In this document: piece after piece, positions 1 to 64,000 of the stretch
How positions within the stretch are numbered: the first letter of the stretch is position 1
Layout of the letters: every line of letters starts with the position of its first letter
Assembly: GCF_000380985.1 (NCBI RefSeq)
Contig: NZ_KB905699.1
Location: 62,001-126,000 of the forward strand
Reading direction: 5' to 3'
Length of the DNA: 64,000 nt
From: Proteiniphilum acetatigenes DSM 18083
GTDB taxonomy: Bacteria; Bacteroidota; Bacteroidia; Bacteroidales; Dysgonomonadaceae
Position numbers and translations under genes: made by a program
Notes under the pieces: model-generated
What the model was told of the DNA's origin: nothing
Database searches by the model: none
What the model saw: only the letters and a program-made list of their open reading frames with translations

Positions 1-1390
1 TCCTGTTTGAACCTGTTTCGTTGTACATAAACAGGGAAGGCATGTTCCAGCGATTGTTCGGCGTCAGATCGAAGGAGACTGAATATACTTCCGATAAATC
101 ATCGCACACTCCGAAAGAAAACCCGAAATGATCCGATTCCGATGCGTCAATTTTCATCGAGATTTTAACCGGGCCGTTATTCCTGTTGAACAGTGCGTAG
201 CTTCTCCCGGAGGCTTGAGCGGTAATGTTGTATGAGCCGTTATTGCCTGATACATTTCCTTCTGATTTTATTTTTTCGAATTCGACTTTCCGATTGAATT
301 TTGCATCTACAGCCTCGGGTATTACCGGATATAGATGTCCGTTTGCCTGTTGCACAATCTTATGTGTTATCAATGATCCCGCCCAATCCAGTTCATTGTT
401 GTTGTTTACCGTTCCTCCGGTTGAGCACCAACCCGACAAGTAGCGGTTTGTACCGTCACCCGCCGTTTTTGCGGCATAAAGGTATAATCCGTCAAAAGTC
501 TCGTGGCGTCCTGAAGCGTCTTCGCTTCTCCTCCACGGCCCGTCGGGTGAGTTGGCTATACGGTAAAATGTCTTACGATGTTCATCGCGGTTGATGCGTG
601 AAAAGACCAGGTACCATTTATCGCCTATTCTGAAAATGTCGGGACATTCCAGAATTTCGGAATCCGTTTGAATTTCATATATCGCCGGATTATCGGAAGT
701 CGTTGCCATTAAAGGTTCAATCAATGACCAGTTTATCAGGTCGGATGATGTATAGCGTGCAAGCGCCCCTTTTCCCTCTTTGCGTGTAGTAACAAGCATT
801 ACATATTTTTCGCGGGTCTCATCCCAGTACACATGCGGGTCACGGAAGTTATTCCGGTCAAATCCGTTTGGCGCCTGAAAGGTAGCCGAAGGTTGCTTCG
901 TCCAGTTCAGTAAATCGGCAGATGTGGCAAGCATCACTTTTTCGGCAGGGTTAAGATTGCTGTTGTGGCCGGTATAATAGCCATAATAGGTATTTTCCGC
1001 TTTGATAAAACTACCGGTTCCTATCCATTCCTCCTGACTGCCTGTGGCGCCTGCCGGCAGTGCCTGTATAAAGCCGTCGAAAGTGGCGTAATCTGCCGTT
1101 CTTGTCAAATAGATGGGATGATTGTTGGCATTTTCGTAAAGGTAAAACAGGTAGAACCTTTTTTCATCGGCGTTGTAATAGGGCATAGGGTCGCCTACAT
1201 AACCCTGCTCCGGTTTGTAGAATGTTTGGTACATACCGGATTCCTGTGGATTCCTGCACGTGGTAGACATATCTACGGTCGGCTCACCAGGCTCAGGTTC
1301 AGGAGTTATGTCATCACCGCTATTACATCCTGCCAACAAGTGTGAGAAGAGTAAAGCCGGAAGTATCAGTAAATACATTTGTCGTTTCAT
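1..1390 (-). CDS. GH32 fructanase lipoprotein (3' end outside window)
   Basis: Secreted glycoside hydrolase family 32 enzyme, expected to hydrolyse beta-fructans (levan or inulin type) at the cell surface or in the periplasm. The reading frame is open from the ATG at 1390 to the window edge, giving about 463 residues without a stop. A lipoprotein signal ends in LLAGC at Cys22. The GH32 triad is visible: GDP with Asp67 as nucleophile, RDP with Asp184 as transition-state stabiliser, and ECPD with Glu248 as acid/base. A WAGSLITHK stretch follows and the C-terminal beta-sandwich has begun at the edge. It is the last visible gene of the minus-strand SusC/SusD operon, 68 bases after the SusE-position gene, which is the layout of the Bacteroides levan locus. 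Endo- or exo-activity cannot be told from sequence. Confidence 0.9.
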   Translation of the reverse strand, partial: MKRQMYLLILPALLFSHLLAGCNSGDDITPEPEPGEPTVDMSTTCRNPQESGMYQTFYKPEQGYVGDPMPYYNADEKRFYLFYLYENANNHPIYLTRTADYATFDGFIQALPAGATGSQEEWIGTGSFIKAENTYYGYYTGHNSNLNPAEKVMLATSADLLNWTKQPSATFQAPNGFDRNNFRDPHVYWDETREKYVMLVTTRKEGKGALARYTSSDLINWSLIEPLMATTSDNPAIYEIQTDSEILECPDIFRIGDKWYLVFSRINRDEHRKTFYRIANSPDGPWRRSEDASGRHETFDGLYLYAAKTAGDGTNRYLSGWCSTGGTVNNNNELDWAGSLITHKIVQQANGHLYPVIPEAVDAKFNRKVEFEKIKSEGNVSGNNGSYNITAQASGRSYALFNRNNGPVKISMKIDASESDHFGFSFGVCDDLSEVYSVSFDLTPNNRWNMPSLFMYNETGSNR

Positions 1391-1458
1391 ATACCTGTTT
1401 TATGTTGAGTACGTGGAGGACATTATTGCCCTGCCACGTACAAAAATACATATTTTAC

Positions 1459-2574
1459 TTAATCTTTAGGGATCGCTTTCAATTCGTCCCAATACATACG
1501 ATGTGTCGTGAAAGCTACAGGCTCACCATTAGGATGTTCATGCGGCATCACCAGGATATTGTTAATTATCGCCGTACGATTCTCCGGGATATTGAACACC
1601 AATTCCTGCCATTCGCCAAGATGATCTTCAGAATACCAGGCCCTCAACCAGTCTTTGTTGGTTTCACCATCGGACTGAATTTCGATCTGCACATCTCCTG
1701 CGACCTCTTTCAGTATCATAACCGAAAAACGGTCGTATTCGGCAGGGTTGATATTTACTTTATTGTTATTCCACAAAGCTCCTCCATGCCAACCTTCTCC
1801 GGTAACTGCATCCCGTACAAAAGAGGCACAGAAAGGTGTATTATTGATACCGCCGGTATTTGGGTTAGGATAAGGACTGTCTATGGTGACCACTAAGCCG
1901 TCCCAGTGCGGGACTATATTTTCGCCGTTGTAAATAAGCAATGGCAGCTTGGGCTCTTCTCCCGGGATCACGGTCACGGAATAGGTAAATGTTTCACCTT
2001 GGTACGTGAGTGTGTAGGTGACAGGCGAAGTGAAATCAACAAAACTACCCGGCTCTGGCGATATCACGGCGCCATCTGTGTACTCTATTACAGGGCTTAG
2101 TGCAGTCACGTCTGTCCCTTCCGGAAGATAAATCACGATACTGTTGTCGTCCTGATTGATGATACCGTTCCGGTTTCCGATACGGAAAGAAGTGATCTCT
2201 GCTTTGATCTCCATCACCGTTACCCGATACGTATTGTACAGGTTCCCATTGAATACACGGTATTCTATAGGAGTGTTTGCTGAGAAAGTGAAGTTCTGGG
2301 CTTCACCCGAAGCCGGTGATACTGTTGCGTTCGCAGGCAATTCGATAACAGGAGCCACAGCCGACAGGTCAGTACCTGAAGGCACCAGTACGGTGATCGT
2401 TCCATTGTCGTTGTTGATGGCTCCTTCCACATTATTGACTTTGAAAGAGAGGATATCCACATCAGCCGTCAGGTCGAGTGAATCACCTTTGTCGTCATTG
2501 CAGGCGAGGAAAATACCGCCTAAGAATATAATGAGCGCTAAACTCATATTTTTTAATGTCTTCATACGATTCAA
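1459..2574 (-). CDS. SusE-position surface glycan-binding lipoprotein with two DUF5018-like repeats
   Basis: Predicted outer-membrane lipoprotein of 371 residues that probably binds the polysaccharide taken up by the adjacent SusC/SusD pair. The signal peptide ends in IFLACN (lipobox Cys). Two related beta-sandwich repeats follow at about residues 35-120 and 122-205, each with the pattern ITSFRIGN ... VYLPEGTD ... VTVI, as in DUF5018-like domains. The C-terminal part (about 210-371) is rich in Trp and Gly, like a carbohydrate-binding jelly roll. The gene lies between susD and the GH32 gene on the same strand, 73 bases after susD. The binding role is inferred from position and architecture; no catalytic motif is visible. 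Confidence 0.75.
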   Translation of the reverse strand: MNRMKTLKNMSLALIIFLGGIFLACNDDKGDSLDLTADVDILSFKVNNVEGAINNDNGTITVLVPSGTDLSAVAPVIELPANATVSPASGEAQNFTFSANTPIEYRVFNGNLYNTYRVTVMEIKAEITSFRIGNRNGIINQDDNSIVIYLPEGTDVTALSPVIEYTDGAVISPEPGSFVDFTSPVTYTLTYQGETFTYSVTVIPGEEPKLPLLIYNGENIVPHWDGLVVTIDSPYPNPNTGGINNTPFCASFVRDAVTGEGWHGGALWNNNKVNINPAEYDRFSVMILKEVAGDVQIEIQSDGETNKDWLRAWYSEDHLGEWQELVFNIPENRTAIINNILVMPHEHPNGEPVAFTTHRMYWDELKAIPKD

Positions 2575-2647
2575 ATTTAATTTTTTCGTGTGATATGGGA
2601 GCCTATTACCGAAAAAGCAACAGGCTTCCTATTTTGACCATTTTATT

Positions 2648-4324
2648 TTAATATCCCGGATTCTGTTCGTACATGAACTTACTCAACCTGATTTGCGCTT
2701 CGGGGATGGGTAGGTATTCATGTTGATCCGCATTAAACTGGGCGGAAGAATAATAGGGTCTGCGTGTTCTTTCCGCGTTATAATACTGATTCATGGCTTG
2801 TTCGGCAATTCCCCAGCGTACAAGATCGAAGAAACGGCCGTTTTCCATTGCCAATTCCAGGCGGCGCTCCCAACGTAAAGCCTGACGGGCAAAAGGTTCG
2901 TCCCATGTGCAGTTTATACCGTCCCTGTATGTGTCGATATTCATTCTGTCTGTCGCGTAATCAACAAAAGCCGTGCTGTTTCTTGCCCGCGTGCGCACCT
3001 GGTTGATCAACGGCAACGCTTCCGATGACCGGTGTAGTTCAATCAGCGCTTCGGCACGCATCAGCAGTACATCGGCAAAGCGGATCAGTATACGGTTCTT
3101 TGAATTGGCGTAAAAAGGTACCATCGGTATAAAACAATCGCAATCGGGATCTACATTTTCTTTCAGCGAAGCATAAAAATAATAATCTGCAGGGTTCCGG
3201 TTCCAACTTTCCTCATAAATACGATCGGAATTGTATTTGTATGGAAGACCGGGAATAGCTACGGTATGAAAGAGCCGTGGATCGTACTGTTCCTGCGTAC
3301 TGTACTGAGCCAGCGTATTGTAGTTTTCGAGCGGCAGTCCGTTTCCTGTCGTACGGAAAGCATTCACGAGACTTTGGCTTGGTTTATTGAAATCGCAGCA
3401 ACCCAACCCCATCGGTACCGAAAGCAAGTCGGAAAAATTCAGGCGTCCGAATCTTGTTCCGTCGTCTTTAGAGTATTGAACCGAGAACAGTGCTTCGGGG
3501 CCATTCTCATAACTTCCCGGCAGAAAATTGAATGCGAAATCAGGCTCCAGTGTATAACCCGACGAAAGCACGATCTCCGTATTATCCAATACTTTTTGCA
3601 GATCCGCCTGATCGATACCCGTTACAGCGTGTCTTTCAGGATCATCTTGCCGATAGGCTTTATACAGGTAGGTTTTAGCCAGATAGGCTGCTGCGGCCGG
3701 TCTGCTGGCACGTCCTGTTTCAGCTTGTACATCCGGTAGGTGATCAACCGCATACTGGAAGTCGTCGGCTATTTTCTGCCACAACCCATCGTTGGTCAAT
3801 GCCCTGTTGGAAATGGTCTCGTACTCATCCACCGGTGTATTTTCGTCCACATAAGGCACATGCTTGAACAGTATTTTTAACAAAAAGTAAAAGTGTCCGC
3901 GCAGGAAACGCGCTTCACCCAATTTCACCTCTTTGTTATCGAGGTTTTCAGCTTCCTGTATGGCGCGAATAGCGTTATTGGCACGTGAAATGGCGATATA
4001 GCACTGAAACCATAAGCGATCCACTTCACCAAAATTCGGCATTATATTGTTCGACACTTCAAAAAAGTGAAACACCTGTATATCCTGTGGCCCGGAACCT
4101 CCTTTATAAGCATCGTCCGAACGGACTGTCCCGTATGGCCACAGGCTGAGAGGGACATCGTAATGGTCGTTACCCAAAGCCGAATAGGCGGCTGTCAATA
4201 ATCTTTCCGGATCGTTTACCTGATCGGAACTCAATACGCCCTTGGGAGTTTCATTCAGAAAATCGGCACATCCCGACATAAGAACGACGACTACAACTAT
4301 TGAGATGATTTTATTTAATTGCAT
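2648..4324 (-). CDS. SusD/RagB family nutrient-binding lipoprotein (fructan locus)
   Basis: Surface lipoprotein that forms the lid of the SusC transporter and binds the glycan. The signal ends in LMSGC, followed by ADFLNETPKG, the usual SusD N-terminus. TPR-like helices carry LGEARFLRGHFYF and RASRPAAAAYLAKTYLY, and the C-terminus has VRWGIAEQAMNQYYN and ends QNPGY, all standard for the family. An ATG 21 bases upstream (4345) is in frame, but the start at 4324 gives a cleaner signal peptide (MQLNKIIS). It begins 36 bases after the susC stop, so the two are cotranscribed. Confidence 0.93.
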   Translation of the reverse strand: MQLNKIISIVVVVVLMSGCADFLNETPKGVLSSDQVNDPERLLTAAYSALGNDHYDVPLSLWPYGTVRSDDAYKGGSGPQDIQVFHFFEVSNNIMPNFGEVDRLWFQCYIAISRANNAIRAIQEAENLDNKEVKLGEARFLRGHFYFLLKILFKHVPYVDENTPVDEYETISNRALTNDGLWQKIADDFQYAVDHLPDVQAETGRASRPAAAAYLAKTYLYKAYRQDDPERHAVTGIDQADLQKVLDNTEIVLSSGYTLEPDFAFNFLPGSYENGPEALFSVQYSKDDGTRFGRLNFSDLLSVPMGLGCCDFNKPSQSLVNAFRTTGNGLPLENYNTLAQYSTQEQYDPRLFHTVAIPGLPYKYNSDRIYEESWNRNPADYYFYASLKENVDPDCDCFIPMVPFYANSKNRILIRFADVLLMRAEALIELHRSSEALPLINQVRTRARNSTAFVDYATDRMNIDTYRDGINCTWDEPFARQALRWERRLELAMENGRFFDLVRWGIAEQAMNQYYNAERTRRPYYSSAQFNADQHEYLPIPEAQIRLSKFMYEQNPGY

Positions 4325-4360
4325 ATTATAATAATGATTTAACATGTGTAACGATAAAAA

Positions 4361-7300
4361 TTAAAATATTACGTTCAATCCTACAGTCCATGTTGTAGGA
4401 ATAGGATAACCCCACCCTGCGTTTTCGGGATCTACCCCTGTAAAGTCTTTCGATTTCACGGTAAACAGATTCTGTCCGCTGACGTAAAAGCGCAAACGGC
4501 TCATTTTCATTTTTGAAACAACAGTTGCCGGTAGCGTATAGCCCAGGGATAAATTGCGTAATTTCATGTACGAACCGTCTTCGATGAAATAAGTCGAAAA
4601 ACGCCCTTCGTCGTTGGTATTGATCGTTTGCAAAGCAGGGATAGTCGACCCTGTGTTTTGCGGCGTCCAGGCATCCAGCAGGCGCCTTCCCTTGTTGGAA
4701 TTGACATCATCGACACTCCAGAAATCCGTCTGTGCTTTGAGCCAATTGTGTACATCAATCCCCTGCACGCCCTGGAAATAAGCGGTGAGGTCGAAACCCT
4801 TGTACTGAAGCGCTATATTCAGGCTGTATGAAAAATCGGGATGCGGATTGCCTATCCATGTCCGGTCTAAATCGTTGATCTCATTATCTTCGTCATTCAC
4901 GTTCCTGTAGCGTATGCGTCCGATACCTTTGCCGGTCTGATTCACATGGGCATCCACTTCTTCCTGGTTTTGGAAGAGGCCATCGGCAACATAACCATAG
5001 AAAGAGTCTAAAGGACGACCGATAATGTTGTCACCCGGACGACCGCCATAAGAGTTTTCTACAGATTCGGGCAGATAAGTGACCTTGTTTTTATATGCCG
5101 AAACAATTCCGGTAATGTCGTACTCCAACCCGAATGAAGTGCTGTTTTTGTAACCTGCGGAAAAATCAAATCCCCGGTTTTCCATCGAAGCGCCGTTGGC
5201 CCAACGATAGCCTCCTTCACCCACAATACCGATATAAGCAGGATTAATCAACATATCTTTAGTCGCCTTGATATACCAATCGATAGAACCGTAAAGGCTT
5301 TGGTCGAAGAGTAAGAAATCCAGTCCGATGTTGGTCTGCTCGGTGGTTTCCCATTTCAGGTCATCGTTTTCAGTCTGGATTTTCCGGTATCCTGAAGGCA
5401 GATTACCCGAACCCGATCCCGAAAGATCGTATGCCGTACCATCGACGATATTCCAGGTCGGGTCTCCGATACCGTATTCAGGAACGAAGAGCGCGTAAGT
5501 AGCAAGATTATCGATACCCTGGTTTCCTGTCTGCCCCCAGCCGAAGCGTAATTTCAGGTCGGAAATGTAATCTTTGGTATTTTCCATAAAATTTTCTTCC
5601 GAAATCCTCCAACCGGCTGTTACGGCAGGAAAAGTGGCAAAACGGTTATTTCTTCCGAAGCGGGAAGAGCCATCCTGCCGGATAGTAAACGAGGCAAGGT
5701 AACGGTCGTTATAGGAATAGTTGGCTTTTCCGAAATAGGAAAGCAGGGAAAACCCTGTTGAGCCACCGCCAACAGATGCGGTTCCGGTACTTACGCCGGG
5801 CCACATATATTCGGGTGTTTCGATGGCAAAAGCACCTTCTCCCGAAGTATAAGCGTTAAAGTTTATGTCGCTTTGCCGGTTCATTTCTACACCTGCCAAC
5901 ACATCGAACCTGTGTCTGTCAATTGTTTTCTGATAAGTGGCGGTGTTTGACCATGTCCATCTCATCCAATGGCCCTGCTCCATATTTACCGCCGTATTGT
6001 CGCTGTTCATGAAGCCCGAACGATAGGAATGTACCATATGACGTTTATAGAAATTGCCGTAATCAATGCCATAGCTGGTGCGAAAGTGTAAATCCCTGAT
6101 TATTTCCAGATCAGCATATGCATTTCCGAACAAACGCCAATAAGCGTAAGCATTGTTGCGATTGTCATAAAGCAGGCGCATAGGGTTATGGCGGTCGTTC
6201 ATGCCTCTGGAGGGTCCACCCCAGCCTTCACCGTCTATCGTGTGTACCGGTATCATGGGTAATGCTTTCAAAGAAAGGTCGAGTACATCGCCCGGCGCCT
6301 GTACTTCACTTGTTCTGTTCAATGTGAAATTTTCACCGATAACCAACCTGCCGTCAAACAATTTATAATCGGTATTGATACGTGCCGAAATACGGTTGAA
6401 GTCGGTATGCTTAAGCGTTCCGTCGTTGTAAAAATATCCCAGGGACAAAAAGGAACTGCTTTTTTCGGTAGCCGAACTAAGAGACATGTTATACGATTGG
6501 ATCAACCCGGTTTTGGATATTTCATTAAACCAATCGGTGTCAGAAGCAAGTATTGTCCGGTCATTATCAACATATTTAGCCAGATAAATATTATTGAGTT
6601 GGGGGTGTCCGTTGGTATCGTAACCCCAATCGAAGCTGTAACCGATATTGTTGCTGTTCGGATTACCGCCTCCGTTTACCGATGCCTGCCACAAAGCCTG
6701 TCCGTATTCGCGCGCATTGAGCACCTCCATGCGGTTATTAAAATAAGTGCTCGTGAGAAAAGCATCGAAAGTCAGTTGGATTTTCCCGGCCTGTCCCTTT
6801 TTGGTGGTAATAATGATCACACCGTTGGCGGCACGTGAGCCGTAGATACTTGCAGCGGAAGCGTCGCGAAGAACCTGAATACTTTCAATATCGTTTGAAT
6901 TAAGCTCGTGCATACCGCCTTGCGTGGGTACACCATCAATAATATAAAGGGGATTCTGGTCGCTGTTGAGGGAGCTGATGCCGCGAACACGCACGGTAGC
7001 TGCTCCGCTCGGATTGCCATCGGCGCTGATGGTCATACCGGGGACACGTCCCTGAAGTGCTTTCATCGGATTGTTCTCGGCAACGGACATTATATCTTCC
7101 ACGTTTACCACAGAAACAGCTCCCGTTAAATCAGCCTTACGCTGCGTGATATAGCCTACAGCTACTACTTCATCGAGCAATTGCATATCTTCGGTCATTG
7201 TGATATTCAATACCGTTTGCCCGTCAATAGGTATTTCTAATGTCTCAAAACCAATGTAGGAAATAACCAATACATCGGTTCGACCCGCTTCCAGGCTAAA

Positions 7301-7486
7301 GTTGCCATTTATGTCGGTTACGGTTCCCACGGTTTTCCCTTTTACCAGGACATTTGCCCCGATAACAGGCTCTGAATCGGTAGCGGAAATTATTGTTCCC
7401 CGAATCGTCTGTTCTTGTCCCCATGATAGAAAGGGGAGAGCCAAGAAAATCAATAAAATCGGTAGTTTTTCTAACATCTTCTTCAT
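4361..7486 (-). CDS. SusC/RagA family TonB-dependent glycan transporter (fructan locus)
   Basis: Outer-membrane TonB-dependent channel of 1041 residues that imports oligosaccharides with the SusD lid. It has a signal peptide ending near SWGQ, an N-terminal CarboxypepD_reg-like domain (IRGTIISATDSEPVIGANV), a TonB box region (LLDEVVAVGY), the plug domain with NPLYIIDGVP and DASAASIYGSRAANGVI, and a C-terminal beta-barrel ending in TVGLNVIF. It is the first gene of the minus-strand operon susC-susD-susE-like-GH32. The 461-base region upstream separates it from the hybrid regulator that probably controls it. Length and motifs are complete; no damage is seen. Confidence 0.95.
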   Translation of the reverse strand: MKKMLEKLPILLIFLALPFLSWGQEQTIRGTIISATDSEPVIGANVLVKGKTVGTVTDINGNFSLEAGRTDVLVISYIGFETLEIPIDGQTVLNITMTEDMQLLDEVVAVGYITQRKADLTGAVSVVNVEDIMSVAENNPMKALQGRVPGMTISADGNPSGAATVRVRGISSLNSDQNPLYIIDGVPTQGGMHELNSNDIESIQVLRDASAASIYGSRAANGVIIITTKKGQAGKIQLTFDAFLTSTYFNNRMEVLNAREYGQALWQASVNGGGNPNSNNIGYSFDWGYDTNGHPQLNNIYLAKYVDNDRTILASDTDWFNEISKTGLIQSYNMSLSSATEKSSSFLSLGYFYNDGTLKHTDFNRISARINTDYKLFDGRLVIGENFTLNRTSEVQAPGDVLDLSLKALPMIPVHTIDGEGWGGPSRGMNDRHNPMRLLYDNRNNAYAYWRLFGNAYADLEIIRDLHFRTSYGIDYGNFYKRHMVHSYRSGFMNSDNTAVNMEQGHWMRWTWSNTATYQKTIDRHRFDVLAGVEMNRQSDINFNAYTSGEGAFAIETPEYMWPGVSTGTASVGGGSTGFSLLSYFGKANYSYNDRYLASFTIRQDGSSRFGRNNRFATFPAVTAGWRISEENFMENTKDYISDLKLRFGWGQTGNQGIDNLATYALFVPEYGIGDPTWNIVDGTAYDLSGSGSGNLPSGYRKIQTENDDLKWETTEQTNIGLDFLLFDQSLYGSIDWYIKATKDMLINPAYIGIVGEGGYRWANGASMENRGFDFSAGYKNSTSFGLEYDITGIVSAYKNKVTYLPESVENSYGGRPGDNIIGRPLDSFYGYVADGLFQNQEEVDAHVNQTGKGIGRIRYRNVNDEDNEINDLDRTWIGNPHPDFSYSLNIALQYKGFDLTAYFQGVQGIDVHNWLKAQTDFWSVDDVNSNKGRRLLDAWTPQNTGSTIPALQTINTNDEGRFSTYFIEDGSYMKLRNLSLGYTLPATVVSKMKMSRLRFYVSGQNLFTVKSKDFTGVDPENAGWGYPIPTTWTVGLNVIF

Positions 7487-7947
7487 TTCTGGTTTTAAAA
7501 TTAAAATTATATATCGTACTCTATATTGTTATTCCTATATACTACTATATTACATTCGTTTTAAATAAAGAAAAGATCTTTCCGTTTTATAGGGGAGGAC
7601 TTAAATGCAGAATGTGTTTCATCGTAAAGAAAACAGTATTCGCCGGATGATGATTCCCCTGATATATATAAATGGTAATAAAAACAGTTCACCTTACTTC
7701 ACAATGTTATGCTCACAAATAATTATTGTTGAGAACAGGTTTTATTTTCGGATACAATGATAGGTATGGAAACAAAATATCCCGATAAAAAATGTAACAA
7801 AGACTGTCAAATTTGTAAACGAGGGGTAGATAAATAGCGTGATTTTCAATAATGTTACCTGAATGTTACAAAAATAATAGCGAATCGGAGGTGGTCCGGC
7901 CAGTTTTCGTGCTTATGAATTAGATAATATGGATTTTATTATGCCGG
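7487..7947. other. Intergenic control region of the fructan locus
   Basis: This 461-base gene-free stretch lies between the end of the hybrid regulator gene and the start of susC, both on the minus strand. It is AT-rich and should contain the susC promoter and the binding site of the regulator. I could not find a convincing TAnnTTTG box, a clear operator repeat or a rho-independent terminator in it. Short ORFs reading into it from within susC on the plus strand look like chance frames. Confidence 0.4.
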
Positions 7948-10689
7948 TTACTTCTTTTCCATGTACTCTGACGGCGTCATCCCGAAAACGTCTTTGAAAC
8001 ATTTCGAGAAATATGCCGGAGAGGAAAAGCCGGTCTGATAGGCGACCTCGCTGACGGAAAAACGGCGTTTGTCAAGTAGTTCCACAGCTTTACTCAGCCT
8101 GAAGTTGCGCAGATAATCAACAGGTGTAAGTCCGGATATCTCTTTTATTTTCCGGTATAGATGAACGCGTGAAATATTCAGTTCTTCACTTAGCTTTTCT
8201 ACTGATATATCGGTTTTTGCATACGACGTTTCCAGTAGCGAGATAAATTGGGAGATAAAGATTTCGTCGCTACTGTCAATTTTCTTATCATTTTCGATTA
8301 TCGGGATACCACCTGTCTGCATTGTCTGCATAAACTTCCTTTGCAGACGACGGCGTTCTTCGAGTAACCGTATGATTTTTACTTTTACATAATCTATATG
8401 GAATGGCTTGCGGATATAATCGTCAGCTCCTTCGGCAATACCATACATCCGCTGGTCTATTTCTCCCAATGCTGTAAGAAGAATGACCGGGATATCCGAC
8501 AGTACAGGTGAAGCCTTGATTTTTTTACATAGCTCGAAACCATTCATCCATGGCATCAACACATCACTCAGAACAAGGGTTATGTTTGTCTGCTTTTCCA
8601 TAAGCTGCAATGCTTCCAGTCCGTTTTCTGCTGTCAGTACATGAAAGTTTTCCGACAGTTCTTCCGAGAGGTATTCCCTGATTCCTTGGTCATCCTCCAC
8701 AATAAGGACCGTGTAATTATACTTCCTTCCTGTTATCTCCCTTGTCTTTTCAGCATCGATAATTGATTCTGCCCCAGATTCCAAAATCTCGTTTTGGTTT
8801 TCCATTAAGCTGTATTCAGGCAGATGGTGTTTACCGGCAGGGATTTCAATAGTGAATACCGTTTTTTTTCCGGGATCGCTTTCCACACTAATTTTACCAC
8901 CGTGCATTTTCACAAATTCCTGCGTAAGGTGGAGCCCTATGCCGGTACCCGTCTTATTGTCGCTACTATCGGTATAGAAACGATCGAAAACAAGCGGCAG
9001 TTTATCCTTGCTTATTCCGGTCCCATTGTCACTGACGGATATGGATATCTTTTCGTTGTAACAGTGCATATCCACAGCTATTGTTCCGTTATCATGCGTA
9101 AATTTAAAAGCATTTGACAATAGATTCACCAGTATCTTTTCCATCTTATCGGCATCGAACCATAATTGGGCAGAAGGTTTGTTTGAAGTGAATGAATAGT
9201 GGATGTTTCTGGTTTCGGCCAGTTCGTCGAAAAGTGATTTTACGGTTGAGGTGAACGAGACGATATCTTTGTTACTAACGTTGAGTTGTGTTTTATCACT
9301 TTCAATTTTCTGAAAGTCGAGCAATTGGTTAATGATCCGGGTCAGTCTGTCGGTATTTTTTTTCATGCGTGTCAGATCGGCAAGTAAAGCCGGGTCCTGC
9401 ACGTTTTTGATCCATTTCTCCAGGGGGCTGACGATCAGCGTGAGTGGGGTTCTTACCTCGTGCGACACGTTCATAAAAAATCGCACTTTCTGATCGTTTA
9501 CCTCTTTAATTTTTTCATTAAGAATAATCAATTGCTGTTTCTGATGCTCTATCTCATCGTTTTTCAACCGGAGCTGACTATTCCTGCGCTTTATCTTCCT
9601 GTTGATATAAAAGATATAGATCGAAAAAAGGAAGAGCAATCCAGCCAGCAAAAGAATAAGAATTAAAGAATGCCGAAGTATACTGAATTCGTTTACAATA
9701 GATTCAAGGTTTTTCCTTTGTTGCTCTATTCTGTTTTGATAATTAATGAGTTGGTCGGATTGTAATAAGAGGGTCTGCGCTGTAGGCTTGTCTATAATTC
9801 TCGTGCCTTCGAGGATATATTGTTTTTCTACAGGTTGTCCTGTGAGTATCTTCATAGCTACCTTGATGACTTCATCTCCACCGGTGGGATAGAGGAACGA
9901 TGCGTCGATCCGACCATCGGCAACGGCTTCTAATCCCGCATCCTTACCGAAAGCCCCGTCAACTCCCATTATTTTTATTTTCGGTATAAGGGATGAATCC
10001 CTTTTGATAATTGCTTCTCTGGCACCTATCGCCATCACATCATTATGGGCATACACAAGATCGATGTTTTCATAGTCCGGCAGTTTTTCAGTTTCATCAC
10101 GGGCAATCTCACGCCGCCATTTCCCTTCTATCGATATGATGTTGAAACCCTTCGACTTGTCCAACCCATCAATAAAACCCTGATGACGTTCTATGGCAGG
10201 AGAAGTAGTTTTTGTCCCCCATATTTCAAGGATGGTAGCACTGTCAGGTAACAGGGAACTGGCATATTGTCCTGCCATCTTCCCAATCTCATAACTATCG
10301 CCACCAACGTAAGAGGTATATTCGTCGGAATTTATTTTCCTGTCGGCGATAATAGTAGGGATACCCGCCCGGTACGCTTCTACGGCAATCGGAGTAAGGT
10401 TGTTGGATTCATTGGGTGAGATAATAAGCACATCTACCTTCCTGTTGATCAATTCCCTGATCTGGCGGATCTGCTTCTGATTATTCTCCTCCGCATCCAT
10501 GACAATGATATCAATATTTTCATAATTCGATACCTCGATGTTCATTTCCACCATCATGGCCTGCCTCCATACATCGTCCATCATACATTGGGAGAAACCT
10601 ATAGTATATCTTTTTTCGGTATTATCCTGGCAAGAAAGTAAAAGTAGCAGGAAAAACAGAACTGAAATTATGCTATTAAATTTATGCAT
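7948..10689 (-). CDS. Hybrid two-component system with periplasmic sugar-binding sensor domain
   Basis: One-protein sensor and response regulator of 913 residues. In order: a lipoprotein-like signal (LLLLSC), a type I periplasmic-binding-protein domain (about 25-315, with TIGFSQCMMDDVW and VDGAFGKDAG), a short linker, one membrane helix (about 340-362), coiled coil, a HisKA domain with phosphorylated His410 in NVSHEVRTP, a HATPase domain (NLLSNAFKFT, DNGTGIS, GTGIGLHLT), a receiver domain with Asp709 (LSDVLMPW) and DDYIRKPF, and a C-terminal AraC HTH domain. Most Bacteroides hybrid sensors carry Reg_prop propellers; the sugar-binding fold is the arrangement of the fructose sensor BT1754 of the levan locus. 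With the adjacent GH32 and SusC/D genes, fructose or a short fructan is the likely signal. Confidence 0.93.
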   Translation of the reverse strand: MHKFNSIISVLFFLLLLLSCQDNTEKRYTIGFSQCMMDDVWRQAMMVEMNIEVSNYENIDIIVMDAEENNQKQIRQIRELINRKVDVLIISPNESNNLTPIAVEAYRAGIPTIIADRKINSDEYTSYVGGDSYEIGKMAGQYASSLLPDSATILEIWGTKTTSPAIERHQGFIDGLDKSKGFNIISIEGKWRREIARDETEKLPDYENIDLVYAHNDVMAIGAREAIIKRDSSLIPKIKIMGVDGAFGKDAGLEAVADGRIDASFLYPTGGDEVIKVAMKILTGQPVEKQYILEGTRIIDKPTAQTLLLQSDQLINYQNRIEQQRKNLESIVNEFSILRHSLILILLLAGLLFLFSIYIFYINRKIKRRNSQLRLKNDEIEHQKQQLIILNEKIKEVNDQKVRFFMNVSHEVRTPLTLIVSPLEKWIKNVQDPALLADLTRMKKNTDRLTRIINQLLDFQKIESDKTQLNVSNKDIVSFTSTVKSLFDELAETRNIHYSFTSNKPSAQLWFDADKMEKILVNLLSNAFKFTHDNGTIAVDMHCYNEKISISVSDNGTGISKDKLPLVFDRFYTDSSDNKTGTGIGLHLTQEFVKMHGGKISVESDPGKKTVFTIEIPAGKHHLPEYSLMENQNEILESGAESIIDAEKTREITGRKYNYTVLIVEDDQGIREYLSEELSENFHVLTAENGLEALQLMEKQTNITLVLSDVLMPWMNGFELCKKIKASPVLSDIPVILLTALGEIDQRMYGIAEGADDYIRKPFHIDYVKVKIIRLLEERRRLQRKFMQTMQTGGIPIIENDKKIDSSDEIFISQFISLLETSYAKTDISVEKLSEELNISRVHLYRKIKEISGLTPVDYLRNFRLSKAVELLDKRRFSVSEVAYQTGFSSPAYFSKCFKDVFGMTPSEYMEKK

Positions 10690-10777
10690 ATAATTGGCCG
10701 ATTAAAACAAAATGATATATATGCTGGTTTTACACTGCTCCTGGGATGTTATGATACAAATTTATAAAAATAAATTA

Positions 10778-11692
10778 TTATAATTCAAAAACTTTTCCTT
10801 CAGCGGCAAGCTCAGTGTTAGGGAATACAGCGACAGCCTCTTTTAAAAGGGTTCCCAGTTCATTATAGCGGGAAGAATAATGGCCGATCACCAATTGCCT
10901 TGCATTGGCTGCTCTCGCTATTTCTGCTGCCTGGCGTGCCGTTGAGTGATAAGTTTCTCCGGCACGTATCAGTTCACTTTCGGCAAAGGTGGCTTCGTGA
11001 TATAACAGATCCACATTTTTTATATAGGGGACGATTTCGGGTGCATAGGCGGTATCGGAACAATAAGCGTATCTGCGTGGAGGATTACCTGGCGATGTAA
11101 GTATGTCGTTTCGGATGATAGTGCCGTCAGACGTGATAAAATCGGCACCCTCTTTAATTTCCGGGATTTGTTTCAGGGGAATTTGGTAAAGATCGATTAT
11201 CTCACGGATAATATGCCGGGGTGATTCTTTCTCCTCGAAAAGAAACCCGTTTGTAGCAATGCGGTGTTTTAACGGGAAAGAAAATATTCTGATCGACTTG
11301 TTTTCGAACAGGAGTTCCTGCCGTTCAGGATTTAGTGGAAACAGTTTTATCCTGAATGACATATGTTTTCCCATATAGATCAAAAACGGCTTTATCAATA
11401 GGTTAATCTCTTTATGTGCGTAGATATGCAGATCGCCTGTCCTCCCCAACATGCTGAGCGTGGAGAGTAGTCCGGGTAATCCGAAAATATGATCGCCATG
11501 CAGGTGAGAAATGAACAGGCTGTGAAGTTTACTGATCCGGGCCTTGAACTTCCTCATCTGAAGCTGTGTTCCCTCACCACAATCGATCATGAACAGTTTT
11601 TCATTCAGATCCACTAATTGCGAAGGAGGATTGTGCATGGTGGTAGGTAGAGCAGAACCGCAGCCTAGTATAGTTACCTGAAATTTATTCAT
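10778..11692 (-). CDS. rnz: Ribonuclease Z
   Basis: Metallo-beta-lactamase-fold endonuclease that trims 3' trailers of tRNA precursors lacking an encoded CCA, as the tRNA-Lys in this window does. The 304 residues start MNKFQVTILGCGSALPT, the typical N-terminus. It has DCGEGTQLQ, the zinc motif HLHGDH, the later ligands in YCSDTAYAPE and YHEATF, and GHYSSRY near the C-terminus. The start is one base after the queE stop, so it is probably cotranscribed with queD and queE. The length matches bacterial RNase Z. Confidence 0.95.
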   Translation of the reverse strand: MNKFQVTILGCGSALPTTMHNPPSQLVDLNEKLFMIDCGEGTQLQMRKFKARISKLHSLFISHLHGDHIFGLPGLLSTLSMLGRTGDLHIYAHKEINLLIKPFLIYMGKHMSFRIKLFPLNPERQELLFENKSIRIFSFPLKHRIATNGFLFEEKESPRHIIREIIDLYQIPLKQIPEIKEGADFITSDGTIIRNDILTSPGNPPRRYAYCSDTAYAPEIVPYIKNVDLLYHEATFAESELIRAGETYHSTARQAAEIARAANARQLVIGHYSSRYNELGTLLKEAVAVFPNTELAAEGKVFEL

Positions 11693-11693
11693 A

Positions 11694-12275
11694 TTAACGG
11701 ATACCGATAAGTTTATGTATCTGGAGACTGAGTGCCCACAATGGGTTTTCCTTCACGAGAGAGACACAATAATCTATATTCTCCTGAATGATATTATGAT
11801 TGTCGAAAATGGGACTTAAAAAATGATGTTTTGCTTTGGGGAGGATAGTGACATCCGGTAGCGGATCCCCTTTCTGGATGGGAAAACGCAATTCATCCAC
11901 TTCAGGGATCAACTCCCTGACCTTTTCAAATTGTTGTTTCGGGCTGCAGGTAATATAGTCGATACCCTGAGGTACCCTTCTTGTTCCATTGGTTTCTATA
12001 GCCTGTAGATATCCTTTTTCCTTAAAGAAAGTTACCACAGCATCGTTTAGTTGCAGAGTAGGTTCGCCGCCTGTCCAGATAATCCATTTACATCCATACG
12101 GTTCAATTTCCCGGAGAACCTCATCTGTTGTCATCTTCACGCCCCGTTCGAAGTCGGTATCACAGAAACCGCATGTCAGGTTGCACTTCGCCAACCGGAT
12201 AAAGATGGACGGCTGTCCCGAGCGTCCGCCTTCACCCTGGAGCGAGTAAAATATTTCATTCACATTCAGGTTCAT
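11694..12275 (-). CDS. queE: 7-carboxy-7-deazaguanine synthase (radical SAM)
   Basis: Radical SAM enzyme of queuosine biosynthesis that converts 6-carboxytetrahydropterin, the QueD product, to 7-carboxy-7-deazaguanine. It starts MNLNVNEIFYSLQGEGG, the conserved substrate-binding N-terminus, and the iron-sulfur cysteines appear as CNLTCGFCD. The motif WTGGEPTLQ is the SAM-binding GGE region. An upstream in-frame ATG at 12302 would add nine residues and lengthen the overlap with queD; homologous N-termini favour 12275. The gene overlaps the end of queD by 20 bases. Confidence 0.93.
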   Translation of the reverse strand: MNLNVNEIFYSLQGEGGRSGQPSIFIRLAKCNLTCGFCDTDFERGVKMTTDEVLREIEPYGCKWIIWTGGEPTLQLNDAVVTFFKEKGYLQAIETNGTRRVPQGIDYITCSPKQQFEKVRELIPEVDELRFPIQKGDPLPDVTILPKAKHHFLSPIFDNHNIIQENIDYCVSLVKENPLWALSLQIHKLIGIR

Positions 12276-12621
12276 AGATCGCTGATGTTTTGGGAGTCTC
12301 ACTTACTTCTACGGCGTAAAGTTCCGGGATCCGGGGTTTGAACACGTCGTACAACATTTTTGCCAGGTTCTCGGCAGATGAATTGTGTGGTGAGAGAATG
12401 TCATTGAGATTCCGGTGGTCTAGCCGGGTATCGATATACTCCTTTACTATTTTTAATTCGGTATAATCGCGGACAAAACCTTGTTTGTTCAACTCTTTTG
12501 ATCGGAGATGAACGGTCACCACATAATTGTGCCCGTGCAGGCGGCTGCAAGGGTGATCGTCGGGCAATCCGAAAAGGGAATGCGCCGCCGAAAAAGAAAA
12601 TTCTTTACTTATCTTGTACAT
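12256..12621 (-). CDS. queD: 6-carboxy-5,6,7,8-tetrahydropterin synthase
   Basis: Zinc enzyme of the PTPS family that makes 6-carboxytetrahydropterin from dihydroneopterin triphosphate in the queuosine pathway. At 121 residues it has the normal length. Zinc-binding histidines are in FSAAHSL and RLHGHNY, and the catalytic Cys is in DDHPCSRLHGH. LDHRNLND is the conserved second histidine region, and the C-terminal VEVSETP carries the pterin-anchoring Glu. It is followed with overlap by queE and then rnz, forming a tRNA-maturation operon. Confidence 0.95.
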   Translation of the reverse strand: MYKISKEFSFSAAHSLFGLPDDHPCSRLHGHNYVVTVHLRSKELNKQGFVRDYTELKIVKEYIDTRLDHRNLNDILSPHNSSAENLAKMLYDVFKPRIPELYAVEVSETPKTSAIYEPECE

Positions 12622-12625
12622 TTTT

Positions 12626-12704
12626 CTGATTAGTTGATTTAGTGATTTAGTGATTATGATTGATTTACTAATTCATCATCACATCATCAAATTATCACAT
12701 CAAT
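12626..12704. repeat. AT-rich simple repeat between queD and EEP gene
   Basis: Short iterated words (gatttagtg repeated, then catcaaattatcacatcaat) fill the gap upstream of queD. A stretch of 22 bases at 12683-12704 recurs exactly at 55103-55124 between nagA and the MFS gene. It has no coding potential and no clear hairpin. It is probably a dispersed low-complexity intergenic repeat. Confidence 0.5.
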
Positions 12705-12711
12705 AAATCGT

Positions 12712-13836
12712 TTATTCCAGCTTCAGATAGGTCTTGAGTGGATAATGGTCCGAATATTTTATTTTATCCCTTCTTGCCCGATAGGCTTTTATATTGTCGC
12801 TGTGCATAATATGATCGATACGGAAAAGGAAGAGATCTTCGTGATAGGTGATGCCCGGCCCGAAAGCGGTAGAGACGTATGCATCCCTTAATCCTTTCTT
12901 CATCCTGTGATAGGCGTATGATATGGGTGTATCATTAAAATCACCGCAGATAATAGTTCCGCGCGTATCTTGCCTGTCGATATACTGTTTCACTTTTTCA
13001 ACCTGTCGCGCCCGTATCCGGTAGGCAGTTCCCAACCGGGTACGAATATTGCTGGTCACCTGCTCAAGCCGTACCGAATCGGCATTCTGAAGAAAATCGT
13101 TATACAGCTTCTTATCTTCCGGCTTGATATTATTCGATTCCAGATGAATATTGGCTACAGTGTACCTTTCTCCATCAATATTGATAGTATAAACCGCTGC
13201 TCCGTTGTAGGAGGACTCAAATACTACTTCATGCGTGTTCTCAATCGGATATTTTGAGAAACATGCCAGCCCGAAGATATGATATTTTCCCGAAGATTCC
13301 AAACCGGTAATCGAACGATAGGGGTATCGGTCGAGAATTTTGTTCACATCGCGTTGGGAAAAAATGGACTGTCCCGTTTTGCTGACTAAGTATTCCTGCA
13401 GGCAGACAATATCTGCATCGGTTTCAACGATATAGTCGAGTATCGGATGCTTGGACGCGTCTTTATCTCTTTCATGGGGAAATCCCTGTACATTATAGGT
13501 CAGTACTTTGATACTCCCTTCCGGTTCCTTTTTACTGATGAAGTGCAGTGGGAAAAATGTGGTGATGGGTTTGTAACAGAGAAGCATTGCCGAAAGGGAG
13601 ATTAAAGCGAGTTTCCATTTTGAAAACAATATCCAGAAAAACAGATAGCCAATGTTAACAAGCAGGATAGCTCCAAATCCTAATCCTATGTATGAAAACA
13701 GGTTAGTTTTCAAAGGAGATACCTGCCATGATAAGAATGAGCAGAAAAGCAGAATGATGGCCACTACGTTGGTGGCGAAGATGACCCATTTAATCAGATC
13801 TGTGAATCTCCGTTTTTTATTTCTTGCTCGCATCAA
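12712..13836 (-). CDS. Membrane-anchored endonuclease/exonuclease/phosphatase family protein
   Basis: 374 residues: three or four hydrophobic helices in the first 100 residues, then an EEP (DNase I-like) domain. Family motifs visible are LTYNVQGF, the catalytic Glu in DIVCLQEYL, the His/Asp motif in CGDFNDTPIS, and a C-terminal IDHIMHSD and SDHYPLKTYL. The active site is therefore intact and probably faces the periplasm. The substrate (nucleic acid, phospholipid or another phosphodiester) cannot be deduced. The start overlaps the end of the rhomboid gene by 20 bases, so it belongs to the same minus-strand operon as the two rhomboids. Confidence 0.85.
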   Translation of the reverse strand: MMRARNKKRRFTDLIKWVIFATNVVAIILLFCSFLSWQVSPLKTNLFSYIGLGFGAILLVNIGYLFFWILFSKWKLALISLSAMLLCYKPITTFFPLHFISKKEPEGSIKVLTYNVQGFPHERDKDASKHPILDYIVETDADIVCLQEYLVSKTGQSIFSQRDVNKILDRYPYRSITGLESSGKYHIFGLACFSKYPIENTHEVVFESSYNGAAVYTINIDGERYTVANIHLESNNIKPEDKKLYNDFLQNADSVRLEQVTSNIRTRLGTAYRIRARQVEKVKQYIDRQDTRGTIICGDFNDTPISYAYHRMKKGLRDAYVSTAFGPGITYHEDLFLFRIDHIMHSDNIKAYRARRDKIKYSDHYPLKTYLKLE

Positions 13837-14704
13837 AAAGTTTCCTTTTTTCTTCTGATGATAAACTGCTGTATCCCGATTGTTTCAATTTATCCAGGAT
13901 AGCATCGATTTCTTCCTGTTCTGTATGTTTACGTTTGTTATACTCCCAATCGGTTTCCTGCCGTGCATGCTTTACTTTCATTTTTGAAGTGTGTCTGCGT
14001 GGCTTAAACAGGCCGACAAACCAATCGATAACTTTACTCATCCAGCGGGTAATATCGTTTCCTTTCTTATACTGAATAGCAAAAAAATAGCCCAACAATG
14101 CGCCGCCTATATGTGCCACGTGTCCACCGGGATTCATGGGATTTCCCAGTGAGAGGAAGTCGAGTACAAAAGCGAAAATAGCAATATAGACAATTTTTAC
14201 AGGTCCTAAAAACAGAAGGTTCAACTGCACATCGGGACGATAGAAAGCAGCACCCATCACGATGGCCATCACCGCTGCCGATGCACCGATCATCCATCCC
14301 CTCTCCATTTCCGTATAATAGGGGATAGTGTTGAAAGCAATTACATAGAGTATTGCACCGGCCAATCCACCTAAAACGTATAGACTACCGAGTGTCCGTC
14401 CTGTGAAATACTGCATGAAGATCTGTCCGAACCAATAGAGCCAGAGCATATTGAAGAGCAGATGGAGAAAGCCTTCATGCACGAACATATAGGTGATAGG
14501 CGTCCATATTCTATCCAGTAATAATGGTATATGAGACGGCACTCCAAGGAAAGTGATCAGGTCGAGAGCATAAATGTTGAACAGGGTGAAAATGACAGTG
14601 ACAATCTTCAGTATAATAAAAACGAATACGTTGATAAAGATAAGCCTCGTCATTACGCTGCCCGTCTTATACCTCTGTTTTAATCTTTCAATAAAATCTG
14701 CCAT
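13817..14704 (-). CDS. Rhomboid family intramembrane serine protease (downstream copy)
   Basis: Polytopic membrane protease of 295 residues with six or so helices. The catalytic Ser is in MIGASAAVMAIV (GxSx) and the catalytic His in GHVAHIGGALLGY. The HEGFLHLLFNM segment is the conserved loop/helix 2 His-Asn region. A soluble, charged C-terminal tail (about 225-295) ends in an EEIDAILDKLKQSGYSSLSS stretch that is common in Bacteroidota rhomboids. It overlaps the upstream rhomboid gene by 17 bases and the downstream EEP gene by 20. Confidence 0.93.
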   Translation of the reverse strand: MADFIERLKQRYKTGSVMTRLIFINVFVFIILKIVTVIFTLFNIYALDLITFLGVPSHIPLLLDRIWTPITYMFVHEGFLHLLFNMLWLYWFGQIFMQYFTGRTLGSLYVLGGLAGAILYVIAFNTIPYYTEMERGWMIGASAAVMAIVMGAAFYRPDVQLNLLFLGPVKIVYIAIFAFVLDFLSLGNPMNPGGHVAHIGGALLGYFFAIQYKKGNDITRWMSKVIDWFVGLFKPRRHTSKMKVKHARQETDWEYNKRKHTEQEEIDAILDKLKQSGYSSLSSEEKRKLFDASKK

Positions 14705-15365
14705 ATTTCCGGTCCTTTTTTCTCCAATATAAGATCATGAAAATTCCGAACAACATTCCTCCCAGATGGGCAAAGTGAGCTACATTGTCGCCCGTACGGT
14801 TGGCAACGCCGAAGAACAGTTCCAACAGGCCATACCCTATCACAAACCATTTTGCTTTGATGGGAAAGGGAAAAGGGATGATGAATAATTGCGAGTTGGG
14901 GAATAACATTCCGAATGCTAATAGTATACCGAAGACAGCCCCCGACGCACCTACGGTAACACTGTTCACCATCGAAAACATCTCCGCGGGCACGACTGTC
15001 TGCACCCTTAAAAAGACGACAAGCATCTGAATTAATCCTGCGCCGATACCGGTAACCAGGTAGTAGGTGAGGAATCGTTTCGATCCCCATACCTGCTCCA
15101 GCGTTCTACCGAACATAAAAACGGCAAACATATTAAAAAAGACATGGGAGATGGAGTAGGGATCATGCAGGAACATATAGGTCACAAGCTGGTAGATCCG
15201 AAAATGCTCGGAAGCTACAAAATGCAATCCGAACTGCTGCGACAGATCGATATTCGCTCTTCTGAACAATACGAACTGTGCCAGCCAAATGATCCCGTTT
15301 ATTATGATAATATTTTTTGTCACCATGGGTAATACCCCGGCAAAGCTATTTCTTGCATTATCCAT
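14688..15365 (-). CDS. Rhomboid family intramembrane serine protease (upstream copy)
   Basis: Second rhomboid, 225 residues from the chosen start MDNARNSF; ATGs at 15377 and 15374 are also possible. A possible -7 box (TAATTTTG on the minus strand, 15389-15396) leaves almost no leader for the upstream start. The catalytic Ser is in VGASGAVFGILLAFG and the His in AHFAHLGGMLFG. HVFFNMFAVFMFG is the conserved helix-2 region. It is shorter than its neighbour and has no soluble tail. The tandem arrangement suggests related but non-redundant substrates. Confidence 0.92.
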   Translation of the reverse strand: MDNARNSFAGVLPMVTKNIIIINGIIWLAQFVLFRRANIDLSQQFGLHFVASEHFRIYQLVTYMFLHDPYSISHVFFNMFAVFMFGRTLEQVWGSKRFLTYYLVTGIGAGLIQMLVVFLRVQTVVPAEMFSMVNSVTVGASGAVFGILLAFGMLFPNSQLFIIPFPFPIKAKWFVIGYGLLELFFGVANRTGDNVAHFAHLGGMLFGIFMILYWRKKDRKYGRFY

Positions 15366-15478
15366 CTTTATCATCAATTGTTGAAGCGCAAAATTACGTA
15401 TTATTTCGTTGAGAATGCGGATTTTTACCCCATAAAAGGATTTTTTTTACTAAAAACAAATACTTTTTATCTTTTTTC

Positions 15479-15509
15479 TTGATTGTTTTCGATTTATCGC
15501 TTATATTTG
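15479..15509 (+). promoter_or_regulatory. Predicted promoter of the HU gene
   Basis: A -7 box TATATTTG lies at 15502-15509 and a -33-like TTG at 15479-15481, matching the Bacteroidota vegetative promoter pattern. Transcription would start near 15516, about 55 bases before the HU ATG. Confidence 0.55.
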
Positions 15510-15570
15510 ACGCCAAAATGAGGCTCAGCCTTGACTTAATGTATGTTTAATTCTTTATTTACGTTTTCTT

Positions 15571-15837
15571 ATGAACAAATCAGAACTAATTAGCGCTATC
15601 GCCGATAAATCGGGCCTTAGCAAAGTGGACGCCAAAAAAGCGTTGGATGCTACCCTTGAAACTATCTCTGGAGAAGTTAAAGCTGGTGGTAAAGTAGTAT
15701 TGGTAGGATTCGGAACATTCTCGGTTTCTGAAAGAAGTGCCAGAAAAGGTATCAATCCTCGTACTAAAAAATCGATCAATATTCCGGCTAAAAAAACAGC
15801 TAAATTCAAAGCCGGTTCAGAGCTGTCCAATCTCTAA
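15571..15837 (+). CDS. HU family DNA-binding protein
   Basis: Small histone-like protein of 88 residues that bends and compacts DNA in the nucleoid. It starts MNKSELISAIADKSGLSK, has the helix-turn-helix-like dimerisation part, GKVVLVGFGTFSV, and the DNA-clasping arm with the conserved RKGINPRT and IPAKKTAKFKAG. It is single-copy in this window, monocistronic, with its own promoter and a strong terminator directly downstream. Confidence 0.97.
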   Translation: MNKSELISAIADKSGLSKVDAKKALDATLETISGEVKAGGKVVLVGFGTFSVSERSARKGINPRTKKSINIPAKKTAKFKAGSELSNL

Positions 15838-15859
15838 GATCTTGGTTGATTGTAGAATA

Positions 15860-15895
15860 AAAAAAGGAACAAATTGACGGATTTGTTCCTTTTTT
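15860..15895 (+). terminator. Rho-independent terminator of HU gene
   Basis: A 14-base perfect stem (15861-15874 with 15881-15894) with loop tgacgg. It has A-rich and T-rich flanks, so it could work in both directions. It sits 23 bases after the HU stop codon. Confidence 0.9.
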
Positions 15896-15973
15896 AGGGA
15901 TTGCATTGTCAAGTTGAATCATACTATGGAGCAGTCCCTAAGGAAGAAATTGCAAAATTTCAGCCCAAGGTTG

Positions 15974-16003
15974 TTTGTGCAAAAGAAAAAATCCCTACCT
16001 TTG
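15974..16003 (+). promoter_or_regulatory. Predicted promoter of tRNA-Lys
   Basis: TTTG at 15974-15977, an 18-base spacer and TACCTTTG at 15996-16003 match the Bacteroidota consensus. Transcription would start about 8 bases before the mature tRNA 5' end. Confidence 0.75.
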
Positions 16004-16017
16004 TCCTCCCAAAAAAT

Positions 16018-16090
16018 GACTCCGTAGCTCAGTTGGTAGAGCAAATGACTCTTAATCATTGGGTCGAGAGTTCGAGCCTCTCCGGGGTCA
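16018..16090 (+). tRNA. tRNA-Lys (anticodon CTT)
   Basis: A 73-base cloverleaf. The acceptor stem GACTCCG pairs with CGGGGTC (one T-G pair), the D-arm is GCTCAGTTGGTAGAGC, the anticodon loop CTCTTAA is closed by ATGA/TCAT and reads CTT for lysine, and the T-arm is GAGAG-TTCGAGC-CTCTC. The discriminator is A and CCA is not encoded, so RNase Z processing is expected. Its 3' 48 bases are copied at 18075-18122, marking it as the insertion site of an integrative element. Confidence 0.97.
16043..16090 (+). repeat. Left attachment-site repeat within tRNA-Lys
   Basis: The 48 bases from the anticodon arm to the discriminator of tRNA-Lys match 18075-18122 at 45 of 48 positions in the same orientation. 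This is the usual core of attachment for tyrosine-recombinase elements that insert into tRNA 3' ends. Confidence 0.85.
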
Positions 16091-16100
16091 CTTGATAAAG

Positions 16101-16135
16101 CGCTTAAATATAGATATTTAGGCGTTTTTATTTTT
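16101..16135 (+). terminator. Terminator downstream of tRNA-Lys
   Basis: A 10-base stem (16101-16110 with 16115-16124, one G-T pair) with loop taga, followed by a T-rich run. It lies 10 bases after the tRNA. Confidence 0.7.
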
Positions 16136-16225
16136 ATATAACCTATATAAATCACAGCCGTTTTTCCTCTTTTTTTCGTTGGTTTTTGATGTTTCGGTAA
16201 ACCGGGATGTAAACCGGAAAACTGC

Positions 16226-16503
16226 ATGAACGCAACAATTAATGTGTTATGTTACAAGTCAAAAACATTATCCAATGGTGAAAATCCCCTGATGATTAGG
16301 GTGTCGAAAAATAGGAAAAGACTTATAAAAGTCTTGGGTTATCCGTCAATCCCATGTATTGGGACTTTGAAAAGGACAAACCAAAACGCAATTGTCCCGA
16401 TAAAAAGCAGATTGAAAATCTCATCATTGAGAAACTCTATCATCATAGAGCAAAAGGAAAAGCTAAAGGAAATAATAATGTACTGGGGCTTATGAAAACG
16501 TAA
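16226..16503 (+). pseudogene. Tyrosine integrase remnant (N-terminus, frameshifted)
   Basis: The start MNATINVLCYKSKTLSNGE is the arm-type DNA-binding domain of Bacteroidetes integrases. The frame breaks near 16340. The next frame continues the family with LSVNPMYWDFEKDKPKRNCP and then KQIENLIIEK before running into a stop at 16501. The core-binding and catalytic domains (Arg, HxxR, Tyr) are absent, so it cannot be active. It sits 135 bases downstream of the tRNA-Lys target, the normal place for the integrase gene of an element inserted there. Confidence 0.8.
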
Positions 16504-16567
16504 AAAGGAGAAAATTAAAGACTACCTGTTAAGTATAAAGTAAAATATAAGAAAATTATATGTACGC

Positions 16568-16804
16568 CTGATTTTCCGGTAGAGATCAGGCGTATTATTT
16601 ATACTACTAACCTGATCGAGAACTTGAACGGGAAGATCAGAAAATACACTAAAAACAAACTCTCGTTCCCTACCGACGAGGCGGTTATCAAGTCCGTATA
16701 CCTGGCTATGAGGGCAGGACAAAAAAATGGACAATGCCCATAAGGGACTGGGGACTGGTATTGAACTAATTTTTAATTATCTTTGCCGGGAGGGTCAGGC
16801 TTTA
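16568..16804 (+). pseudogene. IS256-family (mutator-type) transposase remnant, C-terminus
   Basis: The frame from about 16568 reads [20 protein letters not shown], then [15 protein letters not shown], the C-terminal signature of IS256/mutator transposases. It shifts by one base near 16722 into [15 protein letters not shown] and meets a stop, with FAGRVRL beyond it. Only about the last 75 residues of an approximately 400-residue protein remain, with a frameshift and a stop, so the copy is dead. Confidence 0.8.
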
Positions 16805-16826
16805 AAGAAAACCCTTCAATTATTAC

Positions 16827-16850
16827 TTACACACTTAATGGGATAGTGTC
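16827..16850 (+). repeat. Possible right terminal inverted repeat of the IS256-type remnant
   Basis: ttacacacttaatgggatag and the following gtgt resemble the ends of Bacteroidota IS256-family elements and lie about 20 bases after the transposase remnant. No left partner is present in the window. Confidence 0.4.
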
Positions 16851-16859
16851 CACCCTGGG

Positions 16860-17030
16860 GTGAGTATCCGTATGCCCTACGGGAAGTACCTGAGATTTCC
16901 CTGTTTTGCCCTTACAAGCAATCTGCTTATACTGCCTGCATTCAGTTTATTTACCGGTTTGGATACGCATTCGCTGTCAGAAAATACGGTTTGTTATGCG
17001 ATTCACGAAGACGGAATTTTCACCCTCTGA
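16860..17030 (+). pseudogene. Probable remnant of a ligase-associated phosphoesterase (PdeM-like) C-terminus
   Basis: A 57-codon frame from the GTG at 16860 to the TGA at 17028 contains LRFPCFALTSN, LLILPAFSLFTGLD and VCYAIHEDGIF. This resembles the C-terminal end of ligase-associated DNA damage response phosphoesterases (PdeM), where LPAFG-FTGG and V-A-I-D-V occur. The metallophosphoesterase motifs upstream are missing; the sequence abuts the end of the IS256-type remnant, which probably destroyed the gene. The assignment rests on a short match and is tentative. Confidence 0.45.
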
Positions 17031-17106
17031 GTCATATAAGATAACGGATACTTTAAAATTGAAACACTTTCAACTAACGAGAATACACTAATCAACGCCG
17101 ATCCTA

Positions 17107-18036
17107 TCATTCGAATTTGATCTCCGCGTTACCAGGAATAGCGGAAAAGAGATCTGGGGCATACCATTCAGCCCTTTTTGGAACGTGTAAATCGAGATTA
17201 AGTTTATTGTTGAGCTTTTCAATAAGGTATGCCGAAAGGAGTGGTGATGATTTTTCTGCGTTCTGGTGAACGAAAAAACACAATTGCCTCAATCCTGAAT
17301 CTTTCCATTGAATAATTCGCTCAACCCAATCATCTATGCGCCTGTAGTCTATTTCGTCTACATTACAACCCGTGAAACGAATAAAAGCTGTTGGTGTTGT
17401 CAGCCGCATATGCATCATATCGCGTCTGCCGGCGGTATCCACGATAACATTGGCAGTATGATGCGTTTCAAGGAAACGGCAGTACTCGTTCCAAATTTTT
17501 TTGTCGGAGTACCATTCTTTGCTTCGCACTTCTACCGCCAGGGGAATAACTTTCGGGAAATCCATCACAAATGCTTTTAGTTTGTCGAAACTTTTGATGC
17601 CGAAATTTTCGTGTAGTTGCAGAAAACAGATCCCTAGTTTTTCTTCGAAATGGGAAATGGCATCACAATACATTTTTGTAAGCTCTTCTACATTGTCTAA
17701 GCGGCGCATATGACTGATAGATTGTGTGATTTTTGGGAAAAACTTAAATCCGTCCGGAGTTTTGTTTTTCCATTTCACCACCTGGTCTGCCTTCGGCATA
17801 CTGTAAAACACAGAGTTCATCTCGATAGAATTGAACTGCTGTGAATAATAAGTGAGTTCATCTTTCGTGCCTTTTGGATAAAAACCCTTCAAATCGGTTT
17901 TATTCCACTTAGCGCAACCGATATATACTTCAAAGGGTCCATTTGGGACACTCTTCAAAATTTCTTTCGTTGCTGCATCATCGGCAGGAATGTTGAAATC
18001 TATACTTGTAGGATCTTCTACTTTTCCGTACTTCAT
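17107..18036 (-). CDS. DUF72 (YecE-like) domain protein
   Basis: 309 residues with the DUF72 TIM-barrel-like fold: VYIGCAKWNKTDLKGFYPKG near the N-terminus, YYSQQFNSIEMNSVFY, FFPKITQSISHMRRL, LAVEVRSKEWY, and the C-terminal LRQLCFFVHQN. The function of the family is not established. The gene is intact although everything else between the two tRNA-Lys repeats is decayed, so it is either element cargo under selection or a chromosomal gene caught in the scar. Confidence 0.88.
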   Translation of the reverse strand: MKYGKVEDPTSIDFNIPADDAATKEILKSVPNGPFEVYIGCAKWNKTDLKGFYPKGTKDELTYYSQQFNSIEMNSVFYSMPKADQVVKWKNKTPDGFKFFPKITQSISHMRRLDNVEELTKMYCDAISHFEEKLGICFLQLHENFGIKSFDKLKAFVMDFPKVIPLAVEVRSKEWYSDKKIWNEYCRFLETHHTANVIVDTAGRRDMMHMRLTTPTAFIRFTGCNVDEIDYRRIDDWVERIIQWKDSGLRQLCFFVHQNAEKSSPLLSAYLIEKLNNKLNLDLHVPKRAEWYAPDLFSAIPGNAEIKFE

Positions 18037-18074
18037 ACATCAGTCATTATTAAATAAATCTTTTTTTCTTGTGT

Positions 18075-18122
18075 AAATGACTCTTCACCATTGGGTCGAG
18101 AGTTCGAGCCTCTCCGGCGTCA
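18075..18122 (+). repeat. Right attachment-site repeat (copy of tRNA-Lys 3' half)
   Basis: 45 of 48 bases match tRNA-Lys positions 16043-16090. Two differences fall next to the anticodon and one in the acceptor stem, which breaks pairing. There is no D-arm or 5' acceptor strand, so this is not a second tRNA gene. The distance to the first copy is 2032 bases. Confidence 0.85.
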
Positions 18123-18202
18123 TTTAAGGAAATACTATTTAATGGTTATAACTCGCTTGAAGTTATTTAAATAATTGTTTATCAGTCTGTTTTATAGTGA
18201 CG

Positions 18203-18328
18203 TCATAGTTGACTCTTTTCTCTTGCCGCATGATAAATATGCGTAAGCTCATTCAGCCATAAACCAGTTTTTAGATTTCCACTGGCATACATACTGACAT
18301 TGGTTACAATGATTAAGATTTTTACCAT
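18203..18328 (-). pseudogene. DJ-1/PfpI-family amidotransferase remnant (N-terminal 41 residues)
   Basis: The minus-strand frame starts MVKILIIVTNVSMYASGN, continues LKTGLWLNELTHIYHAA and stops after REKSQL. This matches the N-terminus of type 1 glutamine amidotransferase-like DJ-1/PfpI proteins, where the K/S-TG-W-EL pattern is conserved. The nucleophile-elbow Cys and the rest of the roughly 220-residue protein are missing. It lies just outside the right tRNA-Lys repeat and adds to the decayed stretch. Confidence 0.65.
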
Positions 18329-18815
18329 GCTCGTACTATTTTTATATTTTATATAACAAATTTCGGAGCACTCTGTTAGCAAGGAACAGCTAAATTAAGG
18401 TAAGTATCCTTAATATACCGAGCAGTCCAAAAAAGTGATTTGACGGCCTATTTAGATCGAGTCTCTTTCTGCCTACCGGGGCAAATGCTGTCTTTTCAGT
18501 CAAAACCCGGTCATCCTGTGGGATACATATATGTGTTGTCAAAGAACACGAGCTTTGTTCCATTGATCTTACAAGCTTTTATCCCATTCCTTGTAATTAA
18601 AGGAAACTGCTTTTCTCAAAGGTCCGAACTTATCGGAAGACTTAATGTGAAATAAGCGATCTCACTGTTTTTAACCGCTTCAATGGCTTTTTTGCGGATA
18701 GATAAGTTTATTTTTCTCTGTTTTGCAGGTTTTTTCCCTAACTTTGTGATTCAATAAATTTAATTGTTTTCAATTTTTATTGCACTATTTGAATCGCTGG
18801 CTCCTCGATTGTTAA
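18329..18815. other. Gene-poor stretch, no recognisable gene
   Basis: No frame in these 487 bases resembles a family I know. A plus-strand frame at 18440-18655 (71 codons) and the opposite strand show no motifs. A box TAACTTTG at 18739-18746 fits a -7 element for plus-strand transcription toward the GH92 gene, but no well-spaced TTTG precedes it. Confidence 0.4.
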
Positions 18816-19046
18816 TTGAGTCGCCTTTGCTCTTCGATTTTCAGTTCTGTGCTCGGCAAAACCAAAGCAAGTTTTGTTTCTGCCCTCACTTAACGAAATA
18901 GTTCTACGCGCGACAGAGTCAAAACAAGTTTTTTATGTGCTCGATTATCGGAAACATTCCAAGCAAGCTTGTCCTCTGCTCATTTTGATAAATAACTGTC
19001 GCTCGGCAATGTTTCAAATGAGCTTGACACTGCTCTTGCTTAACCG
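18816..19046 (+). repeat. Tandem degenerate copies of a dispersed intergenic repeat
   Basis: Four units of about 46-50 bases in a row begin near 18851, 18909, 18949 and 19000. Each has the skeleton CTCGgcAa..TTCAAryrAGCTTG, then ctcTGCTC and TTAACg. The first unit is preceded by ttgagtcgcct and tcgattttca (18816-18842), as is the copy at 57811. Related copies are at 41092-41150 and 57811-57901. The array fills the region directly upstream of the GH92 gene. The units are abutting and degenerate, so this is not a CRISPR. Confidence 0.7.
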
Positions 19047-19088
19047 TTTTTTAGCTTAATGAAAACGTTTACAAAACAGGATAAATAG

Positions 19089-21419
19089 ATGAATCGATCA
19101 AGATCTTACATTACATTACTGCTTCTCTGTATGTTAGTATTCTCAGCCAAAGCTCAACGAAATATTGATTTTGTAAATCCGATGGTAGGTACCAAGAGCA
19201 TGGGGCATACATTTCCGGGAGCATGTGCTCCTTTTGGGTTGGTACAGTTGAGTCCTGATACGGAAATGATACCCCACAACATTGATGGGGTTTATCAGCC
19301 CGATGCTTATCGCTATTGCGCCGGATATCAGTACGACGATCAAACAATTGTCGGTTTCAGTCATACACACTTCAACGGTACAGGACACTCCGACCTGGGC
19401 GACATCCTTATCATGCCGATGACCGGAGAGGTGAAACTGGATATGGGGACGGCTCAGGATCCCGATAGTGGATACCGTTCCCGTTTCAGCCACGAGAATG
19501 AAAAGGCAGAGGTTGGATACTATTCTGTAGTATTGGAAGATTACGGTATCCTGGCAGAATTAACAGCTTCCGATCGGGTAGGGGTGCATCGGTATACTTT
19601 TCCGGAAGGGACTGAAACGGGACATATCGTGCTCGATCTTGACTACGGTATTTACTATTACGACGGAAAGACGCTGATGGCTAACCTGCGGGTCGAAGAT
19701 CCCTACACGCTCACAGGTTATCGTATCACGCGGGGCTGGTCGCGAATGAACTATACTCATTTTGCTGTGAAGTTCTCCAAACCGATAGTCAATTACGGCT
19801 GTCGCAACAATGAGAAAGTGAAATATAACGGATTTTGGCGTAAATTTGATATGACGGAGAATTTCCCTGAAATGTTCGGAACCCGTTTGACGGCATTTTT
19901 CGATTTCGATTTTTCCGACGGAAAGCCGCTCGAAATCCAGGTTGCCCTCTCACCTGTAGATTGTCTGGGTGCAATGAAGAACTTACAAGCCGAGACCGAA
20001 ACGAAATCGTTCGATGAGATACGGGAACAGACTCAGCAAAAATGGGAAAAAGAATTGAGTTGTATAGAAATGGATGCCGATGATGATACCAAAGCTGTTT
20101 TCTATACGGCATTATACCATACAATGATCAATCCTTCTGTTTATCAGGATGTGGATGGCCGCTATCGGGGTATCGACCACAATATTCATCAGGCAAAGGA
20201 GGGACAGGTTAATTATACGGTCTTTTCTGTTTGGGATACATTCCGTGCTCAACATCCGTTAATGAACCTGATCAAACCAGCCCGAAGCGAACAGTTTGTC
20301 AATTCTATGCTCCATCATTACCAACAAAGCGTACACCGGGCATTACCCGTCTGGTCGCATATGGGCAATGAAAACTGGTGTATGATTGGTTATCATTCGG
20401 TTTCAGTTGTTACCGATGCTGTTGTCAAAGGATTGAATATTGATAAAAAACTGGCATTAGAGGCCTGTCTAAATAGTTCCAATGTAGATTATTATGACGG
20501 AATCGGAGAATATAAAAAATTGGGATACGTTCCTTTGGAAAGCAGCGGTTCTGCCGCTTCCGTCACGTTGGAATATGCGTACGACGATTGGACGATTTAT
20601 ACATTGGGCAAGCAGTTGGATGATAAGGAGGTGGCCGATGAATATGCACGTCGTGCACTGAACTACCGGAATGTATTCGATCCATCGCTTGGCTTTGCCC
20701 GTCCGAAACTGCAAGACGGAGCGTTTAAAAAGGATTTCGATCTGTTGGATACGCACGGACAGGGATTTATTGAGGGAAATACGTGGAACTATTCGTTCTT
20801 TGTACCTCACGATGTAGACGGATTAATAAAGCAGATGGGTGGAGAAAGGCAGTTTGTCCGTCGTTTGGATTCATTGTTTACCATGGATCTTCCTGCAAAG
20901 TATTTCGAAAATACGGAAGATATCAATGAAGAAGGGTTGATGGGAAATTATGTGCATGGGAACGAGCCGAGCCATCATGTACCCTATCTGTATAGATGGA
21001 CGGATGAGCCGTGGAAAGCAGAATCACGGTTACACTCCATCATGAAGCAGATGTACAAGAATAAAATCGATGGCTTGTCGGGGAATGATGATTGCGGTCA
21101 GATGTCCGCCTGGTATATCTTCTCTTCGATGGGTTTTTATCCTGTTTGTCCCGGTTCTGATCAATATGTTATAGGATCACCATTGGTGAAAGAGGCTGTG
21201 ATACAACTCGAAAACGGGAAAAAATTTACCGTGAGAGCAGAAAATTATGCTGATCGGAATATGTATGTAAAATCGATAAAATTGAATGGAAGTCCTTACA
21301 AGAAAAGCTTTATAGCTCATTCCGATATAGTAAACGGGGGAGAACTGGTATTTGAAATGAGCAGTAAGCCGAATAAAAAATCGTCTTCCTATCAAAAACC
21401 CTATTCATTCACCCATTAA
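19089..21419 (+). CDS. GH92 family alpha-mannosidase
   Basis: Exported calcium-dependent exo-alpha-mannosidase of 776 residues, expected to remove alpha-1,2 (or 1,3/1,4/1,6) mannose from N-glycan or yeast-type mannan. The signal peptide ends near VFSAKAQ. The mature protein starts FVNPMVGTKSMGHTFPGACA, followed by GFSHTHFNGTGHSDLGD. Conserved GH92 segments are WSHMGNENWCMIGYHS, GNEPSHHVPYLY (about 624) and GNDDCGQMSAWYIFSSMGF (about 664), which form the catalytic and calcium site. It leads a plus-strand group with a peptidase and a FucU-like mutarotase. Confidence 0.95.
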   Translation: MNRSRSYITLLLLCMLVFSAKAQRNIDFVNPMVGTKSMGHTFPGACAPFGLVQLSPDTEMIPHNIDGVYQPDAYRYCAGYQYDDQTIVGFSHTHFNGTGHSDLGDILIMPMTGEVKLDMGTAQDPDSGYRSRFSHENEKAEVGYYSVVLEDYGILAELTASDRVGVHRYTFPEGTETGHIVLDLDYGIYYYDGKTLMANLRVEDPYTLTGYRITRGWSRMNYTHFAVKFSKPIVNYGCRNNEKVKYNGFWRKFDMTENFPEMFGTRLTAFFDFDFSDGKPLEIQVALSPVDCLGAMKNLQAETETKSFDEIREQTQQKWEKELSCIEMDADDDTKAVFYTALYHTMINPSVYQDVDGRYRGIDHNIHQAKEGQVNYTVFSVWDTFRAQHPLMNLIKPARSEQFVNSMLHHYQQSVHRALPVWSHMGNENWCMIGYHSVSVVTDAVVKGLNIDKKLALEACLNSSNVDYYDGIGEYKKLGYVPLESSGSAASVTLEYAYDDWTIYTLGKQLDDKEVADEYARRALNYRNVFDPSLGFARPKLQDGAFKKDFDLLDTHGQGFIEGNTWNYSFFVPHDVDGLIKQMGGERQFVRRLDSLFTMDLPAKYFENTEDINEEGLMGNYVHGNEPSHHVPYLYRWTDEPWKAESRLHSIMKQMYKNKIDGLSGNDDCGQMSAWYIFSSMGFYPVCPGSDQYVIGSPLVKEAVIQLENGKKFTVRAENYADRNMYVKSIKLNGSPYKKSFIAHSDIVNGGELVFEMSSKPNKKSSSYQKPYSFTH

Positions 21420-21572
21420 ACCGTGGTGATATGACTTTAATATCCAAGATAGTTTTAGAACCGAGATGCGAGAGTTAAGACTAATTTAATTAATATGATA
21501 ATGTCCCGATCAATTTTATCGAGTCTCAACTCTAAAAAATTATATATCCCAACAAGAAAAATAAAAAACCTT

Positions 21573-22346
21573 ATGAGTGCCAAAAATGTATTGTTCGTTT
21601 TGCTCGTTTTGTTTTATTTGTGCTGTTTCTCAGGATTGTTCTCCCAGGAAAAAGTAAGTGATTGGAATAGCTTCCGCTATCCTGAAATAAATTTTGTAAA
21701 TCATGCCGAGGGAACCAAAGGATGGGAAATCTATAACCGCATTATTCCCGATCCTGAAGAATATATCAATGCAGCTATTCTGGAAGTTGTCAAAACATTG
21801 TACTGGAGTGAAAAAGACTCGATCCCCGATGTGAGAAGAATCAATTACGCATTGAGAGATGTGGATGGTATTTCGGCCAAAGGCGGTGGTCCCCCTGAAA
21901 TAACGATTTTCTACAGTTCTCGCTGGGTTGAAAAATCTGAAAAGGATGCCGGCGACGATAAAGTGCTGTTTGAAACGAGGGGAGTTCTACTTCATGAACT
22001 GACGCACGGTTTCCAACTCGAACCCCAAGGTATAGGGACATATGCCGATGGAGGTGAATTCTGGATTTTTATTGAAGGCATGGCCGATGCAGTGCGTATC
22101 CATAATGACGGGTTCCCTCAAGATAACCGCAAACCGGGTGGAAGTTGGAAAGATGGGTATCAACGTACCGGTTATTTTCTGGACTGGCTTACCACAAAAG
22201 ATCCTGATTTTCTCCGCAAATTCAACAAATCGGCTCTTGACATAGTTCCCTGGGGGTTCGATAAAGCGATTAAATATATTTTGGGGCAGCATTATAGTGT
22301 AGACGCACTATGGGATGAATATCAGGATTATCTGCAAATTCAATAA
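21573..22346 (+). CDS. Basic secretory protein family peptidase
   Basis: Exported protein of 257 residues from the chosen start [11 protein letters not shown]; an upstream ATG at 21495 would add a charged N-terminus before the signal peptide. The family zinc motif is LHELTHGFQ at about residue 140, followed by [14 protein letters not shown], the family's third ligand region. [10 protein letters not shown] and [11 protein letters not shown] near the end are also typical. Function of bacterial members is unclear; the metal site predicts a metallopeptidase. The end lies 13 bases before the fucU-like start, so the two are cotranscribed. Confidence 0.82.
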
Positions 22347-22359
22347 ATTCAAAAAAACT

Positions 22360-22794
22360 ATGCTAAAAGGAATTTCACCTCTGATCAGTCCCGAGTTGTT
22401 GGCCGTTCTGGCACGTATGGGACATGGCGACGAAATCGTTTTCGCCGATGCACATTTTCCCGCAGAATCGTTCAACGGTAGGGTATTGCGAGCCGATGGA
22501 CTTCGCATCCCCGACTTATTAGCCGCAATCCTTCCTTTATTCGAATTAGATACTTATGTCCCACATCCGTTAGTGATGATGAATGCCGTGGAAGGTGATA
22601 TACTCGACCCTGATGTGGAAAAAGCTTATCTGGAAAGTATCCGTATCACTAATCCCGATGTAGCACCCATAGAACGGATTAATCGCTTTGCTTTCTACGA
22701 ACGGGCAAAATCGGCCTTTGCAGTGGTAGTCACAGGTGAAACAGCAAAATATGGAAATATTATTTTGAAAAAAGGTGTTACCCCATTGGATTAG
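22360..22794 (+). CDS. FucU/RbsD family sugar mutarotase
   Basis: 144 residues from [10 protein letters not shown]. The family interconverts alpha and beta anomers of sugars (L-fucose for FucU, ribose for RbsD). The motif [17 protein letters not shown] carries the conserved His and Asp, and [22 protein letters not shown] matches the C-terminal anomer-binding Tyr/Phe region. The in-frame ATG at 22315 would overlap the peptidase gene, so 22360 is preferred. With GH92, it suggests that deoxyhexose or mannose from glycoprotein glycans is used, but no fucose isomerase or kinase is seen in the window. Confidence 0.88.
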
Positions 22795-22911
22795 ATGCCT
22801 ATATCAAAAAGTACTAATATGTACTGAATCTTTCACTTTAGATATTCCGTTATAATCCCAAATCGAGATACCAGTAAGTTGTGATATAGAGAACTATTTG
22901 TTTTATATCCA

Positions 22912-25900
22912 CTATTTTATATCTCTGTAATTCAAATTGGTATTAAAGTCAGTGTAGTGATAATAGTGCCCTTCCATCCACAATAAGATTGAAGGACCTT
23001 GATTTTTTCTCGATATAACAAACGGCCGGATATTATCAGCCTTGGAATTAGATGTTATTAACTGTATACGCTGTTCCCCGTTCTTCCCGATCACTCTTTT
23101 TTCAATCTCGAATTTATCGTCTATTTGTCGTGAAAGAAAGATCTTGTCGGGATTATTATGATCTAACACAATTCCACCGGAGTAGTGCGGTTCGCGTAAT
23201 TTTTCTCCTGGCTTGATGATCGTAATATATTTTCCCGCATCGACGATTTTTGTATTTATCCATTCTTTACCATTCCATCTGGCATAATAATATTGATGAT
23301 TGGTAAATGAGGGATATAAAGCATAAGTGACCACCGGCCTGTTTTCCTTGTCTAGAACAATATCCCAAATCCATGCTCTTACCGATGTTGCATCGGCATC
23401 GTAAATTTTATTTATCTTGTTGATGCCGATTGGTATATCCTTTTCAAAAGATGTAATATAGGTTCCGTTAGTTTGTCTGAAGTTATCCTTTTCGTAATAC
23501 ATGTGATATACAGAGATATTATCTCCTTCTCCGGGATGACCATTTGTAAAGAGAAAATCTATTCTCGACTTATTATCGGAAGCAACTTTGAGGTATTGAC
23601 GGCTGTTCAAGCCTAAGTTATCCAGGATATTGAATTCTTTACTCCAGGTCAAACCTAAATCATCGCTATAAATACAATAGGTTCTTGTGTCTGAGTAAGT
23701 ACCACTACTGTTTCTCACAATATTTCGTCCGAAAAGATAGATGCGATTATTTTCCTCACTCAGCATAACCGGATTAACATAACAATATCTATTTTTATCA
23801 TCCCGTTTCAATAGAATAGTCTCCTCTTCCCATTCACTTATATTTTCTGCCGCTTTACTTTTCCTCGTAAAAATATTCCCATTGTGTTGACAGTAAAAAG
23901 CTAAAAGTTTACCATCTGGTAGCATTAGCAGGCCGGGAACATTGTGATCATCTATTTGCAAGGCTTTATGCAAGGTAAACTCATCGGTCTTCTTCGATCC
24001 CAACTCCATAGATTTTATGATTACATCTCCATTTGAGTTGATGTAACTAAAGTAAACAACTTCTTTTTTTCCATTATGGTAAATTGCCCGCGGATCAGAA
24101 AACCAGCACCATGCAGCATCTTCAGATAATAGGATTTTATCGTTTTTATCAATATCGTTTTGCTGAGAGAAGCGATGAGGAGCTAACCACTCATACATAT
24201 GTTCTCGAGAGATAGTCGAGAATCTATTGTAGTCATTGGGGATAAATAGTTGAATATTATCTTTCACCTTGTGTAGATCATAAATTCTCTCAACATCTTC
24301 AACGCAACTTCTAATGTCTTCTATATGAATGTCTTTGTCAAGTAGGGGTGCGACAAGTAAGACCGGGCGTGGAGCTATGCTGGCGATAATCTCATCGAAA
24401 TCAACTGGAATCCGGTCTTCATGTCCCGCAAAAAAACCTAATTTGGGTATCGTTCCGTGCAAATGAGAATATGCTTTAATACCTTCTGTTCCCCGATCCA
24501 GTTTGTTTGTACGCATAGGGGTAAATCCTGCTATAGATACTACGCCGGCAATTCTCTCATCCATTGCAGCAGATAAAAGGGCGACTGTCCCTCCTAGTGA
24601 ATACCCTGCGACAAATATTTTTGAGTTATCTACAAAATCGAGATGAGAGGCAGCATCTACAGCGCTTCTTACATCAGTGACCATTTTTCCCATCTTAGAC
24701 CACTTTGGATAGCGCTCATAGAAATATAGTCCTTCTTCCATCCGGTTGCCAAAACCAAGCATATCAAACGATAATACTCCGAATCCCATCCTGGTTAGAT
24801 TTTCGAAAACAGATTGAATCTCATGGTCATATCCCTTCGTAGAAAACCCTTTCGAATAGTCATATTCATGCAGATATATCACGATGGGAAGTTTTGCATC
24901 TTTAATATTGCCTTTACTGTCTACCGGATAATAGAGGTAGCCGAATAAGTTTTCTCCAAATCCTTTGTATGGCGTGATGGCCATTATTTTCATAGAATTC
25001 GTTTCATGAGGCCGCTTTAATAATGTACCGATACTTTGTTCTCCAATACCTCCATCTTTTAAACTTTTAGGTCCGCGGTTTATAGCACCTGCCGGTTCGT
25101 TCCCCAATATCCACCGGATATTATCTTTTATAGTTTTCCTTTCTTTTTCCCATTTTTCAATATGGTGAGGTGTATTAGACTTATAGCTACTAAAGTCTTT
25201 TTCTACTATTTTATAATCAGAGGGTTCTATCTTTTCATTGGTTATTTCAAGCCATTTTTCAAAAGAATAATTATGGAATGATCTGTTTTCAGGTTTCCGG
25301 TTATTTCGACCGAAAATAAAATCGAAGAAGTCAATATATCCTTCTAAACTGTTTGCATCTACTCCATGCAGTCCATACCGCGAGATAGTTGCCAGATTAT
25401 CTTTCGCATTTAGGAACTGGTAAGTTCGTTTTGCTGAGCGGAAGGCTTGCTCCATGCCAAATATGTTGCTGGAAGATTCGTAGGTTGCTGTACTTAACAT
25501 CAAACCTCTCGGAGCAATTAACGACATGAAGAAGTTCTGGTCGACTGGTAATTTATGTTCCCGACCAATAAAAAAGCGCAATCGTGGATGCAACCAGGCG
25601 GGTTGAGCACAAGCCAGCAGTGCTATATCTTCCACATCATATTTGTGGGAATTATATCGCCATGGTACTTCTGCTCCTGTACCACCACTACTGGTAATAC
25701 ACGCTCCTATCCGCTCATCAAAGGCTGCAGCCATCAACGATGTTTTTCCGTTTCGGGAGTGTCCTGTAATGCCTATTTTATCTTTCTCTACATAAGGGAG
25801 TGTATACAAATAATCGATTGCCCGGGAAGCACCATAAGCCCGTCTCATCAATCTGGTGAAATCATATTGACCTGCCCATATCTCAGAATAATATTCCGTG

Positions 25901-26526
25901 TCATCCTTTGCGTCAGCACCGGCATACAAGCAACCGATATAGCCTCTTTTAACCGCAATCTGCGCCCATTGTCTGTGATTCCAGTTTGTCAAGAAGACAG
26001 GAAAAGGTCCTTCGCCCGGAGGGACGATCAATTCCAAGGTGAGTTTAGCTTTATGATCAGGGCCAAAAGCTAATTCTACAGTACGGATAGTAATATCCCC
26101 CTCTTTCGTTTCACTTATTATATTGGACTGCAGATTATCCGGTGGGGGTGGTATTGTTCCGGTGATGTAATAAGCAAGTTGTTCTTTCATCCATTCTCTT
26201 TGGTTTTTCCATTGTTCCAGTGTGGTTATGGGAATATTATTCTTTCCTTCGTCCATAACCAAAGGATCAGGTAAAAAAGGAATGGATGGCATTTGATCAA
26301 AGTCTGGTGGAAGTTCTCCAGTTCTGTTAAGCCAATCCTTGAATGTTTTATCAAGATAGGATACCCTTCCTCTTTGAGTTGCATCAGGCGGTAAGAGAGA
26401 TAGTATCCAATCCAATTCGGCTTTTCTTTTTAGTGAATCGGAGTGGTCATTATTCTCCGTTCGTCCGGAATATATATTTGGAATAAAAAATAAGAATAAA
26501 AGTCCTATCAAAACAGACTGTTTCAT
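22912..26526 (-). CDS. Triple-domain exported protein: two alpha/beta-hydrolase esterase domains plus BNR_4 propeller
   Basis: 1204 residues with a Sec signal (ends near IYSGR). Domain 1 (about 60-425) has GHSRNGKTSL with nucleophile Ser257 and an ITGTIPPPP lead-in, like glucuronoyl-esterase/acetyl-xylan-esterase relatives. Domain 2 (about 440-785) is a second hydrolase with GYSLGGTVAL (Ser643) and IASIAPRPVLLVAPLLDKD. Domain 3 (about 795-1204) begins AAWCWFSDPRAIYHNGKKEV, the BNR_4 beta-propeller signature found in some polysaccharide lyases and sugar-binding proteins. It would deacylate an acidic or acetylated glycan while holding it on the propeller. It is transcribed alone at the downstream end of the large minus-strand region. 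Confidence 0.82.
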   Translation of the reverse strand: MKQSVLIGLLFLFFIPNIYSGRTENNDHSDSLKRKAELDWILSLLPPDATQRGRVSYLDKTFKDWLNRTGELPPDFDQMPSIPFLPDPLVMDEGKNNIPITTLEQWKNQREWMKEQLAYYITGTIPPPPDNLQSNIISETKEGDITIRTVELAFGPDHKAKLTLELIVPPGEGPFPVFLTNWNHRQWAQIAVKRGYIGCLYAGADAKDDTEYYSEIWAGQYDFTRLMRRAYGASRAIDYLYTLPYVEKDKIGITGHSRNGKTSLMAAAFDERIGACITSSGGTGAEVPWRYNSHKYDVEDIALLACAQPAWLHPRLRFFIGREHKLPVDQNFFMSLIAPRGLMLSTATYESSSNIFGMEQAFRSAKRTYQFLNAKDNLATISRYGLHGVDANSLEGYIDFFDFIFGRNNRKPENRSFHNYSFEKWLEITNEKIEPSDYKIVEKDFSSYKSNTPHHIEKWEKERKTIKDNIRWILGNEPAGAINRGPKSLKDGGIGEQSIGTLLKRPHETNSMKIMAITPYKGFGENLFGYLYYPVDSKGNIKDAKLPIVIYLHEYDYSKGFSTKGYDHEIQSVFENLTRMGFGVLSFDMLGFGNRMEEGLYFYERYPKWSKMGKMVTDVRSAVDAASHLDFVDNSKIFVAGYSLGGTVALLSAAMDERIAGVVSIAGFTPMRTNKLDRGTEGIKAYSHLHGTIPKLGFFAGHEDRIPVDFDEIIASIAPRPVLLVAPLLDKDIHIEDIRSCVEDVERIYDLHKVKDNIQLFIPNDYNRFSTISREHMYEWLAPHRFSQQNDIDKNDKILLSEDAAWCWFSDPRAIYHNGKKEVVYFSYINSNGDVIIKSMELGSKKTDEFTLHKALQIDDHNVPGLLMLPDGKLLAFYCQHNGNIFTRKSKAAENISEWEEETILLKRDDKNRYCYVNPVMLSEENNRIYLFGRNIVRNSSGTYSDTRTYCIYSDDLGLTWSKEFNILDNLGLNSRQYLKVASDNKSRIDFLFTNGHPGEGDNISVYHMYYEKDNFRQTNGTYITSFEKDIPIGINKINKIYDADATSVRAWIWDIVLDKENRPVVTYALYPSFTNHQYYYARWNGKEWINTKIVDAGKYITIIKPGEKLREPHYSGGIVLDHNNPDKIFLSRQIDDKFEIEKRVIGKNGEQRIQLITSNSKADNIRPFVISRKNQGPSILLWMEGHYYHYTDFNTNLNYRDIK

Positions 26527-26629
26527 AATTTCAAGTTTTTATCTTATCATATAAAACATTAGCAAAACGTAAAAACTACATCCCAAAAATGCCATCTACT
26601 TGTAGTTCCTGATTCCATATATCAGACTG

Positions 26630-27712
26630 TTATTTGTCAAAGCCAAAAAGCGTCAGACACTTATGGAAAATATCCGTGTTTTGATAAATGCCTGTAAATT
26701 TCTGGGCACCGGCACCAAAAGTATATATCGGAACAGGGACAGCTGTATGTCCTTTGGTTGTAAATTCTGCTTTCACCTCCCCTTTGACTACATTTCCTCC
26801 ATTCAAACCCATGCCACCTGTTTCATGATCGGCTGTAATTATTATGAGTGTATGAGGGTCGGTTTCTGCATAATCCAAAGCAACCTTAACGGCACGATCA
26901 AAATCCAATACTTCATTGATTATCCCTTCAGTATTGTTTCTATGTCCTTCACTATCAATCAATGATCCTTCTACCATAAGAAAGAACCCTTTTTCATTAT
27001 TTTTTAAAATGTCGATCGCTTTTCCAACGGATTCTGGAAGAGCTTCCCCTCGTTTGGGATAAGCTGCGAGATGTACATCTGCAAGAAAGGCGACAAGCTT
27101 CTCTGCATTACTTTCTTTAATGCTATTCATGTTATAAACCACCTCATATCCCTTCTTTTTTAATCGATCAGTAAGATTTACCTTATCGGATCTATCCTCA
27201 AAATTTTTACGCCCACCTCCAATTAATACTGTAAAGTCGGTTTTCAGGAAATCTTCAGCGATCTCTTCTACCATACTACGCTTTGGTTGATGGGCTATAA
27301 ATGATGCAGGTGTAGCATGTGTCACGTCGCACGAAACAACAATACCTGTGGAGAGTCCGTTTTCAACAGCATATTGCAAGATAGACTTTACAGGTGTATT
27401 GTTAGTGTCCATACCTATGGTTCCGTTATTGGTTTTAACCCCGCATGCTATTGCGGTTCCTGCTGCTGCCGAATCAGTAATATAATTGTTTGCCGAGTAA
27501 GTCTGGCAAAGCCCTACATATGTACATCTTTCGATATTTAGCGAACCATTATTTGCCGTGAGGCCGGCATACATCTGGCTGGTGCCCATTCCATCTCCAA
27601 TAAGAAGAATAATGTTTTTAACTGCCGGATTATCATTCCTCTGTGATGCAAATATTGTAAAGTACTGACAATTGAGAATGATTATAGATAATAAGATTGA
27701 TACGACTCTCAT
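26630..27712 (-). CDS. Alkaline phosphatase
   Basis: Periplasmic phosphomonoesterase of 360 residues with a signal peptide (ends near FASQ). Motifs in order are IILLIGDGMGTSQM with the metal Asp, ITDSAAAGTAIACG with nucleophile Ser81, DVTHATPASFIAHQ, GGGRKNF, MVEGSLIDSEGHRNN and ITADHETGGMGLNGG, then KGHTAVPVPIY with the last metal His. All ligands are present. Its place in a glycan region suggests removal of phosphate from sugar substituents, but a plain phosphate-scavenging role is possible. Confidence 0.93.
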   Translation of the reverse strand: MRVVSILLSIIILNCQYFTIFASQRNDNPAVKNIILLIGDGMGTSQMYAGLTANNGSLNIERCTYVGLCQTYSANNYITDSAAAGTAIACGVKTNNGTIGMDTNNTPVKSILQYAVENGLSTGIVVSCDVTHATPASFIAHQPKRSMVEEIAEDFLKTDFTVLIGGGRKNFEDRSDKVNLTDRLKKKGYEVVYNMNSIKESNAEKLVAFLADVHLAAYPKRGEALPESVGKAIDILKNNEKGFFLMVEGSLIDSEGHRNNTEGIINEVLDFDRAVKVALDYAETDPHTLIIITADHETGGMGLNGGNVVKGEVKAEFTTKGHTAVPVPIYTFGAGAQKFTGIYQNTDIFHKCLTLFGFDK

Positions 27713-27830
27713 TTTATTAAATTTTTCCGTAAAATATTTTTTTAATAGAAGGATGAATATTTATAAAACTAACTCTTATTTATTAACTATGTAATAAAAA
27801 AATAGTAGAATCTTATGAAGAGCATTGAAA

Positions 27831-28580
27831 TTACAGTTCTCGAATCATAATGTTTTTGTAATAAATTTGATTGCCATGATCCTGAATGAGAATATGACCA
27901 TCTCTTTTTGTACCAAAGTCACTGTAATTTTTAAATTTGGTTCCCTCTACTAATTTTTTAAATTCCAGAGAATCAATATCTACATTCAGTACTACCTCTC
28001 CGTTTAACCAATGTTCAATTTTATTCCCCTGAACCCTGATCTTCATGGAATTCCACTTGCCTAGAGGCTTGATGTTTTTGTTCTTATCGGGTGCATATAA
28101 CAGATATAATGCTGCTGTGGAACCTTTTTCGTCATCAAAACCAGGTATTTCATCCTGATGAAAATCATCGATTATCTGGTATTCAAATCCTATCCATTCC
28201 ATTCTTCCATTTTCGTTATTTTCCATTTGATGGACAAAATATTTCACCCCCGAGTTGACAAGCTTTGTCATTTTAAATTCCAGTTTTAATTCAAAATCAG
28301 CATATTTTTTCTTCGTTATAATATCACCTCCCTTCCTTCCGGGTAGAAGAATTAGCTCTTTCTTTTTAATTTGCCATCCTTCATTTGGAAAGGGTGTTTT
28401 GCGGATACTTGTCCAATATACTGTGTCTTTGGCAGTCTTGAAAAGAGGTTGCCAGCAGCCATTGGTTTTGTAACTCTTCTCATTATTTGTTACCGTATGA
28501 TTGTAGATATCCTTTGCGGTGATTTGTATAGAAAAGCAACTTAGTATGACGACGAAAAAAAACTTGTAGATCAAATGCAT
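27831..28580 (-). CDS. DUF1080 (3-keto-disaccharide hydrolase family) exported protein
   Basis: 249 residues with a Sec signal (FFFVVILSCFSIQITAK). The concanavalin-like DUF1080 fold shows as GGDIITKKKYADFELKLEFK, NSGVKYFVHQ, EYQIIDDFHQDE, WNSMKIRVQGNKIEHWLNGE and GHILIQDHGNQIYYKNI. Some members of this family cleave 3-keto-glycosides made by Gfo/Idh/MocA oxidoreductases. Four exported oxidoreductases of that type are 19-25 kb away on the same strand, which makes that role attractive here. The substrate is unknown. Confidence 0.87.
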   Translation of the reverse strand: MHLIYKFFFVVILSCFSIQITAKDIYNHTVTNNEKSYKTNGCWQPLFKTAKDTVYWTSIRKTPFPNEGWQIKKKELILLPGRKGGDIITKKKYADFELKLEFKMTKLVNSGVKYFVHQMENNENGRMEWIGFEYQIIDDFHQDEIPGFDDEKGSTAALYLLYAPDKNKNIKPLGKWNSMKIRVQGNKIEHWLNGEVVLNVDIDSLEFKKLVEGTKFKNYSDFGTKRDGHILIQDHGNQIYYKNIMIREL

Positions 28581-28630
28581 AGATATAAAGAATTATTAGT
28601 TGTTACATATCTGAACAATGTAAATGGTTG

Positions 28631-31000
28631 TTATGAAATGATATCATCTCCGGAAACTAATTTCCACGTCTTTCCTCCATCTGACGACATCAGCAAGACC
28701 CTGTGGGAATATTTTCTGTCATTCCTGTAAAACCAGTATGTAGACCAGTAATCATAGGAGATAAAGAGTCGCCCTCTACGGTCAATAGTCAGGCGATGAC
28801 GGAAGTTACTGTAATGGGCTAAAGGTGCTTGTATCAATATTTGAGGCTCTGACCATTCTTCCCCTTGTTTTTTAGACATATACGCTAACGTTGCATAATG
28901 TGTATCGGGAAAAGGTTCTATATTATGCTGCCAGTATCGGAAAATGGTATGTAATGTATTCTCCTGGTCAGTGACAAGACCTAAATATGTTTGTGTTGAG
29001 TGAGGGATCTTTGGATCCAATAGGGATTCAGCTTTTGTCCAACCATTACTGACACTGAGAGGTTGTAAAGATCTTGCATATTGAAAAGGCCTGCCGTGTG
29101 TGCCTGTCAGTACGTGTATAAAGCCTTCACTGTCCATAGTGATACCGGGGATATTATGTATATCGTTCGGTGGAGGCCCAAATCCAACTAGAACGGGAGT
29201 AGTTAACGTTCTCGTTTTCTTGTCATACATACAGACAAAAACAGGTACACCCGGTATTTCTTCCCTGCTGATGTTTACGTTTGAGACCTCTCCCCAAACC
29301 ATGAAAATTTTATCTTTATGAGATACGACTGATGAGGGGAGTCCTGAATGTGATGAAACACCGAGGCATTTGTCGGAAATTAAAACGGGCTGTTCCCATT
29401 CAATACCCTCCTTTGTTTTTTGGGGGATTAGCAGTTCCAGATTTCCATGTCTTCTCCAAAAATGTTGTCTATCTGCGCCGGTACGTGTATATTTCATGAC
29501 AGGGGGTGGACCATCCGGTCTATTATGACCGGAAAAGTGCTCTATGTCGAAACCTGTGCCGGGTGAGCCGGGAATGGCGTACGGTCTAAAGGTGAACCCT
29601 TTATCGGTCGAGTGTAATAAGACCGTCTCATTATTTTTACGACCTAGTACATATACATCTCCATCCGAATCAAACGCGGCGATCGAACTTTGAAGACTTC
29701 CGGTAGATGTTTCATTCCATTTGCCATTATGGTAGGATAATATACTGTTATCAGATAAGACGAAAGGTTTATTATCGACGTTAAAATAAGGTTGGTTATT
29801 CACAGGATAATCAGGGGAATATCCGTATTGTTCTTGTTCATGAAAATAGGGTTTAAGTACGATAGGTATGTTCAAAGAAGGAGCCTCATCCTGTTTTTGC
29901 ATTTTAGCATGTAAGGTAGAGTAAGTAGTAAATTTACCAGATGTTGCACGCAGGTGTACCGATTGATCTTTCTTATTTCCTTCCCAACTTAATATTACTT
30001 CTTGTCCCTGATTAGGATTGAGCTCAATTTCCTTATGGGATAGTTTTACATTCCATTTTTTTTCAGGGAATTCTAATTCCAACCTGACTTTTTTAGGAAT
30101 GGCGCCGTTATTGTGAATTTTAAATACGGCAGATTGTTGATCGTCTTGTTCGCTGTAGGATGTATGACTATAGGGTGTTATTAACCAGCGATTGTCATGA
30201 AGATTAAACCAACTTTCGATATTGGGAGTCCAGAATGCTCCACCGGGATATTCACTGAAATAATCGGATCTATAATTAATATCCCATCGTGTTACCCCCT
30301 CTATTTCCACTTTAGCATGTGCCTTTGGAAAGTGAAGCTTCCAGGGAGTTGCAGCTCTTTCGCCATCTGTGATATGGTAAAAAGCAGTATCATTTTTAAC
30401 CTCTAATGATGCAATATTCTGATCTTTTGCATCCTTGAGGTCTATTGTATTTATGTCATCCGGCAATTCGGTAATGAGTATATCAAATCCTCCCCGTTGA
30501 GGTAAAAAACATAAATCTGTTTCTTTTTCCGGATCAGCCAGTATAATGGGTTCTTCGTGATGTCGATCTTTATGCCCCCTTGAGGTTTCAATTATGTATT
30601 TCTCACAATTTGTTCTGAACCTCCAGGCTATGTTTTCACCATATCGATCATTTGATACTGTAACCATAACTGCATACATGCCGGGTCTATCCACATGTGT
30701 TTCCAGACGTATAATTTGATTGTCACTATTGTCAGAAGTATTCAAATCTTGTATCACTCTTCTGTCGGGACCGACAAAAACTGCCCGTAGAGTTTTTGAT
30801 CGGCTGTTGTCCGTCAGATATTCTTTCTCTATTTCGACAGCGAGAGCTCCTTTGTGTGCATTAATAAAAATACCGCCGCAGCCTCCAAATTTCGGAGTCC
30901 ATTCACCTATTGGGCGGTTATCTTTATTTATATCCGACGATGTGCATGAGGTTTGTAACCCTAAAATCATCAATAAAATAGCAGTCAGGAAGTGTTTCAT
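28631..31000 (-). CDS. BNR_4-type beta-propeller lipoprotein with N-terminal beta-sandwich domains
   Basis: 789 residues with a lipoprotein signal (LGLQTSCTSS). The first 390 residues are beta-rich, with no motif I recognise except a possible jelly roll. The second half is a propeller with repeated Asp-box-like stretches (LHSTDKGFTF, MSSDGGKTWK) and HSGLPSSVVSHKDKIFMVWG, GITMDSEGFIHVLTG and RLTIDRRGRLFISYDYW, as in BNR_4 proteins. Related proteins include polysaccharide lyases and neuraminidase-like enzymes, so a surface lyase or glycan-binding role is likely. It is downstream of the SusC/D operon terminator and probably begins its own transcript with the DUF1080 gene. Confidence 0.65.
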   Translation of the reverse strand: MKHFLTAILLMILGLQTSCTSSDINKDNRPIGEWTPKFGGCGGIFINAHKGALAVEIEKEYLTDNSRSKTLRAVFVGPDRRVIQDLNTSDNSDNQIIRLETHVDRPGMYAVMVTVSNDRYGENIAWRFRTNCEKYIIETSRGHKDRHHEEPIILADPEKETDLCFLPQRGGFDILITELPDDINTIDLKDAKDQNIASLEVKNDTAFYHITDGERAATPWKLHFPKAHAKVEIEGVTRWDINYRSDYFSEYPGGAFWTPNIESWFNLHDNRWLITPYSHTSYSEQDDQQSAVFKIHNNGAIPKKVRLELEFPEKKWNVKLSHKEIELNPNQGQEVILSWEGNKKDQSVHLRATSGKFTTYSTLHAKMQKQDEAPSLNIPIVLKPYFHEQEQYGYSPDYPVNNQPYFNVDNKPFVLSDNSILSYHNGKWNETSTGSLQSSIAAFDSDGDVYVLGRKNNETVLLHSTDKGFTFRPYAIPGSPGTGFDIEHFSGHNRPDGPPPVMKYTRTGADRQHFWRRHGNLELLIPQKTKEGIEWEQPVLISDKCLGVSSHSGLPSSVVSHKDKIFMVWGEVSNVNISREEIPGVPVFVCMYDKKTRTLTTPVLVGFGPPPNDIHNIPGITMDSEGFIHVLTGTHGRPFQYARSLQPLSVSNGWTKAESLLDPKIPHSTQTYLGLVTDQENTLHTIFRYWQHNIEPFPDTHYATLAYMSKKQGEEWSEPQILIQAPLAHYSNFRHRLTIDRRGRLFISYDYWSTYWFYRNDRKYSHRVLLMSSDGGKTWKLVSGDDIIS

Positions 31001-31140
31001 ATGATTAAATATTCAGTTGTATATTAAAGTGTATGGAGTTGAAATCATCCGGTTCCCGAACGCTGTTTCTCGTCAAAGCGAGCAAACAAGTTCAAGTGCG
31101 AAGAATTAGTGGAGTCAATTAACCTTTCAAAAAATTAAGT

Positions 31141-31171
31141 TCACTCCGGAAAGTCAAAATTTCCGGAGTGA
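31141..31171 (-). terminator. Rho-independent terminator of the second SusC/D operon
   Basis: A perfect 12-base GC-containing stem (31141-31152 with 31160-31171) and a 7-base loop. On the minus strand it is followed by ACTTAATTTTTTG. It sits 22 bases after the stop codon of the last gene of the SusC/D operon. Confidence 0.9.
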
Positions 31172-31193
31172 GATTAATTTCTACATCATTATC

Positions 31194-32177
31194 CTACATC
31201 GGGTATCTTTTAATACTGATAGTCATTGTTCGTGCATTATTATTCACACTATTGACATAGATATATGCCCGGTATTTGTTATCAGCCGTTTGAGTCCAAA
31301 TACCGTATTCAGCTCTTAAATCTATCGAATAATTGGGAGCATCAGAGATATTCAAGGTCTCAAAATCCTTATCATCAATATATTCACCGAATTGTAATCG
31401 TGCTAAATGCCGATCTCTTAATCCATATGTTTTTTGAATCAATGTGGAGTTGTTTATACCTGACGGGATAACTTTCCCTTGTAAAAACTCAGCATTTGCA
31501 TCTGGTGAAATTAAAGCATGGTTAAAAGAAATTCCCGGGAGAGACCTGTATAGATAAACTAAATCGATCTTGTCTGTTCTTGATGAAATTTCTGTTTCAT
31601 CGTAGACCTCCATATCGGCAATAGAAAAATAGCATTTATTATCGTTTGATAAAACAATGTCTCTTTTCATATCCATTTTTGTTACTTGATAAGGCCCCAT
31701 TTGATAAGAGACACTTTCTCCAGTACTGGCAGTAGATGAAAATGTAAAGCTGACTGACTTACCTCTTGCACTTTCCGGAATTTTATAATAATACCTGAGT
31801 GTGGCTGCACAAGTATCTTTTGTGAAAGTTATTTTTGTGATATTATCGGTAGTTATGGAAGGTTCAGCTATAATGACTCCGATATCACTCCCTCCTTGAT
31901 TAGTATGATAGGTCCGGTGCTCTAAAAAAGTTCCTTCTTCACCGGCTATGGATGCTTCCACTTCTGCAGTGAGAATCTTCCCTCTATCATATCCTAAGGC
32001 CATTGCATAGGCAAACTCAAGATCAAGTCCAATCACATTAGGTCCTATGGATCTTTTGATGCAATCATTCTGGAATTCAGCATTCGCCTCCGGTACAGTA
32101 TATTCATTACTCTCGCATGAAATCAATATAAGAGAGAGCGATAATATTATAATGGATATTTTGTATTTTACACACAT
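31194..32177 (-). CDS. Operon lipoprotein, DUF4466-like, last gene of SusC/D operon
   Basis: 327 residues with a lipoprotein signal (LILISCESN). It is beta-rich with no catalytic motif. ANAEFQNDCIKRSIGPNV, AYAMALGYDRGK and the C-terminal YIYVNSVNNNARTMTISIKRYPM resemble DUF4466 proteins, which occur next to SusD genes. The stop of the preceding gene is 4 bases upstream. It is probably a surface glycan-binding component of the uptake complex; the family match is from memory and moderately sure. Confidence 0.6.
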   Translation of the reverse strand: MCVKYKISIIILSLSLILISCESNEYTVPEANAEFQNDCIKRSIGPNVIGLDLEFAYAMALGYDRGKILTAEVEASIAGEEGTFLEHRTYHTNQGGSDIGVIIAEPSITTDNITKITFTKDTCAATLRYYYKIPESARGKSVSFTFSSTASTGESVSYQMGPYQVTKMDMKRDIVLSNDNKCYFSIADMEVYDETEISSRTDKIDLVYLYRSLPGISFNHALISPDANAEFLQGKVIPSGINNSTLIQKTYGLRDRHLARLQFGEYIDDKDFETLNISDAPNYSIDLRAEYGIWTQTADNKYRAYIYVNSVNNNARTMTISIKRYPM

Positions 32178-32181
32178 AACA

Positions 32182-32583
32182 TTAAGGATTTAATTGTTGA
32201 ACAGCTATTTTTACAGTGTAAACTTTTCTTACTTGCCGATTACCTGAGATAACAGTCCACTGTTTGGGTGAGTTTAAATTAGAGAAGTCTGTCCATCCTG
32301 TGATCTTAGGTTCTAATTTAGCATCTGTTACCAGGCTAAACTGGGGCCATAGTTTCTTCAAATCAGTACCCCAACGAACTTCAACATCTATTGTTTGAGC
32401 TAAAGTATCAATAACAGCATTTTTCGTTCTGACGGTTTGGTAATCTGTTCCTAATAATTCAAAGTTACTTACATAGCACTCTGCCCGGTCAGTTATCAAT
32501 AACCCGTCTTCATCAATAGGATAGTCATAACAGCTTTGTAAACAGACAGCTACTAATAATATTAAGATACTATATTTTTTCAT
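32182..32583 (-). CDS. Small DUF5018-like lipoprotein in SusE position
   Basis: 133 residues with a lipoprotein signal (VCLQSCYDY). A single beta-sandwich with VSNFELLGTDYQTVRTKNAV, VEVRWGTDLKKLWPQFSL and KVYTVKIAVQ matches the DUF5018 pattern also repeated in the SusE-position protein of the fructan locus. It follows susD by 27 bases and precedes the DUF4466-like gene by 4. It is likely an accessory surface glycan-binding subunit. Confidence 0.7.
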   Translation of the reverse strand: MKKYSILILLVAVCLQSCYDYPIDEDGLLITDRAECYVSNFELLGTDYQTVRTKNAVIDTLAQTIDVEVRWGTDLKKLWPQFSLVTDAKLEPKITGWTDFSNLNSPKQWTVISGNRQVRKVYTVKIAVQQLNP

Positions 32584-32610
32584 ACATCATTTTTTTACGA
32601 GGTTAATATT

Positions 32611-34449
32611 TTACATCCAAGGTCTGTTTTGAGTCAAATTCGGATTTCTATCCCTTTCCGCAGGTGGAATCCGATAGATATAGCATTGTTCATATGACCT
32701 TTCAGAGGCATTATTAAAATACCTGTTTATTTGAGCTCCATGTGAGTCAATACGCCATACACCTTCAGAATAGGGCTCTCCCCATACCCTCTCCAATGCT
32801 CTCCAACGGCGTAGATCAAAGGGGCGATGTCCTTCTCCTAATAACTCAACAATTCTTTCTTGTTCAATTGCGTCAAAAAAGTCCTCTTTAGTGGCATATT
32901 TCTGCGGCTTTAGTGGAGGAAGTTTTCCCCGGTACCTTACTTTATTTACCAGTTCAACGGCATCCTGTTGAGGACCATAAGCCTCATTGGTTGCTTCGGC
33001 ATACATTAAATAAACATCGGCTAATCTCATAACGGGCCAGGCATAATCTCCGGAGGCCCGATCTTCTCCGGGGTAGTTTCGTAGAAATTTTCGATAAACA
33101 TATCCGGATCTTGCGGTTCCATGTCCCGTATATGTAATATATTCTACTCCATCTATTACAATGGGAGCTGTCCATGTATTATATATGAACGGAGTCCATC
33201 CGGCATACTGAAAATCCACTATACCCATAATCATTTCGTAATCCCACAGGATGGAAGACTTCATTCTGTAATCTCTGTCGGCATAGCTCTGCGGATTCAA
33301 TGCAGAGTTTTCAGCTGTTCTGGCATCGGGATTGGTCGGATGCATCGGTATCAATGGCTCACAAAAATCTCCGGTGATAATGGATTGGTATCTGTCTGCT
33401 ATTTCATAACGGGGAAATACCTGTAGTTGGCTATTCATGAGTTGACGTCCACCAAGAGCTCTCATTAATGATTCACCTTGCCCTGAGCCTTGTCCACCAT
33501 GCGTGAAACACATGAGTACTTCTGAATTTCCATTTGCAGGCGGTATAAACAGGTGAAAATAATTAGGAAGAATTTCAGCTTTTCCTAATTCGTCAATCTC
33601 TCCCGGTTCTCCATTCCTGAATAATATTAATCCGAAATCTTGGATAACCTTTTTTAAATCATTTGCGGCACCTATATACGCTTCTCTGGCTTCCTCCTTA
33701 TCAGGGGTGAAGCCATCCAGTTCAGGCCATCCAAAATTATTCCATGAAGCCCAATAGAGTTGTAATTTCCCTCTGAAAGCCAAAGCTGCAGGTTTTGCAG
33801 CACGACCTAAAACCGGAATTTGATCCGGCAGTTTTTCAAATGCGTAGGTGAAATCTGCATATATTGAGTCTTTGACTTGTTTCAATGGTGTTCTTGTCAT
33901 ATGCTCCACTTCAGAGTTATCATAAATAATTCTACCAATATACGGAACATCACCCCATAGGGAAATTAATCTAAAATAGATCATACCTCTTAATAAGCGG
34001 GCTTCGCCTATTACGGTCTCAAGTTCACGTATTATTTCCGGGGAAGTGTGATTGGGAAGCATTTTTTCTACATTTTCAATTACATAGTTTGTTCGATGTA
34101 CTCCCCCGTAAAGATATCTGTACATAGAATCAAAAGAACCTCCATAACCGCTTGGGTTAAAATTTCCATTAGTGAATCCGTCAGATCTTACAATCGCTGT
34201 GGTATTTAAAACTCTCTGGTATTCTCCCTGGCCGTCCCACCATAAATCCCACTCAAATAATGATCGGACATCCGCGTAAGCACCCATCAAGGCAGTTGTT
34301 GCATCGTCGGTGGTTTGCCAAAAAGCAGCAGCACCTAATTCGGTGGTAGGTTGGCGATTTAAGAAATCGTCATTACACGAAAAGCATAATAGTATGATGA
34401 TAACTGGTAATACTCTTTTCATACCTGTAGGAAATATTTTTCTTTTCAT
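32611..34449 (-). CDS. SusD/RagB family nutrient-binding lipoprotein (second locus)
   Basis: 612 residues with a lipoprotein signal (ILLCFSCNDDF) followed by LNRQPTTELGAAAFW, the family start. IGEARLLRGMIYFRLISLWGD, RAAKPAALAFRGKLQLYWA, MRLADVYLMYAEATNEAYG and RPFDLRRWRALERVWGEP are diagnostic TPR-like and C-terminal motifs. It is longer than the fructan-locus SusD, suggesting a larger or branched ligand. It starts 21 bases after the susC stop. Confidence 0.94.
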   Translation of the reverse strand: MKRKIFPTGMKRVLPVIIILLCFSCNDDFLNRQPTTELGAAAFWQTTDDATTALMGAYADVRSLFEWDLWWDGQGEYQRVLNTTAIVRSDGFTNGNFNPSGYGGSFDSMYRYLYGGVHRTNYVIENVEKMLPNHTSPEIIRELETVIGEARLLRGMIYFRLISLWGDVPYIGRIIYDNSEVEHMTRTPLKQVKDSIYADFTYAFEKLPDQIPVLGRAAKPAALAFRGKLQLYWASWNNFGWPELDGFTPDKEEAREAYIGAANDLKKVIQDFGLILFRNGEPGEIDELGKAEILPNYFHLFIPPANGNSEVLMCFTHGGQGSGQGESLMRALGGRQLMNSQLQVFPRYEIADRYQSIITGDFCEPLIPMHPTNPDARTAENSALNPQSYADRDYRMKSSILWDYEMIMGIVDFQYAGWTPFIYNTWTAPIVIDGVEYITYTGHGTARSGYVYRKFLRNYPGEDRASGDYAWPVMRLADVYLMYAEATNEAYGPQQDAVELVNKVRYRGKLPPLKPQKYATKEDFFDAIEQERIVELLGEGHRPFDLRRWRALERVWGEPYSEGVWRIDSHGAQINRYFNNASERSYEQCYIYRIPPAERDRNPNLTQNRPWM

Positions 34450-34470
34450 ATCTTTAATTTTTTATTTTAT

Positions 34471-37400
34471 TTAAATTCCAACTTGCAAGCCTAATGAATA
34501 TGACTTCACTAAAGGATATGCATCATTTATATCCTTTCCTTGTATTTCGGGATCAAGCCCTCTGTATCTTGTAAGTGTGAATAAATTTTCACCTGATATG
34601 AAGAATCTTATGTCGCTAAGTCCCAATCTGGATAAGACTCTTTTACCTCTAAGTGTGTATCCGATCTGTATATTCTTTAATCGCATATAGCTTAGGTTGT
34701 CTAACCAGAATGTTGTTTCTGCTGTGTTGTTACTGCCACCTCCTAATCTTGGCCAACTACCCCCTCTGTTTTCGTGACTCCAGGGATTGTCAATATGCCA
34801 CTGACTAAAGGCATAACTTGTAGTAGGAGGGTTCACAGAATTATAACGGACTAGCCAGTAATCCTTACGCCCTGACGCTCCGGTTAACAAAGTGGAGAAA
34901 TCAATCCCTCTCCAACTCATATTGACTGTGAAGCCGAAATTGGTGCGAGGCCTGTTCTGATCTATATCTGGATAAGCTTTTCGGTCATTACCATCAATCC
35001 GTCCGTCTCCATTCAGATCGAGTCTTAATAAATCTCCAGGAGCTGCACCTTGGGGGGTACTATTGTAAATATCATCCCAGGTTTGTGCTATTCCTTTGTC
35101 TTCGTAAGAATATAGAAAACCATATGGCATATTGATAAATGTTGAACCTCTGCCTAAATATTCATTCCAACTTTCCAGACGATTTCTGTTATGCGCAATA
35201 TTCAAATGTAAGTTATAGGAGAAATCGGATATCTTATCTTGCCATCTGAAGTTTCCCTCTATTCCCCGATTCCTTAAGTTACCGATATTTGTCCTTGGTG
35301 CTGTATATGCCCCCGTTAAATGTATGGACATTTCAGAAGGACGATTCATTCCTTTGGTTAATCTGTCATAATAGTCAATTTCAGCTGATAGTCTGTTATT
35401 TAAAAATCCGAGATCCAGACCTATATTTGTTACATAGGTACTTTCCCAAGATAAATTTCTATTGATCATCTTTCTATTTACAAACCCTTTGACTATTTGC
35501 CCATCAATTACATAGTTCATGGTGGTTAATGTTTCCTGTTGTTCGTACCGCCCTACGCCACTGTTATTTCCTAAACCACCGTATGAAACACGAAATTTGG
35601 CATTATCCAAAAAACTCTCTGTAAATTTTTTAATAAAATCTTCTTCTGAGAATCTCCAACCTAGAGAACCTGAAGGAAAGAATCCGTACTGGCGATCACC
35701 GATAAATCTTGAAGACCCATCATATCTGGCACTAAATTCGAGGAGATATTTATTATAAGCATTGTAATTTAAACGTCCTACAAATGAGCGCATTGCTTCT
35801 TCATTTGAATTTCCTCCGGTTGATTGTATTGAGACTAAGGCCGCATCGATCTCATGCAATGAGGGATGTAACCTGTCGTTCCTTGATGCAGATTGGGCTC
35901 TGTTGTACCAATACTCTTGACTAAACACTAATAGGGCGTTTATCTGATGATTTTCATTTATCCGTTTATCATAGTTTAACAGACTATTTAATTGGGTTTT
36001 ATAACCTGTATTTGTGTAATTTTGGATAGGTGTACTCTCTGTGATAAACCACCGATCGGTTAAAGATGCTGTTTGGAAATTATAGGCCCGAACAGGTATG
36101 TGTGCAGTATACCTAAACTGGTTATAGTAATTGATAGTGTAATCAATCCGAGCCCTTAAATCTTTAATTGGGAACCATTCAATAAAAAGAGAAGGATTTA
36201 TTTCCTGCCTATTCTGACTGTTTCTTGCATTATTGTAGGATTGTAATGGGTTAAATACTAGTAGATTCTCATTGTATGCCATTTCTCCTCCATAATAACC
36301 TGTAACGGGGTCGTAGGGCGTTATTCCAGCTATTGAAGCTCTGAGGTCAGTACCAACACTCCCTTGTGTGAATCCCTCGGTTCCTGCATAATCCCAAACA
36401 GACCAGTTCCCGCCGAAGCGTGTACCGATCTTTAGGTTATCTCTTAAAGAATAGTCATAATTAAATCTGGCATTATATCTTCGGTAATCATTGTTGATTT
36501 GTAACCCTTGTTCATCCATGACACCTATAGATACGAAAAAGTTTGATTTTTCATTACTGCCAGATGCGGATAGATTATAGTTCTGCATTACTCCATTCCG
36601 GATAATGATATCCCACCAATCGGTATTCGGATATCTAACAGGATCGATCATGCCCAAAGCCATCCATTGATCAATGGTCCCGTCTTTAAAGTTTAAATTT
36701 TCTCGCAAAATCCCTGTGGATTGAGTTACCTGGTGGAGAGTTAAAGATCTAGGATAATCAGGTAAAAAAGCATACATGTCAGTGGGTTTCGATAAGGTTA
36801 AATTACTGGAAAATTCGAACCTCGCTTTTTCTTGATTACTCCCGGATTTTGTGGTGATTAAAATTACCCCATTTGCTGCCCTTGATCCATATATTGCTGC
36901 AGAACTTGCATCTTTTAATACAGTAACGCTCTCTACATCATTGACATTCAGTCGGTTCATATCTACGTCGGGCATGCCGTCTACTACTATTAAAGGATTC
37001 GCATCGTTTACAGTGCCCAAGCCCCTTATTAACAAGGACACATCATTCCTTCCCGCCATACCTGTATTTTGGCTAATAGCCAAACCGGGCAGTTGACCGC
37101 TTAATGCCGTAGATAGATTGGTTACCGCCCTACTCGCTATTTTTTCATCAAGTTGAACGGTCGCAACAGATCCGGTTAAATTTACTTTTTTCTGTGTACC
37201 GAAACCAACAACTACAACCTCATCCAGAACACTTGTTTCTTCAGTTAATACAATGTTAATTATCGATTTATTCCCTACATTGACTTGTTGTTCTTCGTAT
37301 CCGATATAGGAAAATTTCAAATCAGAGGTACCTGACCTAACTCTGATTGAGTAATTACCATCGATATCAGTAACTGTACCATTGGATGTCCCTACTTCCT

Positions 37401-37575
37401 GTATAGTTACACCTATTAGTGGCTCGTTGTTGATATCCATTACTTTACCTGTAACAGCAATACTGTTTTGTGAGTAAATAGAAGTCACAATGGTAAAGTG
37501 AAGCAAGAATGTACATAAAAAGGTCTTCAAGTAAAAGATTTTTTGTACAGTGAATTTCGATAATTTGATTTTCAT
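34471..37575 (-). CDS. SusC/RagA family TonB-dependent glycan transporter (second locus)
   Basis: 1034 residues. After a signal peptide (ends near SIYSQN) come the CarboxypepD_reg-like domain (TGKVMDINNEPLIGVTIQEV), the TonB box region (VLDEVVVVGFGTQKKVNLTG), the plug with NPLIVVDGMPDVDMNRLNVN and ASSAAIYGSRAANGVILITT, and a barrel that ends SLGLQVGI. It heads the minus-strand operon susC-susD-DUF5018-DUF4466 that stops at the 31141 terminator. A shared element at 37711-37740 lies 136 bases upstream. Confidence 0.95.
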   Translation of the reverse strand: MKIKLSKFTVQKIFYLKTFLCTFLLHFTIVTSIYSQNSIAVTGKVMDINNEPLIGVTIQEVGTSNGTVTDIDGNYSIRVRSGTSDLKFSYIGYEEQQVNVGNKSIINIVLTEETSVLDEVVVVGFGTQKKVNLTGSVATVQLDEKIASRAVTNLSTALSGQLPGLAISQNTGMAGRNDVSLLIRGLGTVNDANPLIVVDGMPDVDMNRLNVNDVESVTVLKDASSAAIYGSRAANGVILITTKSGSNQEKARFEFSSNLTLSKPTDMYAFLPDYPRSLTLHQVTQSTGILRENLNFKDGTIDQWMALGMIDPVRYPNTDWWDIIIRNGVMQNYNLSASGSNEKSNFFVSIGVMDEQGLQINNDYRRYNARFNYDYSLRDNLKIGTRFGGNWSVWDYAGTEGFTQGSVGTDLRASIAGITPYDPVTGYYGGEMAYNENLLVFNPLQSYNNARNSQNRQEINPSLFIEWFPIKDLRARIDYTINYYNQFRYTAHIPVRAYNFQTASLTDRWFITESTPIQNYTNTGYKTQLNSLLNYDKRINENHQINALLVFSQEYWYNRAQSASRNDRLHPSLHEIDAALVSIQSTGGNSNEEAMRSFVGRLNYNAYNKYLLEFSARYDGSSRFIGDRQYGFFPSGSLGWRFSEEDFIKKFTESFLDNAKFRVSYGGLGNNSGVGRYEQQETLTTMNYVIDGQIVKGFVNRKMINRNLSWESTYVTNIGLDLGFLNNRLSAEIDYYDRLTKGMNRPSEMSIHLTGAYTAPRTNIGNLRNRGIEGNFRWQDKISDFSYNLHLNIAHNRNRLESWNEYLGRGSTFINMPYGFLYSYEDKGIAQTWDDIYNSTPQGAAPGDLLRLDLNGDGRIDGNDRKAYPDIDQNRPRTNFGFTVNMSWRGIDFSTLLTGASGRKDYWLVRYNSVNPPTTSYAFSQWHIDNPWSHENRGGSWPRLGGGSNNTAETTFWLDNLSYMRLKNIQIGYTLRGKRVLSRLGLSDIRFFISGENLFTLTRYRGLDPEIQGKDINDAYPLVKSYSLGLQVGI

Positions 37576-37710
37576 GAGTCAAATAATTTATTATTTAAAT
37601 TTTTTCACAGTGAAATTTGTTGTACAATTAATGAGTACTCTAATTTAATGTATTGAAACTTTCACTAATACAAATTAAATCTATTGTACTTGCAACATTG
37701 CTTAACATTC

Positions 37711-37740
37711 CGCATTTATATACTCAAAAGACGTAAAAAT
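37711..37740 (-). promoter_or_regulatory. Shared upstream element, copy 1 (second susC)
   Basis: The segment resembles 44955-44983: both start cgcat, contain atactcaaaa or tatactcaaaa and end in acg(t)aaaaa. It lies 136 bases before the susC start, almost the same distance as the other copy from its gene. It may be an operator or an upstream promoter element. Confidence 0.45.
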
Positions 37741-37775
37741 CTTGTTTGATGGTTCCAATCCCAAAATTCCGTAGA

Positions 37776-38960
37776 TCAATCTTTTATATTCTTCATTGCT
37801 AAATAACTCATTAACCCCATGGCCATTTCTATACACTCTTCGTTAATTTCCATTGTAGGAGTATGCAATGTGGGATTTGTCCTGTCCGGATAACCTGTAC
37901 CGAGTAGATAAAAACAGGAACTGAAATTCTGGGCATAATAGGCGAAATCTTCTGATGCCATCCATATATCTGTTTCAATGATATTAGTGTCGCCGATGTA
38001 TTCCCTCATATAGGAATACACTTTGTCGGTTAAGGTTTCACAGTTATAAAGACAGGGGTAACCTCTTTTAATGTCTATATCGCATTCGCAGCCTAATCCG
38101 TACGCTACTGATTTTGCTATCTCTGTAATTTTTTTATGTGCTTCTCCACGCCAATGCTCATCCATGGTACGAAAGGTTCCTTCTATAAAAACGGTATCGG
38201 GTATTATATTTGTCGAACCATCTGCATTAATCTTTCCAAATGATAAGACTGTCGGCGTTTTAGGATTATTGTATCTGCTGACAATTTGTTGTAGTGTGAC
38301 AATAATTGTAGATGCGGCAATGACTGGATCATTATTATTGTGAGGTTCGGCTCCATGTCCCCCTTTTCCGATTACTTTTATTCTTACTTCATCCATGGAG
38401 GCCATAAACCTCCCTTTCCGGATCCCTACTTTCCCGCTTTCAATGGAAGGCATTGTATGTTGTCCGATAATAGCATCGATTTTAGGGTTTAATAGAACCT
38501 CTTCCTGTAGAATTTTAATTGCTCCGCCCGGTAGTATCTCTTCGGCAGGTTGAAAGATCAACTTTACAGTTCCATTGATTTTCTTCTCTAATCTTTTGAG
38601 TATATGTGCTACACCGAGTAAAGATGCAACATGCAGGTCATGTCCGCAGGCGTGCATCACTCCCTGGTTGATCGACTTAAAAGCCAAGTTCGTATCTTCC
38701 TGGATAGGGAGAGCATCCATATCTGCACGGAGGGCTATTGTCTTAGCCGTTTTATGATTACCTTCCAGTGTGGCTATTACACCAGTATCTGCAACAGGTA
38801 TCCAGGGTATTCCCAATTCATCTAACGATTTCTTTATAAAGGCTGAAGTTTTGAATTCCTTAAAAGAAAGTTCAGGATGCTGATGTAAATACCTTCTCCT
38901 GATAAGAATATCATCCCTAATCTCAGAAGCAATTTTTTTTATTTCATCTTTTAGTGGCAT
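37776..38960 (-). CDS. M20 family metallo-amidohydrolase
   Basis: 394 residues of the M20D group (hippurate hydrolase, N-acyl amino acid deacylase, IAA-amino-acid hydrolase relatives). The N-terminus RRRYLHQHPELSFKEF, MHACGHDLHVASLLG, the catalytic FQPAEEILPGG, IGQHTMPSIESGKVGIRKG and the last His in TNPTLHTPTMEI are all present, so the di-metal site is intact. No signal peptide, so cytoplasmic. It overlaps the DapA-like gene by 10 bases, implying coupled translation. In this locus it may deacylate an N-acylated product. Confidence 0.92.
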   Translation of the reverse strand: MPLKDEIKKIASEIRDDILIRRRYLHQHPELSFKEFKTSAFIKKSLDELGIPWIPVADTGVIATLEGNHKTAKTIALRADMDALPIQEDTNLAFKSINQGVMHACGHDLHVASLLGVAHILKRLEKKINGTVKLIFQPAEEILPGGAIKILQEEVLLNPKIDAIIGQHTMPSIESGKVGIRKGRFMASMDEVRIKVIGKGGHGAEPHNNNDPVIAASTIIVTLQQIVSRYNNPKTPTVLSFGKINADGSTNIIPDTVFIEGTFRTMDEHWRGEAHKKITEIAKSVAYGLGCECDIDIKRGYPCLYNCETLTDKVYSYMREYIGDTNIIETDIWMASEDFAYYAQNFSSCFYLLGTGYPDRTNPTLHTPTMEINEECIEMAMGLMSYLAMKNIKD

Positions 38961-40018
38961 ATGTCGTTGGCTATAAATTCTTTCACATAATCGTCATCCG
39001 TCCATTTCTTATATTGAGAGATAACCCTTTCTATTTCGACTATTTGGCCTTCAGATAATTTCTCTTTGGGATTCAGACACCAAATTCCTTTCAATAATCC
39101 CTGTTTTCTCAGTACTTCATGGATCCCTGCGATAGAACCTTTGAAATTATTGGCCACATCAAAGATCGCGGCATTCATATCGGTAACTTCAATGGCTGTT
39201 TTCAGTATTTCTTCATAGTCCAGGGTTTTATTTTTCAATCCATTCTTTATATCATGAAAAAATTCAACCGATTTTTTTGTCCAGACTGCATAATGCCCTA
39301 ATAAGCCACCCACAAATCTTTTTTCAATTAGCTGATCTCCCGCATGAATTACATAAGGAGTAATTAAGTCCAACACAATATTATCATCATTGCCGGTGTA
39401 AAGGAAAATTTCTTCATTTCTTTTGGAATTACAGATTGCCCGGACAACGTCTATAGTGTGATATCTGTTGAAAGGGGCGGTTTTAATAGCGTAGACATTA
39501 TCAATATTACAGAATTCCTTCCAGAACGAATAACTAAGTATTCTTCCACCAACGGAGGGTTGGAGATAAAACCCGAATACCGGAATTTCTTTTGCTACAG
39601 CTTTAGTCCGGTCAATGAGTTCTTTCTCCGACAGTGAATCTAAACCTCCCATACTAAGAAGTCCTAAATCATAGCCAAGGTTTTTTGCAATACAGGCTTC
39701 TCTGATTGCTTGTGTTGTTTGGCCGCAAATACCAGCCACTTTTATAAATGAGTCTCCTGGATTTACTCTTTTAATCTCATCAGCTGTTATTTCCAATACT
39801 TTTTCAAAATAATTGTATTCCGGATGTCTGATCTCAAATTGAGTAGTATGAACTCCTATTGCTATCCCGTCGACACCACATGAAATATAGTAGCGGGTCA
39901 ATCTTCGCTGTGCTTCTTCATCAATAGTTAAGTCTTTATGTAAAGCGAGAGGGTGGGCAGGAATGACTCCTCCTTCTCTTAATCTTTCCAGAACTTTTGG
40001 ATTTAGTGTAGCATTCAT
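38951..40018 (-). CDS. Dihydrodipicolinate synthase/N-acetylneuraminate lyase family aldolase
   Basis: 355 residues, cytoplasmic TIM-barrel class I aldolase. ISCGVDGIAIGVHTTQFEIR is the substrate region, FGFYLQPSVGG carries the conserved Tyr and NVYAIKTAPFNRY the Schiff-base Lys. It is longer than DapA (about 292), with a C-terminal extension, and belongs to a catabolic branch and not lysine synthesis. It lies between the epimerase-like and M20 genes with near-zero spacing, so the three act together. A keto-acid sugar is the likely substrate, by inference. Confidence 0.87.
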   Translation of the reverse strand: MNATLNPKVLERLREGGVIPAHPLALHKDLTIDEEAQRRLTRYYISCGVDGIAIGVHTTQFEIRHPEYNYFEKVLEITADEIKRVNPGDSFIKVAGICGQTTQAIREACIAKNLGYDLGLLSMGGLDSLSEKELIDRTKAVAKEIPVFGFYLQPSVGGRILSYSFWKEFCNIDNVYAIKTAPFNRYHTIDVVRAICNSKRNEEIFLYTGNDDNIVLDLITPYVIHAGDQLIEKRFVGGLLGHYAVWTKKSVEFFHDIKNGLKNKTLDYEEILKTAIEVTDMNAAIFDVANNFKGSIAGIHEVLRKQGLLKGIWCLNPKEKLSEGQIVEIERVISQYKKWTDDDYVKEFIANDICH

Positions 40019-40030
40019 GATGATAATCAG

Positions 40031-41053
40031 TTAAAATTTTCCTTTTCTTTCTTGAAAATGGGTTGGTTTTTCTTTTATCTTTCCTCCTTCGATAACCCAG
40101 TGACTGATAAGATTTATCATTTGTCCCAGACTGATATGGGGATATCCGAAAAGTCTGAAACATTCGGCTGCATTGCTTAATAAAGCGTTCGACGCCTCGA
40201 TACCGGTAAATTTTGGTGTTTTATTAAAAACTTTCCCGAATTCTTCGGCAATCCATCTTACAGATATTGTCTCCGGTCCGGTAATATTTACAATTTTACC
40301 CGGTACAGAGCAATGGAGTAGCGATCTGATCGCAATTTCGTTAGCATCTCCCTGCCAGATTACATTGACATTACCCATCGTTAGATCGATTTCTTTTTCC
40401 CCATAGACTGACCTGGCAATTTCCAACAATACACCATATGAAACATCATTCGCGTAATTTAGCCTATATATTAGGATAGGGGTATTGTACTTTTTGGAAA
40501 AATATTGAAAAATTCGTTCTCTTCCCAAACAAGATTGGGCATACTCTCCTATAGGAGAAGCCGGCATATCCTCAGTCATTCCTCCTGATGTAACAGGAGA
40601 TAATGGATAAACATTCCCCGAAGAGAAGACCACGATATTGGATTGTTTGAATTTCTGAGCAATTATACCGGGCAGGAATGTATTCATTGCCCAGGTATAG
40701 GATTCGTTTCCGGTTGTACCAAACTTGTGGCCCGCCAGATATATTACATTAGGAGTATCTGGTAATTTTTTGAGATCATCTTCATTCAACAAGTCCGCTT
40801 TAATGGTTGTAATACCACACTTGTTCAAATCGTTCCAAACGTCGGGGTCAGAAAATCTTGATACGGCAATGATCTGTTTCTGAATGTTTGTTTCATTGAT
40901 AGCTTCCTTTGCCAGTTTCGCCATTGCAGGCCCCATTTTGCCACCTGCTCCCAGAATAAGAATATCACCATCAATTTTAATAATGTCGTTCAATAATTGA
41001 GAGGATGGTTTCAAATATTCTTGTAGTATAAACTCTTTGTCAAACGTTTTCAT
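40031..41053 (-). CDS. NAD-dependent epimerase/dehydratase-like protein
   Basis: 340 residues from MKTFDKEFILQ; the ATG at 41113 lies inside an intergenic repeat and is unlikely. The Rossmann motif is ILGAGGKMGPAMAKLAKEA (GxGGxMG). VIYLAGHKFGTTGN and VVFSSGNVYPLSP are SDR-type segments. The usual YxxxK reads YAQSC, so the catalytic Lys appears to be Cys or shifted. ANDVSYGVLLEIARSVYGE and VIWQGDANEIAIRSLL follow. It is the first gene of the epimerase-DapA-M20 operon; the substrate is not known. Confidence 0.82.
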   Translation of the reverse strand: MKTFDKEFILQEYLKPSSQLLNDIIKIDGDILILGAGGKMGPAMAKLAKEAINETNIQKQIIAVSRFSDPDVWNDLNKCGITTIKADLLNEDDLKKLPDTPNVIYLAGHKFGTTGNESYTWAMNTFLPGIIAQKFKQSNIVVFSSGNVYPLSPVTSGGMTEDMPASPIGEYAQSCLGRERIFQYFSKKYNTPILIYRLNYANDVSYGVLLEIARSVYGEKEIDLTMGNVNVIWQGDANEIAIRSLLHCSVPGKIVNITGPETISVRWIAEEFGKVFNKTPKFTGIEASNALLSNAAECFRLFGYPHISLGQMINLISHWVIEGGKIKEKPTHFQERKGKF

Positions 41054-41073
41054 ATGATTAAAACTATTTATTT

Positions 41074-41087
41074 TCACTAAAGTTAAA
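41074..41087 (-). promoter_or_regulatory. Possible -7 region of epimerase operon
   Basis: The minus strand reads TAACTTTAGTGAA, which resembles TAnnTTTG, about 20 bases before the chosen start. The same bases occur before the regulator gene at 57792-57804, next to another copy of the dispersed repeat. Confidence 0.4.
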
Positions 41088-41091
41088 TATT

Positions 41092-41150
41092 TGCTCGCCA
41101 TGGAATAATTCAAATGAGCTTGTCTTCTGCTCGTCTGGCTTAACGCAAAT
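41092..41150 (+). repeat. Copy of dispersed intergenic repeat
   Basis: gctcgccatggaataattca followed by aatgagcttgtcttctgctc and tggcttaacg. This matches 57844-57893 closely and the units at 18851-19046 more loosely. It lies upstream of the epimerase operon. Confidence 0.65.
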
Positions 41151-41228
41151 AGTTTAAAGGTATCATATGGAACTCGCAGTAAACATGTCCTTGTGTGAGA
41201 ACAGTTATTCTGCTCGTTTCATCGCTTT

Positions 41229-42437
41229 CTATTTTAAAAATATATCGATAAAATTAAATATTACCAACACGATTATAATACATAACCCAAGAAACCCCGA
41301 TACTTTTAGAAAAGATCCTATTCTATTTTCTTTCATGACTTTTTTATCGTTTGCAATTATGAACATGGCAATTCCGATGATGGGAACAATAAAAATAGTA
41401 ATACTCTGAGCAAAAACGATCAGCTCTAATGGTGCATTGCCAAAGAGGAGCGCGATAATAGCTCCAACGGTCATCACAAGAGCTATCAGTAATTTAGTTT
41501 TATTAGAATTGAAACTACTTCCAAACCCTAGAGCATCACTCATTAAAGTTCCTCCAATGGTGGCGTTTCCAACTACAGAGGAAAAACCTGCGGCAAACAG
41601 CCCGATTAAAAATACCGCAGAAGCGGCTTCTCCAAAAGCCGGCCGTAGTGCCAGTGACATATCTGTAGCTGTCTTCACTTCAACTCCCAATGGTTGGAGA
41701 ATTGCGGCCGCGCAGATCATTAAGATTGCACTCAACAGACCCAATACAATGATTCCAGTTAGACTACTATTGCGGGAAATCTTTTCGTCTGAACTTACAT
41801 TGATTTTCTTTCTTTCCTGTACTAAATAGGAGGTGTAAAAGGCCCCGACAATTGAAAAACAAGATGCGATGAAAGCAATAATTAATCCCATAGATCCGAT
41901 AGGCACTTTGGGAATAACAAAGCCGGAAATAACTTTACTAATGTTGGGGTTTACCTCGAAAAGAGTAATTAAAAAAGCCAATAGCATCATACCAATCAGA
42001 AATATCATCACTTTTTCCAGAACCTTATAAAAGTTTCGAAAAAAAAGCAGTGCTATGCCAACACAATTGAAGAATATAATCCAGATGTTGTTATTTGTAT
42101 TGGTTAATTCTCCTATAGCAATTCCCACGCCCACAGAGTTTCCGGTTTGGAATGAAGTACATACCAGGAAAATACCTATTCCTACTATGGCTGCAAATTT
42201 TCTCCCCCATTTTTCACCAATCACCGTCAGTAAGGATTTGTCAGTGCCTAACCCGATACGTTCTGCTATGAGGGTATACACTGCCATAAAAAATATAGCA
42301 ATAATGATGATCCATAGCAAGTCATAACCAAAGTTTGCTCCTATCTTCGAAGTAATAGTTAATTTGCTGGGACCAAATACTAAAGCACCGACAATCAAAC
42401 CGGGACCGATGGTGTGTATCCAATTGAATCGCTTCAT
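41229..42437 (-). CDS. NRAMP-fold transporter lacking canonical metal motifs
   Basis: 402 residues, about 11 membrane helices, in the NRAMP family. The N-terminus reads HTIGPGLIVGALVFGPSKLT, where metal transporters have DPGN in helix 1; here it is GPSK. Helix 6 reads CFSIVGAFYTSYLVQ, with no MPHN. KIGANFGYDLLW matches the loop after helix 1. Losing both metal-ligand motifs suggests it does not move Mn or Fe and may import an organic product of this locus, with protons. The gene follows the beta-helix gene on the same strand after 20 bases, so it is likely cotranscribed with it. Confidence 0.83.
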   Translation of the reverse strand: MKRFNWIHTIGPGLIVGALVFGPSKLTITSKIGANFGYDLLWIIIIAIFFMAVYTLIAERIGLGTDKSLLTVIGEKWGRKFAAIVGIGIFLVCTSFQTGNSVGVGIAIGELTNTNNNIWIIFFNCVGIALLFFRNFYKVLEKVMIFLIGMMLLAFLITLFEVNPNISKVISGFVIPKVPIGSMGLIIAFIASCFSIVGAFYTSYLVQERKKINVSSDEKISRNSSLTGIIVLGLLSAILMICAAAILQPLGVEVKTATDMSLALRPAFGEAASAVFLIGLFAAGFSSVVGNATIGGTLMSDALGFGSSFNSNKTKLLIALVMTVGAIIALLFGNAPLELIVFAQSITIFIVPIIGIAMFIIANDKKVMKENRIGSFLKVSGFLGLCIIIVLVIFNFIDIFLK

Positions 42438-42457
42438 ATTCGTTAAAGTAAAATATT

Positions 42458-44821
42458 TTATTCTTGTGAAAACTCTACATTTGTTTGAGGATATCCCCTT
42501 AGTTTTAGAAGAAACTGTGGATCTATTTCATCTTTATAAAACTCAATAATATTTTTATTCAATGAAGTATTACTGTGATTGAAATCCACATTCTTGTTTA
42601 ATTGTATAAAACCTATTTTATCAAATAAATCGATCCTTTCTTCTCCAAAATAAACAGGAGGATTTACGATACAATTGGAGAAAAAAATACCACACGTAGA
42701 AGAAAGCGAATATGCAATTTCTATTTCATTCCTGATCGCAGGATTAAATTCGCAGTTCGAAAAAACAAACCGGCCTTTTAGGGGTTTGTCTTTATTCCCT
42801 GTAATATTTGTAATACTACATTTCTCAAAAAAGATATTTGCAATATATCCATCGTTTTGTATTGCGATATTGGAACAGTTTGAGAATAATATGGAAGGAT
42901 ATAAAGAGTTGTTGTACAGTGCTTTTTCGGGTGATTGCATCGTAAAATGGTACTGATTGATCTCTTTAGACAAATCTTCTAACTGGATGTTGTTAAAGTT
43001 GAGAATAACATTGGTCTGTAAAATATTATTCTTATAACCTCCATATTTATCAACTTGATACCCTCCTTGATCGGGAACAGACAATAATCTGATCCCTTTC
43101 TTTCTGTCAATCACCTCAATATTTTTGAACTTGATAAAGTTGGGAAAGTAAAGTCTTTCTCCATGTTCCATTACAGAAAATTGCGGAACTCTCATCACCC
43201 AGCATGTTGCCTCTTTTTGTTCCACCCCACTGAAATCAACCTTGAAGTTTTCTATCCGGATGTTCCTGCCAAAACGTATTGGGTACTTATAGTCGAAATT
43301 ATGTGGTGAGAAATTCAAAATAGATATATTGGGAAGGTTCCGACTGACTTTAAATAGACTATTTGTGATAGTAATATCTCCATCCCATCTGGAGCCATAA
43401 TCGCTTCTGAAATTAATAAAACTTGTACCGGCACAACTACTGTTATTTATTATCAGGCTGCCACCTCCGGTGGCAGTGATCCCCCTTTCTCCAATGTGAG
43501 AATCCAAAATGGATAGATTCCAGCAGTGGAAATGAATATCTACCCTATTTAAGAGGCAGTTCTCAATTTTAAGGTCTTTATTCAGGTTAGTTCCAAAAAC
43601 ACCCCAGTGGTTTTGGCTCCCTTCTGCGGTTACATTTTTGAAATGGCTTTTTAGAACACGACCCATTGAGATACCATATGTTCCACTATGTACATTATTT
43701 CCACTTTCTCTTGTATATAAATAGGGGGTCAATCGCACGTTTTCTAACCTAACGTCATACACGTTTGAGAATGAATAAAATCCATTTCTCGGGCTTGTGG
43801 TTGTAGTGTCTTCTTTCCCCGGCTCTAAACCAATCCACTGGTTTGAAATGGTAGTCCTGCTTCTTCTTACCTGGATACCATTTTTATAATACCCTCTTCT
43901 GGAAGAGGGGTTCTCTCCCGATAAATAAAAAATGCCTCCCTGTAGATGCAAGTAATTCTTATCAACGGGATAGGCTGTCAGTTTTGTGTAGTTTTTAAAT
44001 GACCAGGTGATATCTCCGATCACTTTCCCTGACTCTTCCACATAGAAAAAGTCTTCTCTTGCCCATGATTGACCTTTATAGGATGCACCAGCACGAAATC
44101 CAATTCTATCATTCGAATCTGTAATAATAATCAAGTGATTTTTATATGGTTTCAATGTAGGAATGACCATTTTATCCGAATTTAAATCTAATAACAATTT
44201 TTTCTTTTCTTCCGCGGACAGCACTATATTTTTCGGATTCTCTTTCGATGTTACTTCAAAACGAAAATCTGTCAGGCTATTATATTTCTCATCAATATGA
44301 AAAACGGTATTACCCCAGTCAACATCTGTCTGTATGATAATCTTTTCATTCTCCTTTAACCAGAACTCTCCTTTATGATTAACTATGGGGATATTTCTGG
44401 CATTCGCATAACGATGTGCTTTTGAAATCTGAACTGCATCATTATTGATACTATCTCCTTTTGCTCCAAACATTTTATAATTGATTGTTTGAGGTTCCAG
44501 AAGAAATGCTTTCAGACCGTTTGAAAGTGTTATATGGTATTCTTCTAATGAAGAATTTCCCGGGTCGACATATTTTATAATATAATCAGCAGCACCACCA
44601 TCATTTATTTCGTAGTAACCTAAAATTCTGGCTATGTTATTTACCGCCAACCCGTCGTCATTGATTAGCTCATTTACCGTAGAAAATACAATGAGTGGTG
44701 TTTTTAAATCGCTACGGTATAGACCTGATGGATAACTTTTAGAGAGTGGAACTAAAAATAAGATCAAATAGAGGATTGATTTAGATTGAATAGATGTTTT
44801 TTTTGAATGGGTGTGTATCAT
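42458..44821 (-). CDS. Exported right-handed beta-helix protein (possible polysaccharide lyase)
   Basis: 787 residues with a signal peptide (ends near SKSYPSG). YKMFGAKGDSINNDAVQISKA is the N-terminal motif of pectate-lyase-3 type helices, though usually YGAKGDG. Many short repeated beta rungs follow (RLENVRLTPY, HFKNVTAEGSQN, LKIENCLLNR, IFFSNCIVNPPV). No clear catalytic set (paired Asp/Arg) could be seen. It is likely to bind or cut a glycan in the periplasm or at the surface. A shared upstream element lies 134-162 bases before the start. Confidence 0.72.
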   Translation of the reverse strand: MIHTHSKKTSIQSKSILYLILFLVPLSKSYPSGLYRSDLKTPLIVFSTVNELINDDGLAVNNIARILGYYEINDGGAADYIIKYVDPGNSSLEEYHITLSNGLKAFLLEPQTINYKMFGAKGDSINNDAVQISKAHRYANARNIPIVNHKGEFWLKENEKIIIQTDVDWGNTVFHIDEKYNSLTDFRFEVTSKENPKNIVLSAEEKKKLLLDLNSDKMVIPTLKPYKNHLIIITDSNDRIGFRAGASYKGQSWAREDFFYVEESGKVIGDITWSFKNYTKLTAYPVDKNYLHLQGGIFYLSGENPSSRRGYYKNGIQVRRSRTTISNQWIGLEPGKEDTTTTSPRNGFYSFSNVYDVRLENVRLTPYLYTRESGNNVHSGTYGISMGRVLKSHFKNVTAEGSQNHWGVFGTNLNKDLKIENCLLNRVDIHFHCWNLSILDSHIGERGITATGGGSLIINNSSCAGTSFINFRSDYGSRWDGDITITNSLFKVSRNLPNISILNFSPHNFDYKYPIRFGRNIRIENFKVDFSGVEQKEATCWVMRVPQFSVMEHGERLYFPNFIKFKNIEVIDRKKGIRLLSVPDQGGYQVDKYGGYKNNILQTNVILNFNNIQLEDLSKEINQYHFTMQSPEKALYNNSLYPSILFSNCSNIAIQNDGYIANIFFEKCSITNITGNKDKPLKGRFVFSNCEFNPAIRNEIEIAYSLSSTCGIFFSNCIVNPPVYFGEERIDLFDKIGFIQLNKNVDFNHSNTSLNKNIIEFYKDEIDPQFLLKLRGYPQTNVEFSQE

Positions 44822-44954
44822 TTCTTTTCCTTGTTAGATTATAAATCCCGACCATCTTTTTAGAGGTTAATTTCAGGAAATCCCTCCTTATTACTATCCA
44901 TATTTTTCACAATACGAATAAACGCATTTAAGGTTATAACCTATTGTTATATTT

Positions 44955-44983
44955 CGCATAATTATACTCAAAACACGAAAAAG
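44955..44983 (-). promoter_or_regulatory. Shared upstream element, copy 2 (beta-helix operon)
   Basis: Resembles 37711-37740: cgcat, then tatactcaaaacacgaaaaa. It is 134 bases before the beta-helix gene start, against 136 for copy 1 before susC, in the same orientation. It lies between the stop of the SASA-esterase gene (44990) and the beta-helix gene. Confidence 0.45.
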
Positions 44984-44989
44984 AACAGG

Positions 44990-46897
44990 TCACTTCAAAA
45001 ACCATTCAAAAAAAGAATACACTATTTCATTGGATTTGGCATTGGGACTATGTTCGGGTCTGTTACTCATGCCCACCCGATAACTATAGCCTAAGAGTTT
45101 ATTAACCGCGATGGTATGATTTAAGGGGATCCAACGCTCAATAGGATCGGAAGAGCCACCCGACACAAGAAAAGGACGAGGTGCCATAAGAGCATGCAAT
45201 TCATGAAGATCATATCCTTCTCTTTGTAATTTTGGATACAAGCCTTTAGCATGTGCTCCGGTTTTATTCCATGTATTCTCCCAGGGAGGAGGGTAGTACC
45301 CTAAATACCACGGTTCCCAGTAATTGACTGCAGATCCTTTCGTCTCATCAAACACGATACCTGGATCGATCCATACGGCTGCCGCAAATTTCTCGTATAA
45401 ACAGGAGGCAAACATAGCCCACTTACCGCCATAGGAATGTCCGACTATTCCAATTCTCTCCGGATCCACCTCTTCTAATCCGGCAAGCGCTTCCAATGCA
45501 TTTGCTGCTGCATATGCTAATGTTGATAATGGTTGAATAATAGCGTTTTCCCTGTCAGGATAATAGATGGAATATGTTTTATCTTGAGTCGTTTCTGTAG
45601 TCCCTATCGACAGTGTGACAAATCCTCTTTTAACCAATTGATAAGCAAAATCTCTGTATGATTTATCTCCTATTCCTACAGCTGTCTCGGGTTCGTAAAA
45701 AACCGAGATCACGGCAGGCCTTTCTTCGGATGCATCTGGAATCAACAGATAACCTTCAGTTTCTTCGTTGGGAGTCCAGTAGAATTTTACCCGGTATTGT
45801 GTGAAGTCTTCACGTTGAGTTGTTTCCAATATTGTGAATTGTTGATCTCCTATAATAGGAGGCCATTCTCCCATCATTTCCATCCACCGGGTGCGAATCT
45901 CTTCACGTCTTTTTTCCCAATCAATTTTGTTTTTTACAACTGTTCCATCGTAGAATTGCAAAGGGGTACGGTAACCATGGAAGCAGTACTCATATTCTTT
46001 TGGAGGGTGCAGATACGGAGCAATTGTGAGCCATGAGTTTTCATTAACCTCGAAGAGTGTCACTTTCTCAGGGATCTTTACCGTATGATGTGCAGCAAGT
46101 TGTGATATTTTTACCTGAAGTTCATGCATCTTGATTGCCATTCTTTCTCCTAATACTCTTGCAGACTTACTATCTAGATGGGTTCTATCTCCATTATGGG
46201 CTAGTTCTTCTGATGTGGCGACAGCCGAAAGAGGAACTATACCGGGCAATTTATTTAATTCTTTATTGATGAGCATATAGTTTTCTCGATAATAACCTAA
46301 TTCGCCAGCTACAAATGGTACTTTAGGGTGTCCAATTTCATTCCTAAACAGGGTTATAAGTTTCTCAAGCTTTTCGATATATACCTTAGCTTTTTCGCCA
46401 TTGCTATCACCTTCTCCCTGATGCCAGATTATACCTTTTATAACACCGTATTTCATTGCTACATGTAATCTTTTGACAGCATCGTCATAGGGATAGTATT
46501 GCCCATCATAAGCGTCTTTTCCCGGTTGCCACATGTCAATGCTTGTACCACCTACAGCACAAGGGATTAATCCTATTTTTACATTCCTGTTTTTTTCAAA
46601 CTTAAACATTTTTTGTGCAAATGCCAATCCGGGGCCTACTCCAACTACTTTAGGTTTGTCGAAATGGAGAGGATCTTTGGCCATGACCCATTTATTTTTA
46701 TCGGTCAACATTAAAATGCGAGGATTGTTGGGCATGGATAATGAATCTATTTTGCCTCTTCCAGCCATATTTGATTGCCCCACCAACAAATAAAGGTGAA
46801 AATTGGGATCTGGTTTTATTTCGCCTATATGTAGTGATTTACATGAACATGTAGTTAAAACGAAGAGTAGATATAATATAAGATTGCTTGATTTCAT
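44990..46897 (-). CDS. Fusion of SASA-type sialate O-acetylesterase and alpha/beta-hydrolase esterase
   Basis: 635 residues with a lipoprotein-like signal (VLTTCSC). Domain 1 (about 30-255) is a SGNH/SASA carbohydrate esterase: LLVGQSNMAGRG with the nucleophile Ser, PCAVGGTSIDMW and IIWHQGEGDSNG. Domain 2 (about 290-635) is a dienelactone-hydrolase-like esterase with IGIVGHSYGGKWAMF (Ser488) and LMAPRPFLVSGGSSDPIERW; the closing His is probably RPEHSPN. Two different ester-removing domains on one chain suggest a heavily O-acylated substrate. It follows the oxidoreductase cluster after a small pseudogene. Confidence 0.88.
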   Translation of the reverse strand: MKSSNLILYLLFVLTTCSCKSLHIGEIKPDPNFHLYLLVGQSNMAGRGKIDSLSMPNNPRILMLTDKNKWVMAKDPLHFDKPKVVGVGPGLAFAQKMFKFEKNRNVKIGLIPCAVGGTSIDMWQPGKDAYDGQYYPYDDAVKRLHVAMKYGVIKGIIWHQGEGDSNGEKAKVYIEKLEKLITLFRNEIGHPKVPFVAGELGYYRENYMLINKELNKLPGIVPLSAVATSEELAHNGDRTHLDSKSARVLGERMAIKMHELQVKISQLAAHHTVKIPEKVTLFEVNENSWLTIAPYLHPPKEYEYCFHGYRTPLQFYDGTVVKNKIDWEKRREEIRTRWMEMMGEWPPIIGDQQFTILETTQREDFTQYRVKFYWTPNEETEGYLLIPDASEERPAVISVFYEPETAVGIGDKSYRDFAYQLVKRGFVTLSIGTTETTQDKTYSIYYPDRENAIIQPLSTLAYAAANALEALAGLEEVDPERIGIVGHSYGGKWAMFASCLYEKFAAAVWIDPGIVFDETKGSAVNYWEPWYLGYYPPPWENTWNKTGAHAKGLYPKLQREGYDLHELHALMAPRPFLVSGGSSDPIERWIPLNHTIAVNKLLGYSYRVGMSNRPEHSPNAKSNEIVYSFFEWFLK

Positions 46898-46950
46898 ATT
46901 ATAGATTTTGAGGGATTATATTTCATTATACCTTTATAAAGATATTCTTT

Positions 46951-47067
46951 TTATACAAGAAATATAACACCACCCCCAATACCCATAATCCAGAACATAT
47001 CAAACCCGTGAAGTGCATCAATAGATCGGAACCTGTCGTTATCAGACATGTTGTTCTTACTGTTCAT
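46951..47067 (-). pseudogene. DUF5009-type acyltransferase remnant (38 residues)
   Basis: A 38-codon frame reads RFRSIDALHGFDMFWIMG before ending GGGVIFLV and a stop. This is the N-terminal signature of DUF5009 / heparan-alpha-glucosaminide N-acetyltransferase-like membrane proteins (RxxSLDALRGFDMFWIMG). The other helices are missing. Full-length members have about 370 residues. It sits between the last oxidoreductase and the SASA-esterase gene, on the same strand, so an acyltransferase once belonged to this operon. Confidence 0.7.
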
Positions 47068-47133
47068 CGTAATAATGTAGTATTGAGGATATAATTACTG
47101 AACAATTAACAATTCAGATAAAACGGAGAGGTA

Positions 47134-48477
47134 TTATACTTTTAGTTCCCATCCTTTTTCGTAATTTCTTTTCCAGAATTTTACAGCCTCTTTGTCATTT
47201 ACAATCGTACCATTGTTATTTACCTTTACCGCTCTTCCAACTCTGTGAGAAATATTAGCCAGTTGTACAAGCTGAGTGCTCATGCAAGCCTCCGTTAAAG
47301 GGGAATTTAATTTATCGCCTTTACGGATGGCATTAAAGAAGTTTTGGAAATGATAGGCATCAAGGCTCTGTGTAGGATTTACTAGATTGCCTTCTTCAAA
47401 TACCATTTTGCTGTCGACATGTTTCACTAATTTGTTGTCCAGGTCAAATACTTTGTATTCATTTCCTCCTCCAATTGTCATGCTTCCTTTACTACCATAG
47501 AAGGTTACTCCGCTGGCATAGCCTCCTATATCTGATCGTACACAACTTTGACTTTCCCAGGTCATCACTTTGCCATTGGCGAATTTTAAGTTAACCAATT
47601 GAGTATCGGGTGTTTCCCAGTCATCCTGATAATGGTATCTACCTCCGATGGAATCCACAGATACTGGATAATCCAATTGCATCCCCCAACGTAATAAATC
47701 TACAAAGTGCATCCCATTATTCAGCGCTTCTCCTGTACCCCAGTGCCAGACCCAATGCCAGTCGTAATGAACAACATTGTCTTTATAAGGTACTCTAGGG
47801 GCTGGTCCCTGCCATAGTTCCCAATTTAACCAGGTTGGTATGGCTGTTGTTTTACCAATTCCCATGGAAGGACGTTTATTGTAATACCAGCTTTTACCAT
47901 AATGGATATCACCGATAATACCTTCATGCAGTTCTTTCATTGCATACGCCACATTGGGCCATGAGCGTCTTTGGTTCCCTACCTGGACTACCTTTCTATA
48001 TTTCTTTTTAGCTTCAATTAATATACGATTTTCATCCGGATTATGACTTGTGGGCTTTTCCAGATATACATGTTTTCCGGCTTTCATGGCCATCAGTGCT
48101 CCTGCAGCATGCCAGTGATCCGGAGTAGCGATAAAGACTGCATCAAAGTTGTCAGACTCCAACATTTTTCGAATGTCTTCATGTGCTCTTGGTTTGTTGC
48201 CTGCTGTTTTTTCAACGGTAGCGATGCATTTTTCAATAGAGCGGGTGTCAACATCACAGATATCGGTCACTATACAACCTCTTTCTTTTTCATTGGCAAA
48301 TCCTCTTGCTAACGCATTCCCCCTTGCATTAACACCCACTCCGGCAATCCGGATACGGTCATTTGACCCCATAATATTCCTATAGCTCGATGCACTAAAG
48401 CCGGGCAAAACTCCTCCAAGAGATATTGCAGAGGTGCCTATGGCTACATTCTTGATAAATTGTCTTCTTGTAGTCAT
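47134..48477 (-). CDS. Tat-exported Gfo/Idh/MocA family oxidoreductase (447 aa)
   Basis: NAD(P)-dependent sugar dehydrogenase fold. A twin-arginine signal (TTRRQFIKNVAIG) directs it folded to the periplasm. Rossmann motif IRIAGVGVNARGNALARGFA, then IATPDHWHAAGALMAMKAGKHVYLEKP with the conserved EKP Lys. Later, GTGEALNNGMHFVDLLRWGM has the His seen in GH109-like and oxidoreductase members. It is the last of four consecutive exported oxidoreductases, 12 bases after the preceding one. Cofactor is probably bound tightly. The substrate is unknown. Confidence 0.9.
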   Translation of the reverse strand: MTTRRQFIKNVAIGTSAISLGGVLPGFSASSYRNIMGSNDRIRIAGVGVNARGNALARGFANEKERGCIVTDICDVDTRSIEKCIATVEKTAGNKPRAHEDIRKMLESDNFDAVFIATPDHWHAAGALMAMKAGKHVYLEKPTSHNPDENRILIEAKKKYRKVVQVGNQRRSWPNVAYAMKELHEGIIGDIHYGKSWYYNKRPSMGIGKTTAIPTWLNWELWQGPAPRVPYKDNVVHYDWHWVWHWGTGEALNNGMHFVDLLRWGMQLDYPVSVDSIGGRYHYQDDWETPDTQLVNLKFANGKVMTWESQSCVRSDIGGYASGVTFYGSKGSMTIGGGNEYKVFDLDNKLVKHVDSKMVFEEGNLVNPTQSLDAYHFQNFFNAIRKGDKLNSPLTEACMSTQLVQLANISHRVGRAVKVNNNGTIVNDKEAVKFWKRNYEKGWELKV

Positions 48478-48489
48478 AATAATATGTTT

Positions 48490-50097
48490 TTATATGATTT
48501 TTTTGTTTTCCTCATCCCAAAATACTTGTCGTTTCTCAAGATAAGAACGATGCGCCATTAAGCACGCGACTCCTTCTTCATAAGCAACTTCTATATTGGT
48601 GCTAGGCGTCTTGTTTTCACGAATACAGTTAAGCCATTCACGTAAATGCAAATGTGTTACGTCTATTTGTCGACCATTGATAACGGTGTTTGTCAATCCA
48701 CGGTCGGCATAGTATTTCTCTGATGCCGATGTGACTGCATCTATCTGTCCTGCATTCGGATTGAAAGAGAGCATTGGAGAACCAGTTTCAATCAATCCGG
48801 ATGCTATCCCTTTTTTATATTGCGTTGAATTCCTATCTACAGTTATTTTAATGTTTTGTCCCAGTTCCATTGATGCGTCGTGTCCCATGAAGACTCTTCC
48901 GCGATTCCTGCTGGAAGCAAGATTTCCACTATACATTAATGTCAGGTCTTTTTCAGGATATTCAAATACACAGTGCAAACAATCGGGCATTTCACGATTA
49001 TCCTTCCAGTAATATATGCCACCTGAAGAGGAGACAGATTTAGGTATACCGATTCTGAGTAGTTGATTGACTGCATCAAATTCATGCGTAAATAACTGAC
49101 CGATCATACCGGTATCATAAGCAAACCATTTAGTCCAGTTATAAAACCGATCGATACTAAAAGGAACATATGGTGTATTTCCTAACCATTGTTTCCAATC
49201 GATGCTTTTCTCATCTCCGGGTTTGGGGTTACCTTTATTATCCAGATGCCTTATCCACGCTCCTTCCGCTGTATTACGGTTACTGGTCGTTTCTATAAGG
49301 GTGATTTTACCCAACACATTTTTATCAATAATTTCTTTAGCTTGTTTAAAAACAGTGCTTTGTGTAATTTGATGTCCTAACTGAAAAGTAATATGGCTGT
49401 CTTTTACCACACGATATAGTTCATTCAGTTCCTCTTCAGTGTGAGCTACACTCTTTTCCAGATAAACATGTTTTCCCGCTTTAGTAACGTCGATAGCCAT
49501 ATGTCCGTGATGATGGTCGGGAGTTGAAATTATTACTGCATCAATATCTTTATCGGCAAGCATTTCCTGATAAGTATGATATCGTTTGACAGGAAGGGGG
49601 GATGCTCCCGATCGAATATTATTATTAGCTATGGTTAAGCCACGCTCGGCATGTAAATCGAATACATCACAAATCCCGGTGATGGCAACATGAAGATTTT
49701 CCTGTTCCAACCAACTTTTTAGTGTATTGTTGTTTTCTCTTTTCTTAACCTCTTCAGGATGCATGAATCCCAGTCCTGCAGATAATTGTTCTGCACGCCG
49801 TCCAAATCCTATGATCCCTATCCGGATTATATCCTGTTTCTGTTCTCTGCCATACTCCGGAATAGAAAACTCCATTTTATCTAGTCCTAATTCCTGAATA
49901 ATACGTTGTCTTTTATTCTTGTCATAGTCAATCTTCTTGAGCAGTTCGAAACCGAACAACCCTGCAACCGGAATTCCTGCGAATGCTTTCAAGACATTCC
50001 TGCGTGAAACGTCTTTCGACGTTTTTTTTGTATCCTCTGAATGAGAACTCTTGCTGTTGAAGTTTTCTTCTTTTGAGTTGTTATCTTGTTTTTCCAT
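48490..50097 (-). CDS. Tat-exported Gfo/Idh/MocA family oxidoreductase (535 aa)
   Basis: Starts with a hydrophilic 30-residue extension followed by a Tat signal (VSRRNVLKAFAGIPVAGLFG). The Rossmann part is IIRIGIIGFGRRAEQLSAGL, and VIISTPDHHHGHMAIDVTKAGKHVYLEKSV carries the catalytic-side Lys. GMIGQLFTHEFDAVNQLLRIG matches the C-terminal alpha/beta substrate domain. It is longer than typical members (330-450). It overlaps the DoxX gene by 17 bases, so the two are translationally coupled. Confidence 0.9.
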   Translation of the reverse strand: MEKQDNNSKEENFNSKSSHSEDTKKTSKDVSRRNVLKAFAGIPVAGLFGFELLKKIDYDKNKRQRIIQELGLDKMEFSIPEYGREQKQDIIRIGIIGFGRRAEQLSAGLGFMHPEEVKKRENNNTLKSWLEQENLHVAITGICDVFDLHAERGLTIANNNIRSGASPLPVKRYHTYQEMLADKDIDAVIISTPDHHHGHMAIDVTKAGKHVYLEKSVAHTEEELNELYRVVKDSHITFQLGHQITQSTVFKQAKEIIDKNVLGKITLIETTSNRNTAEGAWIRHLDNKGNPKPGDEKSIDWKQWLGNTPYVPFSIDRFYNWTKWFAYDTGMIGQLFTHEFDAVNQLLRIGIPKSVSSSGGIYYWKDNREMPDCLHCVFEYPEKDLTLMYSGNLASSRNRGRVFMGHDASMELGQNIKITVDRNSTQYKKGIASGLIETGSPMLSFNPNAGQIDAVTSASEKYYADRGLTNTVINGRQIDVTHLHLREWLNCIRENKTPSTNIEVAYEEGVACLMAHRSYLEKRQVFWDEENKKII

Positions 50098-50596
50098 TTT
50101 GAAGTTTCCTTTTATTGCGAGAATAAATAAAAAAATCTAATCCGAATATTTTGCTTGTTGGGAAAAGGGCTAATCCAAAAAGAGCGATCGCCTCAATCAA
50201 TGTTCTATTAACAACCAGGTTACTCCCGTCGACAGGGAGTGTATATTCATACCCCACCAAAGGAGGAACACTCAGATAATAGATAAAGACTAAAAATGAT
50301 CCTATAATTGCCGCCGGTTTGAAGAGAAAACCAAAAATCAATCCTACTCCTATGGCCATTAATCCCCAGATATTCAAAAAATCGATTATGGTCAGCAAAT
50401 TGGCATTTGAGATAATCCAATTTGAAAGACCCGATAAAATCCCTTGGGATTCCTGAAGGAAATTTGCGGATGTCCATTGTGGATTTAAAACTTTCGATAT
50501 TCCTTCGTACAGAATATGCCAACCAACTACAAACCGGAGTATGAGTAAAAATATAAGTTGAGACTTCGAATAATTATTTTCGCTTATCATTGCCAT
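50081..50596 (-). CDS. DoxX family inner-membrane protein
   Basis: 171 residues with four membrane helices and the DoxX start LRFVVGWHILYEGISKVLNPQW. LINIWGLMAIGVGL-like and YYLSVPPL segments follow, with NRTLIEAIALFGLALFP at the end. DoxX/DoxD relatives are quinone-linked or redox partner membrane proteins. It sits between two exported oxidoreductase genes, overlapping one and 4 bases from the other. It may therefore pass electrons from the periplasmic enzymes to the quinone pool; that is inference. Confidence 0.85.
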   Translation of the reverse strand: MAMISENNYSKSQLIFLLILRFVVGWHILYEGISKVLNPQWTSANFLQESQGILSGLSNWIISNANLLTIIDFLNIWGLMAIGVGLIFGFLFKPAAIIGSFLVFIYYLSVPPLVGYEYTLPVDGSNLVVNRTLIEAIALFGLALFPTSKIFGLDFFIYSRNKRKLQNGKTR

Positions 50597-50600
50597 TGAT

Positions 50601-52004
50601 TTATTTTTCAGCCAGTTTTACTGCCTGTGTAGTAATGTAATATTTTGCTAGAGTATTGGCTTTTTCCCACTCTGGCATATCGTGGTTTACAAGAAAATTG
50701 AAGAAACTTTCAGCTACATACTTGAAGTGTGATTCATGTCCTTCTCTCTGCTCGACAGGGATATTGATGAGATACTCTCCTTTAACGGAGGTAGGAGAAA
50801 CAGAGACGAAAGAGTAAATCGTTTGGATTTTTTCGACTGCTTTTTGCAAATTACCGGAAAACTGCTTCTCATCCAATTCTTCCGGCTTTTGCACATACAG
50901 TTGTTTAATAAAATTCTGTTCTTTATTCTGCTCTGTTCTCAAAATAGCTTTTGTCCCTTTTACAACTGACACAAAGGTATCTCCGCTACCTTCGGGTGCT
51001 TCGTAATCCCAAGTCACTTTCAGATTTACATTCCGATTCCTGACATTGAAATGGAGAGTACCGTTAGCATAGACTTTCAACACAGAGTTGTCGATGTATT
51101 TCTGTAGATAATTGGGGAAAGAGGTTTCACCGGTTGATTTTGTGAATTGTGCCAATGTTATTTCAGTAGGCCAGTGGGTGGACGAGATATTTCCAATATC
51201 GGTGGTATAATCGATAGCCTGATCGGGAAAACATTTCCAAAATAGCAAGTCGATTAGATGGGTAGTTACATCTGCGATACCTTCCCCTTGTTGTTCCACA
51301 TCGTAGTACCATGCCGGACGGATCAACGGTGTGCCGGCCACTTCTTTATAGAAATGGTGTACACTTTCCATATAGACAGCGGGTTCTTCGGGTGTTCCCG
51401 ATTGCAGTTCTCCAAAAAAATCATAATCATTGATGAGTTCCTTCTCTATGATATTCAGCAGATCGTAACGCTCGGTCATCATATCATATAACAACACGTT
51501 TTTCGCTTCAGTGTTGGCATAAGCTTCTTCAAGTAAAAGGAAGTCTTTCCGGTTAATTGCCATCGGTTTATCCGACAGGACGTTTAATCCGGCATCTACC
51601 GCACTGAGAATATATCCTGTCTTCTCTTTATTATTACCAGCAAGTACAATTACGTTTCCTCTTTTGTCGGATATCATCTTATTCAAAAAATCGTCACCTG
51701 TATAGACAATAATCTGCCAGTTTGTAGGATCTTCATCTCTTTTATTAAAAGACTCAATGGCCAAAAGATATTGTTTTAATCCGACATCTTCGGTAGCTAC
51801 ATATACAAATACCGAATCATTCACTTGCGGCATATTCCTTTTTTGAAGTAGACTGGCATGAAAATGTCCTGGAGCCAGGACAATTAGTTTTATCTCTCCC
51901 GTTTTTCCGGTGAATATTGTCTGATCTTCCGCAGGATTATTATTTTTTTTCATACAAGAAAATAATATTAGTCCGACTACAATAATTATCCACCTCTTTT
52001 TCAT
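50601..52004 (-). CDS. Lipoprotein Gfo/Idh/MocA-like oxidoreductase with PF16490-type C-terminus
   Basis: 467 residues with a lipoprotein signal (GLILFSCMKK). The N-terminal half, KLIVLAPGHFHASLLQ, then YGD-like stretches and GLNVLSDKPMAINRKDF, is the nucleotide-binding fold with DKP in place of EKP. QQGEGIADVTTHLIDLLFWK is the substrate-domain helix. The C-terminal half matches the putative oxidoreductase C-terminal family of Bacteroidota. The usual GxGxxG loop is degenerate (APGHFH), so cofactor binding may differ. It lies 4 bases before DoxX. Confidence 0.82.
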   Translation of the reverse strand: MKKRWIIIVVGLILFSCMKKNNNPAEDQTIFTGKTGEIKLIVLAPGHFHASLLQKRNMPQVNDSVFVYVATEDVGLKQYLLAIESFNKRDEDPTNWQIIVYTGDDFLNKMISDKRGNVIVLAGNNKEKTGYILSAVDAGLNVLSDKPMAINRKDFLLLEEAYANTEAKNVLLYDMMTERYDLLNIIEKELINDYDFFGELQSGTPEEPAVYMESVHHFYKEVAGTPLIRPAWYYDVEQQGEGIADVTTHLIDLLFWKCFPDQAIDYTTDIGNISSTHWPTEITLAQFTKSTGETSFPNYLQKYIDNSVLKVYANGTLHFNVRNRNVNLKVTWDYEAPEGSGDTFVSVVKGTKAILRTEQNKEQNFIKQLYVQKPEELDEKQFSGNLQKAVEKIQTIYSFVSVSPTSVKGEYLINIPVEQREGHESHFKYVAESFFNFLVNHDMPEWEKANTLAKYYITTQAVKLAEK

Positions 52005-52009
52005 TTCTG

Positions 52010-53008
52010 TTATTTTAATTTACGGATCAGTTTCCTTGCTTCTTTTTCACCTTTTGCGTAGGCAGCATCCATAGAGACGATTTTTCCTCCTTTGCTTTTG
52101 CTGATATCGGCGGCCTCAATAAAGGTGAATATTTCCAGAGTTTCTTTTTCCGGTACAGGAGGAATACGTGTCTTGAAAAAATTAAGTATTTCTCTTAAAA
52201 GTGGTTCGTATCCCTTATATTCTCCGGTGGAGACAACTCCTTTGTCTGTGAAAGCACGGCCTCCATACCCATTTTTTCCTGTACGTGTAGCTCTGACAGT
52301 TCCTATGCGTCCATCATCCCAAAGCCCAACAACCATATCGGTTCCTTCTGAGGTCATACGATTTACTGAAACACAGCCTGTTCCCATTACAGTGAAAAGA
52401 ATTTCAGTGCCATGGATACCATACCATGCCATATCTAAGTGAGATGGTTCAAGATGGCCCGGGCTATAGCAATCCGCACCGAGGACCTTACCTAATTCGC
52501 CATTGCGCAGCTTCAGGCTTTCGGAGACATATCGCAATGAAGAGGAAGAGAATACAGGGACATTGTATTGTTTTGCCAATTGGAAAATAGCAATAGCTTG
52601 TGCTAAGTTAGCGCCTATTGGTTTATCGATAAAAACAATCTTTCCTGCTTTAAATACTTCGTAAGCCTGTTCCAGATGCAAATTACCATCATTGGTTTCC
52701 AACAATACACAATCAACTCTCTCCAAAAGTTCGGCAATGGAAGGTACAACCTCCACCCCCATTTCCTTTACCTGCTCTATATAGCCGGGGATTCGATCAT
52801 AACTCGATTTGATTGTTTTTGATCCATAGGGATAGGCGGCCACAATGGTAAAATCCTTGAACTCTTCTTTTTTGTCTTTTCCATTCAGAAATTTAGTGAA
52901 TGCAATGGAGTGGGAGGTATCCAATCCGATAATTCCTACTTTTATCTGTGCCTGGGCTATCAATAAAAGTCCCGACAAAATAGTTGATAAAATAATTTTT
53001 AGTCTCAT
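52010..53008 (-). CDS. Secreted Gfo/Idh/MocA family oxidoreductase (332 aa)
   Basis: Starts MRLKIILSTILSGLLLIAQAQ, a Sec signal; the ATG 30 bases upstream would add a charged leader and is less likely. IKVGIIGLDTSHSIAFTKFL is the Rossmann loop; IVFIDKPIGANLAQAI has the conserved Lys-Pro. LEPSHLDMAWYGIHGTEILFTVMG is the substrate helix. It is the first of the four oxidoreductase genes and is 5 bases from the next, so they form one transcript. It follows nagB by 58 bases. Confidence 0.87.
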   Translation of the reverse strand: MRLKIILSTILSGLLLIAQAQIKVGIIGLDTSHSIAFTKFLNGKDKKEEFKDFTIVAAYPYGSKTIKSSYDRIPGYIEQVKEMGVEVVPSIAELLERVDCVLLETNDGNLHLEQAYEVFKAGKIVFIDKPIGANLAQAIAIFQLAKQYNVPVFSSSSLRYVSESLKLRNGELGKVLGADCYSPGHLEPSHLDMAWYGIHGTEILFTVMGTGCVSVNRMTSEGTDMVVGLWDDGRIGTVRATRTGKNGYGGRAFTDKGVVSTGEYKGYEPLLREILNFFKTRIPPVPEKETLEIFTFIEAADISKSKGGKIVSMDAAYAKGEKEARKLIRKLK

Positions 53009-53066
53009 AATGATTGAATTTTTAGAATCAAGAACCAAGATTCAAGACACAGTATCTATTGTTTTT

Positions 53067-53807
53067 TTAATTTAAAAGTGATGCACTTGCTTTATCCAGG
53101 TAGAGAACGGCATCTTCTTTTGTTCTCAAGATAGTAGCCGGACATTTCTCGCTGATCTCTTCGTTTAATGTGCGGTAGACCGCCTCAGCCTTGTTTTTAG
53201 CCGGTACCATGCAGAACATATATTTAGCTTTCAACAGGGCAGGGATGGTAACTGTAATAGCATGGGTAGGTACCATGTCTATGCCGGAAAACAGATTCTC
53301 ATTTACTTGCTGTTGCCTGCAAGACATATCCAGTTCTACTACTTTTACTTGTTTCGGATCATTGAAATCAGCTACAGGAGGGTCGTTGAATGCAATATGT
53401 CCGTTCTCCCCAATCCCGAGACAAACAATATCTACCGGGTACTGATTCAGCAACCCCGCATATCTTTCACACTCAGCGTAAGGGTCTTCGGCCCTGCCGT
53501 TTATATAATGGATACTTTTAAACGGGACTTTGTCGAAAATACGCTCTTTCAGGAAATTTCCGAAGCCTTGCGGCGCATCTTTTTCCAATCCTATATACTC
53601 GTCCATATGAAAAGCATTGATCTTTTCCCAGCGGATTTGCTTATCGGCAATCAACTCTTTCATAAAATCACCTTGTGATGGTGCGGCCGCAAAGATCATA
53701 TTGATCTCCTCTTTCTCTCCGAGTAATTGCCGGATGATCTCCGATACATTAGCCGCCGCTTCCTTACCCATTTCCTCTCGCGTATGGAAGATCTTCACTT
53801 CCAACAT
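53067..53807 (-). CDS. nagB: Glucosamine-6-phosphate deaminase
   Basis: Cytoplasmic enzyme that converts glucosamine-6-phosphate to fructose-6-phosphate and ammonia. Motifs are NMIFAAAPSQGDFMKEL (phosphate loop), NAFHMDEYIGLEK with the catalytic Asp, and VCLGIGENGHIAFNDPP, diagnostic for the family. From MLEVKIFHTREEMG it has 246 residues. Earlier ATGs at 53855 and 53915 are in frame, and the former would overlap nagA by 20 bases. It follows nagA, completing GlcNAc-6-P breakdown. Confidence 0.9.
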   Translation of the reverse strand: MLEVKIFHTREEMGKEAAANVSEIIRQLLGEKEEINMIFAAAPSQGDFMKELIADKQIRWEKINAFHMDEYIGLEKDAPQGFGNFLKERIFDKVPFKSIHYINGRAEDPYAECERYAGLLNQYPVDIVCLGIGENGHIAFNDPPVADFNDPKQVKVVELDMSCRQQQVNENLFSGIDMVPTHAITVTIPALLKAKYMFCMVPAKNKAEAVYRTLNEEISEKCPATILRTKEDAVLYLDKASASLLN

Positions 53808-53835
53808 TCCTTTAGTGAATGTGATTACATTCGTG

Positions 53836-55026
53836 TTAATTTCGGTATATGACATTTCCTTCCAAGATTGTATATGAAACATTAATATTATCATCAAAAA
53901 TAACAAAATCAGCATCCTTGTTTTTTTGGATAGATCCTTTCTGCTGATCTATCTTCATCATGCGGGCCGGGGTTAAGGTCATCATCTTTACCGCTTCCAC
54001 CAAAGGGACTTCGGCTATATTTATCATGGTTCTGACTAACCGGTCGGTAGTAGCAACACTTCCTGCAAAAGCTGTACGATCGGGTAGTTTGGCTACACCG
54101 TCTTCGATGATCACCTTCTGCCCCTTGTCGAGGCTACCCAGGATAGACTCACCGTCAGGCATTCCTGCTCCCCGCATTGAGTCGGTACATAGCGCGGTTT
54201 TGTCAGGCCCTTTGAATTTATATACGAACTGAAGTAAGGATTTAGGCAGATGTACCCCATCGGCAATGATCTCCACATTCATGTCATCGATCAGGTAGGC
54301 CGCTTCTACAATACCGGCATACCGGAAGGCGTTTCTGCGGGTGATGGTCGACATAGCCGAATAGAGGTGGGTAATATGGTTGAATCCGGCGTTGTAGGCA
54401 TCCACAACCTCTTCATAGATAGCATCGCTATGGGCGATAGAGGTGAGGATATTTCTTTCCCTGAGAACTTTACCAAACTCCAATGCACCGGGGAGCTCGG
54501 GCGCCAGGCTCCAACGAACGATGTCGTCCGATGCAGCCAATACCTTATTGTATTCTTCCGGTTCGGGATTTCTGAGGTATTTGGGATCCTGGGCACCCCG
54601 TTGGTTATAGGCAAAGTAGGGGCCTTCAAGGTGAAGTCCAAGAAATTTGGCTCCTTTGGTATTCTGTTTTACTGCTTTTTTATAGGTGGAGAATGTTTTC
54701 ATCAACTCTTCGAATGTACTGGTAAGAGTTGTAGGTAAAAGTGCGGTAGTCCCGTGCTTTGCATGTGTTTCCGCCGCACCGAGGTACGCTTCGACGGTTC
54801 CGTCCATAAAGTCGTGTCCGCCACCCCCGTGCGTGTGGATATCAATGAAACCGGAAGAGACATATTTGTCCCGGGCATCGATGACCACATCTCCGTCATC
54901 TGAAATAACTTCGTGAGGGTTTACAATATCGACTATTTTTCCGTTCTCGCATACAATGGCCAGATTCTCTTCTATCCTATCAGGGAAGATGATCTTTCCG
55001 TTTTTTATGATGATTCGGTTATTCAT
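53836..55026 (-). CDS. nagA: N-acetylglucosamine-6-phosphate deacetylase
   Basis: 396-residue amidohydrolase that deacetylates GlcNAc-6-phosphate to glucosamine-6-phosphate, feeding NagB. Metal and substrate motifs are SGFIDIHTHGGGGHDFMDGT, LGLHLEGPYF with the metal Glu, SIAHSDAIYEE, ITHLYSAMSTI and LCTDSMRGAGMPDGE with the catalytic Asp. GSVATTDRLVRTMI is the C-terminal beta-strand return. Length is normal. It is the second gene after the MFS permease in the transcript. Confidence 0.95.
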   Translation of the reverse strand: MNNRIIIKNGKIIFPDRIEENLAIVCENGKIVDIVNPHEVISDDGDVVIDARDKYVSSGFIDIHTHGGGGHDFMDGTVEAYLGAAETHAKHGTTALLPTTLTSTFEELMKTFSTYKKAVKQNTKGAKFLGLHLEGPYFAYNQRGAQDPKYLRNPEPEEYNKVLAASDDIVRWSLAPELPGALEFGKVLRERNILTSIAHSDAIYEEVVDAYNAGFNHITHLYSAMSTITRRNAFRYAGIVEAAYLIDDMNVEIIADGVHLPKSLLQFVYKFKGPDKTALCTDSMRGAGMPDGESILGSLDKGQKVIIEDGVAKLPDRTAFAGSVATTDRLVRTMINIAEVPLVEAVKMMTLTPARMMKIDQQKGSIQKNKDADFVIFDDNINVSYTILEGNVIYRN

Positions 55027-55070
55027 AGAAACTAAAAATTAAAAGTGAAAAACTAAAAACTATTTGATTT

Positions 55071-55140
55071 ATAGATGAGTAGATTTACTGATTAGTAGAT
55101 TAATCATCAAATTATCACATCAATCAAATTATCACATTAA
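55071..55140. repeat. AT-rich simple repeat between MFS gene and nagA
   Basis: Iterated words gattagtaga and catcaaattatcacatcaat; positions 55103-55124 equal 12683-12704 exactly. The tail runs to the stop codon of the MFS gene. No hairpin or frame of interest. Confidence 0.5.
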
Positions 55141-56492
55141 TTATTTGTTTTTCTCCATGATTTGATTTTGTGTCCACTGGCAGCGTACCAGACAATATAG
55201 GCAAAGCAGGGAATCAGGATCCAATATGCCTGCTTCATTGCTTCAAAGGGAGATAAAGATGCATTCAATTCCACAAAAGCATTGTACACAATGGGCATGA
55301 TGGCGCTTCCGCACAGGGCCATCACCAGGAATGAGGCACCCAGATTGGTGTATTTTCCTAACCCGTTGATAGCCAGCGGCCAGATGCCAGCATAGAGCAA
55401 AGCGTTTGGAAGCCCCATCATTACTAAATACCAGAGGGAGATATCGGAAGTGATACCAAGAAACCGTACTGTTCCCGATGTGGTTATTATCATCACAGAT
55501 AGCAGTAAATTGATGGAGGCACAAATCAGGAGGGCGTTCCGCTGCTTCAGGTATTTTGGTATAAGCGCGATTCCTAAGAAATAACCGATAAACGTCAATA
55601 ACATGGTATAAGAGGGGATATTCTGAGCTGGTCCCGCCAGACTCTCCCCCATAGTCCCTGCGTATTGAATACTGGTACCCAACGCGATCATCTGGGTTCC
55701 TATATGAAAGAACATGGCAATCACCCCTAAAATAAGCGCCGGATATTGTAAAATGGATTTATGTGAATTTACATCTTCTGCTGACTGTTTATTTACTATA
55801 GAGGGATCTAAATCAGGCAAAGGTGAGTAACGGACAATTATACCGAAGATAAAAAGTGCAATACCTAAAATGAGATAAGGTGTCATTACTCCCTTTATTA
55901 AAGTATCTAAAGCTGTTTCCAAGGCTATTCCAGTGTAATTTCCCGCTTCAATCTCCCGCATAAGTACTTTGTCGGATTCCCTGATAACGACAGCTGCAAA
56001 TATCAGATTTGCAATTACCCCTGCCAGTTTATTACCGGTACCTACAATACTCATTCTTTTGGCAGCACTCTCCATGGGACCTACAATAGTTACATAGGGA
56101 TTAGCTGCAGACTGAAGAATAGCCAGTCCCACTCCTAACAGGAATAATCCCAAAAGAAATATTTGATAGATACGCCAGTAAGCAGCCGGAACAAAAAGCA
56201 AAGCTCCTATCGACATACACCATAATCCAAACATCATTCCTTTTTTGTAACCTACCTTATTTAATAAAAAAGAGGAGGGAATTGCCATAATCAAATAAGC
56301 AATATAAAAGGCAAATGTCACCAGGTAGGACTGGAAATTCGATAATTGAAGAGTTAGCTGGAAATAGGGTATTAAGATGGTGTTTACCCATGATACCAAT
56401 CCGAAAATAAAAAACAGCAGTGCCAGTATTATCATCGATTTGATGGTAGCGCTTCTGTCTTGTACATGATTGATTTGAGGACTGTTACTCAT
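55137..56492 (-). CDS. MFS sugar permease of the FucP/GluP/NagP type
   Basis: 451 residues, 12 predicted membrane helices. FIFGLVSWVNTILIPYFQLT is the N-terminal FucP-type signature. LLGVGLAILQSAANPYVTIVG is the diagnostic helix 4 loop, and WPLAINGLGKYTNLGASFLVM is helix 10. It brings a monosaccharide across the inner membrane with protons. With nagA and nagB beside it, GlcNAc or another N-acylated amino sugar is the likely cargo. It is the first gene of the nag-oxidoreductase group. Confidence 0.92.
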   Translation of the reverse strand: MSNSPQINHVQDRSATIKSMIILALLFFIFGLVSWVNTILIPYFQLTLQLSNFQSYLVTFAFYIAYLIMAIPSSFLLNKVGYKKGMMFGLWCMSIGALLFVPAAYWRIYQIFLLGLFLLGVGLAILQSAANPYVTIVGPMESAAKRMSIVGTGNKLAGVIANLIFAAVVIRESDKVLMREIEAGNYTGIALETALDTLIKGVMTPYLILGIALFIFGIIVRYSPLPDLDPSIVNKQSAEDVNSHKSILQYPALILGVIAMFFHIGTQMIALGTSIQYAGTMGESLAGPAQNIPSYTMLLTFIGYFLGIALIPKYLKQRNALLICASINLLLSVMIITTSGTVRFLGITSDISLWYLVMMGLPNALLYAGIWPLAINGLGKYTNLGASFLVMALCGSAIMPIVYNAFVELNASLSPFEAMKQAYWILIPCFAYIVWYAASGHKIKSWRKTNN

Positions 56493-56604
56493 ATTGTTAT
56501 AAATTAAAAAAATATGCTCCGGTGTTTCAATGTACTAAAGCACAAAATTATTTTTTATATGGTATAGAATTGCTTTAAAAACGTAATTGTGTTTTCAAAT
56601 AACG

Positions 56605-57768
56605 TTATGCGGTACGGGAATCACTGTATTTCTTACGATATTCGATAGGAGTACAGCCTTTCATCTTTTTGAATATTCTTGCGATATTCTTACAGTCATT
56701 GAATCCTGACTCTAATGCCAGGTCGAACAGGGTTCTTTCAGTGGTTACCAATAAATGTGCGAAATAATCGATTCTGCAACTTAGGATAAACTGATAGATA
56801 GAGGTTCCCATTTCATCTTTGAACTTCACTTCCAGGTTACGTCGGGACAACGGGACCAATTGTGTAAGTTCCTCTATATTGATATCGGAGATAAAATTGT
56901 CTTCTATAAAATTTACTACCTGTGAAATATATTCATTCGCAATATCATACTTTTCTGTAGATTTCCTAAGTTCAAACCTGGTCGGACGGATAATGATATT
57001 GAACGGTTCTTTAATTTCTCCCCTGCTCATCCTGTCGATGAGCCTGCCTGCCTCATATCCTCCTCTTTCCACATCGGTAACAATGGAAGAGATAGGTGGG
57101 TCGGACAGATTACAGATCAGTTCGTCATTATCTACTCCCAGCAAAGCAATCTCTTCGGGAATTTGTATATTATTGATCTTGCAGATTTGGGATACCCTTA
57201 ATGCGAAATTATCGTCGCAGGCAAACAGCCCCACAGGTTTAGGCAGTGATAAGAGCCATTCGTCGAGCTGTATATGGCTGGTACTCCATTCTTCCCCGTG
57301 CAGATTTTCACTTTCGAAATAATGATAATTTCCGCCGACTTTTTCTATTTGAGACCTAAATCCCTCAGCTCTTTCGCGGGACCAAACCACCCCTTTATTT
57401 CCATAAAATGCAAAATTCCGGTAACGTCTTTTAATGAAAAATTGAGCAGCCATCTCTCCGGTGCCGAAATAGTCTCCGGTCAGATTGGAGAAATAGAGAC
57501 TCCGCTCTTTATAATTTTGAAGTAGAATTGGAATGTTTAACGACTCCAGCAGATTAGTACCCTCATGGTCCCACCGTGCCACAATAGCGTCTGCTGCCCA
57601 TTCTTTGGCCCACTCCACGATCCCTTCTTTACCGTACAGTGTTTTATAGTAGGAGGGTAGGCGATAAAAGATCCAGGGACCGTGTTCCTTGGAATATTGG
57701 ATCAACCCTCTGAGCAGCCGGCGACTGAATTCGCTGGAATAATCAATAAGAATAAGTATTTTTAGCAT
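56605..57768 (-). CDS. XylR-type regulator: sugar-binding domain plus AraC HTH
   Basis: 387 residues. The first ~270 residues are a LacI/periplasmic-binding-like sensor (LIDYSSEFSRRLLRGLIQYS, PVGLFACDDNFALRVSQICK, IALLGVDNDELICNLSDPPI). The last ~110 are an AraC HTH (DINIEELTQLVPLSRRNLEV, ESGFNDCKNIARIFKKMKGC). This is the layout of E. coli XylR. Divergent or adjacent regulators of this kind usually control the next operon; the MFS-nag genes start 112 bases downstream on the same strand. The effector is probably the amino sugar or a phosphate of it. Confidence 0.88.
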   Translation of the reverse strand: MLKILILIDYSSEFSRRLLRGLIQYSKEHGPWIFYRLPSYYKTLYGKEGIVEWAKEWAADAIVARWDHEGTNLLESLNIPILLQNYKERSLYFSNLTGDYFGTGEMAAQFFIKRRYRNFAFYGNKGVVWSRERAEGFRSQIEKVGGNYHYFESENLHGEEWSTSHIQLDEWLLSLPKPVGLFACDDNFALRVSQICKINNIQIPEEIALLGVDNDELICNLSDPPISSIVTDVERGGYEAGRLIDRMSRGEIKEPFNIIIRPTRFELRKSTEKYDIANEYISQVVNFIEDNFISDINIEELTQLVPLSRRNLEVKFKDEMGTSIYQFILSCRIDYFAHLLVTTERTLFDLALESGFNDCKNIARIFKKMKGCTPIEYRKKYSDSRTA

Positions 57769-57791
57769 AATGGAAGGTTATTAGAAAAACG

Positions 57792-57804
57792 TTCACTAAA
57801 GTTA
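57792..57804 (-). promoter_or_regulatory. Possible -7 region of the XylR-type regulator
   Basis: The minus strand reads TAACTTTAGTGAA, about 24 bases before the start codon, as before the epimerase operon. No good TTTG lies at the expected distance. Confidence 0.4.
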
Positions 57805-57810
57805 GACTAT

Positions 57811-57901
57811 TTGAGTCGCCTGCGCTCCTCGATTTTCAATTCTCGCCATGGCATAGTTCAAGCAAGCTTGACTCTGCTCATTTGGCTTAACGAAAAAGTT
57901 C
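57811..57901 (+). repeat. Copy of dispersed intergenic repeat (longest)
   Basis: Begins ttgagtcgcct, then cctcgattttcaattctc and gccatggcatagttcaagc, and ends tttggcttaacgaaaaag. The first part matches 18816-18848, the second matches 41093-41150 and the four units at 18851-19046. It lies upstream of the regulator gene. Confidence 0.65.
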
Positions 57902-57966
57902 AAAAATCGAAAAACACCTCATTTATGCCTCAAATATAGATATTTTTTTATATAACCAAAAATTTT

Positions 57967-58057
57967 AAAAAAAAGAGGCCCCCTCGATCGAGAAGGCCTC
58001 TTTTGTATCGGTTAACGTGATATCAGCGTTAAGGTAAAAAAGATTGTTTTAGGTTAT
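57967..58057 (-). ncRNA. Predicted small RNA (about 90 nt)
   Basis: A stand-alone minus-strand transcription unit with no frame in it. An exact Bacteroidota promoter precedes it: TTTG at 58090-58093 and TATCTTTG at 58063-58070 with a 19-base spacer. It ends at a strong terminator (stem 57971-57980 with 57995-58004, eight T on the minus strand). Inside is a perfect 6-base hairpin (58012-58017 with 58026-58031). It lies between rpsO and the XylR-type regulator. It could instead be an attenuated leader of the regulator gene, whose start is about 200 bases beyond. No known family was recognised. Confidence 0.6.
57971..58004 (-). terminator. Terminator of the predicted small RNA
   Basis: A 10-base stem AAAAGAGGCC/GGCCTCTTTT with an inner palindrome ctcgatcgag, followed on the minus strand by a run of eight T. 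Confidence 0.85.
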
Positions 58058-58062
58058 CGATA

Positions 58063-58093
58063 CAAAGATAGAGCGCTATTTTGAATCTGCAAA
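58063..58093 (-). promoter_or_regulatory. Promoter of the predicted small RNA
   Basis: Minus-strand TTTG, exactly 19 bases, then TATCTTTG. It matches the consensus at every defined position. Confidence 0.8.
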
Positions 58094-58194
58094 ATAAAAA
58101 AATATGTTATAAGACATATTTCTGTAACATATTTTTAAACGATGCCATTTATATCCAATAAAAAATATATATGTAAATGTTTGTTATTTTGTTT

Positions 58195-58267
58195 GTTATG
58201 TGTGAGCCCTTGCTCATTGGTACCATTGAGTGAATGCTTAAATTCATTTAAGGGAAGGACTCATAAC
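58195..58267. repeat. Structured inverted repeat after rpsO terminator
   Basis: The ends gttatg and cataac pair, as do ccctt and aaggg. Inside are ctcattggtaccattgag (palindromic apart from two T-T mismatches) and a perfect hairpin cttaaa-ttca-tttaag. It could fold as a three-way junction. It is outside any frame. Confidence 0.5.
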
Positions 58268-58270
58268 AAA

Positions 58271-58305
58271 AAAAGAGGATAAAAACAGTTGTTCCATCCT
58301 CTTTT
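58271..58305 (-). terminator. Rho-independent terminator of rpsO
   Basis: A 10-base perfect stem (58271-58280 with 58296-58305) followed on the minus strand by a T run. It lies 19 bases after the rpsO stop. Confidence 0.9.
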
Positions 58306-58323
58306 CGTCTCTCTTTGAGAAAA

Positions 58324-58593
58324 TTATTTTCTGATGCCCAGTTCCTTGATAATAGAACGATATCTTTCGATATCCGTATCAATCAGATAATCGAGTAAAC
58401 GGCGACGCTTACCCACTAAAATTCTCAATGCTCTTTCTGTGCTATAATCTTTTTTGTTTGACTTGAGATGTTGAGTCAAATGCGAAATACGGTAGGAGAA
58501 CAATGCTATCTGCGCTTCTGGTGAGCCAGTATCAGTGTTGGACTTCCCGTATTTGGCGAAGATTTCCTTCTTTTTAGCAGAATCTAAATACAT
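58324..58593 (-). CDS. rpsO: 30S ribosomal protein S15
   Basis: 89 residues from MYLDSAKKKEIF, the normal S15 length; the longer frame would add 28 residues containing the promoter region. NTDTGSPEAQIALFSYRISHLTQHLK and RRRLLDYL are the S15 16S-rRNA-binding motifs (given in parts: TGSPEAQIALFS, ISHLTQHL, GKRRRLLDYL). It is monocistronic with its own promoter and terminator. Confidence 0.97.
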   Translation of the reverse strand: MYLDSAKKKEIFAKYGKSNTDTGSPEAQIALFSYRISHLTQHLKSNKKDYSTERALRILVGKRRRLLDYLIDTDIERYRSIIKELGIRK

Positions 58594-58635
58594 ACTGATT
58601 TGTAAATAATATAATTGTATAAAACTTTTGGGTTG

Positions 58636-58666
58636 CAAAGGTACACCTAAATTTGCTAATTCCAAA
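58636..58666 (-). promoter_or_regulatory. Promoter of rpsO
   Basis: Minus-strand TTTG (58663-58666), 19 bases, TACCTTTG (58636-58643). The leader is about 37 bases. Confidence 0.8.
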
Positions 58667-58738
58667 CAGTTTTGCAATTTTCTTTAGTTGCAATCACTAT
58701 ATCATCAAATCATCACTACCTGTCCCGATTTATCGGGA

Positions 58739-60007
58739 TCATTCCGCTCTTCGCCGTAATTTCCCGCTCAATCGTTTCACTGCATCCATTATCTCCTGAT
58801 TCGGTTCAATTACGTTATATTCGCCCCAGAAGTCAGGATCAAGAAAATGTTCCACCTTTTCAGCGATTACATCAGTAGACCTGATCCGTTCGTTACGGGG
58901 GAATTTCACCACATTGTTGTCATATCTGTCGGTAATAGCCATTTCCGAGCCGATAGTGTAGGTAGTGGCAAACAGGCCGAAGAATCGGTTTGTCCATCGC
59001 ACGCGGAATGAAACTTCAGTACTGCTATAATTAAAGAACCACTTTCCGTTATTTTCAGTAAAATCCACTACATATTGTGCCTTGCTTACTTCCACCCTCA
59101 TCTTCGACGGTTTTCGTCTGATAAATATATTAGCTGCATCTTTGCGGTCTTCCACATTCATATTAAATTCCATACGGGCGAAGGCGAGGGATGCAGCATC
59201 CAGATAAATATTTCCCCTGAACAGGATTTCTTTTATTCCCGGATGGGGTGCAAATGAAATGATATAGTGTGGTTTGTCGTTGATATTAATCAGTCCCTCG
59301 ATATGAAATTGATACTCTGATGCATCTGTTCCGAAAACGATCTCCGGGTTTTTAGCAATATCAAGCATCAGCGCATCGCTGATACCTCCCTGAAATTTCA
59401 GAAGGACGGTGTCGCGGGGAGAGATATCGGTGGCCTTGCGTCCAATATAAATTTTGGCCTGATCATTACTGTAAGAACTGTAGGTGGCTTTATAAATATC
59501 CAGCACTGTCTCTACCAATGAAATATAATTTGATCCCTTCTTTACCGACTCACGATAGAAAGCAACCATCATATGAGGATTGTCGGGGTAGTTCTGTGGA
59601 ATACGTTGTAATGCCTCGCGTATTAACTCTTTTCCGTCACCCGAAACTACGACAACTTCACTCAGTTCGATGGGGGAGGGCTTTAGAGTAATATGATTGT
59701 TAGGATTATCGATCAGCGTAATTATCGGAATCTCCCGGTTCTCGTATCCCAGATAACGGATAAGCAGTTGTGAATTTTTTGTAAAAGCAGGGACACGAAT
59801 AGAGAAATATCCATCCTGGTTGGTGACGCTCGATACATTCACCTGTTGTGCCGAAACACTTGCATTCACCAGTGGCTCATTGGTGTCGCCACCGAGCACC
59901 CTGCCTCTAAGCAGATAGGTGGAATCCGGCTGAGCAGTATTTCCGGAAAACAGGCTCGAAGTCGATAGGAGACAGAGAAATAGAAGCAGACGGAATAAGT
60001 TGTTCAT
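58739..60007 (-). CDS. Exported CarboxypepD_reg-like domain protein
   Basis: 422 residues with a signal peptide (SLFSGNTAQ). An N-terminal carboxypeptidase regulatory-like beta-sandwich (LRGRVLGGDTNEPLVNASVS, TNQDGYFSIRVP) resembles the front domain of SusC proteins, but no TonB plug or barrel follows. The rest (about 125-422) has GKELIREALQRIPQNYPDNP and is beta-rich; it resembles Bacteroidota DUF5686-like or envelope proteins of unknown function. Alone on its strand between rpsO and nadB. I cannot assign a role. Confidence 0.7.
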   Translation of the reverse strand: MNNLFRLLLFLCLLSTSSLFSGNTAQPDSTYLLRGRVLGGDTNEPLVNASVSAQQVNVSSVTNQDGYFSIRVPAFTKNSQLLIRYLGYENREIPIITLIDNPNNHITLKPSPIELSEVVVVSGDGKELIREALQRIPQNYPDNPHMMVAFYRESVKKGSNYISLVETVLDIYKATYSSYSNDQAKIYIGRKATDISPRDTVLLKFQGGISDALMLDIAKNPEIVFGTDASEYQFHIEGLININDKPHYIISFAPHPGIKEILFRGNIYLDAASLAFARMEFNMNVEDRKDAANIFIRRKPSKMRVEVSKAQYVVDFTENNGKWFFNYSSTEVSFRVRWTNRFFGLFATTYTIGSEMAITDRYDNNVVKFPRNERIRSTDVIAEKVEHFLDPDFWGEYNVIEPNQEIMDAVKRLSGKLRRRAE

Positions 60008-60225
60008 ACCAAAATAATTAAGAGTGTGAGACAGGTAGTATCGTGATGTTTAGCAGTCGGTTTATTTAATATACAAAGAAAACAAATTAGGAGAGATTTT
60101 TGAGGAGTATAACGTTTTTTAACTATGCTGGCGCCTTGATAGGAAGCTACATTGGAAGAGATGAAGGTATGCGGTAAAGGGGAAAGGATTTATGGAAATG
60201 GCTGAGGATTCCGGGAAAAATCATG

Positions 60226-60233
60226 TAAATTTG
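60226..60233 (+). promoter_or_regulatory. Possible -7 box of nadB
   Basis: TAAATTTG, 28 bases before the nadB start. No clear TTTG precedes it. Confidence 0.45.
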
Positions 60234-60261
60234 TATCGGAATAATCCTAAAAAAGAGGGAA

Positions 60262-61842
60262 ATGGTTTATAGATACGATTTTCTGGTGATTGGTTCGGGT
60301 ATTGCCGGAATGAGCTACGCCCTGAAAGTAGCAAAACATGGAAGAGTAGCTATTGCGGCAAAGAATTCACTCGAAGATGCCAATACATATTATGCACAAG
60401 GAGGAATTGCCTCTGTAACTAATCCGTGGGATAATTTCGAGAAGCATATAACCGACACGTTGGATGCCGGAGCAGGGCTTTGTGACGTGGAGGTGGTGGA
60501 AAAAGTGGTGCGTGAAGCGCCTGATCAAATCAGAGAACTGATAAGATGGGGAGTTGATTTTGATAAAGATGATAAAGGCAACTTCGATCTCCACCGGGAA
60601 GGAGGACATTCTGAATTTCGTATTTTGCATCATAAGGATAATACCGGGGCAGAAATCCAGGACAGCCTGATTGAAACTATCCGAAAACATCCTAATATCG
60701 ATGTCTTTGATCATCATTTTGCGATAGAAGTGCTTACGCAGCACCATTTGGGACAGGTAGTTACCAGGCATACTTCGGGCATTGAATGTTACGGGGCTTA
60801 CATCCTCAACCAGGAGACCAATGAAATCGATACATTTCTTGCCCGGGTTACCATGATGGCCACAGGCGGGATTGGCTGTATTTATCAGACCACCACTAAT
60901 CCGCTGGTCGCTACAGGCGACGGTATTGCTATGGTAGCGCGTGCCAAGGGCGAGATCAAAGGGATGGAATTTGTGCAATTTCATCCCACCGCATTATATC
61001 ATCCCGGTGCACGCCCTTCGTTTCTTATTACCGAGGCGATGCGTGGCTACGGAGGTGTGTTGAAGACACTCGACGGGAAAGAGTTTATGCACAAATATGA
61101 TGATCGGGGCTCGCTTGCTCCCCGTGATATTGTTGCTCGTGCAATCGATACCGAGATGAAAGAGAAAGGTTTTGAGCATCTCTTTCTGGATGTAACCCAT
61201 AAAGACCCTGAGGAAACTCGGAAACATTTTCCCACCATTTATGAAAAATGTCTTTCCTACGGAATAGATATTACTAAAGATATGATCCCTGTGGCTCCTG
61301 CGGCTCACTATTTGTGTGGAGGGATTAAAGTAAATATGGATGGAGAGACCAGTATCAGTCGCCTTTATGCTAACGGTGAGTGTGCTTGTACCGGACTTCA
61401 CGGAGCCAATCGGCTGGCATCGAATTCCTTGATCGAAGCGGTAGTTTTCGCTGATGCTGCGGCGAAACACTCTATCCCTCTCTTCAGGCAGTACCCGTTC
61501 CGGGAAGATATTCCATCCTGGAATGCCGAAGGAGTAACCTCTCCCGAAGAAATGGTGTTGATTACGCAGAGTTACAGGGAAGTGGGACAGATCATGTCGT
61601 CATATGTGGGTATTGTCCGTTCGGATTTACGTTTACAAAGAGCACTTAACCGGCTGAATATCCTGTTCCGGGAAACTGAGGACCTCTTCCAGCGTTCTGT
61701 GGTATCGCGTGATATTTGTGAGTTGAGAAATATCATCAAGGTGGGATATATGGTTATTAAACAGGCTATGGTACGAAAAGAGAGCAGAGGATTGCATTAT
61801 ACCGTTGATTATCCCGGCCAGGATCCCGATTCGGTACTTTAA
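60262..61842 (+). CDS. nadB: L-aspartate oxidase
   Basis: 526-residue flavoprotein that oxidises L-aspartate to iminoaspartate in NAD synthesis. FLVIGSGIAGMSYALKVAKH is the FAD-binding site. DANTYYAQGGIASV, LHREGGHSEFRILHHKDNTG and EFVQFHPTALYHPG are the conserved active-site stretches; GLHGANRLASNSLIEAVVFA is the C-terminal FAD contact. Length is normal. It leads a plus-strand run with folP, cdaA and recF. Confidence 0.96.
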   Translation: MVYRYDFLVIGSGIAGMSYALKVAKHGRVAIAAKNSLEDANTYYAQGGIASVTNPWDNFEKHITDTLDAGAGLCDVEVVEKVVREAPDQIRELIRWGVDFDKDDKGNFDLHREGGHSEFRILHHKDNTGAEIQDSLIETIRKHPNIDVFDHHFAIEVLTQHHLGQVVTRHTSGIECYGAYILNQETNEIDTFLARVTMMATGGIGCIYQTTTNPLVATGDGIAMVARAKGEIKGMEFVQFHPTALYHPGARPSFLITEAMRGYGGVLKTLDGKEFMHKYDDRGSLAPRDIVARAIDTEMKEKGFEHLFLDVTHKDPEETRKHFPTIYEKCLSYGIDITKDMIPVAPAAHYLCGGIKVNMDGETSISRLYANGECACTGLHGANRLASNSLIEAVVFADAAAKHSIPLFRQYPFREDIPSWNAEGVTSPEEMVLITQSYREVGQIMSSYVGIVRSDLRLQRALNRLNILFRETEDLFQRSVVSRDICELRNIIKVGYMVIKQAMVRKESRGLHYTVDYPGQDPDSVL

Positions 61843-61846
61843 GATT

Positions 61847-61910
61847 CAAAATTCAAGATTTAAGATTCAAACTTCTCAACTTCTTGACTTCTCAGTTCTA
61901 CAATTATTGA
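61847..61910. repeat. Simple repeat between nadB and folP
   Basis: Iterated gattcaa/gatttaagattcaa followed by cttctcaacttcttgactt. A similar word (aagattcaag) occurs near 53037-53046. No hairpin seen. Confidence 0.45.
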
Positions 61911-61914
61911 AAGA

Positions 61915-62751
61915 ATGAAGACAATTAATATAAACGGTCAACTGGTTGATTTTTCCACACCCCGTGTGATGGGTATTGTAAATATCACCCCGGATTCCTT
62001 CTTTTCAGGTAGCAGAACAGAAGCTGCCAACGAGATCATAGAGAGATGTGCCCGGATAATCAGAGAGGGCGGGACAATAATCGATGTGGGCGCACAATCC
62101 TCTTCTCCTGCCTCCCGGTTTCTCGATGCAAAAGAGGAGACCGAACGGCTGATGCCTGCTCTGAAGTTAATCCGTAATGAATTTCCCGATACGATCCTTT
62201 CTGTGGATACATTTTATGCTGATGTGGCGAAGGAGTCCGTAGAAGAATATGGAGTGAATATCATCAACGACATTTCGGGAGGACAGATAGATGAACGGAT
62301 GTTTCCGGTTGTGGCTCAACTGAATGTTCCTTATATTCTGATGCATATGCGTGGTACACCGCAGACAATGCAGCAGTTTACCCATTATGACAATTTTATT
62401 CAGGATATCCTCTATTATTTCTCTGAGCGTAAGGCAAAATTGAATCAACTCGGAGTAAGTGATGTGATCATAGACCCCGGTTTCGGATTCAGTAAAACAA
62501 TCTCTCAAAATTATGAATTGATGGCTTATCTGAAATATTTTCATATCTTTGAGGAACCTATACTGGTAGGAATATCGCGAAAATCGATGATCTACAAACT
62601 GCTCGGAACTACACCTGAAGAAAGCCTGAACGGTACATCCGTGCTCAATGCGGTGGCGTTGCTTTCAGGAGCTGACATCCTGCGGGTGCATGATGTGAAA
62701 GAGGCTGTAGAATGCGTGAAAATCATCGAAAACATTGCATTTGATTCATAA
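61915..62751 (+). CDS. folP: Dihydropteroate synthase
   Basis: 278-residue TIM-barrel enzyme joining p-aminobenzoate to pterin in folate synthesis; target of sulfonamides. MGIVNITPDSFFSGSR is the first conserved loop, IIDVGAQSSSPASRF the second (usually GxxSTRPG), INDISGG and ILMHMRGTPQTMQ follow, then IIDPGFGFSKTISQNYEL and VGISRKSMIYKLLG. The second loop reads SSSPASR in place of STRPG, as in other Bacteroidota. It is 6 bases before the diadenylate cyclase gene. Confidence 0.95.
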   Translation: MKTININGQLVDFSTPRVMGIVNITPDSFFSGSRTEAANEIIERCARIIREGGTIIDVGAQSSSPASRFLDAKEETERLMPALKLIRNEFPDTILSVDTFYADVAKESVEEYGVNIINDISGGQIDERMFPVVAQLNVPYILMHMRGTPQTMQQFTHYDNFIQDILYYFSERKAKLNQLGVSDVIIDPGFGFSKTISQNYELMAYLKYFHIFEEPILVGISRKSMIYKLLGTTPEESLNGTSVLNAVALLSGADILRVHDVKEAVECVKIIENIAFDS

Positions 62752-62757
62752 GAAAAT

Positions 62758-63519
62758 ATGTTCTCACATTTTGGAATAAAAGATTTCATTGATGTAGTGC
62801 TGGTAGCGCTACTTCTTTACTACCTGTTCCGGTTGGTGAAGATCTCGGGGATGCGTCCACTCTTTCTCGGAATCCTGGTTTTCATGGTAATCTGGATTCT
62901 GGTCTCACGGGTATTTAATATGGTATTGCTCGGATCCATCCTTGACCAGTTTGTGAGTGTGGGACTTTTCTTATTGGTAATCCTTTTTCAGGATGAGATC
63001 CGACGTTTTCTGATGTCACTCGGTTCCAAAAAAGGGTGGAACTTTATCACAAAACTTTTCTTTCCCAGTGATAAGCAGAAGAACGATAAGTCGTACCTGA
63101 CGCCTATCGTGCTTGCGTGTATGAACATGTCAAGAACCAATACAGGAGCACTGATTGCTATTCAGGGTGATCTTCATTTAGGCCTTTATGAACAGACCGG
63201 TGAAATTGTCAATGCCGATATATCGTCGCGACTTATTGAGAATATTTTTTTCAAGAACAGCCCGCTGCATGACGGCGCCATGATTGTTGTCGGAAAGAAG
63301 ATCAAGGCTGCGGGATGTATTTTACCCATCTCTCAGAATCCCAATATTCCCACTCATCTTGGATTGCGTCACAGGGCCGGATTGGGAATATCTCAGGAGA
63401 CCGATGCGAAAGTGATTATCGTTTCCGAAGAGAGAGGTAAGATATCATTTGCTTCACAGGGACGGCTCAAAATGAATATTTCTCCCGAGGATCTCCAGCG
63501 GCTGTTATTTGAGGAATGA
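62758..63519 (+). CDS. cdaA: Diadenylate cyclase (CdaA type)
   Basis: 253 residues with three N-terminal membrane helices and a DisA_N domain that makes c-di-AMP from two ATP. The DGA motif is in NSPLHDGAMIVVGKKI and the RHR motif in THLGLRHRAGLGIS. The helix linker (ILFQDEIRRFLMSLG) matches CdaA. Only 6 bases separate it from folP, a pairing common in Bacteroidota. c-di-AMP controls potassium and osmotic balance in many bacteria. Confidence 0.94.
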   Translation: MFSHFGIKDFIDVVLVALLLYYLFRLVKISGMRPLFLGILVFMVIWILVSRVFNMVLLGSILDQFVSVGLFLLVILFQDEIRRFLMSLGSKKGWNFITKLFFPSDKQKNDKSYLTPIVLACMNMSRTNTGALIAIQGDLHLGLYEQTGEIVNADISSRLIENIFFKNSPLHDGAMIVVGKKIKAAGCILPISQNPNIPTHLGLRHRAGLGISQETDAKVIIVSEERGKISFASQGRLKMNISPEDLQRLLFEE

Positions 63520-63548
63520 GACGATTGTGTCGTTGAGATTTCAATATT

Positions 63549-64000
63549 ATGATTTTAAAAGAACTTTCCCTTATTAATTATAAAAACCTGACTCAGGCAG
63601 ATCTTACATTGTCTCCTAAGATGAATTGTTTCATTGGTGACAACGGGATGGGGAAGACTAATCTGCTCGATGCCGTCTATTACCTCTCCTTTTGCAGGAG
63701 TTATATGAATCCCGTCGATTCGCAGATCATAAGACATGGCGAAGAGGTTTGTATGCTACAGGGAAAGTATGAGTTCGAAGATGATACCAAAGAGGAGATC
63801 TATTGTGCTATCCGTCGCCGGCAAAAAAAGCAGTTCAAGCGCAATAAGAAAGAATATGAACGGCTTTCAGACCATATCGGACTGATCCCGTTGGTAATGA
63901 TATCCCCGGATGATAATGAACTGATTACCGGTGGGAGTGAGGTGCGTCGAAGATTTATGGATATGGCTGTTTCTCAGTTTGATAAGGAATATCTGCGGGC
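63549..64000 (+). CDS. recF: DNA replication and repair protein RecF (3' end outside window)
   Basis: SMC-like ATPase in recombinational repair. The frame starts MILKELSLINYKNL and is open to the window edge (150 codons). CFIGDNGMGKTNLLDAVYYL is the Walker A region with its usual FIG-NG-GKTN-LEA pattern, and MISPDDNELITGGSEVRRRF is the RecF signature around residue 120. It starts 30 bases after the cdaA stop. Confidence 0.95.
   Translation, partial: MILKELSLINYKNLTQADLTLSPKMNCFIGDNGMGKTNLLDAVYYLSFCRSYMNPVDSQIIRHGEEVCMLQGKYEFEDDTKEEIYCAIRRRQKKQFKRNKKEYERLSDHIGLIPLVMISPDDNELITGGSEVRRRFMDMAVSQFDKEYLR

Follow-up and report, generated by a model that had tools for sequence, protein, structure and literature searches.

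A DoxX membrane protein and an anchored Gfo/Idh/MocA dehydrogenase of Proteiniphilum acetatigenes DSM 18083 as a conserved pair and possible inner-membrane redox module

The window, i.e., the whole analysed stretch of 64,000 nucleotides of P. acetatigenes DSM 18083, contains a conserved unit that consists of a DoxX membrane protein and one Gfo/Idh/MocA dehydrogenase (Gfo2), the oxidoreductases Gfo1, Gfo3, and Gfo4 being changeable neighbours. The pairing of DoxX and Gfo2 is nearly obligatory in 197 genomes of the same order (the order sample) and is found in records of several phyla. The two proteins may form one inner-membrane redox module, in which an anchored dehydrogenase would pass electrons via DoxX to quinone, perhaps through covalent FMN; we consider the chances for and against this module to be equal.

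Both genes belong to a tight cluster on the minus strand (as do all features with coordinates below), which codes for DoxX and four exported Gfo/Idh/MocA-type oxidoreductases and is located behind nagP-nagA-nagB. It comprises the genes for Gfo4 (52010-53008; 332 amino acids from the ATG at 53008, taken as the start, the ORF tool opening at TTG 53038), the lipoprotein Gfo3 (50601-52004), DoxX (50081-50596; 171 amino acids), its anchored partner Gfo2 (48490-50097), and the Tat-exported Gfo1 (47134-48477). The gaps measure 58 bp (NagB-Gfo4), 5 bp (Gfo4-Gfo3), 4 bp (Gfo3-DoxX), and 12 bp (Gfo2-Gfo1), and the genes for DoxX and Gfo2 overlap by 17 bp. Judged from this spacing, a single transcript is plausible. 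Scans for promoters (34 found versus a shuffle mean of 37.2) and terminators (14 versus a shuffle mean of 9.9, standard deviation 3.3) gave counts near those of shuffled sequences and were rejected as evidence. Upstream lie a nagB-like gene (53067-53915), nagA (53836-55026), a nagP-like MFS gene (55137-56492), and a LacI-sensor/AraC regulator gene (56605-57768), of which only nagA exceeded its NCBIfam cut-off (281.9 versus 225.65 bits). Downstream, Pfam revealed a SASA-type esterase fused to an alpha/beta hydrolase part (44990-46897). A gene for a DUF1080 protein (3-keto-disaccharide hydrolase; 27831-28580; PF06439, E 6.8e-38, 131 bits, cut-off 26.8) occurs 18.5 kb further along on the strand of the cluster. 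Coordinates, strand, and Pfam matches thus bear out the first-pass annotation as to the four exported oxidoreductases clustered with DoxX, the coupling of DoxX by overlap, and the DUF1080 gene further along the region.

The N-termini of the four Gfo proteins, judged by eye, agree with three of the four export signals assigned before (two Tat, one lipoprotein, and one Sec signal), namely a Tat signal in Gfo1 (RRQFIK, ASA↓S), a lipobox in Gfo3 (LFSC), and a Sec signal in Gfo4; in Gfo2, the RR was present and an A-x-A cleavage site was not seen. Gfo2 seems to have an anchor helix of its own (model helix, residues 32-70; 49888-50004), in which R33, P43, and G46 are invariant in 54 sequences. The PF01408 Rossmann domain (cut-off 24 bits) was found in Gfo1 (55.6 bits), Gfo2 (54.9 bits), and Gfo4 (42.6 bits), Gfo3 being assigned through its C-terminal PF16490 domain only. 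Regarding what we take to be the glycine-rich nucleotide loop and the catalytic lysine motif (E-K-P) of these proteins, Gfo1 possesses a GxGxxxRG loop and EKP, and Gfo2 a GxGxR loop and lysine 215 of E-K-S/P, together with H338 and D341. As read from the translations, Gfo3 and Gfo4 retain the lysine (DKP), and neither the N-terminal loop of Gfo3 (APGHFH) nor the Rossmann loop of Gfo4 (GLDTSH) contains GxGxxG. Therefore, the earlier assumption that all four proteins bind a nicotinamide cofactor is doubtful. In the PDB, Gfo3 has a relative named 'hypothetical protein' (4oo3; E 1e-133), and the closest relative of Gfo4 is weak (E 8.8e-5). Gfo1 (153.8 bits) and Gfo2 (102.8 bits) both score under the equivalog cut-off (750) of the BT_2158 family (NF058561).

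In the order sample, 68 of the 69 places with a DoxX of this subfamily were partnered, 41 by an adjacent Gfo2 and 27 by fusion to an aldo-keto reductase (AKR)-like domain, one being alone. Similarly, 77 of 80 named loci (those 80 of 579 that most resemble one DoxX, ten of them also in the order sample) were partnered, 73 by an adjacent Gfo2 and four by fusion, the remainder being two contig ends and one other case. Pairs were also seen in records whose titles name KSB1, Aminicenantes, and Neomarinimicrobia. Of 44 strong Gfo2 places, 40 lie next to DoxX, two look like gene halves separated by a contig break, and two are without DoxX; every one of the 37 genomes in which Gfo2 was matched is among the 41 with DoxX (seven candidates scored per genome). 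In the source genome, both subfamily DoxX genes adjoin a Gfo gene and neither of the two other Pfam DoxX genes does. Chance adjacency was rejected on these counts for the order sample, the named loci, and the source genome. Absences in the genome searches are uncertain, as 7, 12, or 18 first-look candidates per genome were scored, depending on the search, and these were only part of all such candidates. Mirror-tree correlations over 19 loci with all three proteins amounted to 0.69 (DoxX-Gfo2), 0.42 (DoxX-BT2158), and 0.62 (Gfo2-BT2158), the last value making the first only mildly supportive of a DoxX-Gfo2 tie. The pairing, whose restriction to this place would have refuted the first-pass reading, is thus not confined to this strain, and the earlier grouping of four oxidoreductases as one unit gives way to Gfo2 as the only one of them that is a conserved partner. 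Indeed, among annotated relatives (best three labels per frame), Gfo3 was found in locus L052 only; this locus also has a cut-off Gfo4 match of 231 bits, and a Gfo4 match of 20 bits occurred in L031.

The association with other genes strongly suggests a link of DoxX-Gfo2 to a pathway that oxidizes glycosides to 3-keto forms and then cleaves them, in line with the oxidize-and-cleave route proposed at first pass. A BT_2158-type protein was present in 38 of 41 genomes with the subfamily DoxX versus 10 of 156 without it (p 9e-28; order sample, seven candidates scored per genome), or in 31 of 34 versus 6 of 113 when counted by genus (p 2e-22), and its gene was located within 12 kb in 19 genomes. 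In addition, a second cassette in the source genome (G000:C13) contains DoxX, a Gfo2 paralog, a BT_2158 family member that passes the NF058561 cut-off (912.3 bits), a DUF1080 gene, and then a gene for an isomerase-like protein (found by its own profile; Pfam AP_endonuc_2 on the G015 copy, L050). Furthermore, L052 has a 402-bit match of the DUF1080 protein of the window in one cluster with Gfo4-Gfo3-DoxX-Gfo2-Gfo1. DoxX is not required for the 3-keto pathway, since the BT_2158 family occurs without the subfamily DoxX in 10 of 48 genomes.

As to mechanism, the RR pathway would export Gfo2 in its folded form, and the N-terminal helix would hold it beside DoxX. At the periplasmic face, it may use bound nicotinamide to oxidize either a sugar or glycoside or what a partner dehydrogenase has produced. 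Since free nicotinamide is not expected to form a pool on that side, electrons would exit via DoxX into the quinone pool, probably by way of a carrier in between. The module would serve the 3-keto-glycoside route, together with a glycoside 3-dehydrogenase, the DUF1080 hydrolase, and the isomerase-like protein. The DoxX protein of the window passes PF07681 (29.3 bits, cut-off 23.6), and its residues R21, G25, W26, L29, Y30, E31, G32, K35, and W41 are invariant in 18 aligned relatives and likewise in wider alignments of 20 and 44 rows. It has no sequence relative in the PDB at E up to 1.

The DoxX fusions carry a C-terminal domain that is closest to an AKR by fold (structure model pTM 0.57, with only four sequences behind the part after DoxX), and their AKR catalytic tetrad looks lost by eye. 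The anchor element RR-x2-L...P-x-x-G occurs in all 41 Gfo2 proteins and in 25 of 27 fusions of the order sample. The strict ApbE flavinylation motif, D-x-x-[S/T]-G-A-[S/T], is present in the linker of 20 of 27 fusions, or 23 of 27 with G or S allowed at the glycine place. For these fusions, the predicted carrier is FMN attached by ApbE to the motif. ApbE is the last cassette gene in four related loci (L136, L162, L175, and L176). This motif in the fusions and the ApbE gene in the cassette of one lineage are clues to electron exit that go beyond the first-pass annotation. Genome-wide presence of ApbE was rejected as evidence, as it is about as common without the subfamily DoxX (37 of 40 genomes) as with it (46 of 47). 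In the Aminicenantes, ApbE near DoxX is weakened as evidence, since it may belong to the rnf genes that adjoin locus L154. DoxX and Gfo2 are present in one genome in which ApbE was not found (G424; Gfo2 motif DAITSPT).

The Gfo2 protein of the window fails the strict motif, its residues 453-459 (48721-48741) reading DAVTSAS, and this degenerate form may or may not be used. There is an even chance that the stretch D-x-x-[S/T]-S-A-T of Gfo2 is a mere structural turn before a helix, accidentally similar to the motif of the fusions. Such a turn is favoured by the loss of the glycine in 57 of 59 aligned Gfo2 proteins, by a proline within the motif in 11 of 59, and by a chain position that differs from that in the fusions; of 74 Gfo2 proteins, 72 lack the strict motif and two have it, and it is missing from all 41 of the order sample. 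However, both the aspartate and the final threonine or serine are kept in 59 of 59, and some fusions (L143, L145, L189, L210, and L211) use the S-A-T or S-A-S variant themselves. Also against the turn, the G-or-S form occurs in 50 of 74 Gfo2 proteins but in none of 44 other Gfo proteins (23 BT_2158-type and 21 others), some of them from the same genomes. The confidence of the structure model around the motif is low.

Two further readings concern DoxX itself. The first, which we regard as rather unlikely, is a closed redox loop, in which Gfo2 would re-oxidize its bound nicotinamide with a second keto-sugar in the manner of glucose-fructose oxidoreductase (GFOR), DoxX helping otherwise, for example by membrane holding or substrate hand-over. 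The Gfo/Idh/MocA fold of Gfo2, which matches structures of GFOR and glucoside 3-dehydrogenase, and the ten genomes with a BT_2158 family member and no subfamily DoxX are in its favour. However, Gfo2 seems to be anchored already by its own helix, and the fusion of DoxX to an unrelated AKR-like domain through a linker with a flavinylation motif in 20 of 27 cases is not predicted by sugar hand-over. According to the second, DoxX would serve RR-anchored enzymes, either as a dedicated partner in their insertion or folding or as a membrane protein that binds sugar or lipid. This reading fits the finding that DoxX, together with the RR anchor, accompanies two kinds of catalytic domain, but is improbable, as the invariant R21, W26, Y30, E31, K35, and W41 and the weak DoxD likeness of paralogs suggest chemistry over scaffolding, and BT_2158-type proteins with RR signals (by eye) occur in the ten genomes without the subfamily DoxX.

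The electron-exit reading addresses the question of where electrons go in periplasmic glycoside oxidation of the nicotinamide type. A near-obligate membrane partner, common to two unrelated folds and with a flavinylation motif in one, is a concrete and testable answer. It would also explain what a DoxX subfamily does and how anaerobes might use glycosides directly as a source of respiratory energy. Tentatively, and with more doubt than confidence, DoxX and the RR anchor may be a reusable electron-exit cassette on periplasmic Gfo/Idh/MocA and AKR-like oxidoreductases, with ApbE-placed covalent FMN relaying to quinone. If true, membrane-bound sugar dehydrogenases would gain a new class, and ApbE a new group of substrates.

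A search of the open-licence literature in PubMed Central found nothing joining DoxX with Gfo/Idh/MocA, DUF1080, or ApbE. ApbE-flavinylated extracytosolic proteins (PMC8238504, PMC12052999) are among the closest known systems. The DoxX-AKR fusions resemble these substrates in the strict motif, and one lineage in the ApbE gene of its cassette; unlike them, FMN_bind, DUF2271, and DUF3570 had no Pfam match in the Gfo2 of the window or the four fusions scanned, and the glycine is mostly missing in Gfo2. Concerning DoxD/DoxA thiosulfate:quinone oxidoreductase, two DoxX paralogs show a weak DoxD likeness under the cut-off (one to NF041179, E 2e-4, 21.4 bits, cut-off 300; the other to PF04173, E 3.1e-4, 21.1 bits, cut-off 22.7), and the DoxX of the window had no DoxD match in the Pfam or NCBIfam scan. 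GFOR, which shares its fold with Gfo2, is exported with tightly bound NADP(H) and shuttles hydride from aldose to ketose; it is not known to need a membrane partner, whereas Gfo2 is paired with DoxX. A fold search with Gfo2 returned RgNanOx and YjhC first. By sequence, Gfo2 and Gfo1 have their best PDB relatives in structures of the glucoside-3-dehydrogenase AL3 of Alistipes sp. (8tdf, 8tdh), and for Gfo2 the alignment matches the E-K lysine and a histidine; in contrast to AL3 (about 19% identity over the fold), Gfo2 possesses the anchor helix and, in addition, the flavinylation-like motif and a DoxX partner. Caulobacter LacA is reportedly a GMC flavoprotein with cytochrome partners, so that the electron carriers differ from those considered here. 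The lactose 3-dehydrogenase LacABC resembles the route proposed here in periplasmic sugar 3-oxidation that is membrane-bound and tied to a DUF1080 hydrolase (PMC9007349). A Pfam scan of 20 proteins of the window showed no LacABC-like protein. Finally, BT2156-BT2159 of B. thetaiotaomicron is reported to form a glycoside 3-dehydrogenase/3-keto-disaccharide hydrolase pathway. The second cassette of the source genome is similar to it in its BT_2158 family member and DUF1080 gene, followed by the isomerase-like protein, but differs from it by the addition of DoxX and Gfo2, as do Gfo1 and Gfo2 of the window by their scores under the BT_2158 cut-off.

The oxidoreductase/DoxX cluster (47134-53008, minus strand) is located behind nagP, nagA, nagB, and a LacI-sensor/AraC regulator. 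In the direction of transcription, it encodes Gfo4 (Sec signal), Gfo3 (lipoprotein, PF16490), DoxX (50081-50596), Gfo2 (48490-50097; predicted N-terminal R-R membrane helix, the RR anchor), and Gfo1 (Tat signal), the signal types being read by eye from the N-termini; the DoxX and Gfo2 genes share 17 bp and the remaining gaps are 4-58 bp. Gfo1 and Gfo2 each combine an intact nucleotide loop with the catalytic lysine, whereas Gfo3, a relative of a hypothetical protein (PDB 4oo3), and Gfo4 kept the lysine and lost the glycines of the loop. Nicotinamide binding by all four proteins, as implied in the first-pass annotation, is therefore doubtful. With its GlcNAc genes, the locus represents a side branch, and an amino-sugar glycoside is our guess for its substrate. 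A stop-terminated open frame of 38 codons (46951-47067, minus strand) matches the start of a gene intact in another locus (L052, 3128-4246), of which it is a truncated remnant; the intact gene, presumably DUF5009-like, gave no match in a Pfam scan. In L052, which is from a relative, Gfo4-Gfo3-DoxX-Gfo2-Gfo1 and this gene precede a protein that matches the window's DUF1080 protein (27831-28580; 3-keto-disaccharide hydrolase) at 402 bits. Elsewhere in the window, a protein of 787 amino acids (42458-44821, minus strand) was without any match in a Pfam scan, and Nramp-like, epimerase, DHDPS-family, and M20 genes occupy 37776-42437 (minus strand); matches of the latter genes accompany DoxX-Gfo2 at two loci (L041 and L051) of another genome (G015).

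The DoxX-Gfo/Idh pairing noted in the first-pass annotation recurs in other genomes. In a sample of 197 genomes from the window's order, identified as Bacteroidales from the titles of matching records (order sample), a profile of the window's DoxX subfamily (A4) matched at least 69 places in at least 41 genomes. In a survey of 296 genomes spanning the phylum, it matched at least 7, one of them the window's own; these counts are lower bounds as only part of the candidates was scored. All 69 order-sample places were classified by their neighbours: a same-strand Gfo2-type gene adjoins DoxX at 41, DoxX is followed by another domain in one protein at 27, and neither partner occurs at one. The latter DoxX (L212, 3455-3967) has neighbours that look housekeeping-like by eye. 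Similarly, the phylum survey revealed the Gfo2 pair at six of six loci outside the window's genome. A scan of named genomes yielded at least 579 confirmed DoxX relatives, the best 80 of which, 10 being shared with the order sample, comprised 73 Gfo2 pairs, four fusions, two loci cut by contig ends, and one other. Among these best 80, record titles, which could mislead as most of these loci are from metagenome assemblies, assign the pairs to Bacteroidota and its groups, Chlorobiota, KSB1, Aminicenantes, Neomarinimicrobia, and Caldithrix, one fusion to Sedimentisphaerales, and the other locus (L138), with a DoxX lacking a neighbouring Gfo2, to Latescibacterota. The Gfo gene is upstream of DoxX in three pairs (L126, L147, and L161), two of which score weakly as Gfo2 (123 and 138 bits). 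Searched from the Gfo2 side, the order sample contained 44 places of at least 470 bits, 40 of them adjoined by an A4 DoxX place; two (G514:C236 and G377:C117) resemble halves of genes split over contigs, and two (G043:C58, after a nagB-like gene, and G451:C4) are without DoxX. A solitary Gfo2 (L235, 573-2910) directly follows a gene that by eye is glucosamine-6-phosphate deaminase-like, mirroring the nagB linkage of the window. Each of the 37 order genomes in which Gfo2 was matched also has DoxX; the remaining four of the 41 DoxX genomes contain fusions only (G057, G438, and G460) or the lone DoxX (G488). For the two other Pfam DoxX genes of the window's genome, no PF01408 match was found within 100 kb.

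The fusions represent a second partner of DoxX. The RR anchor element (R-R, a leucine-rich start, and P-x-x-G) follows DoxX in 25 of 27 fusions and starts Gfo2 in all 41 sequences of the order sample; R-R, P, and G are invariant in 10 aligned fusions, and no A-x-A cleavage site was seen in the anchor sequences read by eye. DoxX was the sole match in a Pfam scan of four fusions, and an NCBIfam scan of two gave none. One fusion was modelled (mean pLDDT 77, pTM 0.57, with just four sequences for the part behind DoxX). The predicted C-terminal barrel most resembles aldo-keto reductases, its nine best PDB matches all being PA4992 (E 2.6e-7 to 2.1e-6, target TM 0.68-0.74), followed by further TIM-barrel proteins from E 1.9e-5. 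DoxX and the RR anchor thus form a module attached to two unrelated folds.

A link with 3-keto-glycoside metabolism is indicated by the BT_2158-type glycoside 3-dehydrogenase, called at E <=1e-150 (over the curated cut-off in 47 of 48 genomes), which occurs in 38 of 41 order genomes with the subfamily DoxX versus 10 of 156 without (Fisher p 9e-28), or, by genus, 31 of 34 versus 6 of 113 (p 2e-22). Shared lifestyle could account for part of this co-occurrence, yet hardly for adjacency, the gene lying within 12 kb of DoxX in 19 genomes. Ten genomes encode the 3-dehydrogenase but lack the subfamily DoxX, which is thus not a general requirement of the 3-keto pathway. Growth of B. thetaiotaomicron on trehalose, leucrose, and palatinose requires its periplasmic glycoside 3-dehydrogenase BT2158 (PMC11300592), and its BT2157 hydrolyses 3-ketotrehalose (PMC9007349). 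A cassette of this kind in the window's genome (G000:C13; L049 and L177) comprises DoxX, a Gfo2 paralog, a BT_2158 equivalog scoring 912 bits, DUF1080, and an isomerase-like protein. In two Aminicenantes loci (L124, 10783-12261; L154, 8162-9637), AP_endonuc_2 (isomerase-like) and DUF1080 are joined in one protein near DoxX-Gfo2. In searches of open-licence literature, no paper came up that mentions DoxX together with 'Gfo Idh MocA', DUF1080, or ApbE, an absence that is no proof, since subscription papers mostly lie outside that scope, the key 2024 pathway paper among them.

The target motif of ApbE is D-x-x-[S/T]-G-A-[S/T], whose final residue receives the FMN; in another protein, exchanging the glycine for alanine reportedly about halved flavinylation, in a review passage that does not mention serine (PMC12052999). 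The strict motif lies just behind the anchor in 20 of 27 fusions, and in 23 with G or S allowed. A similar stretch lies late in the Gfo2 chain (DAVTSAS, residues 453-459 of the window's Gfo2), in which, among 59 aligned sequences, Asp and a final Thr or Ser are universal, Gly occurs in just two, and Pro takes the next place in 11. In three partly overlapping Gfo2 sets, the G-or-S form occurs in 50 of 74 (wider locus sets; strict in two), 20 of 38 (nearer relatives; strict in none), and 24 of 41 (order sample; strict in none), versus 0.5% of shuffled Gfo2 sequences, none of 23 BT_2158-type proteins, and none of 21 further Gfo proteins. A cassette DoxX-Gfo2-BT2158-DUF1080-AP_endonuc_2-ApbE, with ApbE last, is present in L136 and L162, both titled Dysgonomonas, L175, and L176, and may reflect one evolutionary event. 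In four Aminicenantes loci (L118, L124, L154, and L164), a profile also placed ApbE upstream in divergent orientation, the other two Aminicenantes loci being too short to judge; Pfam confirmed that of L154. Behind the DoxX-Gfo2 cassette of L154 are genes for an Rnf-Nqr membrane subunit and an Fe-S protein (10868-12264). With rnf genes on the other side, the ApbE of L154 may serve them. Presence of ApbE per genome was rejected as support for a flavin link, being uninformative at 46 of 47 genomes with the subfamily DoxX versus 37 of 40 without. The one DoxX genome without ApbE (G424) has the Gfo2 motif DAITSPT, a single case.

Gfo2 would be an anchored dehydrogenase with a bound nicotinamide needing an electron exit, and electrons would leave through DoxX, its near-obligate membrane partner. 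This exit is the role that we favour for DoxX, at about an even chance, because a bound nicotinamide would need one, the alternative partner has a flavinylation motif, and the DoxX family is weakly similar to the quinone-reducing DoxD, a likeness seen in DoxX paralogs alone and below the cut-off. The chief alternative is a closed redox loop from one sugar to another, in which DoxX would play a different part. As to the anchored dehydrogenase itself, the model of Gfo2 (mean pLDDT 78) predicts a full Gfo/Idh/MocA fold, with RgNanOx and YjhC as first matches by fold. By sequence profile, its nearest solved relative is glucoside-3-dehydrogenase AL3 (E 1e-36), with which a lysine and a histidine of Gfo2 align.
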